The notes beneath the pieces were generated by a model that had not been told where the DNA came from, did no database searches, and saw only the letters and a program-made list of their open reading frames with translations. This document shows positions 1 to 64,000 of a stretch of 64,000 nt of DNA, piece after piece; positions within the stretch are counted from its first letter, which is position 1; the number at the start of each line of letters is the position of its first letter. The position numbers and the translations under genes were made by a program. This DNA is from Sipunculus nudus (Eukaryota; Annelida; Sipuncula; Golfingiida; Sipunculidae): contig CM049319.1 of assembly GCA_026874595.1 (NCBI GenBank), positions 15,465,601-15,529,600 on the forward strand. Reading direction: 5' to 3'.

Positions 1-693
1 TACGCTGCAGACATCCAAGCTCATATCTCTGGAACCGTTTGACCAATCAGGAAAATTTTTTTGCACAAATGTAGCCCTTGGAGAGCTTTATAACATACGC
101 AAAACTGGTGGCGCCACCTGCAGCCATTTTTGCACAGCTCCTGTCTGTTTGTCTGCCATGGGATAAAATCACTCATATCTCGGCAGTGGTTTGACATATC
201 TGGCTAAAATTTTGCAGGTTTATACATCCCCGACAGCTCTCTTGATTTTATGACAGGTGGAGCCACCTGCATTCTAGTTTATGCAGCAGACATCCAAGCT
301 CATATCTTGGGAACCGTTTGACCGATTGGGCAAAAGTTTTGCATGTGTATAGTTCTCACATAGCTCTTTATCATACGCAAAACTGGTGCCGTCACCTGCA
401 ACCATTTTTGCTCAGCGTCCATCTGATTGTCTGCCACGGGCTAAAATCACTCATATACATGTAGTGGTTTGACTTATCTGCCTTAAATTTTGCATATGTA
501 TACAACTGGGACGGCTTTCTGGATTTTGTGGTAGGGGGGGCAGCCTTCATACACAATTTGGCTGCAGACATCCATGCTTATATGCAACACTTCACTCTAT
601 TTCCCCTTGCCACTTAATCCATGCCTCACTTCACCCGTTCCACTCTGATTTAGGCGGATACACGTAGTCGCTTGTCGACTACCCGTATTCTAG
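1..693 (+). mobile_element. 3' part of a hairpin-ended, Helitron-like repeat (family C)
   Basis: About two and a half units of a roughly 280-bp tandem repeat, recognised by recurring words such as ACATCCAAGCTCATATCT, GGAACCGTTTGACC and GGTGGCGCCACCTG. The element ends with a perfect 7-bp stem (GTAGTCG 664-670, CGACTAC 676-682, loop CTTGT), seven more bases, then CTAG at 690-693 followed by T. A short hairpin just before a terminal CTAG is the known 3' signature of Helitron-superfamily transposons. A second copy with the same 3' end lies at 17366-18973. The 5' end is outside the window. No coding capacity is seen. The repeat structure is plain; the Helitron assignment is inference. Confidence 0.65.
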
Positions 694-2679
694 TTCTATA
701 TTGTTATGAAATAAATATTCCTTCTCTTACAAAATCGGCATACTTTGTGCATATACAATTTTAAATATCTAAATAGAGAATCTTAAAATACATAGTAAGT
801 AAGGAATACATATTTTAAGAAAAATATTTAATTCTTAGTGCTTAGAAATATATTTGTGTAATTGTAAATGAAAATTAATTAATCTGAAGTCTCAGAACTG
901 AGTTTCCAATTCAATGACATCAATTGATGTATAGAACGTATAAAATAATATATATCATACATAAATTAAATATCATATATATATTATTATATTATATATA
1001 AACAGTATTCCATGAACTGAATTAGCTGATTAAAAGATTATCTCTTGTGCTTGCATCGGTGCTATCAGTTCTGTTTGTGTTTCTCTGCATGATTGGTTCA
1101 CACTTGTGTCAAATCAGAAAATTACTTAGCTTGCTAAATTATCAAATTTATATTACATGAATCTATACCACTTCAGATAAATGCGAATTATGAACGTTAA
1201 TTCTTACATTTTATTTTTTATGAATAAGATTTTTGCAATATCTAAAACAATCATATAATATAAATACCTTGGAAATATTTTGAACATATATTTCTCTATT
1301 TTCACTGCAATTATATATAAAATTTTACCGAAATCTCAACAACCAGTCCAGAACATATGTATATGTGATAATGTATAATATTATAACAATAACAAGTGCA
1401 CGATCAAACAAAATACTGAAGCATGTGCGCATATAAATTGTGTCAATTTAGAATAATGCATTATACAAGTATCATACAGAGTAAATACCACATATATAGC
1501 GTATTTCTCTCAATGAGTCATGATGATTATAACAGTTATTAAAGTGTAAATATACAAGTTTAACTATATTTTGAAAAAAATTGTGATGTGTACAAATAAC
1601 ATCAGCGATTAGTTCTAAAGTCTCAACTTAGCGACAGGTATGATTTCTGGATTTTCTATCCCGTGTGCCTTTGAAACCTGAAATCTTGTCTGAAATAATT
1701 CTACCGGTATATCATTTTTGTTACCTTAATCTTCTTTCAATAAACAGCACAGCCACAAGCCATGGGCCTTAAACATTATTTATTGATTTATCAACTGCTG
1801 CCTGCACATTTCAGCCAAGAGATCCTCAACATCAAGAATTCATTTTTTTTCACACTCCACATCCTCTAGGAGCAACTTTATCTTTTTTGATTTAGGCCAT
1901 ACACACAAAATATAATATCCTACAGACTCTGAGACAAAAAATATGGGGTGAACAGGCAAATTTTTTTCCTTTTCTTTGCAAAATATGTGAAATTCTGCCC
2001 ACTTGCCTAGTAAATATAAAACTCAGCTTCAATTCTATGATCAACACAAATTTAGTCCATTTTCCATGTTAATTTCTTTCAAGGATTAATTGTGTGCAAT
2101 AGCACAGATGAGCAACATTCCTGAGAACAATCAACAAGGTCATTTACCAAGAACTTGAAAAAATTTATCCATGAAAACTGGGAGTAATGAATCTGTAGAA
2201 CAATAAATTTTTTGTATGGCCTTACCAATAATAATTTTTTCTGTTCAGATACTCAGATCCTTTCTTTTAATTAATACAACCAATGTTATTACCACCAAAA
2301 AAAAGTTTTATGCCTGGCAATGTTGGACAAACATTCGTTCTTTATACAATCAATTTGGCATTTGTCAATCATGAATTCTTTAATTTTTTTATTACCCTTG
2401 AAAAATATCCTTGAATGAATGCACTTATCCAAGCTGTAATCACAATCCACGCTCCACAGTTGGTTTGTGTGTAATTACTTAAATTCTGACAAATATATTT
2501 GCAGGATATTCAACTTTCCAAGATTCAACAAGTATGTCAAACAATCTCATCTATGTTACTATGTAATGTAAATGTTTTGCACCTCTGACATTTATACTCC
2601 TGGGGCTGGGTTGACTTAACCTTTAAAGTAGGACAAGGTGATATCCTGAAAACAACGTTTACCATGTTATATTAAACAT
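694..2679. other. AT-rich non-coding DNA, probably intron of the leftmost gene
   Basis: No open frame or recognisable exon was found on either strand. It lies downstream of the first exon of the minus-strand adenylate-kinase-like gene, so it is most simply part of its first intron. On the minus strand, 1841-1780 gives a short phrase resembling a protein C-terminus (ILDVEDLLAEMCRQQLINQ then stop), but a stop sits directly before it with no acceptor, so it is not called. Confidence 0.4.
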
Positions 2680-3116
2680 GTTATGTTCACCTTTCTGACT
2701 GATCTTAACTTTTCATGTTTATGATTAAACTAGCATTTAAATGCATTTTAAAAACAAATCATTTATTAAGATAAAAGCTAAAATATATTATCATTTTAAA
2801 AACAAATCATTTATTAAGATAAAAGCTAAAATATATTATCATTTTGTGTGCATGCACATTTATATATAAATAAATGATATATATATATATTCAGATACAT
2901 TCAGGTTTACATCTTCCACTAATGTCAGTTGGATTTTAAATAATTCACTTGCTTACCTGACTGCTACAAAACATTTACGCCATCCATCAGAACCATGAAA
3001 ATCAAATGTAGCGTCAAGCTGTCATCAGGTATTAACGATGTTATATTCACCTTTCTGACTGATCTTAACTTTTCATGTTTATGATTAAACTAGCATTTAA
3101 ATGCATTTTATATATA

Positions 3117-3169
<53 letters not shown>

Positions 3170-3356
3170 ATATATAATTTATATATAAAATGCATAAATT
3201 GGATTCTGACATTCAGATACATTCAGGTTTACATCTTCCACTAATGTCTGTTGGATTTTATATAATTCATTTGCTTACCTGACTGCTCCAAAACATATAC
3301 GCCATCCATCAGAACCACGAAAATCAAATGTAGCGTCAAGCTGTCATCGTGTATTA
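2680..3356. repeat. Direct tandem duplication of about 320-360 bp
   Basis: Two diverged copies in direct orientation: 2680-3039 and 3040-3356. Both begin with TTAT(G/A)TTCACCTTTCTGACTG and end with GTAGCGTCAAGCTGTCATC. Copy 1 has an inner 47-bp tandem doubling at about 2750-2842; copy 2 has a (TA)n run at 3119-3163. On the minus strand each copy carries a good splice-donor context (CAG|GTAAGC), and copy 2 has a short open frame before it, but it does not join in frame to the upstream coding exon without a stop. Confidence 0.75.
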
Positions 3357-3500
3357 ACGAAATTTTGAGCCCGTGAAAATATCAAAATTTACGGTATACA
3401 TTGTGAAACGACCTAAATGTCATAATATTATTACAAAAGAATACTTCTTTTTAAATGCTGGTATGCTGTTAATAACTGACATTTGAGTATTTGTACTCAC

Positions 3501-3648
3501 CGAAGATGAAAACAATCACCGGGTCTTTATCGAGTTTTCGAACGCTGTTTTCAATCCGTACACTGATGCGGGGCCGCCTCTCGTAAACTCCGTTTGACGG
3601 ACTGTTGGGGCTTTGTTTCCCCCGGTCCGTGCTGCCCCCACAACCCAT
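3501..3648 (-). CDS. Probable adenylate kinase (AK1-like), first coding exon only
   Basis: ATG at 3648-3646 opens a frame of 49 codons plus one base, ending at a clear donor (TTCG|GTGAGT, donor GT at 3500-3499). The peptide starts MGCGGS, where Gly2 would be myristoylated and Cys3 could be palmitoylated. It then has a basic, Ser/Pro-rich linker and ends in a hydrophobic beta-strand (PVIVFIFG). That is exactly what precedes the P-loop GGPGSGKGT in adenylate kinases, and the AK1-beta isoform of vertebrates also starts MGCC. Such enzymes interconvert ATP+AMP and 2 ADP; acylation would place it at a membrane. The exon ends just before the P-loop, which must lie in the next exon outside the window, so the family call is inference. 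Another P-loop kinase or NTPase is possible. Confidence 0.55.
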
Positions 3649-3930
3649 ATCTGATTAAACTATGTCGGTCCCATACGTAAACATATCGTGTAAAAAGTCA
3701 AGTCACTGTCAGTTCCCTCCGATACCTGTAACAGGTAGCCGAGTAGCCTGGGTTTACCACCGAGAGCCAGCCCTGCTCAGCTCACTGCGGGCCACATGAA
3801 ACCAGACTTGTCAACATCCGTTTATGCTAATCCGGGGTTGCCATGGTGCACAACCTCGTACCCAGGTGGCAGCCGACAACAAGTGCCCCCTGAGCCGCGG
3901 CCACGTGTTAGGTTGAGAAAATCCCGCGCT
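3649..3930 (-). promoter_or_regulatory. GC-richer 5' flank and likely promoter of the adenylate-kinase-like gene
   Basis: About 280 bp directly upstream of the ATG at 3648 are clearly richer in G+C and CpG than the surrounding AT-rich sequence, as expected for a promoter/5'UTR of a widely expressed gene. A CACGTG E-box lies at about 3902. No TATA box is evident and the start site cannot be placed. Confidence 0.4.
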
Positions 3931-3940
3931 AATTTTTCTG

Positions 3941-5115
3941 TTGTGTGAACCTATGCTTTTAATTCAGCTTCCACAGATCTCGACCCACCCTTTTCCGATC
4001 ACCACAGCCTTTGTTAAGGTGTTCATACCAATATTTCAGTGTAGATATTTGATCCATATTGCGTCTACAACAGCATATATATTTGCAGCATGGACCCCTC
4101 CCCTTTTCCGAACATCAGGACTTTTTTTCAGGTTATCTCATTTTAATATAGCTATACAATCTTTCAGGGTTTGACCCGAGATCTGGACCCACCCCTTTTT
4201 AATCGCCACACCCTTTATTAAGGTGTTCATACTTTTATTTCAATTTAGATCTATAAATATTGGCATCATATATTGCGTCTACAATATATAGGTGCAGCCT
4301 GGACCCTGCCCTTTTCCCTACATGAGGACTTTTTTCAGGTTAGGCTATCTCATTTTAATATATAGCTTTACAGTTTTTCGGTGTTTGACCCGAGACCAAC
4401 ACCCACCCTATTCATATCACCACAACCTTTATTAAGGTGTTCATACCAATATTTAGATAAACAATTGTGTGTACAATATATGCAGCCTAGCTGGACCCTC
4501 CCCCTTTTCCGTAAATTATGACCATTTTTCAGATCTTTCAGGCGCGGATCGAGGGGGGGGGGTGGTGGTGGTGGTGGTGGTGGTTCAGACATATCTTAGC
4601 ATGAAGTTTTTTTTTTTAGTCGCCCCCCCCCCCCAACCTTAACCAACGACATTTTTTTAGACAAATCTTAAGCATGAAGGGTGGTTTTTGGAGTCGAGAC
4701 CCCCCCCCCCCCGCATGCCCTTAACCAACGACCCTTTTTTAAAGGCAATTTTTATGCGCGACCCCCGTTGACCCCTCCCTACAAAAAATCCCGGATCCAC
4801 GCCTGTTATATCATATTAATAGCTATATTCAGTCTTTCAGGGTTTGACCCCACCCCCCCCCCCCCCCCACCCCCAAATACACACCTTTTCCAAAACCTTG
4901 ACCCGCCACGTAATTTCCAGGACCCATCCCTTTCCAATCGCCAAAACCTTTGTATTGAAGGTGTTCATACCAATATTTGTAGATATTTCGTCTACAATAT
5001 GCAGCCTGGACACGCTTCTTTGCCGAAAAGGAGGACCTAGCTTCCTACTATAGGTTATCTCCCATTAATATCGCTATATAGTCTTTCTTGGTTGAACCCC
5101 CCCCCCCCCCCACCC
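3941..5115. repeat. Degenerate ~220-bp tandem repeat with poly-C tracts
   Basis: Four diverged units share the phrases GACCCACCC, CCTTT(G/A)TTAAGGTGTTCATACC, TGCAGCCTGGACCC and TATCTCATTTTAATAT. They start near 3960, 4170, 4390 and 4830. Between and inside them are a (GGT)n run at about 4559-4582 and pure C runs at 4623-4634, 4700-4712, 4853-4868 and 5097-5111. Proline-rich open frames here come only from the C runs and are not genes. Confidence 0.75.
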
Positions 5116-5198
5116 ACGCAAACAAACACACACACACCTCTTCGAAAAGCTTCCTTTACTCCTGCTTTACTGCATGTCTACGATTTTCTTTGGGTTAA

Positions 5199-5360
5199 TC
5201 ACATAATATAATATAATATAATGTAATATAATATAATATAATATAATATAATATAATATAATATAATATAATATAATATAATATAATATAATATAATTTT
5301 ATATGATATGATATGATATGATGTGATGTAATATAATATAATATAATATAATATAATATG
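5199..5360. repeat. (ATAAT)n pentanucleotide microsatellite
   Basis: About 160 bp of near-perfect TATAA/ATAAT repeats with an internal variant stretch of ATGAT units at about 5302-5330. A shorter array of the same motif occurs at about 9650-9681, inside the upstream region of the V-ATPase gene. Long open frames reading Tyr-Ile-Ile-Leu here are an artefact of the repeat. Confidence 0.95.
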
Positions 5361-5829
5361 TATAGGTGCATTATACATGCTGAACTTCAAGAGGTTAAAA
5401 CAGCACCTAAATCCACATTTTCGTTTAAAAAAACATGGATTCAATGCATTTTAGGCTTTTATATGTAACTTACTATAAATAATATATCAATATGTTACCA
5501 TTTGTATAAATAATATATAGAAAAAAAAGTGTCATTTCTTGACGTGATATGTGTACACCAACAAATATATACCAAATGTGGATTCATCATATTCATATAT
5601 AGATCAGCTAGAACATGAAGTGACCTCACATGTTCTCACCAAAAGAAATGTGGGTTCAACGCCTGATAGGCCTTACCATATACTAATATATATAAATAAT
5701 ATATAACAGTATATATATTGTCACCATAAGACTGTGACTTAGTTAATTTATTGCATGTTCTAGTATAGGGAGTATAACCAGAAGATTGTTTTGATAATTT
5801 ACTGTACATTTATCATGTTTATATATAAG
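5361..5829. other. AT-rich DNA with no recognisable feature
   Basis: No exon, RNA gene or transposon end could be supported here on either strand. Confidence 0.4.
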
Positions 5830-7395
5830 CGTGAGTACTTTGGTTAGAGAGTTCACGTGTCTCGTTTGATGTTAATTTCAGTACAGTTTAATTCCGTGGG
5901 AGCCTTCTCTGTTTGGCGGTGTATATAGTAACGATTGTGTGTTGTAGGCTTCAAAGGATCAGCACCTGTTTGGGTTGGTTTTCTTAGGGTTTTGTCTCTG
6001 GGGGCGTGTCCATATTCAGATTTATGTAATATTTGGCAGTCGGCATAACAGGAAGTGGTGATAGCCCGGAAGACGGTCAGGATTTGTGACGTCAGCAAGC
6101 ATCATATTATAGTATAAGACGCTATTAAGAGGAAATTTGCCACAAATGCCCGATCAGCGCGGCAGTTCGTGTAGCCTGACGATATCTGCAGCCCATGCAG
6201 TGGCTGGTCTGCGAGCATCAGAGTTTGAACAGCTGTACGCTCCCGAGGCAGCGGAAATCTTGCGCTTCTAAAGAAGCAACCGATTTTCACACTGCCAGCT
6301 TTGACCGTTTATGATATATTTAGACACCAGATGGCGGTTCGTTTTCCACTGAAATAAACGTGCGTATGATGTGACAAGCAGCCAATCAGATGCCAATAAA
6401 CAAACACTCGACAGGCATCCTGGCTCCGCCCATTGCCGCGCTTCAAGCGCCGCTTATTGAGTTTCCGGTCGAATTTAAATTGCTCCCTCTGCATTCTCGC
6501 ATCATCGACCGATTCAATTATGACATTATGACTGTGTTACCGTAGCTATGTACCTGTTGTCTGCAGAACTGAAACCAGCAAGCGAGGTGTGCACGCAGCC
6601 TTTGCTGTTACGTTTCGTTTGAATTACAGCTCGCCGGCCGAGCATCCTATGTGCCCAAGGCCCTAAGCAAACCACGTCAGGGGCAATTCTCTCTGAGCCT
6701 GTGGCCTGTTCAGACGGTTACGCTGGGGGATGAGCTGTCACTCAAAAAGAAATTAATATGATTGGCTCTGTGTATTCCTCGCTTGGCTCTGTCTTCCAGC
6801 ACAAGGTCTCATCTGATTGGACAAAAATACAGTGCTCCCCTCTGGTGTTGCAATTCAGGATACGAGGTCATAACAAACAGTGCCTTACGATATAGGTGGT
6901 AGCCCTATAGGTAAAGCGCTGTGTAAAGAGCGTAGAACACCTGAGACTTGATGTTTATGAGCGTAGATTGTCGGTGTCTGAGAAAGGCCACGAAGATTTC
7001 TCTGTAACGGAATTCAGAGCGAGTATCGCATTTTGCCGACGGACTGGTAGTCTGGCGAATTTACACCTGTTGTACATGTTGTGAGCGCTTTCAGGAACAG
7101 ACCGAGGACATTATTTAATCGCGTAACTGTGGAGGTACTGGATATTGCTGTGTGGAAGCATATTCGGTTACCTAGAGCTGGATGGTTCCAGGAGACATTA
7201 GCTGTGAAATTCATTGACTCTAAGTCAAGATAGAACCTCTAGGGGCTAAATAGTGAGTACTGCGTAAACTGTGTCTTGAGAGTTATACCAGTATTCCAAC
7301 GAAGGACTGGTGGTAGTCGGAGCTCCGTGTATCTGAAAGTGGACTGATTGTACTGTGAACACAGCGCGAACAAACTATGAGCCGGGCAGCGCAAC
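5830..7395. other. GC-richer, CpG-containing block of unknown role
   Basis: About 1.5 kb clearly richer in G+C than its surroundings but without a convincing protein frame (longest about 80 codons, no recognisable family). A perfect cAMP-response palindrome TGACGTCA lies at 6087-6094, followed about 15 bp later by TATAGTATAA, which together look like a core promoter reading rightward. The LINE that follows inserted into the right edge of this block, so it was formerly contiguous with 9268 onward, the probable V-ATPase promoter region. It may be a promoter, a distal 5' exon region or an unrecognised repeat. Confidence 0.35.
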
Positions 7396-7408
7396 ATTCC
7401 AATGTCAC
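7396..7408 (+). repeat. Left target-site duplication of the LINE
   Basis: ATTCCAATGTCAC here and ATTCCGATGTCAC at 9255-9267 differ at one base. They sit exactly at the first recognisable LINE base and just after its A-rich tail, as expected for target-primed insertion. Confidence 0.85.
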
Positions 7409-9254
7409 ATTAAACCTTAATAGTATTCTCAGATTTTGAACAAATATCGGGACTCAAAGTAAATATAAAAAAAAACAATAATAATGCCAATAACTGCTAA
7501 CACATATAATTACGATACCTTTAAATCTGAAGGCTTACAAAGGTGCACCAATCCTGTAAAAATCTTACAAATCTCCATTCATCCTGAATGGAAAAAAATG
7601 ATAGAGACCAACTTGTAAAAAACCCTCATTATGATTAAAGTTATTATTAATACCTGGAGTAACAGAATAATGTCTCTAGCAGGCAGAATAATTATTGTAA
7701 AACCTTCATAATTTCACAGCTTATACTTATTTTTATTCTTAGTACTACCAGGTCCACCAAATAATTACAACATAGAAATTGAAAAATTAATATTCAAATT
7801 TATTTGGAACAACCAACCAGATTAAGTTAAAAGATCTACAATCATTGCATCAGAAAAAAAGGAGGGCTGAATATGATTCATCCTACATCTAGGTTATACA
7901 ATCTTTAAAAATTTCATGGGTTTAACGGTTCCTCAATGGACCTCTAGAAGATGGCTGGAGACAGTACAATTTAAAAACCTTGGTTCATATATTTTCAAAT
8001 GCAATTTAAAACACATGATATACACAATTTTAGTGACTCATGCGATCCGTTCTGGAAAGATGTGTTACATCATTGGTGCAAATACAATTTTAATAACCGT
8101 CAAAACAGATGAAATTCAATTACAAACGTTAACCTTGTGGTATATAATTCGCATATAAAGGATAAAGATGTAGTAATTTTTTAATAGAAATTAAATACGA
8201 CTGGCATCAAAACACTTTCTGACATAACTAAAAAATTAGGAAACGCTCTAGGATATTTGACTTATAAAGAATTCACTAACAAATATAAGGTTAGTATAGA
8301 TTTTATAAAATATGCATTTTTAGTGGATGCAGTTCCAACTTGTTGGAAAAGAGAGTTAAAGAATAATCCTAGTGTAGAAGTACAAAAATATATTCAATAT
8401 AGGGGAGACAAAAAAATAAATATGAAAAATACAACACAGTCTGTATACTTTAAATATCATTAATTCTGTCTATTCGAAATCAGAAAAGCAAATAGAGAAA
8501 TGGATCGGTGAGCTAAGGTAACAAAATAAAGGAAAAATATTTAATGCATTCAAGAATATTGTCAAAATTAATATTTCAGAGCAATTAAGAATTTTCCACT
8601 TTAAACTATTACATAGAATTTTACCACTAAATCCGCTCTTATATAAACTGAAGAAAAGCGAAACTGAACTATTTTCATTCTGCAATAAAGAAAAGGAAAC
8701 TTATCTACATGTACTTTATCACTGTGAGGTAACCCATAATTTGTTAACAGCTTTTGAAAACTGGTTAAAAGACCTGGAACAATTTTAAAACTTAGGCAAT
8801 GTAACAGGAACAGTATAAATATCAAACACCTCTGGTGCCAGCCTGCTGTATACTCTATTACTGTAATTAAAATATTAAATATATACTTGCAAATGTGGAG
8901 AGAAATTACCACCAACTTTCTCAGTGTATAAAAGTTCTGTCACACAGATTAATAAAATGGAAAAACAAATAGCGAGTGTGAAGGGAAAAATAGAGAAACA
9001 TAACCAAAAGTGGAAGAACTTTCAAAACATACAAATAGAAAACGAATAATACAAAATAAAGACAAAACCACATTTAACCCACATTTCAAATTACAACAAC
9101 AGTTTTATCTCTGTAATGTACCTTTGTTATTTGTATCTGTTTGCATGTATGACTTGCAAACTGTCTTTGTCCACATATTGTCAATAAGTACAATGTACTT
9201 TATTGTTTGTACTATTCGTAAAAAAAAAACCCAAAAAAAATAAAATAAAATAAA
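7409..9254 (+). mobile_element. 5'-truncated, degenerate L1/Tx1-type LINE
   Basis: Pieces of the C-terminal part of a LINE ORF2 are readable across stops and frameshifts. FEQISGLKVNIKK (about 7433) is the reverse-transcriptase segment that follows the catalytic region. LAGRIIIVK, KLIFKFIWN and KKGGLNMI follow. LTYKEFTNKYKVSIDFIKYAFL lies near 8258, then LLHRILP and the Cys-His motif CNKEKETYLHVLYHC at about 8680-8730. The catalytic domain and everything upstream are absent, the usual result of incomplete reverse transcription. It ends in an A-rich tail with (TAAAA)n to 9254 and is flanked by 13-bp direct repeats. It is dead: no intact frame remains. Confidence 0.9.
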
Positions 9255-9267
9255 ATTCCGATGTCAC
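9255..9267 (+). repeat. Right target-site duplication of the LINE
   Basis: ATTCCGATGTCAC, matching 7396-7408 at 12 of 13 positions. It runs into host sequence that forms a CACGTG E-box spanning the junction. Confidence 0.85.
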
Positions 9268-10079
9268 GTGTGTCATGTGATCAGGAGGAGTGTAAACAAG
9301 GGACTACTCTGGGTACTGTGGTTAACGGTCTTGTTGGATTTTCCCGTGATTTATAGCGAACTTTTATGATTATCAGTGCTTGTATATATGGAGTGCCTCT
9401 CCATAGAACCGTATGTTTTCTTTAATATATTGATTTTTTTTTGGGGTTAAATTATGACTTATTTATCTTTTTGTGTGTACGTATGCATGAGTTTCATCCA
9501 GTTGGTTTAACAGTTAAAATAATCTGGTCGTTCGCATTTCTAGTGGTGTAATATATATATCATATTTCGTCAATTTTTTTACTCATTTTCCTGAGCGTGT
9601 CATGGACAAAAAAAAAGCAAAGGTTCATTTCATAAAAATTAGATTTATAATATAATATAATATAATATAATATAATATAATGTATGTTATTGCTTTCCCG
9701 TTGAAAGACAAGATTTATATATGATTTGAGAAATTTATAGCTATATATCACATGTTAAAGTTAACCATTGTAACTGTGAATGGTGATGAACCGGCATGAT
9801 GCACCTGGCAGTGCACGCCCACTAAAACCGTACACCAGGTAATGGGGTTTTGTGGTCTGGTGACCTGCACAATTCATAGGCGCTTGGCGGTAACAAAAGA
9901 GCTGCAGCCAAAATGATAAATATATCCTTCTTAAACTCTATAAATCCTCTCCTTGGGGACAAATGGGACCATTTGTTGAAGGAATATTGGTCCTGTTTTC
10001 ATCAGACTTAAGTGTAGCTAGGGTACAAGTCTATACGGTCACATGACATTTTGTTCACGTGACTTCTCATCATTGAACA
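9268..10079 (+). promoter_or_regulatory. Probable promoter region of the V-ATPase subunit C gene
   Basis: Sequence between the LINE and the inferred 5' exon. It has several TFEB/HLH-30-like E-boxes: GTCACGTG at 9263-9270 (starting in the LINE target duplication), CATGTG just after it, and the pair at 10038-10063. An (ATAAT)n microsatellite lies at about 9650-9681. No coding exon is visible. The start of transcription is not fixed by the sequence. Confidence 0.45.
10038..10063 (+). promoter_or_regulatory. Two CLEAR-like E-boxes
   Basis: GTCACATGAC at 10038-10047 and TTCACGTGAC at 10054-10063, centres 16 bp apart, each differ by one base from GTCACGTGAC. That palindrome is the CLEAR element bound by the TFEB/MITF family (HLH-30 in nematodes), which drives lysosome and V-ATPase genes. 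They lie about 130 bp before a likely 5'-exon donor of a V-ATPase gene. The sequence matches are direct; function is inference. Confidence 0.5.
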
Positions 10080-10190
10080 TGGCAGTTTGTTGATGTCACA
10101 TTGCCTGTCACAGAAATTCGATCGTTATCACAGAGGATAATCCGAGTTTCTTCGGGTAGAGCCAGTATTACACCAAAGAGCAAGTAAAGG
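10080..10190 (+). other. Inferred 5' non-coding exon of the V-ATPase gene
   Basis: The first coding exon starts only 7 bases before its ATG, directly after a good acceptor (TTTTCAG at 11011-11017), so an upstream non-coding exon must exist. The best nearby donor is AAAGG|GTAAGG with GT at 10191, just after the CLEAR-like sites. The left boundary is a guess. Confidence 0.4.
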
Positions 10191-11017
10191 GTAAGGTGAA
10201 TGCTGGATCAATTAGCCCTTGGCTTGTTTTATTACGAGAAGAAGTTGTCAGATGGGGAGGGTGGTTTTGATAGATGGATTTTGATATCTTGGCCGGTTTA
10301 GAAATGTCGGTCAGAATTGCCCACCCCCAAAATCTTAATGTCATACCGTATACTAGTGTATTGGCTGGGTATATCGTTCCATATTCCATGCATATTTTCT
10401 GTATGTACAGTCTGATTGATTTAAAATGTGGTGTTGTTATGAATAATGAAATCTTTTTAAAATGTTTTTACTCAGTCGTAAAATCGCTAAATCAGGCATT
10501 CCTGTTTGACATTTATTGCTATATCATTCCCAGAGTGCCAGTGTATTAGCCCAAATAACATAGCCTCCATGTTCTCCACTCAACCATTTTAAGTCAAAAA
10601 GTGTAGGCTGATAAGTTAATGATGGTGAAGTAAGATTTTCATCTGAGGTCCATTTCTCCAAACTTTGCTGCAGAAACTGCATAATTAATACACTGTTTAG
10701 CTTGAATGACAAAATAACAGTTAATCCTCAAGATCATGGCCACCAATGGGACCTCAATACAATGGTCACATTTTCAAGGTGGTTGTTTAAGCCAGGTCTT
10801 ATTAAAATGAACAAAAAAAAGTCTGGACCACGAGTAAATGGTCGCTATTTTCAGGTGGTTGCTCAAACACAGTTGGTCCTGAGGCAAGGTTTTACTGGTA
10901 TCAGTAAATAAGCAGTGCATGTCTATATCTTTGGCTTTCTGGAATATTGAAGTGGTCATCAAACAAGTTACTGAAAGTGTATTTTTATTTATTATAATGT
11001 TGTATTGTGATTTTCAG
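10191..11017 (+). other. Probable first intron of the V-ATPase gene
   Basis: Non-coding; bounded by the inferred donor GTAAGG at 10191 and the acceptor at 11016-11017. Short open frames on both strands are not supported by any family resemblance. Confidence 0.4.
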
Positions 11018-11024
11018 ATAATCC

Positions 11025-14000
11025 ATGACGATGGAGTACTGGCTGATCAGCGCTCCTGGTGAGAAGACCTGTCAACAGACATGGGAGGTCATGAACAACG
11101 TCACCTCACGCCAGAACAACCTTTCAGCTAACTACAAGTTCCACATTCCTGACCTCAAGGTAGATCATTAGTGTTTCATTTTAAATTAAAATTCAGCACT
11201 GCTGTAGATCTGTGAGAAATTACAACATTTGATGGTCCAAACTTATAAATGAGATTTTGAATACAATGGGAATTTGTTATTTTTCTACTGTTGAGGTTTT
11301 AAATCACTTTTAAATTTTCATCAGAAGGTGCTATACAATAAGCCTGTGTGATAGGAAATTTTAAGTAAATGTCTCGGTCATGTTTCATTTCTTTTCTATC
11401 ATTCATTTAACAGGACATTGAAAATGTCAAAATCTTTTTCATTGCTATAAAGCTAAACAGCTGCATGCTTTAATTACACCAACTCTTACTTGATCAGTAA
11501 ATGTAAACTTAAAGTTTTTTTTTTTGTAAAGAGTACTAAAAAAAGGTGTTACACAAATGCCCTACCCCAGTAATACGAACACCCTATGACAACATGGCTA
11601 CCAGGGGAGATTCCCTTGGTATTAATGCCACCAGATGCAGATCTCTGGGGTTGACCAATGACCACAGAGCTGAAATGATTGATACATGAGCCATGTACCA
11701 GCCTAGCCCTCTCTCTTCCCCTGGGACACTGAACACTGTAGACTGTGTGGTGCCTGTCCCACCGGGCTCGGAGCCTCTCTGGTTCATCTTAGCTTCAGCC
11801 TTGCAGAAGCTGAGAATATAGGGACCAAGGAATACCTAGACAGTCAGGATAAGGTTGGTATAGGCATATATTTATATACTTTATGTAATATTAGTCTAGG
11901 CATGTGTCTTTGTGTATTTCTGTAGTTCCTTTAGAATAAATTCTTGTGGCCACTAATTGCCTTTTATCTGTCTCAGTTCAGGTGATCAGTGCATGCATGG
12001 AAATGATCATTTAATATATCCGCCACACTACCTTTAATTAATAGCTGGACCCCATTCTAGTTACACTATTTTACTGGTTATTTGATATAAATTCTCTCTA
12101 ATTTAATTAATGATTTTAACATCTTCACAGGTTGGGACTCTTGATGTTCTGGTTGGGTTGTCTGATGACCTCAGTAGACTGGACACATACACAGAAAGGT
12201 AAGTAATTTCAGTACATGCCTGCCACACACTAGAAACTCCTAATCAGCAACCAGAAAGGTCTTGGCAACATCTCTTGAAAACCTGTGTTCAGACTCATCT
12301 ATAACACATTGCACCAGTTCAATCAGTATGCTTTAGTGTCAAGGTCATTTTATGCATCTCTGCCAATAGTCCACCTGCCACAGTGCATTAATTAAATTTG
12401 GCAACTGACTTTCATCAGCAAGGATTGCATAAACCCTCATTTCAGTTATCTTTCAAAACATTAGCATCAGCCCTACACTCCTTATGCAGCAGTTAAACAC
12501 TGCAGTCATTCCAGATCTCCTTTGTTTTAACTGCTGCTTTGTTTAGCACATTTTTTCCGGGTTCCAACACTGGAGCTGGCACAGGGCCAGGAAACAGACC
12601 AACGAGAGCAGTTTGTCACAAGTTTAAAACTTGGGAGTTGGATGCACAATGCGATACCATGCTCCCATTGGTCCGATTAGTATAGTGATTAAAAGCCTTA
12701 GCCCTGTATCAGCCCTGGTGGTGAAACCTGATGAATCTTGCTGTACAAAGCAGCGGTTAAAGTCAAGGAGATCTAACAGCTGTGAGAGGAATGTACATCA
12801 GTTGATCATCATTGTATCCCCAGACAAAGTCAGGGATACTATGGTTTTATTATCATCTGGTGTTATCTCATGAGATGAATGTGTCACTGCCAAATTATTC
12901 ATGATTTATATAATAACCAAATTAATTTTATCATGATAAGTTATTATAAATGGAAATAAAAAAACAAAGTACCTCTGAAGATTCCTAAATTCACAAGACA
13001 TTCATTAATTTGACAAGGTCAAAAGATATATTTTAATATTTGTAGCCACCTTGAATATTTTATTTTAAAAATATATTTATAGCTAATTTATGCATTTTGT
13101 GGTTATGATAGTGGAGGAGTAACTGGTTTGATTTGTTGGATTAGAAATTGGCCGGAATAGTATAATATGATAATCACAGTCAATACTATATTATTTTACA
13201 GCATCACCAGGAAGGTGGCCCAGTACTTAGGAGAAGTATTAGAAGATCAGAGAGACAAACTGCAAGAAAACCTGTTGGCTAATGGGAGTAAGTACAAGTC
13301 AGGGTTATCCAGTCAACCGGAGAAGATTGCTTGATTAAAACCAGGCTCACATGAGCTGATTTTGTATTTTCAGGAAGGGAGGGAAGGGGATGATCTTAAA
13401 TTTAAAATGTAACGGACAAATAATGCAGGACATAACACACCTGAACAAAATGATACAGAACAAAACTTTGCTGAGCATATCACATCTGGAAAATAAACAT
13501 GGGACATAACTTACCTAAAGGGGTTGTAATTCTATGACAATGGAAAGGCATAAATACAGATTTGCCTTTCCACAGAAAAACTTTCCTTTCCACTAAAGAT
13601 GCATTCTACCACCATATCAAACTTTCAGTCCCACTTCACTCAGTGTAAACCTGTTTCTGCCAACTTGCATGCACTTTTGCATTAAAAAAAACTGAATGTT
13701 TACAATAGTAACACTATTATATCAGACACATGATTGTGTATTGAAAAAAAAAAAAACGGAAAAATATAGGATATGAGGGTCTAGATGCCAGCAAGTATAA
13801 GAATTTGTATACCATTCTATAATAAAATATCAGAAATATAGGGAGTTGGTGGATCACCATTTCTAAAATATTTAGTTTTTAGCTCAGCTGACTGTAAGTC
13901 ATCTGAGCTATAGCGATCACTCTTTGTCCATCGTCCGGCCATCCGGCCGTCTGTCCGTTAACAAGGCACAAATCGTAACCGCTGTACATGGAATCTTCTT

Positions 14001-17000
14001 ACTTTACATCCAGAGAGGTCCATGAAAAATGTCCTCGGAAACCTGGAATTAGGTCTCTGTTACCCATATCCTTCGAGCTATGGGGCCCCAAAATACCCCC
14101 CAGAATAGTCAAAAATTTCATACAAAAACTTCAATATCTCATTGACTACATCACTGATAGTCATGATTTTTTGGCATACATATTGAACATAAGATGTTCC
14201 ATCAGTTGCTGCAGACTGGTGGCGCCACCTGTATTTTTCGATTTTTTACAAATTTTTATGCCCCCGCCACAAAGTGGCCGGGGCATATAGTTTTACCCAT
14301 GTCCGTCATTCCGTCATTCCGAAATCAAACAGTTGTACAGACTTTTTTTTGCAATGCCTGCAGATATTGGCCTGATTTTTGGTGTGTGGGCAGATAATGA
14401 CCAGTTACAGATCTATTTCACGTTTCGTCCTGGTTGACCTACTTTTGATTGTTTTACGGCTCCTAAATATAGAAAATTTCATGAAAAATATAAATTTTCA
14501 TGACAAATACACATGTACGGACTTTTTTTCGCAATGCCAGCAGATATTGGCCTGATTTTTGGTGTGTGGGCAGATAATGACCAGTTACAGATCGAGTTCG
14601 CCTGACGTCCCGGTTGACCTACTTTTGACTGTTTTACGGCTCCTAAACTTAGAAAATTTCATGAAAAATAGAAATTTTCATGACAAATACACATGTACGG
14701 ACTTTTTTTCGCAATGCCTGCAGATATTGGCCTGATTTTTGGTGTGTGGGCAGATATTGACTAGTTACAGATCGAGTTCGCGTTTCGTCCTGGTTGACCT
14801 ACTTTTGATTGTTTTATGGCTCCTAAATATAGAAAATTTCATGAAAAATATAAATTTTCATGACAAATGTACATGTACAGCCGTTTTTAGCCCTCAGCTC
14901 ATAGGCTGATGGCCTATTGTCGTCACCCAGCTGTCCGTCTATCCGTCCGTCCATCTGTCTGTCCGTTGTCCGTCCGTCCGTCTGTCCATTCCGCGTCTCT
15001 TAACTTTTACCTTGTGAGCGGGATATCTATAAAAGGATTCACTATTGGAATTTCATTTCATCAGTGAAGATGTATATCGATAAAGTTCGAAGATGATCAG
15101 ACAGATCCTGAACATAGAAAATTTCATGAAAGACAGAATTTTTATGAAAAATGCACATGTATGGACCTTTTTCACAATGCCTGCGTATACTGGCCTGATT
15201 TTTGGTGTGTTGCTTGATAATGACCCGTAACAGATCGAGTTGCATTTTGCCTTTGTTGACCTACTTTTGACCATACAACACCTCCTGAACTTAAAAAATT
15301 TTACCAAATTTAACAAATGTTTCTAATTAGCCCCAGGCGGGGGCATTTGTGTAGTTCCGACACATCTAGTTTTCTCTATTTTTGAGACATTTAAAAAAAT
15401 GAACATCTGTTAACAGGGCACAAATCGTAAAGACTGAACCTAGAATCTTCATTCTTGACATTCTAAGAGACTTATGAAAAGTCTCCATGGAAACCAGAAA
15501 TTAGGTCTCTGTTAACCATATCCTTCGAGCTATGGGGCCCCAAAGTACCCCCCAGAATAGTGAAAAATTTCATACAAAAACTTCAATATCTCATTAACTA
15601 CATCACTGATGGTCATGATTTTTGGCATACATATTGATCATGAGATGTTTCATCAGTTTCTGCAGACTGGTGGCACCACCTGTATTTTTCGATTTTTTAC
15701 GAATTTTTTTCTCTATTTTTGAGACCTTAAAAAATGTGAACATCTGTTAACAGGGCACAAATCGTAACGACTGGACCTAGAATCTTCATTCTTGACACAC
15801 AGGGAGACCCATGAAAAGTCTCCATTGAAACCTGAAATTAGGTCTCTGTTACCCATATCCTGTGAGCTATGGGGCCCCAAAGTACCCCCAAGAATAGTCA
15901 AAAATTTCATACAAAAACTTAAATATCTCATTAACTACATCACTGATGGTCATGATTTTTGGCATACATATTGATCATGAGATGTTTCAACAGTTTCTGC
16001 AGACTGGTGGCGCCACCTATATTTTTCGATTTTTTACGAATTTATAAATGTGAACAGCTGTTAACAGGGCACAAATCATAAAGACTGGACCTAGAATCTT
16101 CATTCTTGACACACTGAGAGGTCCATAAAAAGTCTGCATGGAAACCTGAAATAAGGTCTCTGTTACCCATATCCTTTGAGCTATGGGGGGCTCCCAATAA
16201 CCCCCCAGAATAATGGAAAATTTGATAAAAACAAACTGCAACATCTCAATAACTACAACACTGATGGTCATGATTTTTGGCATACATATTGATCAAGAGG
16301 TGTTTCATCAGTACCTGCAGACTGGTGGTGCCACCTGTATTTTTTTCAAATTTTCACAATTTTTTTTTCTCTATTTTCGAGACATTTCAGGATGTAGTTA
16401 TCTGTCAACAGGGTACAAATCGTAAGGACTGGACCTAGAATCTTCATTGTTGACACACAGGGAGACCCATGATAAGTCTCCATGGACACCTGAAATTAGG
16501 TCTCTGTTACCCATATCCTTTGAGCTATGGCACTCCAAAGTACAGCTCAGAATAATGGAAAATTTGATACAAAAGCTGAAGTATCTGAACAACTAATGCA
16601 GAGATCACCATAATTGTTTTCATGGATATTGATCATGGAGTGTTTCATCAGTTTCTGCAGACTGGTGGCACCACCTGTATTTGTTCGGGTTTTTTTACGA
16701 ATTTTTTCTCTATTTTTGAGACCTTTAAAGTTATGAACATCTGTTAACAGGGCACAAATCATTAAAACTGGACCTAGAATCTTCATTCTTGACACACAGG
16801 GAGACCCATGAAAAGTCTCCATGGAAACCTGAAATTAGGTCTCTGTTACCCATATTCTTTAAGCTGTATGGCTCCAAACTACCCCCTAGAATAATGGAAA
16901 ATTTGATACAAAAACTGCAGTATCGCAATAACTACAACACTGATGGTCATGATTTTCGGCATACATATTGATCATGACCTGTTCCATCAGTTTCTGCAGA

Positions 17001-20000
17001 CTGGGTGCGCCACCTCTATTTTTTTCAAATTTTTACGATTTTTTTTTCTCTTTTTTTGATACCTTTAAAGATGTGGTTATCTGTCAACAGGGTACAAATC
17101 GCAACAACTGAACCTAGAATCTTCATTCTTGTCATGCAAGAAGGCCCATGAAAAGTGCCTGTGGAAACTTAAAATTAGGTCTCTGTTACCCATATCCTTC
17201 AAGCTATAGGACTCCGAAGTATCCCTCAGAATAATGGACAATTTGATACAAAAGCTGAAGTATCTGAACAACTAATGGGGAGATCACCATGATTCTTTGC
17301 ATGGATATTGATGTTTGTAAGTGTTTTTATAAGTTTCTGCAGACTGGTGGAGCCACCTGTATTTTTGTACCCGCCAAAACGAAGTTTTGTGGATACTATG
17401 TTTTTGACGGGGTTCCTCCGCCGTTGCCGCGTTCGTTTCCAGAGAGCTCCTCTGGGACTTGATTTTATCAGCTTTCCAAGCTCATATCTCAGGAACCGTT
17501 TGACTGATCAGGAAATAAAATTTATACTAATGTAGCCCTTGGATAGCTCTATAACATACACAAAAAATGGTGGCGCCACCTGTAACCATGTTTGCACGGT
17601 GTCCATCTGTTCATCTGCCTTTGGTTAAAATCACTCATATCTCTGCAGTGAATGGACTAATTCACCTGAAATTCGGCATGCGTATACATCCTGGATAGCT
17701 TTCTTGATTTTATGACAGGTGGCGCCACCTACATTCTCATTCACGCTGATGACATCCAAGCTCATATTTCGGGAACCGTTTGACCGATCGGGCACAAATT
17801 TTTCATGTATATAGATCTAACATAGCTCTTTATCATATGCTAAACTGGTGGCACCACCTGTAACCATTTTTGCACAGCGTCTGTTTGTCTGCCGTGCAAT
17901 AATGACACTCATATCTCGGCAGTGGTTTGACATATCTGCCTAAAATTTTGCAGTTTTATACATCCTGGATAGCTTTCTTGATTTTATGACAGGTGGCACC
18001 ACCTACATTCACGTTCACGCTGATGACATCCAAGCTCATATCTCGGGAACCGTTTGACTGATCGGGCCAGAATTTTGCATGTGTATAGATCTAACATAAC
18101 TCTTTATCATACACAAAACTGGTGGCACCACCTGCAACCAATTTTGCACAGCGTCTGTCTGTTTGTCTGCCGTGCAATAAAGTCACTCACATCTTGGCAG
18201 TGGTTTGACATATCTGCCTAAAATTTTGCAGTTTTATACATCCTGGATAGCTTTCTTGATTTTATGACAGGTGGCGCCACCTTTATTCTAGTTTATGCTG
18301 CAGACATCCAAGCTCATATCTCGGGAACTGTTTGAAAGATTGGGCCAAAATTTTGCATGTGTATAGATCTCACATAGGTCTTTATCATACACAAAACTGG
18401 AGGGGCCACCTGCAACCATTTTTGCACATTTTGCACAGCGGCTGTCTGTTGGTCTGCCGTGGGCTAAAATCACTCATTTCTCTGTAGTGGTTTGACATAA
18501 CTGCCTAAAATTTTGCAGGTTTATACATCCTGGATAGCTTTCTTGATTTTATGACAGGTGGCGCCACCTACATTCTAGTTAACGCTGCACACATCCAAGC
18601 TAATATCTCATGAACCATTTGACCGATTGGGCCAAAATTGTGCTTGTGTTTAGATCTCACATAGGTCTTTATCATACACAAAACTGCAACCATTTTTGCA
18701 CAGCGTCTGTCTGTTTGTCTGCCGTGGGCTAAAATCACTCATATCCATGTAGTGGTTTGACTTTTCTGCCTAAAATTTTGCATATGTATACAACTTGGAC
18801 AGCTTTCTGGATTTGTGGTAGGTTGCACAACCTACATACACATTTAGGCTGCAGATATCCATGCTAATATGCAACATACCTCACTCTGTTTCCCCTTGCC
18901 ACTAAGTCCATGCCTCACTTCACTCTGATTTTGGCAGATACACGTAGTCACTTGTCGGCTACCCGTATTCTAGTTTTTAAAGTTTACACATTTTTTCTCT
19001 ATTTTTCAGATATATAAATACAGCCTAAATCTTGGCCTGTTGGTTAATCTGTTTGATGCTTCAGTTGAATGGGTATCTACCATTCTGATGATAAAATTTC
19101 CTTTTGTGAATCTCTTCCCAGTCAGCTGAGCGCCGTGACCCATGGGTCACTTGTTTTTTAAATTTGTTCTCTATTTTTTAGATATATTAATACAGACACA
19201 ATCTCAGCGTGTTGGTTAATCTGTTTGATGCTTCAGCTGAATGGGTATATACTACCATTCAGATGATAAAATTTCCTTTTTGCGAATCTCTTCCCATTCA
19301 GCTGAGCGTCATGACCCATGGGTCACTTGTTGTGTCATGTTTTGTATTACTTATCCAACTACTATCAAGGTGAAAAGGTGTTATTTCGACCTCTGACCCT
19401 GGTCAAGCGTCACTGAACACAACAACAGGATATACCACACCTTGACAAAATGATACAGAACAAAACTACGCGTTTTTTACGCTATTTTTGTGATTTTTGA
19501 TAGCATTTTAAAATTGTGAAGGATTGTAATGAGCTAATCAATGTTTCTAGCGAAGCATGGTTATATTTCAGTTAATGGTATTTATGCCCTGAATTGATGA
19601 TATCCAGGTATCACATCACTGTTTCTACTAATTGTATTTTATGATATATATGATTTCTATTTCAGTGGACCTGCCCACCTACCTGACAAGATTCCAGTGG
19701 GATATGGCTAAATACCCAATCAAGCAGTCCCTCCGTAACATTGCAGATATAATCTCCAAGGTCAGAAATGTTGCATTGAATAAAACTCACAGTACAAAAT
19801 TCATAGTTTTTATGAGGTTTTAGTTATTTCCTGTGACTTGAATTGATGTTTATACAGTGTATTATGTGCTAAATGCAATTGTTACTAATTTAAAATATGT
19901 TCTGAACTTTTCTGCACATGCCTTACTTACTATCTCCAGAGTCAAATCTTTATATCAATATTACTATGAGAAATCTTTATATCATTGTTACTGTGAGAAT

Positions 20001-23000
20001 AGACCCAGCATTGATGTTCATGCAGCATATTACTTAAGATATACATGTTTTGCTGTATGTTATTATTCCATGGTTCAGATTTCTTGAGTGTATTGTTTTG
20101 CTGCAGTTTCTCCAAATATGAAATTGACAGAAAACCACTACACAGTGACAACAGTCCATGGTTATTTAATGACAGTGGTGCATTTTATTGTTAGTGTGCT
20201 TTATTTCTCATTGTGTGATTGTGTTTTCAGCAAATGTCCCAAATCGACAATGATCTCAAAACCAAATCACAGGCTTACAACAACTTGAAAGGAAACCTGC
20301 AGTCTTTAGAGAGGAGACAAACGTGAGTTTAACCAAGTTAATGTTCTGGTATGATGTAACTTATTGATATGGGCTGTTGCCCTTGGAAGTATGGATTATT
20401 TAGAGCTAAAGTTGCACTCCTCATGCAGTGGTTATACGCTGCAGTCAGTCAAGATCTCCTTTCTTTTTAACTGCTGTTTGTTTTTGGAGGTCTCAGCCCA
20501 ATGACTGGCACAGGGCCAAGAATCAGACCAGCAAGAGTTGGGTTTAGCAAAATTGAAACTGGGAGTTGGATGCACAATGTGATACCGCACTCTCATTGGT
20601 CTGATTACAATTGTTTGCTCTGTGCTACTGGTAGCGGTAGCGGTGAAACAAAGAATTTTGCTATACTGAGTAGTGGTAAGGATGAAGGAGATCTGAAAGA
20701 CTGCAAGATAAAGTGCTGTGTGACGAGTGTAAACTAAAGTTAGAACGTTTACTTTGACAAAGAAACTGGTTATACATTTAAAACAACTCTAAAGATAAAG
20801 GCACAATAAAGACACATCAATGCATGATAACAGTCATATCTAAAAAGAAAGGTATATCACAAATAACTTTTTTTCATGTATTTCTTGATAATATATGTGT
20901 TCCAGTTGTGATATATAATTATTTATCACAAAGACAGCCAATGAACATGCAAAACCTTCTTAATTAGCTCCATTTCACAAGTAATATACCTGCATTTGGA
21001 TCACCCAAAGTCATTACCAGAATATCTCTTTAAGTAATTTAACAGCATGCAACTCGGTTAAAATAATGATCAGCGTGACCTTTGCTAAGGACATGTCAGT
21101 AATTAGAGAGCCATGCTAACATTTTAGGATAAGATATACTCTCACTGTCCATTGCTTAATACAGTGTATATCACTCCCAGTGTTTGTCATCAACTAATTA
21201 ATTAAATTTTTATCAGTTAATATTTGGAGTGCTAGGCATCTGCAGGATCTGAGCCTATACAGTTTCAAAGTTCACTTATGAATTGAGCAAGTTTCATCAG
21301 ATTGAACTATCATGGTTGAAATTGTCATTATTAATTTTTCAGGGGGAGCTTGCTGACGAGACACCTTGGTGACCTGGTAAAGAAGGAGGACTTTGTGCTG
21401 GACTCTGAATACCTTACCACTCTGATCGTGGTCATACCAAAGTAAGTGGTCATGTTTTACATAGGTGGTCATACATATCATATACATAAGACAATCATGT
21501 CAAATACAGTAGGTGGTCATACATATCATTTACAGTAGGTGGTCATGTCATATACAGTAGGTGTTCACCTCATATACAGTAAGTGGTCACATTTTATAAT
21601 GCACAGAGTATAGACATGGCCATGTCTGTTTGTTTGCAAACTGTTAATAAACAGTTAATAAATTTTTAGCTCAGATGACTGAAAGGAAAAAGATTACAAA
21701 TGGCGCCACCAGTCTTGAGTACAAGATGAGCACAATTTCAGCCCAATACAAAGTACCAATCACTAAGACGAACAGGATGTAAATGTATGGATGGCCGCAG
21801 TGCAAAAATAATTGTAGGTGATGCCACCAATCTGGAGTACGAGATGGAGGTATCCAAGATCTATGGACATGCACAATTTCAGCCCAATACATTGAACCTC
21901 TCCTGAGATACGGGCTGTTATAACTAAGACACCCATATTCACATTGCATAAAAAGGATTGCAGGTGGCACCCATCAGTTTTTGTTAGGCACCAGTTCACA
22001 TGTGACCCAATAACTATGCCAGGTTTCAGAAAGATAGGTCCAAGTTCTCCAAAAACAAACACTGTCGTGGCATGAAAACATAGTATCCATAAAAAACCGT
22101 TTTGGCAGATACAGTAATTAAATATCTATTGCTGTCAGTTTGAAACTAGCAGGGTATTTGATTTCAGTGATTTTAACACAAATTGTTTACAGAGAAAATG
22201 GGTACTATATTTGCCAATTGTATAGACATAATTATAATATTTGCTTAAATGAAAGTGTACAGATCTTGATACTTTCTTGTATGTGTATGTGTTTGCACAA
22301 ACAAAAATTAAGTTTTTAATATTGCAGACTATAGGTGTTGTTTTTAGTACCATCATGAAAGCTGCGTTGGTAATTTTACATAGTAAATGTTAAGCGTAGG
22401 TTACGATCTTGATGTTTTATTTCACAGGGCCAATCAGCATGACTGGTTCGCCAAGTATGAGAAACTGACTGATATGGTGGTTCCAAGGTCATCAAGGTGA
22501 GAGTCATATTATATAGGGTGGCTGGCCCAGATTAACACCATGATAATAGGACCCTTGAGAAATAGCTATCAAAATGCTGAATCAGCCCTCCCTGACTTAT
22601 AAATCAGTGTGTCATAATAAATAAGACTGGAGTCAAATAAAAAAACACAACTGACATTTATGTTAGTTGTTAGTCCTGTATGTGGAAGTTGAAAAAAACA
22701 TAAATGGGTTTATTTTTCACAGTTAAACATCACCTATCAAGCACATCATTGTAGCAACTACCACAAAATAACCACTTTTTTCACAGTTTTAATTCTTCTT
22801 TGCTTTTTATAATCAGACCTTGCTTCAATGCCACCTGGAAAATGCGACAACTTGAGGTCGTAAAATTTATGTTTCACTGTATTATACCAAAATATTTTGT
22901 TCTTGTAAAATGTAAAAGAATTATTCACTGCTTGACTGCCCTGGATGCCAAATATAGTTGTTGATAGAAGGGTGGAGAAGTGTTAATTTTAAAGCCTCCT

Positions 23001-26000
23001 GAAAAGAAATGTTAATTTATTTTGTAGGGTGATTCATGAGGATAATGAGCACGCTCTGGTCACTGTGACACTGTTTAAGAAGGTCGCTGATGAATATAAA
23101 CACCACTGTCGAGAAAACAGGTAAGGCATGGAAGAGAGTCTGTGAGGTGAAAAATTTTGAATGTGACAGTTTCTTTATCACAATCACTGGTAGCTATATT
23201 TTCAGTCATATTTAACTTTAAAAAAGTTAACAATAACTGATACAGTTGTAGACAGTCAATACTTTGAATGCTTCTGGACAAGTTCAGTCTTTACATTAAA
23301 AATTAGGTCATCATGAGTTCATGACACAATTTACTGTAAATGTGGTAGACTTTATATTGTGCTGTAAGTAATTAAGCAAATATAACATCTCCAAATTGTT
23401 CCTTTGATAAGATGATGGGTCATATTGTTTATGATAGGATCAAACTTCATACTAAAATGCTGATCATATTGAATCTTCATATTTCAAAGATGGTCAAGTG
23501 TTTAAGGTGCAGTTGTTATCAAAGGTTATTAAGGTTAATATATACTAACGTTATTCTTGTCAGGTTTGTTGTGAGAGACTTTGTTTACAATGAGGAGCAG
23601 TTGATGGCGGGTAAAAATGAGATCACCAAACTGGCTGCAGACAAGAAGAAACAATTTGTGAGTCACTTAACATGACAAATTTACCTCAGACTAAACTATC
23701 AGAATAAGATATAAGTGTTTGCTTTACCTGCAACATTACACTGTTGCTCACACATGGATTGAACTGTTTAATAGATTTTGAAGAGAAGCATGAAAATTTA
23801 TAGAATTTTTTCAAGAATGAACCCTCTCTGGTGCTAATGAATATAATCAATAAAATGCAGCATTTTATCCTAAAAGATATGCAAAAGGCAAAAAAATTGA
23901 ATATGAAGCTTTCTGAAAATTATTAGAAAATTTCTCAAATTGCTGTTTATCCATGCAGGGTCCTCTTGTGCGCTGGCTGAAAGTCAACTTTAGTGAGGCA
24001 TTCTCGGCATGGCTGCATGTTAAAGCTCTTCGGGTATTTGTTGAATCCGTATTAAGGTGAGTGTGATCTGATTTAAATTAGAGAGCTTTCAGGAGTTTAA
24101 ATGTACTTTACTGTATAATTAAGACATTTGAATTAATATTTTAGAGCTGATGATACCCAGCTATTCCTGAAAAACACTGAAAAGCCAAAAAAAGGTGATA
24201 TCCCAACAAAAAGACTTTCTAGTATGTCTGAAATAACGATGTATTAATTTTTATACACCCATCATATGACGGGAGTACTGGTATTATGGTATACCCACCA
24301 TCTATCTGTCTGTCTGTCTGTTAACTTTTAGTGTCAACCAATAACTTACAAGGGCTTTGATGGATTTTCACCAAACTCACAGTAACTAATTACCAACAGC
24401 TTATCTTGCCCGAGTTAATTTAATGAGCATATTTAATGAGGTCAGAGGTCACCTCACTTTTGATGCAACATAATGACTTAGCAAAAATCCTATGGCTTTT
24501 CAATAAACTCATTATACATATTTACCAATAGAGTTTTTCTCACCTCAGTTAAATTCTCAGCATAATAATGATGTCAGAGGTCACAATACATACCACGGGT
24601 GTATTATGCACGTTTGTGGTGCTCTTGTTATTAAACCTGATATTTCAGGTTTTCTAGGGATGTCAGGTTTTATATGATGTGCTTTGTAATAAATCAGGCT
24701 TTTCCACACAAAACATGGAGCAATTCAGTATTTGAATTATCCATAGCAGAAGGACAACTATGTAAAAGAAATTAATGAATATGAAATATGCTATGCATGG
24801 GATGGGGCCTTCTGTTCAGGCACTGGATTCTTATCTTGCCATATCAAAATGGCAAATTCCAACCAAGCCTTAAAAATTCATTTGTTATATTCCTTTAGAT
24901 ACAAAACCTGGAAGCCTTAAAGAGGTTGGGAAAGGAGTGCAGACTCTCTTGTAATTACAGCATCAGACTATTTGGCTTAATTTCCTACATTGCTACTAAT
25001 TTAAAATTTTTCTGATTTCAGGTATGGGCTTCCAGTTAATTTCCAGGCCATGCTGCTGAAGCCTCATAAAAAGTCTTCAAAACGTCTGAGAGAAGTCCTG
25101 AACCAACTCTACAGCCACCTAGATAACTCCTCCTTTGCTGGAGCCACCACTGATGTAAGTAAAATATAAATTTGGCTACCTACTTCAGTAATTCCTCGTA
25201 CCCGTGTTGTAAAGTGATAGATCTCTGTGGACAGATGATATAAATAAAATGATAAAGATCAAAATACAGATTCATTTTAATATAAATATTTCTTTTAGTG
25301 TACGGATGAATAAATTTTAAAGTTGAAGGGGAAACAAATGAACAGCTAAAATCCTTAAATGCCCCCTGGTGGCTTGAAGGTTAACTAAACCCATGCAGTA
25401 CTTGGAGGACCTTGGCCAAATCTGGTGGTTTCTAGCTGCAGATGTATTTTGGGAGCAGCCATGGGAACTAGCAATGCCTTGGCAAGGCTGCATCAGTGGA
25501 CTAAAGTTGTGCGCTGGGTAACAGTAAATTAATGTATTTTTTTGTGTGCCAAGTTCTCGCAGATTCTACCTTTTAAAGGGAAAGAGAATACTGATTAAAG
25601 AAATAGAAAGAAAATCATCCAAGATAAAATGGTTTCCCGCACGAGGATAAAGTGCTGGTCAGCCTCTATTGGGTGATATAAAGCACCTTTGAGAAACTGA
25701 GCTTTCAAGTTATATCTGCTGTCAGAACTTTGCCATATTTCATGTCCAGCATTGAACATATCAAGCACCTATTATATACCTTATTATTGGTTATCAATAT
25801 AAAATTTGTGAAAACTTTGAAAATTCAATCTGCTTCTTTTACAAGTCTGTAGAAACAGTAACCTGGTGGATTTTCATGGAATACCATATATTTTGATTTA
25901 TTATTAGGTTTATACATACAGATGCAGATACTGATATTAAAGTCCAGAATACATAAAGCTTCAGTAACTGAATCATTTGCAAGACATGTTCTGATTATCT

Positions 26001-26354
26001 GAATTAACTTGTTCCTTTGGGAGCAGTATTGCATATAACTGTTAAGCCCACATTACAGGGTAATGACTAAGTATAATTTTACACACACAAACATTGCTCT
26101 GCAAATCAACTAGGCTTTACCAATCACTCTTCATACATAAATATCCATACAACTGTAGTTGCAACTGTAGGAACCTTGAGGCAAGTTCTCTTTCCTGACA
26201 AGAAATATGTCACCATGACCTAGTTTATTTAGAGACTGATGATATGTTGATATAATTGCAGGTTGGTCTGGATATCCCAGGATTAAACATGGGCCAGTCG
26301 GAGTACTTTCCTTACGTATTCTACAAAATCACTGTGGATTTAATTGGGTCCTAA
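11025..26354 (+). CDS. ATP6V1C1: V-type H+-ATPase subunit C, complete 12-exon gene
   Basis: Coding exons: 11025-11159, 12131-12198, 13202-13287, 19666-19760, 20231-20322, 21343-21441, 22428-22496, 23028-23120, 23564-23657, 23959-24056, 25022-25154, 26262-26354. All introns are GT-AG and phases join without a gap, giving 384 aa (human ATP6V1C1 has 382). Family landmarks: [15 protein letters not shown] near the start, [17 protein letters not shown] (about 101-117), [28 protein letters not shown], then the highly conserved [20 protein letters not shown] (about 274-293) and [18 protein letters not shown]. Subunit C is a soluble V1 stator protein that ties the peripheral stalks to the a subunit and controls V1-Vo assembly for proton pumping into lysosomes, endosomes and secretory vesicles. 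The start gives MTMEYWLIS, aligning with MTEFWLIS. The codon at the exon 3/4 junction becomes Met where human has Val. Exact paralogue (C1 versus C2) is a vertebrate distinction. Confidence 0.97.
11560..11820. other. GC-richer block inside V-ATPase intron
   Basis: A patch of about 260 bp, richer in G+C than the intron around it, with sharp changes in composition at both ends. It looks like a dispersed repeat copy, but no second copy, tail or tRNA-like box is visible in this window. Confidence 0.25.
12474..12880 (+). repeat. Interspersed repeat, copy 1
   Basis: Shares a long diverged stretch with 20410-20760. Common phrases in the same order are CTCCTTATGCAGCAGTT, GATCTCCTTT, TTAACTGCTG, GGCACAGGGCCA, GGGAGTTGGATGCACAATG and CATTGGTC. 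Both copies sit in introns of the same gene in the same orientation. A short open frame at 12631-12873 lies wholly inside the repeat and is not a gene. Confidence 0.75.
14330..14880 (+). repeat. 180-bp tandem repeat, three units, inside family B
   Basis: Three units with a period of 179-180 bp; for example GACTTTTTTTCGCAATGCC recurs at about 14519 and 14699. Each unit also has GGCCTGATTTTTGGTGTGTG, CAGTTACAGATC and TAGAAAATTTCATGAAAAAT. A fourth, more diverged unit lies at about 15163-15305. Confidence 0.9.
14886..15005 (+). mobile_element. Start of another hairpin-ended element (family D) inside B
   Basis: A hairpin GCCCTCAGC...GCTGATGGC (14890-14915, one mismatch) is followed by GGCCTATTGTCGTC and a long GTCCGTCCGTC-type stretch, then CTTGTGAGCGGGATATCT. 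The plan (5' hairpin, then GTCC-rich run) is that of families A, B and F, so this looks like a separate element start nested in B. Where it ends is unclear; family-B repeat sequence resumes by about 15110. Confidence 0.45.
15390..17360 (+). repeat. ~330-bp tandem satellite, six units plus one displaced
   Basis: The phrase AACAGGGCACAAATCGTAA (with small changes) recurs at about 13963, 15413, 15749, 16061, 16408, 16746 and 17088, spacing 312-347 bp within the main array. Units also share CTAGAATCTTCATTCTTGAC, GGTCTCTGTTACCCATATCC, CTGCAGACTGGTGGCGCCAC and CTCTATTTTTGAGAC. The unit at 13963 is separated from the rest by the family-B insertion. Many 60-90-codon open frames on both strands here are repeat artefacts. 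Confidence 0.92.
17366..18973 (+). mobile_element. Hairpin-ended, Helitron-like element (family C) nested in family A
   Basis: The left end is a hairpin (CAAAAC, loop GAA, GTTTTG) within TACCCGCC...GTGGATACTATG. The body is about six units of 255-290 bp containing CATCCAAGCTCATATCTC, GGAACCGTTTGAC, TTTATCATACACAAAACTGG and GGTGGCGCCACCT. The right end repeats the terminus seen at 664-693: a GTAGTCA/CGGCTAC stem (weakened by one mismatch and one wobble), then CTAG at 18970-18973 followed by T. It interrupts the last family-A unit after GCCACCTGTATTTTTG. Confidence 0.75.
18985..19332 (+). repeat. Duplicated 3' end of family A (period 176 bp)
   Basis: Two direct copies of the family-A right end, each running from CTCTATTTTT(C/T)AGATATAT through TGGTTAATCTGTTTGATGCT to a TGACCCATGGGTCACTTGTT end. 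The first ends with the 16-bp palindrome GTGACCCATGGGTCAC at 19135-19150, the second with TGACCCATGGGTCA at 19312-19325. Confidence 0.85.
20410..20760 (+). repeat. Interspersed repeat, copy 2
   Basis: Diverged direct copy of 12474-12880 (see the shared phrases there), in the intron after V-ATPase coding exon 5. No terminal inverted repeats or target duplications were recognised, so its class is unknown. Confidence 0.75.
21668..22112 (-). mobile_element. Short element with a family-C-like end
   Basis: The right side (22074-22112), read on the minus strand, matches the left end of family C (TATC TGCCAAAACGG, then ATGGATACTATGTTTT). The body contains two diverged ~180-bp units with GGCGCCACCAG-like words and ACAATTTCAGCCCAATACA. 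The left side begins AGCTCAGATGACT, resembling the family-A end, so the copy may be a chimera or two elements abutting. It sits in the intron between V-ATPase coding exons 6 and 7. Confidence 0.55.
22735..22885. repeat. Possible copy of the GTGAAACCT repeat
   Basis: Contains ATGTTTCACTGTATT at its right side and words related to 31195-31365, 49692-49860 and 61661-61745. The match is weak and the class is unknown. Confidence 0.3.
24252..24629 (+). mobile_element. Short hairpin-ended element (family E)
   Basis: Begins TATACACCCATCATATGACGG followed by GTACTGGTATTATGGTATAC, which can fold, then a CTGTCTGTCTGTCTG run, two related ~110-bp segments containing GATTTTCACCAAACTCA or similar, and ends near CACGTTTGTGGTGCTCTTGTT. 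The plan resembles families A-D. It lies within the intron after V-ATPase coding exon 10. Confidence 0.55.
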
Positions 26355-28445
26355 GACACATAGCAAGATTACAGCCATTATTTATGATGTAAATATTAAT
26401 TCATTCTGTGAAATACCGAGAGTAGTTCATTTACATAATCATGCAGGGATATAGAAGATGTTATTGGTGCATTATTTAATAAATCTGCCAAACTGTGTGT
26501 GCAAGATCATATTAGATGATAAATGTTATCATTATTTGTACACCTCTAGTCCTGTGTTTGCCATGTAAGGTCAAAAATACGTTTAGCATGTTGTCCAGCA
26601 ATTATTTCTAGTGTTATAACAATTTCATTGAAACACTACCACTAAATATATTTCATTTTATGTTGGCATCAATGTGCACAGATATATGCTTAGTTTTCTT
26701 ATGAACTGATAATTTACAATTTTATAATCCAAGGAGAGTTTACAAATAATGTTGTAACTTAGCAACAGTGGAGATTTTTCAGGTAATCTAGTAACAGTTA
26801 ATGCGTGTCTAAATATTGTAAAATCTTGAAACAAAAAAAAACTTTATAACAAAAAACACAGGATCTCTTAAATCTGTGAAATTAAGTATCATTTGACAGT
26901 ATAACTGCTAGAAAGGTGATTCTCTGATTACGGCAATGTTGATATATACAATGCTTTAATAAGGTGACCAATATATTTTGAATTTGTTCCACCTGAAACT
27001 GATCATCTTACACGATCTTGTTTAGATAATATTTAGATAATCCTTTGGGTTTTCAGTCAGTTTAATAATACTTAAACCAGCCATATACCACCAAGATAGC
27101 CTCATCATGAAAGAAATGTGACATTATCCTATTTGAATATTCACCATATAGGAATGAGTTGGTGGATATTGTTGTGGGCTGAAGTAAGAAATTTTAACCA
27201 GAATATTACATTGATTATGATCACATTATAGTAAGCACTGAGGTATAATAACTTATTTTGCGACCATTTCAATAATTGTCACAACCATTTTGGCATTTAA
27301 ATAGTCACTGAGAGAGATTTTGACTTGGTGAATGCAATAATATTACAGAAATGGACCTGAATTCATGCAGTTCAAATAATCTTTGAATTACTTCTGTGAT
27401 GGAATGGTATTTATCTTAGCAAAACATTATATCATGCGAGTCATGCATTCCAGAATATTTCAACCTGTCATTAAAGTGTACATATCCCATCCATGACATT
27501 AAAAATAAAAATAAAAAAAATGTTATATACAGGCCAAACAGGAGTGTTTATCATAGACTGTTTTATCGTAGACTTTGCCAGGTTGAAGAGACACTTAACA
27601 ATACCAAAGACATAGTGTGTCTGTTAGAGAAGGTTTAGTGTATAGTGGCTCGACTTTGAAGAAGGTTGTACTTTAAATGTGTCTGTCATAACTGGACATA
27701 TTAGAAAAATCATTAAATAGTTGTTCCACTAAGTTCATGTTTTTACCAGGAGACAGTGTATGAAGTATCTATTTGAAAAATCATGGTACAAAGTTCATTA
27801 TGTAACTTGGCTTCTGAGCTGGGGTTAAATATATAATTGTATACATAACATTAGCCAGGAACTGGAGTCCAGTTGCATTTGCTGTGTTCAAGTTGATCAG
27901 TCCAGCTATATAATATGGGCATGGAGGTTGACTTGGTGTCCAACTTATGGCATAGAATTATTCTTTGAATAATTTTATGTCTTGAGCATAACATCAAGAT
28001 CCAGTCCAAGCTGTTTGCATAATTTTGCCCAGATATGATTGTAAAATGTAAACACAATCTCACTAGGCTTGTGAAATTATAGATATAAAACAGGGGTCAT
28101 TTTTTTAAGCTGTGGGTAGAAGATCAGTTGTGTGTTTAAGATGCAAGCATAAGATGTGTGTGGTAGGTTTAATATCAGTCATGCTGTAACATACATTATG
28201 GTGATATGACCAGCCATGGATAAAGTAATAATTTTAACACCTGATATGTGAGATAAGCTATAAGGTACTGATGTTTGCATAATGTGAGCTTTAATACATC
28301 AGCCATGTGAGAACTATGTGATGAAAGGTCAAGCCATGTATACAAGTTGTCAGTATACCAGCAGTTGTGATCAAAAGTATTAGGCAGAATGTCACCTTGC
28401 CTTCAGTGCAATATGTACATAGAGAATAAAGAGTGATATTGATCT
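26355..28445 (+). other. ATP6V1C1: 3'UTR of the V-ATPase gene
   Basis: AT-rich, without exons. Two AATAAA signals are plausible: 26478-26483, giving a short 3'UTR, and 28425-28430, which is followed by a GU-rich stretch and would give a 3'UTR of about 2.1 kb. Alternative polyadenylation is possible; the sequence alone does not say which is used. Confidence 0.45.
28425..28430 (+). terminator. Candidate distal polyadenylation signal
   Basis: AATAAA followed within 25-40 bases by GTTGTTCAGTTTTGTCTGTT, a GU-rich downstream element. It is on the V-ATPase sense strand. Confidence 0.4.
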
Positions 28446-28549
28446 AATATTACAGTTGTTCAGTTTTGTCTGTTATTTATGTAAAAAAAAAGTTAAAGAA
28501 AGTTGCAGGTTTCAAGTCCACTTCCAAATAATAGGTCCAGAAGACTACA

Positions 28550-28745
28550 ATTTACTTCATGGTCATAACTCCCTGGGCCTGTCGTACACAGCTCTTGATC
28601 TGGTACCAATTTGTAATGCTGGGTAGACATAAGCACACTTATGGCCTTGCTTAAGGACTTGGCAAAGAAGTAAGAGAAAAGGAGATTTGAACCTATGACC
28701 GCTTGAACAAAATTCAGGCACCTTTGCCATAGCACTACCACGCCC
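28550..28745 (-). mobile_element. tRNA-derived SINE
   Basis: On the minus strand the element starts GGGGCGTGGTAGTGCTATGG, a degraded tRNA 5' half with box A, and has box B AGGTTCAAATCTCC at about 28681-28693. A non-tRNA body follows down to about 28550. This is the usual head of an RNA polymerase III SINE. No tail or target duplications were identified. Confidence 0.6.
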
Positions 28746-29068
28746 CAAAGTGTAAATTCTATATATTGGAAGTTCACCAAAACAGGACTGAAAAGCGTCA
28801 TTTAAGAGCCTGTAGCCCTAAGGAACAAATATAAAACAAATGGGGATTGACTGTAACTGCTCCAAGTAAAGGATAGTTCAATGATTATGATGTGGCAGTG
28901 TGGTTTCAGTAATTTCATTACGTTGACTAATGTTGGTCACTACTGATGGGAGGTATAACCAGAGACAATCCAGAATAATGAAGTGCCCAAGGAAGCTCAA
29001 AACTTGAACTTTTTAGAGGAGATGAGGCAAGTTGCAACTTGACAGTTCTAATTTGCGTCCCCAGGGAG

Positions 29069-29082
29069 GTGCCCCCTAGTGG
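29069..29082 (-). promoter_or_regulatory. CTCF-like core motif between convergent genes
   Basis: The minus strand reads CCACTAGGGGGCAC, matching the vertebrate core CCASYAGRKGGCRS at all 14 positions. It lies between the 3' ends of the V-ATPase and DNAAF1 genes. CTCF exists in molluscs, but binding here is untested. Confidence 0.3.
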
Positions 29083-31194
29083 CACAGTCATAATGGGACA
29101 GCTCCATTTTTCGGTATGTGTCAGCTAGGCTGGAAGTGAAAGGGTTATATGGCCTACTTCTATCCACTACCAAATGTGCAGTTTTCAAGGAATGGGCAAT
29201 TTTAGTTACAAACCATAAAACTGTGCAGCCTTGTAGAGTTTATAAGTTAGCATGATCCTTTTTCAGGGAGGGTGTACATTTTCTGTGTCATACAATATCT
29301 AAGTCCACCTATCTTCTCGGGCATGTATTGCTAAAAGTGCCATATATTAACAGGCTTGAGGAACGCCTGCTTATACAGCTCCATGACTGACATGTTGGCC
29401 TATAGCTCTTCACATTATAATATTTATGACATAATACAAAGAAATGGTCCAGGGTAACTTCCCAAGTTCCTGATGTATTAAGTGTCCATAATAACCCTTA
29501 AGATGGAATACAGGATGAAAGCATTTTAACTGAAGAAAAACAAATACACTTGTAACAAAATTGTGTGATAGCACTGCCACACAGACCGACTGACATCCTC
29601 TCATCTCTTCAATTTATTCATGCAGACTTAATCTGACTATAGTTAAAGACTAGAAAGTTGCATGCAGTGTGCAAGTTAAGTTAATAATCAATTAAAAAAA
29701 GTGCCAATACAGGGACACAAACCCTGCTTTGAAGACCGTGTTCAAAGTTGGTGCCATGGAATGTTAATTAAACCTGTTATTCTTGGTTTTAACTTTTAAC
29801 TGTAAATATTTTGAAAACAGCCTTGACATAGTGGTATTGCTTTCCTTGACTATAAACATGACAAAAAAAAAAAACTTGCCCCACCCCCCTTGATGCTCAT
29901 TGGTTTACTGACACCTTTCAGGGAAATAGCAGGGTGACTGACGTCATTGTCCTCTGTGATGTCATGACTCAGACTCCAAAGAAGGCCATATTGTCACATG
30001 CTACGTCCCAACGTAAATGTTCTATAAATCCCATAAAACACTCATTCTGGGGTTATTTACACTTGGATTAACATCAAAATTGAACTTCATGAACACTTTC
30101 ACAGTACCAAGCTAGATAATTAATTTCAACAACATCTGTTATACAGTCTCCAGATATTGCATGGACATACATACACACAAGCAAACATACAAAACAATAA
30201 CCCTCCCTTTTACACAGGGTTAATTAACACATCACGGGGTTCAAACATATATTGTGTATATAAAACAGTGGCCTCAAACTACCACTGACAAACATTAATG
30301 AACATGATATACAAAATAGTACAAATAGTTACTCACAAACAACTTTTTATAAAGTAAAAACTCCCATAAACAGCACTACCAATTGTGGTCATGTTACAGT
30401 GGTGATCCTTTCGGCTGGGCAGCATACTGATGAGTCAATTTATGAAGATGACTGACAAGAACAGGAACACTGCGCTGCAGGCACACCATGTAATAAACTG
30501 ATAAGCATCTGAGTCAAGCCAAAGGTGTATTACGTGTTCTCGCATATGAAGATAATATTAATAAACCACAAAACTTCTAATTTTTTCATTCTTTTTTCCA
30601 AGAAATCAAAGACCCCACAATGTGCACTTTGCACAAAATTTTAAGCCTGCGATATTATCTATATCTACAGTATTATCAATGGCTTGAGTGACACAATTAT
30701 CCATGGTTCTGGTAAGAATTGATATAAAAACTGATACAAAATTACAAACTTCATAAAAAGGTTATCATTATAAATTATTAATGGCACTTGTCAGGTCAGA
30801 GTTGATTCAATTATTGAAGAATAAAAATAGAAGTGATAAATGAAAACTTGGCTGGTTTTGCAGACAGAACAAGATTTTAGATTATGTGTGATCTGTATCA
30901 CATGGAAACTGCTGCTATTAACTGTTGGAGTCTATCAAAATAAATTTTGGCATATTTTGCCAGTAAATAATTTATTCCTTTTGTGAAATTGGATTTTTGA
31001 TAAACTCTTTGAAAAGTGTTTAAACAGTAATTTATTTTTATTCAGAGTTAAACCTGATGTCTAATTGTGAAGAAATCTGAGGACCTCGTCAAAGAACCCT
31101 TTAAAAGGGCCTCTCGGTGCAAAGCTTTCTTGTCAATGGGTATCCAGCAAGATTATCCAACAGATTAGCAAAAGGACTGAACCAAAACTGATCA

Positions 31195-31365
31195 ATAAAT
31201 ATGACCACCCTAGTTTAGTGACCACCTCAAAATAACAACTACTTTTCACTGTCGCAATTCGTTTTTTCTCTTTATATCAGACCTCCTTTTTGCCGACCAC
31301 CTAAAAAATGTGACCACTTTATTGAGGTTCCATTGGTGATTGTAATTTCAAGGTTTCACTCTACT
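31195..31365 (-). repeat. Copy of the GTGAAACCT dispersed repeat
   Basis: Read on the minus strand it begins AAGTAGAGTGAAACCTTG and continues with GTGGTC-type words (GGTGGTCACTAAACTAGGG near the other side), like the better copy at 49692-49860. Such elements are widespread in invertebrate genomes; the class is not certain. Confidence 0.5.
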
Positions 31366-31489
31366 TGTATCAAAGGGTTTCCTGGAAACTGCATTCATTC
31401 CTAATACAATCAGGAGGATGGATGTCAGGCAGGTTTTACTGTGTACTATGTAACAATCATACACACATGTAGACAAATGTATCCACAGC

Positions 31490-34400
31490 TCAGTCTAAAG
31501 ATTCTAGGTCCTCATCAATGGGAGGTCTATCCTTTGTAGACCCAATAGTTTGTGCAAGCTGTTCAATTTTCTGTTCCTTAGACAGTTTTTGCCATTCTTT
31601 TTCTTGCTCCTTTATTTCATCAATCTGTGAACTAGCATGGAAACTTTTTTGTTTAGTGATATTTTCAACTTCCGATATTAATTTCTGGTCCTGTGTCTGA
31701 GTAAAGTTTGTGTTTTCTGGCTCTCCTGCACCTATTTCCTGTATCAAAGATTTATGGGATTGTTGGCTTGGTGGCTCAGAAAACATATTGGAGTCTGTAG
31801 CACCATGGTGTTTAATTAATCCACTGTCATCATAAGCTTCATTATCATCATCATCTTCATCATCATCAATTATTTCTATTTTTGGCTTGAAGACCTCCTA
31901 AAGGAAAAAGAAGGCCTTATATTTTCTGAATAAAATATTCATTCATTCATTCACAGGAAAAACAAAGCCAAAATGAAAATCACTGTAACAATTCCTAACT
32001 GTCATGCTGAAAAGAGCTGCAGAATTTAAAATAATAAATCTTGCAGTGAGTTATTACATATATAAATCAGAATTATAATTTTAGTAAATTAACATTCACA
32101 AGAGAATTTCAAATAGAGACATTTGAAAATACAAATATTTTTATTTAGATTAAATAAAAACTTTATCCAATACTTAATACACACCTGCTTTTCTCTGGGT
32201 GTCACATCCACAGATAAATCAATCTCACTGACATCAACATCCTCCAGATCTGGAAGATCCTGTATAAAGAACAAAACATGAACTTGATGCAGGTAAACTT
32301 AAAATTCCATTCAGGACAATAAATACCTCTTCTGAGGCAAAACGATATAAGACCATTTCCCTCCATTCTTCAATGTTTCATGGAACTTAGTTCAGTAGCT
32401 TTTGTGTATTGTTCTAAAAAGACAAACAAATCAACAAACAAGCAAACTTAAGTAAAAACATAACCTCCTTGTACAATAGCTATCATGCATATGCTTGCTT
32501 CAGTTGCATCTCCCGATGGAAACTCAAGAGAAGCTAAAAAAGACAATGCTCTAGTACTGCTATGAACTGGATAAAATATGCTTAATTAATTTCAAACTAA
32601 TTAACAATTAGCAAAACCAATTTTAAACTATATCAACATTTTAATTTGACAATTAGGAAACTAAATTTGATACTTACACTGAGATCATTAGGTGATATAT
32701 TCAGTGTTTCTATGGACGATTCACCTGTAAAGGATACAAGAATACATTTTAATTTGTAATTTAAACATTCCATACTAGTAAGTGATCCAAGAATATTTCT
32801 GATGAATAAATTAAATTTAATTATCCTGATAAGAAAATAAATAATTTTCTAGTGGTATACTTACATAATTACTGTTATTTTATAGAATTAAGATATTGAG
32901 GGGTCACAATTTTATCATTAAGCACATAAAGTATGCACTGACAAAAAAAATGTATTCTTACTAGATTCTTACTGAGATTAAGTTATAATTCATAATATGA
33001 TATTAATTTTTAAACTTATTATTTCAGTCCTGTGAATATAGTTATCACTCCACTTAACAACACACTTAATACATGATCCTTACTTGGCATTTCTGTAACA
33101 AATGTTTTCTGTGAATTCCTCACTGGATGTTGAGATTCTGAAAATAACAAACCGCACATTCAAAAGCATGATCAGATAATAAAAAAAAAATACACTAATG
33201 AAAAAAAAAGTGATAATATATCATTCTTTTGACAAAATGACATGACTTAATAAATATATATAAAATCATAACCAAATATGCTGATTATTTAATATTATGA
33301 ACTGCCACTGGTCAGTGAAGTTTAAAAAGGCAATGACTGCAATTGTACTCTTTACAAGTATTGTTCTTATTTCTACAATTTAACAAGCCTTTTTCCACAC
33401 GCTTTTTCCAGCATTCAGAATTTTCAATACTTTTTCCTCTGATTCATCATCTCAAACAAGGTGATCTTAGGCTGTTTACGTATTTACTTGATGAGACCAC
33501 AAATTTTGCTTTACACGATAGTGGTATTTCATTGCACAAGGTTTTGCCATGATTTTACAAAATTTCGACAAACTACTGGAAATATGCTAAACTGAGCTAC
33601 CATTATCACTAGTGACATGGGGATTCTAAGGGAGCCCACTTGTGATACAGGGGTGGGGGGGGGGGTGAGTCCACTAGCGATAAAGGGTTACATGTTTTCC
33701 AATAGTGGAATATCCTACAATACAAGCAGCTCCATCAGAGTTTAAATCAAATTAAAAATTTAACAACCCACCCTAAATTGTAAATAATATTACAGGACCA
33801 AGAAATACAGAATCTCTTTATGCTTACCTTCCAAGAGGAATATGTCAGAAGATGTAGTTTTGTTTTTAGCAGGTTTGGATGAAAAGATACCCTGGTCTCC
33901 ATCCTCTGAGTTACCAGCTGTAACCATGGGAACCTCTTCTGGTGGCACCTGTTTGCAATATAGCATATATTAATACACACTGGTTATGATAGATTATAAA
34001 TATCAATATTTTCATGAACTTGAATGGATTATGAATAGGATAATCTGTCTTCTCTGTCTGTCCTTCATTTTCTCTCTGTGCCTTTGTCTCTTTCTCCCTA
34101 AGCCTCTGTATGTGTATTTGTATAATTTTGCACACACGCACATGAATAAATCTCAAAATAATCATTGAAGAATTAACCATTCATCTATGAAAAGAGTTTT
34201 GTTCCATGTCCTTACTGCAATTACACAAAGGAACATTCCTTATAGTTCCACATAAAAGATATAGTTCTAACTTAATATTGATTTAGAACACTCTTTTGTC
34301 ACTACATACCTGTTGACTGGTACCCTGATTATCATTTTGATCTGCAGGCTCATCAGACTCAGCTTTAGGAGGATTAGCACCATACAGCCAGTCTACAGTC

Positions 34401-37400
34401 TCTGGGTCTACATGCACATTAGAGTCATCTTTCCCCTCAGCTCTGAGCTGAGCTTTGATTTTCTCCTCTTGTCGTTTGGCTTCAGCATTCTGACGAACAC
34501 GCAGTAGGGCTGTTTTAAAAAAAAAATAGAATTGTAAAAATATAGACATACTGTATAGATATAGTCTATAATAAATACCAAAATGATAAGAATAATAGAA
34601 AAACATTACATTTTCCTCATGGAATTTTTCATTAATTAGGGTTAAAATGAATGATCAAAATAATATGAACATATGAAATTTACTTTAGAAATGTTAATGC
34701 TTCAAGAGCCATGTACACCTGACACTGATGAAGGTTTTGCCAAAGTCTCTTTAGTTTATTCATTTTATTTTATTACTTTAATTAATTTAATTTAGGAAGA
34801 TCATTCCTTGTAGCTGAGAGGTTTAAATGAATAAATATGAAGTTAAATAAGACATGTCTTATTGCTGAGTCTGTGATTCTAAAGGAAACACTCATGAAAT
34901 GTAACACAAGAAAGTTATGGTGTCTTGCCAAATCGTGAAATCCACTGTACAATGTTTTCACTAGTTGTGATAACACATAGACATCTTTATATAAATAACT
35001 AGAAAGAGGATTATAAAACACAAAAAAAATGGATGCTTCCCCTCCTGATTGCTTTCTACAGTTTTCTAAGTTTTATCCAAATGTGACCTTGAAGATTAAG
35101 GTCAAGAGTCACAGATTTACAAAAATTCTAGCATGAAATTGGTTGAAGCATTTTGTGTATCAAATATCAAAGGGAAATACAGAGCATTCAGAAGCATCAG
35201 ATTCACCATAAAATGCACATTAAATGACCACAGATGACAGAACAACACTTTGTCAAACCCAATCCCCTGAGAAAAATCAACAGTTACAATGAAGCATATC
35301 CTGTGTGTTGTCAAAAAGTCAGTCTGGCTTTCATTTCTGGAACCTTTAGTTCCACACTGCCAACAATTCATTCAATATGAATAAAATTTAGTCAGGCCAC
35401 CATTGACTTACAAGATCAACACCATAAGGTGAGATTTTGCTTCCCAACAAAAGACCACTTCTCCTCAAAGTATACCCAAAATAATGATGCTGCAATGTGC
35501 GATATGTATGCAGTGCATTAAGGAACACAGGGGTAAGCTTCTGTGATGACCCTAATTCTCACTTGGACACTCTGTTGTTGTGGGTACAGGCATCTGGCCG
35601 GACACACACATTTTCTGGCTGTTAAACTGATTGGATCAGACCATTGCCGACTACCTAAAAAGCTGGTTCATTGTGTAAACACTGTGCTGTCAACTGACCC
35701 TTAGATTTTACTCTTTAGAATAAAGTAGGCAAAATGATGTAATGACACAATATCTAATCATATAACGATACAAAAAAGAGTGTATAATGAAAAGGATACA
35801 ATTTTACACGATAAATTCAAATTATGAAAATCAGAACCTCCCCCTGGGGTGCTCTAAATTCCCATCTGCTCCCACAAAATTTCAGCCAGAGCATCTGGGA
35901 CTCTTCATTTTTTTCTTCCTATTGAAAGCCCTGGTATATATTTAAGTAAAGTGTATGGACAGATGGACCACAGCAGACTCACCATCCACACTGTCCTGTA
36001 TCCTCTTCCTCTCCTTCGTCACCCATCTCTCTCGTTCCGCTTTCTCTGCTTCCTTTCCACCCTCAGCCCTAATGGATATGAATACTGTTTACTAATTTTA
36101 TGGGATGATAAATATTAAAACATGCCAAATCTCCTTGAAGGCGATGACAATAAATGAACAGAGAAACAAGACAATAATATACAATAATGTACATAGTGAG
36201 TTCATCCAGCTAAAAATCAGTTATATAATGTATAGCGGAACTCAGCAGACCATTTTAAAATGGCCTTGTTAGAGGAATGGCCTGAAAGCTGGGTCAACTT
36301 ATTGGAAAAACCCTGGGTTCAATTCAGATTTTTCTAACTGAACCAAATTCAAAATTAAATTCAATGTATTAGGAAAAATATAAATTCAAATAAGTTTTAT
36401 TCAATTCAAAAGAAGTGCTAGTCACTGAAAATTGTGTGCATGCAAAATGATTAAAATAAAGATCTAATTTAACCAGTATAAATTTTCTTTTGTGTGGACT
36501 ATATTTCATAACAATAATTAACTACTCACCAGGCTTCAGCACAAGCCCTATCCTTTGGGAACACAGGTCTGTCATCAAGATATGTCAGGTTTTTCTGTAA
36601 AGCAGGCAATGTGCATATATATGTAATCTAGAAAATAGTTTAACGAAATATCTGTAAAAAATCCACAAATGGCTGAGAAACCCTAAATGTATCTTCCAGT
36701 GTAAAAGTTGAATACAGTAAGACATGATCCTGTCAAATTTTCTTATGCAGAATTCCCCTTTGTGTCAAATTTATGAGCTACATTTTATGCAAAATTTAAT
36801 TCAATTAGATTTTAACAAAGTACACCCACAGTGTCACACCTATGATGTGATGGTCCAAAGTTTCTGAAAAGGCCTTTCATTCTAGCTTAATAAGCAGAAC
36901 TGTAAGTTAGTAAAAGTTCCAATTCAAAACATTATAGGCTAAAAAAAAACATAAATCAAATTAAGATAAAGTTAAAGGTTGATTGAACAATCATCAACTC
37001 ATATAAATTTATATGACTATAAACAATGCAGACAACTGATACATTTAATACACATTCAAATCACTATATGAATATAACTGCACCTGGTAATCACATTCTG
37101 CCTTGGTCTTCTTCTGTAATAGTGTAAGAATGGCCATAGGCTAATGGTCCATTAATACAGAATCATTAATTGTACCAATCTGTTATTTGGTAAGAAATCA
37201 AAGACAGTACTTTTTGGCTTAAACTGGATAATAACAAATCATTTTTGTGAGCCACTTACCAAAACAACAATAACTGTCTTCCTGTAGTTTGAGATCTTCT
37301 TGATCAGAGTGTTACCCATCAAGTTTAACACCCTCTAAAATATACCAAATAGAAAAGTGAATTTCATTTCTCCAGTTGATACTGTTAAAATAACAATACA

Positions 37401-40400
37401 CATGTGAAATAAAAATTCAAGGAAAATATTCCAAAGACACTTAAACACAATAGTTGAAAATCATGCTAACGAAATTTAATGGGTGGTTTGGTAGAAATTT
37501 TGTATTATGTTTCTGATTACATATAAGCCAAAAGAACTCTCCAAATTTAGGATAACTGTTATTATAAAGCCAAAACTTACTATACTGCCAGTTGTTGATT
37601 AAATGTGGTAGTGGTTGTTATTTAAAAGTTTTGCCCTCGTTGACACAGGGCTGCACCCTTACAGCACTTGGGTAAAAGGAAGAGTCAGCTACTTAGAAAC
37701 ACTACCTTCTTAGACCAGGAAAAACAGAAGGCATCCAACAATTAAATACTAATGGGCGCCTACTGTTCTCAAGACAGTATAAAAAAAATTAAGAAAGAGA
37801 ATGGTTGTGACTTGCAAACTGTACACAGAATCCTGCAAACAGGCAGGCATAAACAGGACTCTGTAAAAGGGGTCAGAACAGAGATTCCAGTTATATTTGT
37901 ATACCTGATTTAGTTCTTCAATAAAGTAACCTTCTTACCAAGTTTTTCATGCGAGCAAATACTTCAATAGCATCAGGATCTGATATCTGATTATGTGAGA
38001 GATCAATCACGCTGAGTTCCTCACACTCTGCCAGGTGTTCTAAATCTTCAGCAGACTCCAGCTTGTTGTGGCTCATCTGTAGGGTATGAAGTACTGGTAA
38101 GCATGCTGTAAAAACAAATAAACAGAATTATAAACACTGAATAAAATACCAAAACAATAAACAGCTTCAATATTATAACTGTCAAAAGGAATGTGAAGTG
38201 AAATGTGAAGTATATGAATTTCTAATGTTGGCAGTCATCTAATACTGAAAGAATACAGAAATTTGCACAAAGGCTAGGTAATAAAAATATTTTACATATA
38301 ACTTTTTCATACTTTTTTTAACAGGTGTGAACAATTGTTATCAGCCTACATACTGAAAACTACAAAAAATATGAATTAAAGAAAAAGTGACTGTTTAGCA
38401 GGTTTCAAGTCAGACATATCTTGTTTCCTACCCATCAAATTTTAGTTTCTCTTGTTGAATCTTGGATGTAAAATTCCACACATCACACACTTATTTTAAC
38501 TTCAGAAAAAATGAATGGCTCATTGCAAACTGATTCAGAAAAATTACATGGAAACACAAGACCTGGGTTTCCACAACCCCAAATTTAGGCAGTTAAATGT
38601 TAAAATCCTCCCCCCCCCCCCCCCCCCACCTGAAGGCGAGAGCTGAGTATTTTTCCAAGAAATGCACATGACTTACACAAATTTTCAATTTTGTGGATGA
38701 GGTTGTTGCTGAGGTTGAGTGTGTCCAACTTCTGAAGGGGCTCCAGGTTTTTAATTTCCCGAATTAGATTCTGGTGGAGGTATAGACACCTCAACTCCCC
38801 CTGGTGGTCTAGATTCTCAATCTCTTTGATGGCATTACATTCCAACCACAGGCACCGTAAGCCAGTGTACTCATCCAGGTTCTCAATTTTAAATATGCCT
38901 GAAAATACAGAAAATATTGAATTAATGACCAGACAGAGATTAAGTTAAAGAGAGAATGAGAGAGAGAGCAAAGAAGAGAAATTGCTGTATGAATCACAAA
39001 TTAGCCTTACAAGTTCAATTTCTCTGAAAAACTCTTATTTAAAATTAACTTCAAAAGATTATCTGATTTTTTATGATTTTTGACAATATTTGTCAAGACT
39101 GTGAAAATCATACTTTATGATTTCCATTTTTTGTTAAGAAATATAATCTCATGCATATTTAATTATATCTCTAAATTCTTTATGACAGACAATTGCACAT
39201 TTTTTATTTATTTCAAAATTTGTAATGGCTAAAATTTGTAATGAAAAATATAAAGTTTTCTTCATATTTGGTTTTCTTGGTCTGATGTGTTACTTCTGAA
39301 ACAATGAATGAGAAATATATGACAACAAATGAGTATGATGCCAGTCTAAGGGAGCTGCACACTTCGGGTATAAAACAAGTGATTGCAGTGCTTGTCACAT
39401 AAATATGGAAGAGGGTACCAGTCTACATGAGATAATATCAATCGAAATTGACAATAACCAAAGCAGCCTAAGCAGAAGCAAAACACAACAGCGCTGTAAT
39501 CCACTGAAGCATCAATGATGCACCACCCTTATTTATAGAATATATAAAAATATGGGATCATGGAATTTTACAACCTTCCTTACCTTTGTAATGTAAGTAT
39601 AGAACATCATTCAGGTTTGGTGTGACGTATAACTTCATGTCCTTACAGTGCTGCTTCAGAAAGGATTTGGTCAATCTGTGAAGTATAACGAAAGGTGTTT
39701 GAATAGTTACAAATCCTTCATGCTGTGACCCTGCTGAACTGAATCAAATGCATACATACTGCAAATTTTGGGAGTTTTGCCCCTCTAGACTTGAGAGTTT
39801 GTCAAACTGTCAAAGTGGATGAAATTGTCATATGATATTACACTGAAAATCTTGATGAGGGAGCAGTTTCACAGCCTGTAAGCTATTGTCACTTGAAATA
39901 AACCAGAAACACTGTAAAATATGGATGTGTGTACTTTATCGCAACCCACCATGAGCAGAAAAGATGCTGTAACAACTCAACATTATGGTTTAATCTCCCT
40001 GTATGTTTGTGGAATTTCTTTTCCTCAATCCAGATAACCAGAAAATAAAAATTGGGAGAAATATATCAAAACATTAAAAACTCTGTTCAAGAATGTTTAT
40101 TTCACAAACAGGTTTAGCTCCACTTAATATACATGATTTGAGCAACATTTACACTTACAAACTGTGCTAAATAGATAACTAACTTGAACCAGTTATCTTC
40201 TTTCTCTTTCTTGCCATTTTTCTCCTTCTTTTCATCCTCATTTGGCTGATCACCTCCACCACCATCACTGCCCCCTCCAGACTGATCAGGCAGACTGCTG
40301 TCAGTGTCTGTGTAAACAGATATAATATACTGATGTACAGTCATAAATATATATATTAAGGTACTCTCAGCAGGCTTTAGCATCAGGCAATTAAATTTAT

Positions 40401-41305
40401 AGGAAGAAGTATTCCATTTAAATGGACAATGAAAGGCACGGTGAAAACTGAATTTATTCATGTTTTTAATTTGAAGTATAAGAGGAAATTTTGTTATCTT
40501 TCTGTCAGCATAGAAGAACACTGGCTTGGAATCTGATTAGGAATGAAAATGATCAGTTAATTGGCATGCCAAAAATAAATGAATTTTTATAAATATCTGC
40601 ATGCATAATGTTTGTGAACAATGCCTCATGATGTGCAGCACATTACAAGATGATTCACCTGTACAGTCCTAATTGTCTCATAAATCTTTTTTCATTCAAT
40701 TAAAATTCCCTAAACCATAAAAATTATATCTAAACAGTACACAGCTGTAAACATTAAAAAAAAATACACATATATCTAAAGAATACACACCAGTAACATT
40801 CTATAGCATTTACCAAGCTTGAGCATAATAAGGGATGTCTTGCTTTGCTTTAATAGGGCTATATTTTATTCATACCAGTATATTGTCTAACCACCGTGAC
40901 AGGGTATACATCTTTGTAAATTGTTTCAAATTGAAAGAGAATAATTTGCAGGATTCTTATGTTTGAAAGGTTCACAAAGGCATCAACTATATTTAGGATC
41001 ATACCAAGTATTAATATATGTTCAGTTTAATCAGATGTTGACTCCTTAGTACCTTCTGGCTGAGGTGGTTCATCCTGTGAGCTCTGGTCATGGGTGCCAT
41101 TGACTGATGTAGAACCATTCTGCGTCCCTGCTGTGGTTATGGTTACACCGTTTGCTGTGTTAAGAGCAGTCTCTTTATCACCCAGCTCCTTTGCAGGGAC
41201 AGAACCAGACTCAACTTCTTCAATATTAACAATCTTCATTTTGCTTGCAGGGGCAGGTTTAGTGTTTGTGTCACTTTCATCAATAATTTCTTCTATCAGA
41301 GGCAT
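31490..41305 (-). CDS. DNAAF1: Dynein axonemal assembly factor 1 (LRRC50), complete 14-exon coding region
   Basis: Coding exons in order: 41305-41053, 40307-40184, 39675-39584, 38898-38677, 38105-37939, 37334-37260, 36594-36530, 36068-35983, 34509-34310, 33948-33828, 33137-33084, 32724-32678, 32259-32185, 31897-31490. All junctions are GT-AG and in phase, giving 662 aa (human 725). Residues 1-125 are acidic and low-complexity. [31 protein letters not shown] (about 127-156) opens the domain, then leucine-rich repeats ([83 protein letters not shown]) run to about 300. The cap is [26 protein letters not shown]. Then come a charged coiled-coil (about 333-390) and a disordered tail keeping the family motif DLPDLED (about 503-509). 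It is a cytoplasmic factor needed to preassemble outer and inner dynein arms for motile cilia. An Asp/Glu run in the last exon comes from a GAT microsatellite. Confidence 0.96.
38610..38627 (-). repeat. 18-base poly-G run in DNAAF1 intron
   Basis: On the DNAAF1 sense strand this is an uninterrupted run of 18 G, 50 bases downstream of the donor of the LRR exon 38898-38677. G runs near donors can act as intronic splicing enhancers or form quadruplexes; here the effect is unknown. Confidence 0.7.
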
Positions 41306-41540
41306 TGTGAAAGTCTACACAAGAAAACAAAATGAAATTACCACTTGAATGTCTAACAGTTCAATTGTATGATGCTCATATCAAATAAATACAAAATGTT
41401 TTCTAAGCTCTTATTTTATACATGTTTGTGATATAATCTGAAAAATGTTATTAATCATATACAACAGTTCCTGAAGGATATTGCCAAAGTGTCCCTACAT
41501 TGCAGGTATCCCTTTGTTCATGACAGGTAGGGGCATATCT

Positions 41541-41557
41541 GGGGGGGGGGGGGGGGG
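41541..41557 (+). repeat. 17-base poly-G run
   Basis: Uninterrupted G run in the first intron of DNAAF1 (poly-C on the sense strand). One of several long C/G homopolymers in this AT-rich window. Confidence 0.8.
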
Positions 41558-41779
41558 ATAATGATCATTGTATGGAGATACATTCAACAATTAAAACAAA
41601 AGAATCATATATTATATATAAGTATATAAAATCAAATGTTTTTATTTCAGAATATATGAAAAAAATATTTATATTGACATCTAACACAAGAAAGCAAATT
41701 AATTGATGTCATGATTAAAATTCTTTAAAGAGCTGGTTCATTTATAAATACAAAATTAAATAAATGGTGGATCATGAGT

Positions 41780-41930
41780 ATCATTTGTTACGAAGGCAAA
41801 CTGCCCAGGGGAAAACTTTGGGCCGATCCCGGTTTCGATCCCATGTCGGTGGAGCACAAGTCCTGCGTACAAACCGCTTCGCTAGAAAAAGCAAGCTTCA
41901 CTAGCGAGACAGTTCAGTCCACTTTAATGT
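41780..41930 (-). mobile_element. tRNA-derived SINE
   Basis: On the minus strand box A TAGCGAAGCGG (41884-41874) and box B GGATCGAAACC (41841-41831) have tRNA-like spacing of about 33 bases, followed by CGGGATCGGCCC. It lies in the DNAAF1 first intron in the gene's sense. It differs in sequence from the SINE at 28550-28745, so at least two SINE lineages are present. Confidence 0.6.
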
Positions 41931-42239
41931 CACCCCGTAACACATTTCATAGAAATAGTTACAATTTACAAATTTTTATGCAGTAAAATATAATATATTT
42001 ATAATATTTCCTAATTATATATTGTTTCTCAATAAATATGAATAAAATTCATCCCACAAACCTCTGGTTTAGCCAAACTAACATGATAGGAGAATGTTTA
42101 GAACAAAAGATAAGGGCATCATTAAGATATTTTTAATGAACAATTAAATTTTGCTACACCCTTTCCACAGCGCATTATTTAGAATTCCCCTGCCACTGAA
42201 GAGTAAATTTGTCAGCCAAAAGAGTTGGGTCTTTGAATG

Positions 42240-42790
42240 TTCCTTATGTATGGTCCACAGGAAATCATTCAAATCCATACACCTCAAACTCAATATTGGA
42301 TCAAAATCAATTTTCAACATGAGAATTTTATCCAAAGATTGAAATTATGACTGAATGTCTCAAATTCAGCAATGATTTTGTCAGATTGACATTGCCCTGA
42401 ATAGCAGGTTTCCTATCAGGTGGACATTCAATATGGCCGGGGGTGATCAGGAGCATTTGGTGGCCTTCGACAGCTGTCATCAGCTGGTGCTACTCGCAAA
42501 TAAAATTTGAACTATGTACAGTGATTCAGTCCACTGATATTGATTCAAATACATCAACTTCAAACTCAATATTGGAACAGAAATAATTTTCAACATGAGA
42601 ATTTCATCCTTACATTGAGATTATGATCAGATATTTCAAATTCAGCAATGAATTGGTCAGATTTACATTGCCATATATGGGCCTCAAATCTGGCGGACAT
42701 TCAATATGGCAGAAACCTTGAGTATTAGGAAGCGTTTGGCAGCTGTCACTTGCAGGTGCGCCTGCAATCATATTTGGACAATTGGGAGGC
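42240..42790 (+). repeat. ~275-bp direct tandem duplication
   Basis: Two diverged units starting near 42268 and 42543 share ACTTCAAACTCAATATTGGA, ATTTTCAACATGAGAATTT, ATTTCAAATTCAGCAATGA, GGACATTCAATATGGC and GGCAGCTGTCA. It lies in the DNAAF1 first intron. No coding content. Confidence 0.8.
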
Positions 42791-44249
42791 CCAATTGTTC
42801 TTGTTATTCAACATTTTGACGTCTTTTGCAACAGTTGGAGTAATAATTATCAAATGCAATCGTTATTTTTTCAGCATTGAAACAGTGACCAAAGATTGCC
42901 TGCGCAAGCCTCTCGTCCGCCATGTTAATACAACAGGAAAAGACTTGGTTGAACCAATGTTGATGCACATTGGTTGAATCAGTCATGTGATACTGAATTC
43001 CCGCAGTTTAGACAAAATCTATGAATGAATCTAAATACATGCTGTTCTGATCACAGCGAGCATGAAGCGTCCGCAGAGCTGCTCAACTGGTACACTCACA
43101 CAGTGTGACTGGTGCCCTCTGACATACTGAACTTGGGTGGATATTCATGAAAGAATTTTGGCCAAACATGACCGTCCCATTTTATAGGCGTTTGCTCTAA
43201 CAGGTCAATTTCAATAGGAAATGGGTCGGGAGAATGGGACTGTGTCCATAAAATGGTGTCCTCTCATCCTGATGTCCCCTCACAGAAGGTCCTACTGTAT
43301 TATGATTAAAAATATTATAATCCAATTCTGTTTCACCAAGAAGTGTCCATCAGTTTTTGAGTCAGTTTTGCAGAGAGTAAATTAATACTGAAGTATTACC
43401 TGTTATTTCATTACCAGGTACTCTTAAAAATATTTCTAAGAAATATTACATGTCATTCCATGCTAACTGTAGTTAAAGGGTAAAGGACATTTGTGAAAGA
43501 TGTTAATTGGATGTTGTTACCATAAATTTTCAAATTACATCATCAGCTAAAGGATACTAAACACTTGGAAAGCATCCCAAAAGCCATAAAAAGTCCTGCT
43601 GTCATCTGCTAAATCAAAGGTATGAATGCAGGGGTTTTCATCCCACCAAAAGGTGAACATCAATCTTAAAAGTACAAAGTCAGATTATGCAGAAAAATTT
43701 CCACTCAGTAACTCAACTAGATCCTGTGGCTACTATTTATAGCATAAAAAACCACCATACCTTGCAAAGAATTTGGGCAAAACAAAAATGTAACATCTGA
43801 GAAAACATTTTAGACTTACAGAAAAACATGTGGACAGGGGTAGTGGAACACACTTTAGTAGAATGGGGTTTTGTATTGTCCATTCAACTACCCCAACCAT
43901 CTGTTTTTTTTTATTTTTCTTTTAAAGATAAACTGACCAAATTTGCATCAATAGCAGAAAAAAATGTGAAACTTCTACTGGTATCATACCTGCCTATGAT
44001 AAAAATTTTATGTACTTTATGGCCTGGTTTACTTGTCTGTCATTTATCTGTAATTCATGGCATTACTGGCAAGTGATCATTGTTTATAACTCTAGGGAAA
44101 AAGTTTTAATCAATTATTAAAAAGGTATATATGTGTCTATATTGCTTTATATTGAACTTGAACTTGAATTTTCTCCCTTTATTAGGAAAAATATTAGGCA
44201 GCAATCAACTTGAAACTTACAGAAATGCTGGAAAACTTAAGTCCTGAGA

Positions 44250-44788
44250 GCCTATTGCTTTTGGACAGAACATGTCAAAGGTCAAGGTAAAAAAAAATGA
44301 AATCTTATTTTCGTCATAACTTTGTCAATAATAGACCTAATATGACCTATCTTCAAAAACTTTGGCTCAATTTATTTCTCTGGGTCTTTTCCATAATCTG
44401 GACTTATTGACTGGTTTCAATCTTGTGTCAACAGTATGACTGTCAGTTGTCCACAATGTCGTGAGATTGCTGGGTCTTGTGTCTTACAACAAGGGCACTG
44501 CAAAGCGGAGCATCACCTCCCACACGAGCATAATCATAATGTGGGGTGTATTACACAAGTCATTCTCACCGTCCGGGACATAGCCTTGACCTTTCACCCA
44601 GTGCCCTCAAAATCGATAGGGTTCATGTGCTGGTGGGCCATATGTAAAAGATGAAAGGTTTAGGTGAAAAGATTTGGCTTAAAATCGATCCACAAGGCAA
44701 TCCTGGACGGAATAGCGGAAAGACGGACGGACGCACAAACAGAGGGGTTACTATATCCCCTCCTGCAATTTTGTTATGAGGGGATAAT
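44250..44788 (-). mobile_element. Hairpin-ended element (family F)
   Basis: Read on the minus strand it begins at about 44788 with TTATCCCCTCATAACAAAAT and then AGGAGGGGATATAG, which pair ATCCCCTC with GAGGGGAT. A CGTCCGTCCGTC stretch follows at about 44740-44720, then text such as GTGAATGACTTGTG and CATAACTTTGTC-like words down to about 44250. It shows the same start plan as families A, B and D. The far end is not defined. Confidence 0.5.
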
Positions 44789-45630
44789 TAGTGATATACA
44801 AGCCACAGTTTTGCAGGAATCTTTTTGAAACATCTTATGCCTTACAATAATATCTCAAAAGTGATTGTTCATTTTTTGGAAAATAGCCGCTAGGGGGGCT
44901 GCACTTCAACATATTGCTTGGCCATATCTCCAAACCTATAAACCTTAACTACATACACTATAGCCCTTTTTGTTTCTCTCCATTTTCCCCATAAGCTTAT
45001 TTAGTCATCTGTTAGGAACGATTAATGTTTATTATTTATATTGGTCAAAGTCCAAGAAAAGCTCCATCTATCACATAAATGGGGAACAAATTTGTAATTT
45101 GAACAGCTCAATTAAACGTAAAGTGGGGGCTGCTGCCCCAAATCCCCGCTCAGGGGGAACCTGGATCCCTCCTCCAGTAATATAATAAACTCCTGGTTTA
45201 TGGGAAATCTGAGAAAAATCATATTGGAATTTCTCAGGAATTTGATCAATCTTTGTAAAGAAACAACAATTTATTTGACACCCATTCTGACCAAGTGGAC
45301 AAGTAGGCCTAATTTTGAACAAGTGCCAAAATGGTTTTTGCAAAGACAACATCAAAATTGATTTGAGTTTTGCCAGTTTGTGTCAGTTCACATACCAACC
45401 ACTTTTACCCATCAGATTTTGGAAGATACATTTTTTTAGATAAACATCAGGATTGAGCTAAATTCTGATACTCATTTTCATATGCCAGAAACAGGAAAAG
45501 TGAAATATAAAGTGAGAAAATGCCGCAGTGACACTCGCCGTGTCACTTACTGACTTAGCTCTCATTATCGTTATATCCCTCTTGTGAAGTTGCGACCAAG
45601 TTCACAACACGGGCATTTTCCAAAACCTAC

Positions 45631-45730
45631 CTGCGTGAACCAAAGCTTCCAACCAGTATATTTGAATGTAGGAAATCGTTCAGATTATTCCAGAAGGTAG
45701 GGGGACTGGAAAGTTCTCGGTGTTCTCTGT
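45631..45730 (-). other. DNAAF1: Inferred 5' non-coding exon of DNAAF1
   Basis: The first coding exon is preceded by a strong acceptor (TTTTCTTGTGTAG ending at 41315), so an upstream exon exists. A strong donor CACGCAG|GTAGGT with GT at 45630-45629 lies at the edge of a GC-rich region and has no ATG in the ~100 bases before it. The intron would be about 4.3 kb. The start site is not fixed. Confidence 0.55.
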
Positions 45731-45739
45731 GACAGGACT

Positions 45740-45815
45740 AAGCACGCGGCCGGGGGTCCCAAACAAAACAACCAATATGGCGCCCTAGCAACGCACTGTT
45801 TACCGTAAACACTCC
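45740..45815 (-). promoter_or_regulatory. DNAAF1: DNAAF1 promoter with X-box, forkhead palindrome and CCAAT box
   Basis: GGCGCC-CT-AGCAAC at 45779-45792 matches the RFX X-box GTNRCC-NN-RGYAAC at all but one position and has the canonical 2-base spacer. Immediately beside it, 45797-45811 is TGTTTAC-C-GTAAACA, two forkhead sites in perfect inverted repeat. A CCAAT box lies at 45772-45776. RFX and FOXJ1 together switch on motile-cilia genes in animals, and DNAAF1 is such a gene. The sites lie roughly 150-180 bp upstream of the inferred 5'-exon donor, where functional X-boxes usually are. Confidence 0.6.
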
Positions 45816-45997
45816 TGTCAGGTGCGCGGAGCAGATGCACGGGTTCATGGGGCTCGCTGATTAAAAGGGCACATGAGAGTTAATGGTTCATAAACCGCTT
45901 TTTCACAGAGCTAATCATTAATCTTTCATCAGTATCTTCTATGTCTGGCACATTTCATGCTATAAAGGTAAACGAAACTGCTTTCTAAAACATGTTT

Positions 45998-46007
<10 letters not shown>

Positions 46008-46027
<20 letters not shown>
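46008..46027 (+). repeat. 20-base poly-G run after a T run
   Basis: Thirteen T (45995-46007) followed by 20 G. It lies about 200 bp from the DNAAF1 promoter sites, on the other side from the gene. Confidence 0.9.
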
Positions 46028-46028
<1 letters not shown>

Positions 46029-48107
46029 GACAACCGTAAAGATCCAAATTGTCTTGATATGTTTTATAAGAATGATATTTATTAAAATAAATATATAATA
46101 TTTTACTGCTCATTGTTGCTCCTTGTATATTTATTCTTTAGATTAATACTAATTTTAAATTTATCAATCAGTATACAATTGTGGAAAGGTGACTAAAATC
46201 TTGTGATTATATCAAATTTGTTGATATAATTTTTATATTTATTCCAAATCCTTCAAATTCTCCAAAAACACTTCACTTAAATTTTATATATTCATAATAT
46301 AACTTTAATTTAGGGGAAGAGTTTCATTTAACTGCACTCCCCACAACATTTGCACCAGTTTCTGAAAACCAAATAGATTCAAACACAGATGTAATCCTGT
46401 TATATATAAACTTTATTGATTGTTTCATTTTTACCTAGATCAAGTGGTAGCAAGTTGCAACATAATATACAAGTACATAATTTATTCCCTTCAGATTAGT
46501 ACTAAAATAACATAAATATATATATAATGTAATTATATATAGTTTAATATACACACAGCAATGGAAAATGAGTGTGACTTCTTGCATGTTGTAGATATGC
46601 TATATCAACTCTAGACCTTTTTCTCCCCGTTCGTCACACCCCTACTCAAGAGCACAGTTAGCCATCATTTTATGTTTCAGCACATGATTTCACAACATAT
46701 ACTCGCTGCAGAGATACAGTAAACTGATATAAATGACATGCTCCTCACTTTCTACTTTACAAATTGGGTAAAAACTCGTATTAAACGATGCACACTACTG
46801 CCCCACCTTCAGTGTGGAAATTTCAGCTGAAAGGTCATATGCATTACTCCTTGACCTTGAGTTTATTACCAAATGATAATAAATTAGGAAACAGTATAAT
46901 TTCATAATTTTTACCCACTAAAACAGATATCTGAGATATTCTACCAGGGGTATGCTAGCTTATTTTGCACCAACCTAAAGTCAATATTTGGCAAAACCTT
47001 TTTTACATTACTATTGGAGACTCTGTTATCCTGTTCTCTATGCATGCTGGTCCAAACTTTTTAAGTAAATAAACCAAAAAATAAGTGATAGGATCTTCAC
47101 TGACACCGTTCTCTATATAATGACCAAGCTAAGTTTTTTCTAGTCTTTAGGGTATCACTACACCTTGAATTTTATGACAATTCACAACATTCTGTAGACT
47201 GTTTCTATTCTCCTTTAACGTCCCTCCGGCATTACATAAATACAGGCAGCGCCCCTCCCCATAAAGCTAATACTACTTAGTCCGTAAAGGTCAAAGTTTT
47301 GATAAAATGAGTCTGTACCCACATCACACCAGTAAAACTATTGAAAGAGCATGGAACCAGTCTATCAGATGTTGTACTTTTGTAAAAAATAATATTATGA
47401 AATGGCATACATTTCCCCATCATTATGATAGGCATGTGTGCATATAGGTGTATATGCATGAAACATCACTTGTATGATTTTGCAACTGTTTAAAAACCAT
47501 CAGAATACATGTGTATGCATAAGCGTTCATATGTGTGAGAATTGCCACAGGCCTGGTTTTCACACACAATCTGTGTTAAATATGTGATTCCAGGCAATAT
47601 GACATCTTTCCAGGGATTTCTCTGGGAAAGCCCAAATGATCTATAAGCTTACATTCACACACATATGCACACATGGGTTTTAAAGCATTTTTTCATGCAC
47701 ATATGTATATATGTATATACACTCACATGGTTAAATGCAAGTATAAACTGCAGATTTCTTGAGTTTGGTGGGTTTTCATGAACAAGTAGATCTATCCATA
47801 CCTGTTCAAGACATTTGAATAATGTATGATATATACCAAAAAAATACATTTCACAAATGTGCATATTAAAATATGTCAATTTTCACATGGTAAATTAATC
47901 TTTATGGATAACAAGGTTGTACAATTAATCGCCTAAGGGGAAAAAAGTGTTCTTGGTTCAGTGACTGACAGATCACAACATACGTTTTTTACTCATGGCA
48001 ATACCAGTTCAGCTTTCTCAATTATTATCCCCTCATCCTTAAAAGCCTTGCCTAACAGAAATGTAACATTATCTGATAGATATTCACAAATATATTTCCT
48101 TTTTCAT

Positions 48108-48185
48108 CCACAAGAGGGCAACTATTGTAATGATCTTACAGATGGGCAAAGTCTAACTGCTTCCTTACTTGCCACTAGAGGGCAG
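48108..48185 (+). promoter_or_regulatory. Pair of CTCF-like motifs in the same orientation
   Basis: CCACTAGAGGGCAG at 48172-48185 fits the vertebrate CTCF core CCASYAGRKGGCRS at all 14 positions. CCACAAGAGGGCAA at 48108-48121 fits at 12 of 14. They are 64 bp apart in non-coding DNA between DNAAF1 and ARF6. Confidence 0.3.
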
Positions 48186-49319
48186 TTAATGTTCAGGAGC
48201 CATGATGCTGACAAATATATGGCTTCTTCTGTGTATCATACAATACAAATATCTTCCAACTGTTTTGGTTACTGGGTACAGACTATAACAGCTTAGAACT
48301 ACACAAGATACTTCTACATTTGAAAACAATAATAATTTTATCAAGAATTTTAAAACACCCTCCAATGACACCTGGTAATAGGTCTATTCTTGACATCCAA
48401 AGTCCTTCAAGACCATTAAAATCAGCCAACCAGTAATAGGTTTTGTGTGCTTGGTGTTGGCTGATAATTCTGAAATGAGGACTACAGTTACATATTTTGA
48501 ACAAAGGGGGTTTGCTCAGGGCACCTGCTATGCAGGATGAAATTATTAAATTAAATTAAATAGGATTTAAAATCATTTTCAATGCCCAAAATTTAGTTTT
48601 AGGAATGTTTGAGGCGTGTTCCAGCTTGTTTTCAAAATAATTAAACTATGGAAATTGGAATTTCTTAAATATTTATCTGAAATGAAGAACATTTAATCAA
48701 GTATCTCATTACCTGTCTGTACTCTCCACTAGCAATTTTCAGCATAGTACTTTTAACAAACTACTTTTTAAAGACAGGAAATCAGTGTCATTTTGGCTGG
48801 GTAAACATAGAACTCAACTCATGAATATTAAAAAATATGGAGGGCACATAAATATTTATAAATTTAAGATGGAGAAGATCCAGTTATATTTATCTAACAT
48901 AACTCACCAGAAGATCTTAAAAATATCGGTATGGGACAATTTTTGTTGGGTTTAAATCTCATATTGTTATTTTTAGCATCTCAATTACAGCAACTGGCAA
49001 TGGGATCATGAAACAGGAAACACTTTGAAGAGGAGGATCTGTTTATCAGACTGTGATCAGCCAGAATACAAACTCGGAATTACACTTAATTCCAAAACCA
49101 TGATTAGAGCATTACTATACATCCATCCAGGATGCACTCCACACCCCAGAAGGGTTCCACGTTAACAGTTAACTGCTTGCCTAGGGCAAGTGAAAGCTCC
49201 AGAAAATAGTGAAAGGGCAACTTGAAGTCTCCTCCTACTTGCCCTGTCCCCAACATAAACCTTTACCCAAGGCTTGAAAAGGGATCTTTGTGTTCTTGAA
49301 TACAATCAATTATATTTGT

Positions 49320-49372
49320 TGGGCAAGTAAAAATTCATGAAGGGCAAGTAAAAATTCATGATGGGCAAGTAA
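49320..49372 (+). repeat. Short tandem GGGCAAGTAAAA repeat
   Basis: GGGCAAGTAAAAATTCATGA-type units (about 21-24 bp) are repeated three times. Related words (CTTGCCC, GGGCAAGT, GGGCAACTTG) occur over 49175-49400, so the patch may be an older minisatellite. Confidence 0.65.
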
Positions 49373-49447
49373 AAGCTATATGTTACTTGCCCCGGTAAGG
49401 CAAGTACTTCCAAAAGTCAATGTCAAGCCCTGCCAAGTATAACTGAA

Positions 49448-49650
49448 TAATGTCAGTCAAGATTTCATTGCTGCTAGTTACTTTGTAGGTTCTATATTCA
49501 AATTTTTGTGAACATATGTGTGCATCTCTCTCTCTCTTTCTCTCTAACAACAATGTCAGTCAAGATTTCAATGCTGCCGGTTATTTTGTAGGTTCTATTT
49601 TCAAAATTTTGTTAACATATGTATGCATCTCTCTCTCTATCTCTCTAACA
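49448..49650 (+). repeat. ~101-bp direct tandem duplication ending in CT microsatellite
   Basis: Two copies from AATGTCAGTCAAGATTTCA through GTAGGTTCTAT(A/T)TTCAAA to GCATCTCTCTCTCT, joined by CTCTCTAACA. Confidence 0.85.
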
Positions 49651-49691
49651 GTAAGAAAGTGAAACCGGCATGCAGACTGACAGAAATGGAA

Positions 49692-49860
49692 TACAGTGAA
49701 ACCTATGTTATGAGACCACCCATGGGACTGGCCAAAAGTGGTCTTAATTCACAGGTGGTCTTATTCTATAGACAGGTCAGTTTTAACTAATGTGAGTGCT
49801 TTGGTTCATTCAAGGGTGGTCTTAAGTAGACAGGTGTCTTATTAGACAGGTTCCACTGCG
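49692..49860 (+). repeat. GTGAAACCT dispersed repeat
   Basis: Begins ACAGTGAAACCTATGTTATG, contains AAAAGTGGTCTTAATTCA and several GGTGGTCTTA words, and ends in GACAGGTTCCACTG, which is an imperfect inverted match to its start. The same start and the AAAAGTGGTCTTAATTCA phrase recur at 61661-61745. It may be a non-autonomous DNA transposon; the class is unproven. Confidence 0.6.
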
Positions 49861-52118
49861 CACGATACTGTACTATAAATATCCCCTGGCTCTCCAGTAC
49901 TATTATGCATGGATAGATGTACCAGTTCTGCCCCAAGCAAAATTTCTCATGTAAAATGATTACAAATCTCTATCCATCTGGCAATACAAATACGATTAAC
50001 CACAACCGTGCCAACTGATATTGGACAGCCAATGTTACATGGGGCAGTTCCAGGATTTGGGAAGGGTGCGGGTTACTGTTCACACTGGTTTTAATACCCT
50101 TAAAAGAGCACAACTCTAGAAGGGGAGTGGTGTTGGTTTTCCCCTAAACATGAGAAGAAACCACTGCAAAAAAGGGTATTTTCTTCCAAGAAGGGTGAGC
50201 ATTTAAACCCACAGCTTCCTAGATCTATGCCTCATGTTTATATATTTGAACTAGCAAGTTAGATACTTCCTGCTCGAGTACAGGAAATTTGCTCGTTTTA
50301 ACACTATTTTATATTCACCTATTTTACTGCTATTACACCTGGGGGTCTGAACCTACCCAGCTGTGAGGATATATGTATTGTGTACACTTAATCAGCTGAT
50401 TGACTTTATAAACAGTAGATTCGACAATGCTCATGTGCTCTTTTATTAAATTAAAACAAACAACTGCAGGGAGAACCTAGCCTTGTATAGTGATGTTTGA
50501 TGTCAAGCAGTACTTAACAAATATTTTGGTTATATAAAATTTAATGAAATTTCTAAAAGTTTGAAAATATAAAATATTGTGAAATAATTTGCAACCTGCA
50601 CAAAAATATCAAAATCACTTTATCTGTATGGAAACAATATATTGAATAAATATTTTTTTTAAGAACAGTACCTTTGACGATCTAGAGTTTATGTTTACAA
50701 ATGAACTACATTTCTCCCCTCAAGAGAACAGTTGATTCTCATATAACTGTCCCTCTTGGGAGGAAAAACTATTCATTTAATATCTACCTGCAACTGTTTG
50801 CCACCACACTACTGGCCGCTGGTAATCTATGTACACTCGTACCATAAACAATTTTTCAAACTCATTATCATAAACATTTTTATCGACTTGTTTTGCATAC
50901 ACATATAGCACAGGCACTAGCACGGGCAATTATTTTTTCTAGTAATGCCTTTATTACTGCATGAAAAACCAGCAACCTCATCATATATGTTCAGATACAA
51001 ATTTACAAACGACCCACCACATGTGGGCTTTGGTCTATATACAAATCAAATATACAGAATATACAAAGCAAAATCAGTGCACTTAAAATATGATACATAA
51101 CATCTTAACCTCCATATTTAGAAGCAGATGCTAAAGATACATAGTTTGCAGAACGTAATAATAGTGAAAACCTAAAACAGGAAGGGACAAGTCCTGGTAA
51201 TACAGTATCTCCTACACATACCAAAGAAACTTTATAAATCTTCCAAAAATTAATATTCCATTATTTCAAAGCCTGTGTGGTGTTACCACATACATAAAAC
51301 ACTGCAGTCTGCTAACACAATGTTAATTACAGTACATCCTCACAATTATCACTTTTCTAATGAGTTCCTGTCAATTACAGCACTATTGACAGTAAGGCCT
51401 AAATTGTTCATCAACGCCATCTGGTGAACAGGCCTGAAATCATTTTTAACACACCTTTGAACTGATTCATATGTCAACTTCTATCCGCTTATAATGTACC
51501 TCCATACATTATTATGAGTTTATGAAATTCCTTATATGAACATCAAGTTACTTTTTTTCACTGAATGACCACCAGATGATGCTGATAAGTAACTGAGGTA
51601 TGACTGAAATGCAGTTCCAAGTATCCCACCCGAGCTAGCCAAACATTTCCACAAACGGGTCCTTTTTTTAGTTAGGTGGATATGAAATTGCAAAATTACA
51701 TCTTTTAGCCATTCAAATCATTCTTGTTGGAGAAATTTCAGTCACATCAGGTTATTATGATAATGAGGACCAGCTAATGAATCTTGGTGACACGCATGTT
51801 AATTACTCATATCCACACCTTAGTAACCCTGAGTGGCCAATCAGCTTATCCTTTGTACCCGAAACCATGGGAATCTGCATGGGCCAATCCAATTTAAGAT
51901 AGCATGCATATAATGTACCATTACAAAAACAAAAACAAGCATGAGCCAATCAGCTTCAACTTAACAAGCACATGGCATGTCATTTTACCTGATACATAGA
52001 AACTTGCATGGAGCGATCAAGTTTAACAAAGAAATATGTCTCACTGAAGGCATAATTCTCTTGAAAATGAGACCGTTTTATAAATGACAGGAAATACTAC
52101 ATTTAGCGGAATACAATA

Positions 52119-54799
52119 ACAAGGGACCTATGGGTCACGGCGCTCAGCTGATATATATGATAAAAAAATATGATTTAGAAATGAGGCACATGCTGGTTTT
52201 ATATGGTAATAAAAATAAGCTGTATTATGAGTTGTTGTTGTTTAGCTTATGTATGATTTTGATAGTACCTTTGGAGACAGGAAAGAGGATTAATTTCATT
52301 TATTTCATTAACAAATGGAGTGGGATTGTCACACAGATTTTGACTTGGCCATATAACTAATATAAGCAGAACATATAATATAAGAGTTTAACTATTTATT
52401 AGAAAAATTACAAATATTGTCCTAAATATAATTTTTTATTAAAAATAATAAGAGAATAGTATGATTTTTTCAAATAAAATATGACTGAAATGATTATTAA
52501 AATAATATTAAAGAATATATTCATGAATGCATTCATTAATACATTTTGAAAATATTTGCACTGGTATTCATATACTTTTATTTTTACCTGAATTCCCATT
52601 CTTATGAAAGAAATTTTATAATGGAGTAAATATTCATATTCGTGTTAAAATACAATTGCAAAGTATTCGCACCATGTCTGGTATTTATTCAGTTTTCACC
52701 AAACAATGATGTTGAGAATCCAGAATATACAAAATTCACACATTTAAATAATGATCATAAGTACCTGGTTTTATGGCTTTTATTTATATTAAAAAAAATG
52801 TAATATATTTATTTTGGACTAATTTCACATCAATGTACACACTAGACACAGTAGGAATCTAGATTAATATTATCAACTGCATCTTTGTCTATCATTAATT
52901 TCCTTCATATGATCCCTAATGATTAGTAATGAATAATATGATTACTTTTTTATCATTAAAATTGAACTGAAAAATACCATAGGTGACTGCATGGTGTTAT
53001 TTGGAATACATGACATTCTATCCATCGATACAAGATTCTTATATCATCGGTAGCTGCAAGTTAATTTCCTGTTATTATCAACTAACAAATTCCTTTTCTA
53101 TTTTTCTTTAATTTGTTATTAAAAACCAATAAAAATTTATTAATTTATTGTTTATTGTTATGTAGTTGGTTAAAACTACTAGATGAGTTGGGTTGGACAC
53201 CTAGATCAACTGTGGCTGGCCATTATATAATAAGCTGCCTGGACGCCCCAGTTTATGTCTCGCCTCAAGCATGCATAATTTGCTGAAAGTTCAACCAGGT
53301 CAACATACAGGTGACTCAAGAGGTGCTACAGAGAGCCAAGGTCTGACATGGTCTCATAAAAACATTAATAAAAGCTACAATTTTTGGCCAATATCTTTCA
53401 GCTTTTCAAACTAAAAAGCTGAAATCTTTATGTGTGCATGATATGAAAATTATATCAACAGTACTCACAGGAAACAAACATGCCATGGTCAAAGTTGGGC
53501 AAAATTTAAGGTACTAATTTTATATTTATACTAATAACTTATACAATTTGAAAAATTCAGAACTAATTTTGGGTATTCAATTGAATCCTGATTAAATAAT
53601 GTTACATCCCTGACAAAAAATCTCTAGCTTCAGCAATCCTCTTGTTAAAGGAGTAAATATATTTCTTGATTTTTTACAAAGTGCATTATGTTTTGGCCCA
53701 TAACTTAAAACAATTACGCAATACTGACATCATTTCTGGCATGTGCATAGAGAATATATAGCAAAATATGTATATTACATATGATTAAAGTCAGATCAGT
53801 GGTTTTGATATTAGGCTGTCTTGAAGTGTAACAATGGGTTTTTAATGGAAAAATGAAGTTTTTCATTAATATCTCGAAGGTATTAAGTCCTAGTGATCAA
53901 ATTCTTGGCATGGTAGGGGATTTTTGAGACATCTAATTGTATGCCAAATTTTAGGAACTGAGAGCTGAAGTTGGGGAGCTGAGCACTTGCAAACTGCATG
54001 ACACTAGTTTGATGTAAACAATATGTTACATGGTGCTTGAAAGCTTGAATAAAATCTACAGTTTTTGATCAACCGGTTTCAAATTTTTGGTGTTTACAGA
54101 CAAAATGCTATAAAAAACATGCTGTGAAAATTAAATCCACAGTACTTACAGGAAAAAAACGTGCCATGGTCAAAGTTGGGCAAAATTTAAGGTACCAATT
54201 TTTTATTTTTGTTAATATTTTAAAAAATTTAAAAGATTTTGATCTAATTTTGGGTATACAATTTAATTTTGATTAATTAAAGTTATATTACTGGAAAAAA
54301 AGTTTATAGCTTTAACATATTTTGTGTTAAGTGATCAAATATCTTTCCTGATTTTTTACACAATGCATTATGTTTGGGCCCATAACTTTTTAAATTTTTA
54401 TAATACAGACATAATTTCTGGCATGTACATAGGAACTATATAGAGGAATAAGTATGGTAAATATGAGGAAAAACTGATGAGTGGTTTTGATATTAGGCAG
54501 TCCTGAAATGTAAAAATAGGTTTTTAATAAAAAATTGAGGTTTTTCTTTAATTTCTCAAAGGAACAAAGTCACAAAGACCCAGTTTTCGGCTTGGTAGGA
54601 GATCTTGGGGACATCTAACATTATGCCGAATTTTGGATTCCTAGGTCTTACGGTTTCAAAACGTGCCACATCTACGGACGGACGGACGGACGGACGGACG
54701 GACGGACGGACGGACGGACTGACGGACGGACGGACAGACGGACGGACGACGGACAATGGACCACGACTATAGCTCAGATGACTTATAGTCAGCTGAGCT
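52119..54799 (-). mobile_element. Family-A hairpin-ended element, reverse copy
   Basis: The left end ACAAGGGACCTATGGGTCAC and CTCAGCTGA is the reverse complement of the family-A right end. The right end (54775-54799) is the reverse complement of the AGCTCAG...CTGAGCT hairpin, preceded by a (GGAC)n run at 54672-54750 that corresponds to the GTCC stretch. The core is different from the 13.9-19.3 kb copy: two ~680-bp tandem units (about 53380-54055 and 54056-54700) with ATGCCATGGTCAAAGTTGGG-type words. So the ends are shared while the core differs. Confidence 0.75.
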
Positions 54800-55530
54800 A
54801 AAAAATGACACAGGAATCATAGAGTGTTTGGCCTCATCAGCTCAGTTATATAATACAGGACTGTGTTCATCATCAAAAAATCCTGGGCAGTTTCATAAAA
54901 GCACTATTTAAATGAAATTAAAATTGGTTGATAAACTAGTAAACAGTCTTATTATTATAACATAACTATTTTCCACCATTGATAATACACATCATAATAT
55001 TAAATACCAGTGGATAAATGGTAAATACCAATGGATACATAACATCATGATATTTAATATACAGTGATAGCACATATCATATTTAACAATTTAGATCAAA
55101 CAAAATGTGTATGTTTACAACAACCATGTATTAAAGCCATACAATAATGTATTAGTTTAAATGAAACATATAGTATTTAAAGAAGTGTCCCTTTGCTGAC
55201 TACTGTTGACCATTTAACTTAACATCAGAAAAAATCAAGTTTTGACATCAAAGTACTAATGAAAAGAGAGGGAACTTATGATTACTTTTATATTATTGTG
55301 ACATTCATGGAATAGAGTTTAAACCATGAAATATAAATTTGCACAGTTTTAAGTATGCATTTCATAATATTTAGGACTGTACTGTAAAACAGTGCTTTTA
55401 TGAAACATGGCCCAGTAATTATATTTGGAAGAATAATACTTGCAGGCATTGTTTCTGGAACAGAAAGGTACACTTACGGCAGTGACCAATAGTCTGGGCA
55501 CCAAGCGTGTGTGTCATATCAGTGTGTGTC

Positions 55531-55531
55531 A

Positions 55532-55598
<67 letters not shown>
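55531..55598. repeat. (TA)n microsatellite
   Basis: About 68 bp of almost pure TA dinucleotides with one G interruption. Confidence 0.95.
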
Positions 55599-55604
<6 letters not shown>

Positions 55605-57797
55605 CTGTGTGTATAAACAATGTTTTTATATCATGGAAATATATAATTATCATGGCACAATACATGTTCATACTTTTACAAAGCAGAATATATTATATCA
55701 TATGGTGTTATGACACTTTAAATTGATCCTATGTTATTAATTTATTGAAATTACTTGTTCTTGGCTAAATCAAACACCATAGACTAGGTTATGCAGCTGA
55801 GCTAGGAATATTCAAGGCTTGCATAAAATAAACCATTATAAAACCATGTGGTAATATGACATTTTAAAATCAAGCCATCCAGTACACAAAATATAAATTG
55901 TTTTATATGTTATTTTGTCACCAATTGTGCAATAAATTGTTAAAGTATAGATCTGTGTAAAAGTGTTATTTATAACAAATGTGGCATTAACACCAATGTT
56001 ATGTTTAATACATAGTGGTTGCCATGCTCTTCTGTTTGAAAAACTTTCTTGTATGAATTTTCTTGTTATATATATATTTCAGTTAAGGGATATGGCATTT
56101 AATCTGACACAGCTGATCTGCCTGTCAATCACACCATACTAATGTAATACATTAGCCTTACACAATTAAGTGCACTGGGTAAAATAAGTACCTATAAATG
56201 ATGTTATTTATTAATATAACTATCCATATCTCACTCAAAAATGTCTGGTTTCCTCTAACAACACATATTATATCATGTTCAACCCTGAACTCTGGAAAAA
56301 GTGGGCACTTTATACACACCTAAAGCAATGGTCACACAAGCCTAATCTGAAACCTGTAATACTCCATTCTCATTGGTAGGAACCTTCTACGTCCTTTCTC
56401 CCTGCAACTGCAAGCAGTGGTTAAGTGGGAGGAATTATAGAACCAATGTAGTGTGACCACTTTGTAAGGAGTGTAGGCATATAAATTATATTCACACATC
56501 TCCCGCAACACATACATTGTGCATTATCCAGCTTAGAACGTTCAAGTTTACAGCTGACCCTCCATTTTCCTGCTGACATGATTATATTCTGTTCTTTCTG
56601 TGTTTCTGTCTGCATTTGATTTTTCTTCAAACTTATGCCAGGTTAATAGTGTAGTGAACTATGTTAGCACGTCCTACATATAAGCAACAACCCATTGGCA
56701 AAAAGGCTTCCCACCTAGTATGGTTATGGTGTTTGACAGAGTGTATAATGGTTGGCAGGAAATGTTCAACAGATGACCACATCATAAATGGCAGATGATG
56801 GAAAAAGGGAAAGCCAACTTTAACACTGTACTATGACTTACATGCTATGTCTTATGTCCACTCACTATTCCCAACTTTTGATATCAAAGTTGTAAGTCAT
56901 TCTTTACAGTTTGAAAGGCTACCTCCCAATACATAATTTCCTCAAGCAGTAGTCTCATTACATTGCTGCCATTTCACTCAACACACTGCTTGCACAGGCA
57001 GCATATACCCTATGCTGCCACCAGGGGAGTTGTGCATTAATGGCACTGTGCCAAGTGTTCAAAATTGCAAACATTCCTAGATACCATATTTGCAAACATG
57101 CCTCGCTTCCACTGTTCAAAACCAATGGTCAAAGAATCTTGTGCCAGTATCTGGTGGCAATCTAAGTCAAAGGCTCCCCCTGCAAGCAGTGGTTGAATGT
57201 AATGGATTACTGGAAGGAACATAATTAGATCACTGAATAAGGGTGTACCCAATACGAGATGAGCAAAAACCCTTATTTTAATCTGAACAACGATAAATCA
57301 GATGTCCAGACTTTAAGCTCTGTGCACTGGACAGTGTGGGTTCAAATCCGACATTGGCAATTTTAATTTCCAAGACCACCAGTAGTCATGTGAAGGCTAA
57401 TCTTATAATCCATGCACAATGGTATGTAAGGGTTTTAACCTATTTTATTTTCACTAAGACTTTCTCAAGTTATTGGACAAATATGACTGTAGTCATACCT
57501 ATTGCATCTGAATAGCCCTAAGGTTTATCAAGAATCTCTGTTGTGATGTCATTGGACATCTGGAGAGGACAGTCTGCGTGATGAGCACAGTCCATTTACT
57601 TCAGAATGAACCAGGTGATATTCCATCATTTTACAGCTTATCTTTATCTGTACCTGGTCTGGCTAAAAGTAGCATGTCAATGACAAATGCAACAGATTAA
57701 TATAAAATATAAATTTCTGCATGGTTTAAATTGCCACATTTGCCAGCATACCCCACAAATAACAAAGTGAATTAAGGGTATGACATGTTATTTCTCA

Positions 57798-57799
<2 letters not shown>

Positions 57800-57846
<47 letters not shown>
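57800..57846. repeat. (TA)n microsatellite
   Basis: About 47 bp of pure TA dinucleotides. Confidence 0.95.
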
Positions 57847-57850
<4 letters not shown>

Positions 57851-59374
57851 TTTAACAGAATACTTCTTTCTACTGATACTGTCTTGTTTGTTAGGCTGTT
57901 CTCAGCAGTTTTTTTTCTTCACAGGAATACTGTGTTAACTGTCCTGATACAAATATTTACATTACACTCAAGTGCTTCATGTCCATGTGAAGTATGAACA
58001 TCTATAATTTAACCATTTAAGCTTGTCACAAGAGGACAAATGAGCAAGCCATATCAGTTTTGTTTCATATCCAGATTCAATACAGACCAGTTCCAGGGAT
58101 AGCTCAGCAGTACCAAAGGACCCTTTAATCAAATACTGTATTAACACCACCGCTGGGCTATAATTTTAGAAATACACCTATATCCATGGCTTAAGAATTT
58201 CAAAATCTTAAATAATGAGTCAAGTTTGAAACTTCAGATTAATCTTCATACTACCAAGACCATGGCTCCTATGCATTCAAAGACCTTGATTCAGTCTGCC
58301 GCTCTGGTGTCTATGTTACGAAAAATGAAGAAGCCTGCAAGTGTTCGAGCAAAAATCAAAACTACTGATTATATCTAACTAACAAATTGTAAACAATATT
58401 CACACACCGTTTTAACAAGAACACATGTACCAGGCACAGGACAGGTTTATATGGCTTTATTTTGATTGGTCAAATTCTGGATGCCCTCAAAGCAATGCTT
58501 AACACCCAGTCTATAAGTAACGCTATGGAAGCTTTGGCACCCTTGTGAAATAAGCTTTCACAAATCATTTGATTGGTTCAACTGCTGAGTTCATTATTCA
58601 TCATGACAAATGGCCAGAGCTGATCACTGAATCAAGGTCTTTGAAAGCACAGCTGCTGAGGACTTGGTAGTATGATGATGCTTAGATTCTTTTCATCTTT
58701 TCATTATAGCCTACTTGAACCATGCATACCATAAGATCAGTGTGGCTTTTCATGTATATGGCTATAATCTGACTGATGCAGCTTGGTAATTATATAAAGA
58801 TCACTCATCAAAGCAACAGGAAGAACACTGGCTTGGAGGATTTAGTCTAAATGACATTAATCAGGAAATATTGATGAAGGTAAAATAAATCTTTACACCA
58901 GTGTGGCTTTATAAAATTAGCATGATTCACTTGCTAGAGTTCATTAAGGAAAGAAGTAAAGATTGAAACAAACATGACAGTCTTCATTTAATTAATAATT
59001 ATATGTTTCTTTACAGAATTTACTAGATTATGACAGAAAAAGTTCAGAACAAAATAAATATTGCATACCATACATGTGAGAATTCAGTGTACTGAGCTTA
59101 TGAATATATGCAGATTACCGTGAATTTGAACGATCAGCTGAATTTTCTCATTATTTTTCCTCAAACTAGACCAATATTTTTGAATAAACATATCATAGGC
59201 AAGTGTTCTTTTGGTGGATATTTCTGATCCTGAGGCGGGAGACAAACTGAATAGCCCAGACACTTCCAACTGTACGCACTGAGCTCTATACTTAACAAGC
59301 CACCTATCTGTGAGTGTATGTGTGTAGGAGATGAACTTATACAAAGCAGTGAGAATGAACTAATATAGAGAAGA

Positions 59375-62070
59375 TCATGATTTACAGTTGGACGTTAACC
59401 ATGTGAGCCCCTCGTAAAGACCATCGCCCGTTGTGGCACACGAGGGCTGAACGTACCAATTCCTATCTCTTATTCGTGTAAGTCCTAGCTTCTCTTGAAT
59501 TTCATGTGGTTTCATTGCTGTAAAACAAAAATGCAAATCACTGTTAAGTATGCAGTTATTTTACAAATCTGAGTAACTAAATAATCCAAAAACAGACAAG
59601 AAAAAACCCACATTTTATTTATGATGTTTTGAGAGAAAAAACAAGGGACCCATGGGTCAACTGAAGTTCACCTTGAAGTTAAAATTCTACAATAATATCA
59701 AATGGAGATAAAGTCTGAGAGGAAGAGGTAATATAGGCCATGGATGGTTGATATGATTGTAGATACTGTTGCAAATAATATTTAGTGATCTGACCATGTT
59801 TCCTAATGTTGAAACTGAAGCATGTAGGCAGTTTGTGAACGTAAGATCTATCCTATTACCATGCTCATTGGTTGGCTTTTTGATAAGTTTATAAATTTTA
59901 CTATACATTTACAGTATAACATATATATCTGAATATTTAAATTGAATCACAATTGAGGTGACATGAGAATAATTGTACACCTGTGACAGCAGGGGTGCTG
60001 GCCCAGTGTTGCATCACTAATAAGGTTACCCAGGCAGGGCTGTAGTGACCAAAAGTGGGAGGCCTTGAGATGCAAATGGATACAATAGAGCCTCTGAAAT
60101 AAACTTCAATAACTTGCCTAATTTTTTAGCCTTTTTTTTTTAAATTTCAGAATTTAACAGATCAATAACATATGTGTATCTGCTTTGAAAATTAAATCAA
60201 ATGTACTAACAAGAAAGAAGAAAAACATGCCATGGTCAAAGTTGGGAAAAATTTAAGATATGGACTTTATATTAATGCTAATTACTTAAAAATTTACAAA
60301 ATTCAGACCTAATTTTGGGTATACAAATGAATCTTGATAAAATAAATTTATATATACCTGATAAAGTCTCTAGCTTCAACACTTTTCATATTAAGTGAGT
60401 AAATATGTTTGCATTATATTTAGGCCCATAACTTTTATAAATTAAGTAATACTGACTTAATTTCTAGCATCTACATAGAATCTATATAGGGAAATATTTA
60501 TGGTAAATATGAAGAAAAGCAGATGAGTGGTTTTGATATTAGACAGTCCTGAAGTGTGATAATAGGTTTTTAATGGAAAAATTAGGTTTTTCCATAAATT
60601 TTGAAAGGAATGAATTCGCAGTGACCCAGTTTTAGGTTTGGTAGGAGATCTAGGGGATATCAAACAATGTGCCAAATTTTGGATTTGTAGGTCCAATGGT
60701 TTCAAAACATGCCAGTCTAATGGAAAGACGGACACACGATGGACAATGGTTCACTATTTTGACTCAGATGACTTATAGTCAGCTGAGCTTATAAAAATTT
60801 GTAAAACCATTTTAACATCTATATTATTATTGACTTTTGACCATACATATATTATCCTTGTCACTGTCCAAGTAACTAATGAAGCAAAAAAAAATAAAAA
60901 AAAATAAAGTAAAGAAGCCTGCATAAAAAGCATGGGTAAATAATTTCATAAATATATTTTTGGCTAAGGGTATCATACACAGCTTTTGAAAGAATAGAAT
61001 ACAGTACCAAAAATACACCATGGAAAGCTAGACCAGTTTACCATAAGAAAACAATGAAAAAGTAAATTGACCATTACCATAAATACTCCATGAAAAGCTG
61101 GGTTGACTATTACCATAAATATAGTAGGAATACCTCAGTTTGCCATTACCAAATATACACTGAGAAACCCTTAGCTGACAATATGTGGTATTAAAGTTGG
61201 TGTAAACAGAAGTGATGTTGAACATAGCTTGAACCTCACAGATAACTGACTACAGAACAAAAGACCTTCCATTAATCATTAATTAGAACATGATTTACAA
61301 CTAATCCATGCCCCCATTCACTGTGTCACTCCAGAAGAATCAATTTAAGGATACCTAAAATCTCATGGTTAAGATATGAACTGCCAGCAGCTTAAGGCTT
61401 GGTGGACAACAGGATATTAAATATTTACAATCTTGGTGCCACTTGTGATATAAAAGTCACTCTCATATAAATCAATATGCCATGTTTGAGTGATCTTCAT
61501 GAATATTACTTGCTACAGGGATGTAGTGTGAGTTAACAATGAAGGAATGTCCATCGCTTAATACAGTGGTACCAATTTGTAAGAATTGTTACCCATATTT
61601 ATTTCCCAGGACAATAGTAAATAACACTAACTTATATTTTACTTTAAAATAGTTTATAATACAGTAAAACCTGTGTAATACGGACAACCCCTGAGACTTG
61701 CTAAAAGTGGTCTTAATTCATTGTCTTATTTGACAGATCAGTGTGAATGGACAGAAAAATATACATCTTGCTGTGCTGGTACATGTGAAATCTCTCAACA
61801 TGCACAGTATAAGGCATGCAGAATCTTAGCTTTAAACCTCAAAGGAAGTCCCAAGCCCTTGGTCCACTTACCATCTGGTAAATCTTGTTTGTTAGCGAAT
61901 ATTAAGATGATAGCGTCTCTCATCTCTCGATCATTAATGATGCGATGTAGCTCTTGCCTTGCTTCGTCTATTCTGTCGCGGTCTGCACAGTCAATCACAA
62001 AGATGAGTCCCTGCGTGCCTGTGTAGTAGTGTCGCCACAACGGCCTGATCTTGTCTTGACCTCCTACATC
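59375..62070 (-). CDS. ARF6: ARF6 small GTPase, last two coding exons (partial)
   Basis: Exon 62070-61872 starts [16 protein letters not shown] (Asp63, catalytic Gln67) and runs to NKQDLPD (guanine-specificity motif N122KQD). It ends at donor G|GTAAGT. Exon 59517-59375 completes [43 protein letters not shown] and TGA; CAT is the G5 motif. The two exons give 113 residues that line up with residues 63-175 of 175-aa animal ARF6 with only a few substitutions. The signature [40 protein letters not shown] separates it from ARF1-5. ARF6 cycles at the plasma membrane and recycling endosomes, controlling endocytosis, PIP2 production and cortical actin. Residues 1-62 (myristoylated N-terminus, P-loop, switch I) are not found before 64000, so that exon lies outside, at least 1.9 kb upstream. 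Confidence 0.96.
59640..60789 (-). mobile_element. Family-A hairpin-ended element, reverse copy in ARF6 intron
   Basis: The left end ACAAGGGACCCATGGGTCA is the reverse of the family-A right end. The right end has ACTTATAGTCAGCTGAGCT, the reverse of its left hairpin. The core is a single unit of the ~680-bp repeat seen twice in the 52119-54799 copy (for example CATGCCATGGTCAAAGTTGGG-like at 60227). It is inserted in the last intron of ARF6, 123 bp from the exon acceptor. Confidence 0.75.
61000..61180 (-). repeat. Degenerate ~55-bp minisatellite in ARF6 intron
   Basis: The words ATTACCATAAATA and CCATG(G/A)AAAGCT recur three to four times with a loose ~50-60-bp period. The minus-strand open frame here shows the period as repeated Tyr-Gly-Asn-Gly/Ser, but it is not a gene. 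Confidence 0.55.
61661..61745 (+). repeat. GTGAAACCT dispersed repeat, partial copy
   Basis: Starts ACAGTAAAACCTGTGTAATA and shares AAAAGTGGTCTTAATTCA with the copy at 49692. The right part is missing or too diverged to see. Confidence 0.5.
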
Positions 62071-63578
62071 CTATGTAAAAATTAAACGTGACTTTAGTAT
62101 ACTTGTTAGAGATTTAAATCCTGTGGACAGAAATGGTTTCATAAGGATAATGTAATTTTTTATCAATGAGACTCAATACACTGGAAGAGGGGATATTGAG
62201 TAAAATGTGTGGACAACCTGGTTAGTTATATAATATTACACATATGAAAACATATTTTGGTTTGCAAGTAAGACAAAATTAGAATATGAAAACAGATGTT
62301 GCTATGCACAAGAATGTCCAATTATATGACTGAAAAGACACAATATGCTACCTTCTAACAAAATGAGCATACAGTATGCTGTGTGTATACTTGTATGTAT
62401 ATGTGTGCATTGATCTTACAGCACAAAAGGCACTTTAAATTTGCAAACTGCAGAAAATGAAATGATGAAATGGGTCACCCAGAGTCATATTTAACTTTGA
62501 AAATGGAGCTGGTTACATTAATTTTTATTTTGTGGGGGATTCAAATACAATACTTTCATAATTTAATGAAAAGTGTGAAACAGAAAATCATCCAAAGTGT
62601 ACATGGATGAGCATACCTTATGTGCAAGGGGACAATATTAAAATTCACCATAGTGGAAACTGATTAAAACAACAATTTACATCCAGAACATGAGATTTAC
62701 TGACACATTTATGGAATCAATAACCTGACTTATACTTTGTTCAGCTAAGCAATGATTTCACATTCAATTACGTCAGTCTATCACCATTAAAGGCTGGTTA
62801 TCTACATCAATGTATGATGGATGTACCAAGTGTTGGTTCCCTAATCAAGGATCAATATTGATAAACCTATGTTTTTTTTATAGGAATCAATGATCATGAC
62901 AACAAACATGATAGTAAAGAACCATTTTTATAAAATATTGTCAGTTTTTCCGGTCTTTTATTTATACACAGCAATGGAAAATGAGTTGACCAGCTATCAT
63001 AGAGCTTGCATCTCAAGTCAATCCATTTATACCCAGAAAATCCCTCAAGATGATTCAATCTTTAAGGCACTTTAGGACCAGACAGTAAATCCTAAGGCTA
63101 ACCAATATTTGTCCTAGGTCTATATGTAATGTAATGATATACAGCTGCTGGAAAAATAAATCAAGTAGGTAAATAAGTATGTATGACTTGATTTGTACAA
63201 TGATGATATAACAAATGGATAAAATGACTCTGGGTTCAAACTGTAGAGCCAAACAGATCTAATATAGGACAGCTCTTATATAACACAGGTGACCCATACA
63301 AAACTTCGCTTTTATGGATGCCACAAATTTCAAGGCCAGAGTGAAGATAAAGATGATAACGGGGTACTTAAATATTATGGCAATTATTATTTACAGTAAC
63401 ACTTTGGCAACCTTAGAGGGCATCCTTGCATCTTTCTTTAAAATGCTTCTTTGTAACATAAAACTGCTACCTGAGTTACAGTTGTGTTCCTGGTAGTACT
63501 CATCAACCATTTACAATACATATTTGCAACTCATACCCCCCCCCCCCCCCCCCAGTATATACAAAGGAATTTAGCAGT
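62071..63578 (-). other. ARF6 intron, no recognised feature
   Basis: AT-rich intron upstream of the ARF6 exon at 62070. A search by eye for the ARF P-loop GLDAAGKT on the minus strand found nothing. An 18-base poly-C run occupies 63536-63553. Confidence 0.5.
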
Positions 63579-63852
63579 TTAACCCTTTACTGTTTACAAG
63601 CCACTAAAGAGCACTCAAAATGGGCATCTAGAATGCCATGATATGTATAGATTCTTTCTGGACAAAAATATTGCATATTATTTCTAAGTTTCAATGATTT
63701 TAAATAATATTCAGCAAACCCTCTTAGTGGGAACTTTTGAAAATTTGATAAAGATACAAAAAAAGCTTGAAAAGTTATGGCTGTTAGTGTAAATATAAAT
63801 AGTGTCAGAAATTGTTGGAAATCTAAAATAAATGTAAACAGTAAAGGGTTAA
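63579..63852. mobile_element. piggyBac-like MITE with TTAA target duplication
   Basis: A 266-bp element (63583-63848) has perfect 16-bp terminal inverted repeats, CCCTTTACTGTTTACA at the left and TGTAAACAGTAAAGGG at the right. It is flanked on both sides by TTAA (63579-63582 and 63849-63852). TTAA duplication and ends beginning CCC are the hallmarks of the piggyBac superfamily. The interior has no coding capacity, so it would be mobilised only by a transposase elsewhere. It lies in the ARF6 intron. Confidence 0.85.
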
Positions 63853-64000
63853 TAACTTCCCTGGGAGTTGCTTTTACCAGATAAACACAATGGTTGGGAT
63901 AAGTAATTGGGATACATTACTGTAAATAATAACAACTATCCCCAAAGTGCAACCTGTGGCAGTGCTGCCATTCTGTGTTTCACAAGAAAGTATAGAATCT

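Follow-up and report, generated by a model that had tools for sequence, protein, structure and literature searches.

The window, a 64,000-nucleotide stretch of contig CM049319.1 of Sipunculus nudus, contains elements with hairpin ends and satellite cores, some of which lie inside others. We distinguished the following features:

13880 to 19331, plus strand: element A, a probable HINE carrying nested B and C; 5' hairpin TAGCTCAG-C-TGACT-GTA-AGTCA-T-CTGAGCTA, GTCC run, then a satellite core of ~337 bp; 3' end doubled in tandem (19155 and 19331)
14257 to 15369, plus strand: element B, which lies inside A; hairpin TATGCCCC-C-GCCAC-AAA-GTGGC-C-GGGGCATA, ~180-bp satellite, 3' subTIR GGCGGGGGCAT; ends CTAG
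14886 to 15105, plus strand: segment D, within B; hairpin-like start and GTCC run, with no 3' end seen in this interval
17367 to 18973, plus strand: element C, also lying inside A; satellite of ~278 bp; terminates in TATTCTAG
1 to 693, plus strand: another C copy, truncated by the window edge to its 3' part
24253 to 24629, plus strand: element E; 3' end GGTGCTCTTGTT
44488 to 44790, minus strand: element F; GTCC run and a single core unit (other F copies have several, in ~145-bp tandem units)
52118 to 54800, minus strand: element A2; hairpin and 3' end both A-type, with a long GTCC run and, ~680 bp apart, a pair of satellite units
59640 to 60790, minus strand: element A3; 5' end of the A type, core of the A2 type, 3' palindrome GACCCATGGGTC and CTTGTT
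59767 to 59889, within A3: endonuclease-region remnant
21690 to 22107, minus strand: element H; start and core resembling those of C (profile E 9e-17)
42253 to 42806, plus strand: element G; tandem core, 3' palindrome, then TCTTGTT; 5' end not found

Automatic pairing of ends recovered A and B only, and the same procedure gave one hit each in 4 of 20 shuffled controls; the ends of C and E were matched visually.

As had been proposed from a first inspection, the elements share one plan, and it is of the Helentron type: the first arm of the 5' hairpin is repeated in inverted orientation near the 3' end, and the element further comprises a GTCC run, a satellite core, a 3' palindrome, and a T-run as its target. 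We compared the ends with letter shuffles (500 per hairpin; 2,000 per subTIR). The 5' hairpins of A, A2, A3, and B were equaled in stability by none of 500 shuffles and that of F by one, while the hairpins of the window copies were weak in C (49/500) and E (176/500). The 3' subTIR pairs with the first hairpin arm at 13 of 13 positions in the first 3' end of A (0/2,000 shuffles as good), at 12 of 13 in the second (2/2,000), at 11 of 11 in B (0/2,000), and at 10 of 10 in A2 (3/2,000). It was weak in the window copies of C, E, and A3 (166, 114, and 577 of 2,000 shuffles as good, respectively) and was not detected in that of F (692/2,000). The 3' palindrome of E was folded as well by 11 of 500 shuffles, and the remaining palindromes folded no better than theirs (500 each). 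Of the marks of Helentrons and HINEs, a subTIR at each end, with a palindrome after the one on the 3' side, is seen in A, A2, and B, and an IR complementary to the 5' subTIR in A, A2, A3, B, and F. The two kinds of 3' end described earlier were also found, CTAG in B and C and CTTGTT in A, E, and F. Common descent of the families had been suggested as well. It agrees with the cores of A, A2, C, and H, which are related and form a common module, but not with that of B, which matched no other core (best 0.88).

The dispersed elements A, B, C, E, and F are real, and the ends given for them in the preliminary description are insertion boundaries. At 10 A loci, picked from the 40 best-scored of 6,135 candidates, the flanks of the 5' end differed in every case, and the 3' end was present at 9. 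For E, with boundaries predicted at query positions ~99 and ~480, none of 58 other matches began before 91 or extended past 498 (40 of 4,616 candidates scored); for F, with boundaries predicted at ~100 and ~403, none of 115 began before 89 or extended past 407 (40 of 2,827 scored). The position of B and C inside A was borne out, and these insertions, like those of A2, are bordered by A sequence that is continuous in uninterrupted A units. Only D, among the six starts originally placed on the plan, was not confirmed as a separate one. All 40 scored matches to D (the best of 2,179 candidates, a ranking that favors copies with B-satellite flank) start 26 bases before D, within the B satellite, and 38 end at query 225 to 228. 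Tandem cores that are partly related across families would also be expected if satellite arrays spread via recombination and their ends were incidental. Fixed boundaries, with unrelated flanks around ends that the copies have in common, make this highly unlikely.

Comparison with uninterrupted A units resolved nested insertions of B in A (three), C in A (two), and A2 in A (two). All seven lie in T-runs and show no duplication beyond the run, although a duplication of Ts alone could have occurred, since the insertions sit in T-runs. T-rich or TT sites without target duplication beyond the Ts, as in these B, C, and A2 insertions, are characteristic of Helentrons and HINEs. The exact junction of A with B recurred at all 40 scored places (of 911 candidates); nested composites multiply as units, which is one route by which complex satellite loci spread. 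Similar elements were formerly annotated as MITEs (PMC4067079), and one might suppose that tandem-repeat MITEs were moved here by a DDE transposase. We consider this very improbable: the B, C, and A2 insertions do not combine terminal inverted repeats with a target-site duplication, the two ends differ from each other, none of the seven nested insertions has a duplication beyond the T-run, and A/A2 has a relative with Rep, helicase, and endonuclease. Canonical Helitrons start with TC, end in CTRR, and insert between A and T. A is rejected as such an element by its CTTGTT ends, which E and F also have. B and C end in CTAG before a T, which is Helitron-like, and oyster elements with mixed features have been described (PMC7992393), so that B and C might be canonical Helitrons or Helitron/Helentron intermediates with a transposase other than that of A. 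This is rather unlikely in our view, as their 5' ends are not TC, they sit in T-runs of A whose uninterrupted units have no A before the insertion point, B shows the complete subTIR and hairpin plan, and B and one C copy have the same hairpin geometry as A.

Searching the genome for Helitron_like_N gave 143 matches (150 of 195 candidates scored). On C7, a 1,658-aa open reading frame (ORF) with Helitron_like_N (1.7e-27) and PIF1 (1.2e-20) is followed downstream by an endonuclease reading and then by an A-type 3' end. The endonuclease of the C8 family, whose query region is Exo_endo_phos (7.2e-12), gave tblastn E values, for a 4.6-kb set, of 2e-12 on C7 and 9e-19 on C3. The C3 copy is ~97% identical to C7, with homology ending at the A-type 3' end, and belongs to an element of ~28.9 kb (C3:10551024-10579902) whose 5' and 3' ends are A2-type and which encodes remnants of a predicted Rep, PIF1 helicase, and endonuclease. 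Its 5' end matches the A2 hairpin at 33 of 33 positions and has the GTCC run and A2 satellite; its 3' subTIR pairs with the first hairpin arm at 11 of 12 positions (16/2,000 shuffles as good), and the element is followed by an A tail bearing a further, second 3' end. Neither copy is intact: C7 is without a 5' end and has its endonuclease split between frames, and the ORFs of C3 are broken. C7a (L056 and L057) was rejected as an independent copy, being a segmental duplicate of C7b. The C3 element was read except for ~3.4 kb; its 5' end could belong to a nested A2 whose 3' end lies within those ~3.4 kb, and transposition could have been launched from that A2. In the window, A3 has 125 bp in common with the endonuclease region (81%; tblastx 1e-17), and the C8 endonuclease protein itself gave no match to A3.

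Judged by sequence, then, the A/A2 relative appears to share their 5' hairpin, GTCC run, A2 satellite, and 3' end. The satellite region is present on the Rep/helicase/endonuclease element itself, so the short copies need not have captured it. We conclude that, very probably, the elements are non-autonomous Helentrons (HINEs) and A, A2, and A3 descend from, and were mobilized by, a large Rep/PIF1/endonuclease Helentron with the same ends. Hairpins that contain an unpaired base resemble the ends of IS608, which would suit eukaryotic IS200/IS605-like or Replitron-type elements with a single-tyrosine HUH enzyme and hairpins at the ends; for A/A2 this reading is disfavored, and very improbable, because their relative combines a PIF1 helicase with an endonuclease region, both of them Helentron marks (PMC4067079).

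Different transposases for different families, which would have told against a single superfamily, were looked for with a partial outcome: A/A2 gave the Rep/helicase/endonuclease type, and no partner of B, C, E, or F was found at the loci examined among the 143 matches (C7/C3, C8, C13, and L059). The Rep/helicase loci on C8 (2,250 aa) and C13 (2,420 aa) are two other families; a search for the ends of A, B, C, and E and for the 5' end of F, which allowed up to 9 substitutions over 16-17 kb, found none that belonged to these loci. The Rep locus L059 represents a different family. The C13 stretch contains a separate B copy. In viral contigs, the A 5' end and palindrome had no match. B, C, E, and F presumably use the same kind of enzyme as A/A2.

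We propose that transposition proceeds by a rolling circle. Rep (HUH) would recognize the imperfect 5' hairpin and nick the T-run preceding it, and the helicase would strip off one strand, 5' to 3'. The 3' subTIR would out-pair the local partner of the first hairpin arm and, together with the palindrome and CTWG(TT), serve as the end signal. The freed strand would then go into a T-run, and all sequence between the ends, nested elements included, would travel with it.

The 5' hairpins of A/A2, of most B copies, and of one C copy have one geometry despite unrelated end sequences: 8 bp, an unpaired C, a further 5 bp, and a triloop. Position 9 of the arm is a C x T mismatch in 17 of 17 A/A2 ends; the unpaired C is kept in 5 of 6 B copies by eye (lost in L009) and is bulged in the C copy that has the geometry. 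A G in the 3' subTIR that pairs with the unpaired C was found in 18 of 19 A-type 3' ends and also in B and C. The ends could tentatively be read as a switch, in which a 5' hairpin one base short of perfect alternates between a bulged form, bound by Rep, and a perfect 5'-3' duplex, strand exchange into which would signal that the 3' end has been reached. The odds of this are modest, lowered by the window C copy, which lacks the geometry, and by the one B copy without the C. A looser scan for the geometry, with known families masked, gave 25 hits versus 15 to 18 in three shuffles; of the 25, one alone, a B copy, was flanked by T-rich sequence and followed by TAG, TTG, or TATG. If the switch is true, structure would be kept and sequence left free, allowing new families with new specificity. 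As a hypothesis on the recognition of Helentron ends, the imperfect-hairpin rule is simple and testable.

The preliminary description suggested that the elements might form one poorly described superfamily and that the hairpin with its GTCC run looked like a distinct design. Both views give way to published Helentrons and HINEs (DINE-1, and Cg_HINE of oyster). In Cg_HINE of Crassostrea gigas, the left flank holds a 5' subTIR, a complementary IR, and, in several elements, a GTCY/GTCC/GTCK microsatellite; a satellite core follows, and the right flank is a 3' subTIR and palindrome (PMC7492417). Our elements are alike in each of these features and in forming several families with unrelated sequences. 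They also resemble DINE-1 and Helentrons in the IR nested in the subTIR, the microsatellite, the central repeats, the 3' stem loop, the TT preference, and the Rep/helicase/endonuclease partner (PMC4067079). The sequences differ from those of DINE-1, and, unlike there, the gene-bearing element is ~28.9 kb with the HINE satellite near its 5' end. By description only, the bivalve Pearl elements CvA, CvE, and CvG, with central tandem repeats and filed as HINEs, are similar (PMC7492417, PMC11136912). Helitrons make up ~9-13% of oyster genomes, many with satellite cores (PMC11136912). The passages on Cg_HINE do not mention an invariant unpaired base, and none of 10 autonomous Helentrons could be related to it there (PMC7492417); no autonomous partner is tied to the C. 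gigas elements in that paper or in PMC7992393. New here, next to the multiplying composites, the hairpin geometry common to unrelated ends, and the module common to the cores of A, A2, C, and H, is a gene-bearing relative with the same ends, tied to A/A2 in the same genome.

Direct reading of the window sequence bore out the hairpin-ended elements of the preliminary description. They are nonautonomous elements of the Helentron type (HINEs), with A, A2, and A3 forming one family, and lie in the window with related features as follows:

13880-19331, forward strand: A
14257-15369: B, nested in A
17367-18973: C, nested in A
21660-22107, reverse strand: H, C-like, its 3' side adjoining an A-type 5' hairpin of which only the first arm is present
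24253-24629, forward strand: E
42253-42806: G, a tandem repeat with two copies ~275 bp apart, then a palindrome (ACAATTGGG..CCCAATTGT) and TCTTGTT
44488-44790, reverse strand: F
52118-54800, reverse strand: A2
59640-60790, reverse strand: A3

A 5' end was looked for at G (42253-42806) and none was found. A V-ATPase subunit C exon (Pfam, 3.3e-10) lies downstream of E. Self-comparison of the window also revealed a direct repeat of ~350 bp at 2670-3360 (78%), the first copy of which contains an exact 48-bp duplication, and degenerate repeats with poly-C runs at 3975-5100 that matched no element.

To a varying degree, the first arm of the 5' hairpin recurs inverted near the 3' end (the subTIR). 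The match was 13/13 bases at the first 3' end of A and 11/11 in B (0 of 2,000 shuffled tails equal in each), 12/13 at the second 3' end of A (2/2,000), and 10/10 in A2 (3/2,000). It was weak in the window copies of C (166/2,000), E (114/2,000), and A3 (577/2,000), and the test failed for the window copy of F (692/2,000). The proposed sharing of 3' end types held, with CTTGTT in A, E, and F and CTAG-TT in B and C. The GTCC run said to follow the hairpins is long in A2 (54674-54754, 92% matches) and interrupted in the other elements. In some C satellite units, ATTCTAGTT comes after a palindrome resembling GGTGGCGCCACCT (18270-18293, 18557-18580, and 256-279). Since the C 3' end is built alike (a hairpin, then TATTCTAGTT), these are possible internal pseudo-ends.

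A hairpin geometry noticed after the fact, 8-1-5-3-5-(0 to 3)-8 with one outer-stem mismatch allowed, was scanned for on both strands of 335,921 bases. All 39 matches, most counted on both strands, were 5' ends of A/A2, B, or C; the loci had been picked for A or Rep/Hel copies, so this count is not a genome rate. Ten shuffles gave 0 to 5 matches. By our count these were 19 distinct ends: 15 from A/A2, three from B, and one from C. The window C misses the geometry, while C of locus L011 fits with one mismatch; among six B copies it was found in three (window, L060, and L009 in a shifted register) and not in L010, L052, or L054. E has a palindromic subTIR, and F differs in the inner hairpin part. 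A C × T mismatch was retained in 17/17 A/A2 ends (antisense hairpin readings removed beforehand), and the pairing G occurred in 18/19 A/A2 3' ends, two of them segmental duplicates; these copies are related, and neither count represents independent events. By eye, B has a local C × C or C × T in five of six copies, with G in its 3' subTIR, and the C hairpin has a bulged C.

Searching the 1.43-Gb genome yielded 143 Helitron_like_N matches. Among them, the anticipated Rep/helicase relative with A-type ends emerged for the A/A2 family, as an element on contig C3 and a copy on contig C7 (71165725 to 71193694). The C7 copy carries a 1,658-aa open reading frame (ORF) with DUF6570, Helitron_like_N (with PHIH), and PIF1, followed 3' by endonuclease readings and an A-type 3' end. 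The endonuclease call rests on tblastn with the corresponding region of the C8-family Rep/Hel protein (2e-12 on C7, 9e-19 on C3), which Pfam identifies as Exo_endo_phos (7.2e-12); the same search found no match in the window A3. Another Helentron family, with many close relatives among the fetched loci, is represented by:

L049:3600 to L050:1848: intact 2,250-aa DUF6570/OTU/Rep/PIF1/endonuclease ORF

The C3 copy is ~97% identical to that on C7, with homology ending at the A-type 3' end, and the two are colinear upstream as far as tile C3:10553000. At its 5' end, C3 matches the A2 hairpin at 33/33 bases, with AATTTTT before it. Next come a GTCC run and A2 satellite (85% to the window copy), the latter extending to about C3:10552227; no A-type 3' end was found in the 400 bases after it. 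The element thus delimited (C3:10551024-10579902, 28.9 kb, read in tiles covering all but ~3.4 kb) contains a reversed B copy. The C7 copy has lost its 5' end within the satellite. Upstream, a weak OB-fold reading (Ssb-like_OB, E = 0.0011, below the Pfam cutoff) may represent an RPA-like gene.

The 5' end and satellite of the C3 element recur in A2 (85% over 486 bp) and A3 (82% over 313 bp). Its 3' end (33 to 34 bp) recurs in A2 as well, and A3 retains 125 bp of the endonuclease region (81%). These sequence similarities suggest that A2 and A3 derive from a C3-type element by internal deletion, A3 most directly. A has only its ends in common with the C3 element, nested B and the A tail of C3 aside. 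That tail, ~140 bp with a perfect A 3' end, follows the element's own 3' end, CCCTAGTG, and no A sequence was found on the left side. The arrangement fits read-through from a parent nested in A: transposition would start at the parent's 5' end, pass its own altered 3' end, and stop at that of A. Two 3' ends stand in tandem in the window A (170 bp, 89%), and L011 likewise has two. Both cases fit rolling-circle end bypass, with local duplication as a possible alternative source.

Ten A loci elsewhere in the genome start with TAGCTCAG amid differing flanks, and nine have a 3' end similar to GACCCATGGGTCACTTGTT; L015 had no A 3' end within the 5 kb taken. In searches with flanks included in the query (40 places scored each), all 58 other E matches fell inside query positions 91-498 and all 115 other F matches inside 89-407, in agreement with the proposed boundaries. 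D (14886-15105), described as a separate start, did not hold up as an element boundary: 40/40 scored matches start in B satellite, and 38/40 end at query positions 225-228. Three B, two C, and two A2 copies were confirmed to be nested inside A. Compared with uninterrupted A units as empty sites, all were inserted in T-runs, with no duplication except possibly of Ts. Among the ten A loci, L009 and L010 contain B, L011 contains C, and L009 and L013 contain A2. The A|B junction was spanned at 40/40 scored places, window included (911 candidates), and the spacing of match starts from A|B to B|D was 681 bp on contig C9 versus 680 in the window. From the spanned junctions, matching spacing, and nested loci we conclude that nested sets multiply as units; recurrent insertion into a single T-run would be a possible, if less parsimonious, explanation. 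At L016:3051-3400, an A 3' end directly precedes a variant A-type 5' hairpin with A2-like satellite, a head-to-tail junction.

The satellite cores are partly related, judging by E values of profile searches against the window. A C half-unit profile detected H (9e-17) and all but one of the seven A units (4e-4 to 0.024; 5.4 for the remaining one). An A profile detected C units in turn, five of them with values of 4e-5 to 2.3e-4 and others more weakly. The A2 profile found A (2.7e-4) and C (2.7e-3); the B profile had no match in the window (best E, 0.88). The palindrome GGTGGCGCCACC, with up to two mismatches, occurred 21 times (0.35 expected), 18 in A or C and two in H.

For satellite-bearing bivalve HINEs, we found no report of a partner in the literature outside Repbase and subscription papers. 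The authors of PMC7992393 did not find an autonomous copy, and those of PMC7492417 could link none of 10 autonomous C. gigas Helentrons to their HINEs. The literature considered also included PMC8268682, PMC11136912, PMC4067079, PMC12628747, and PMC10294476.
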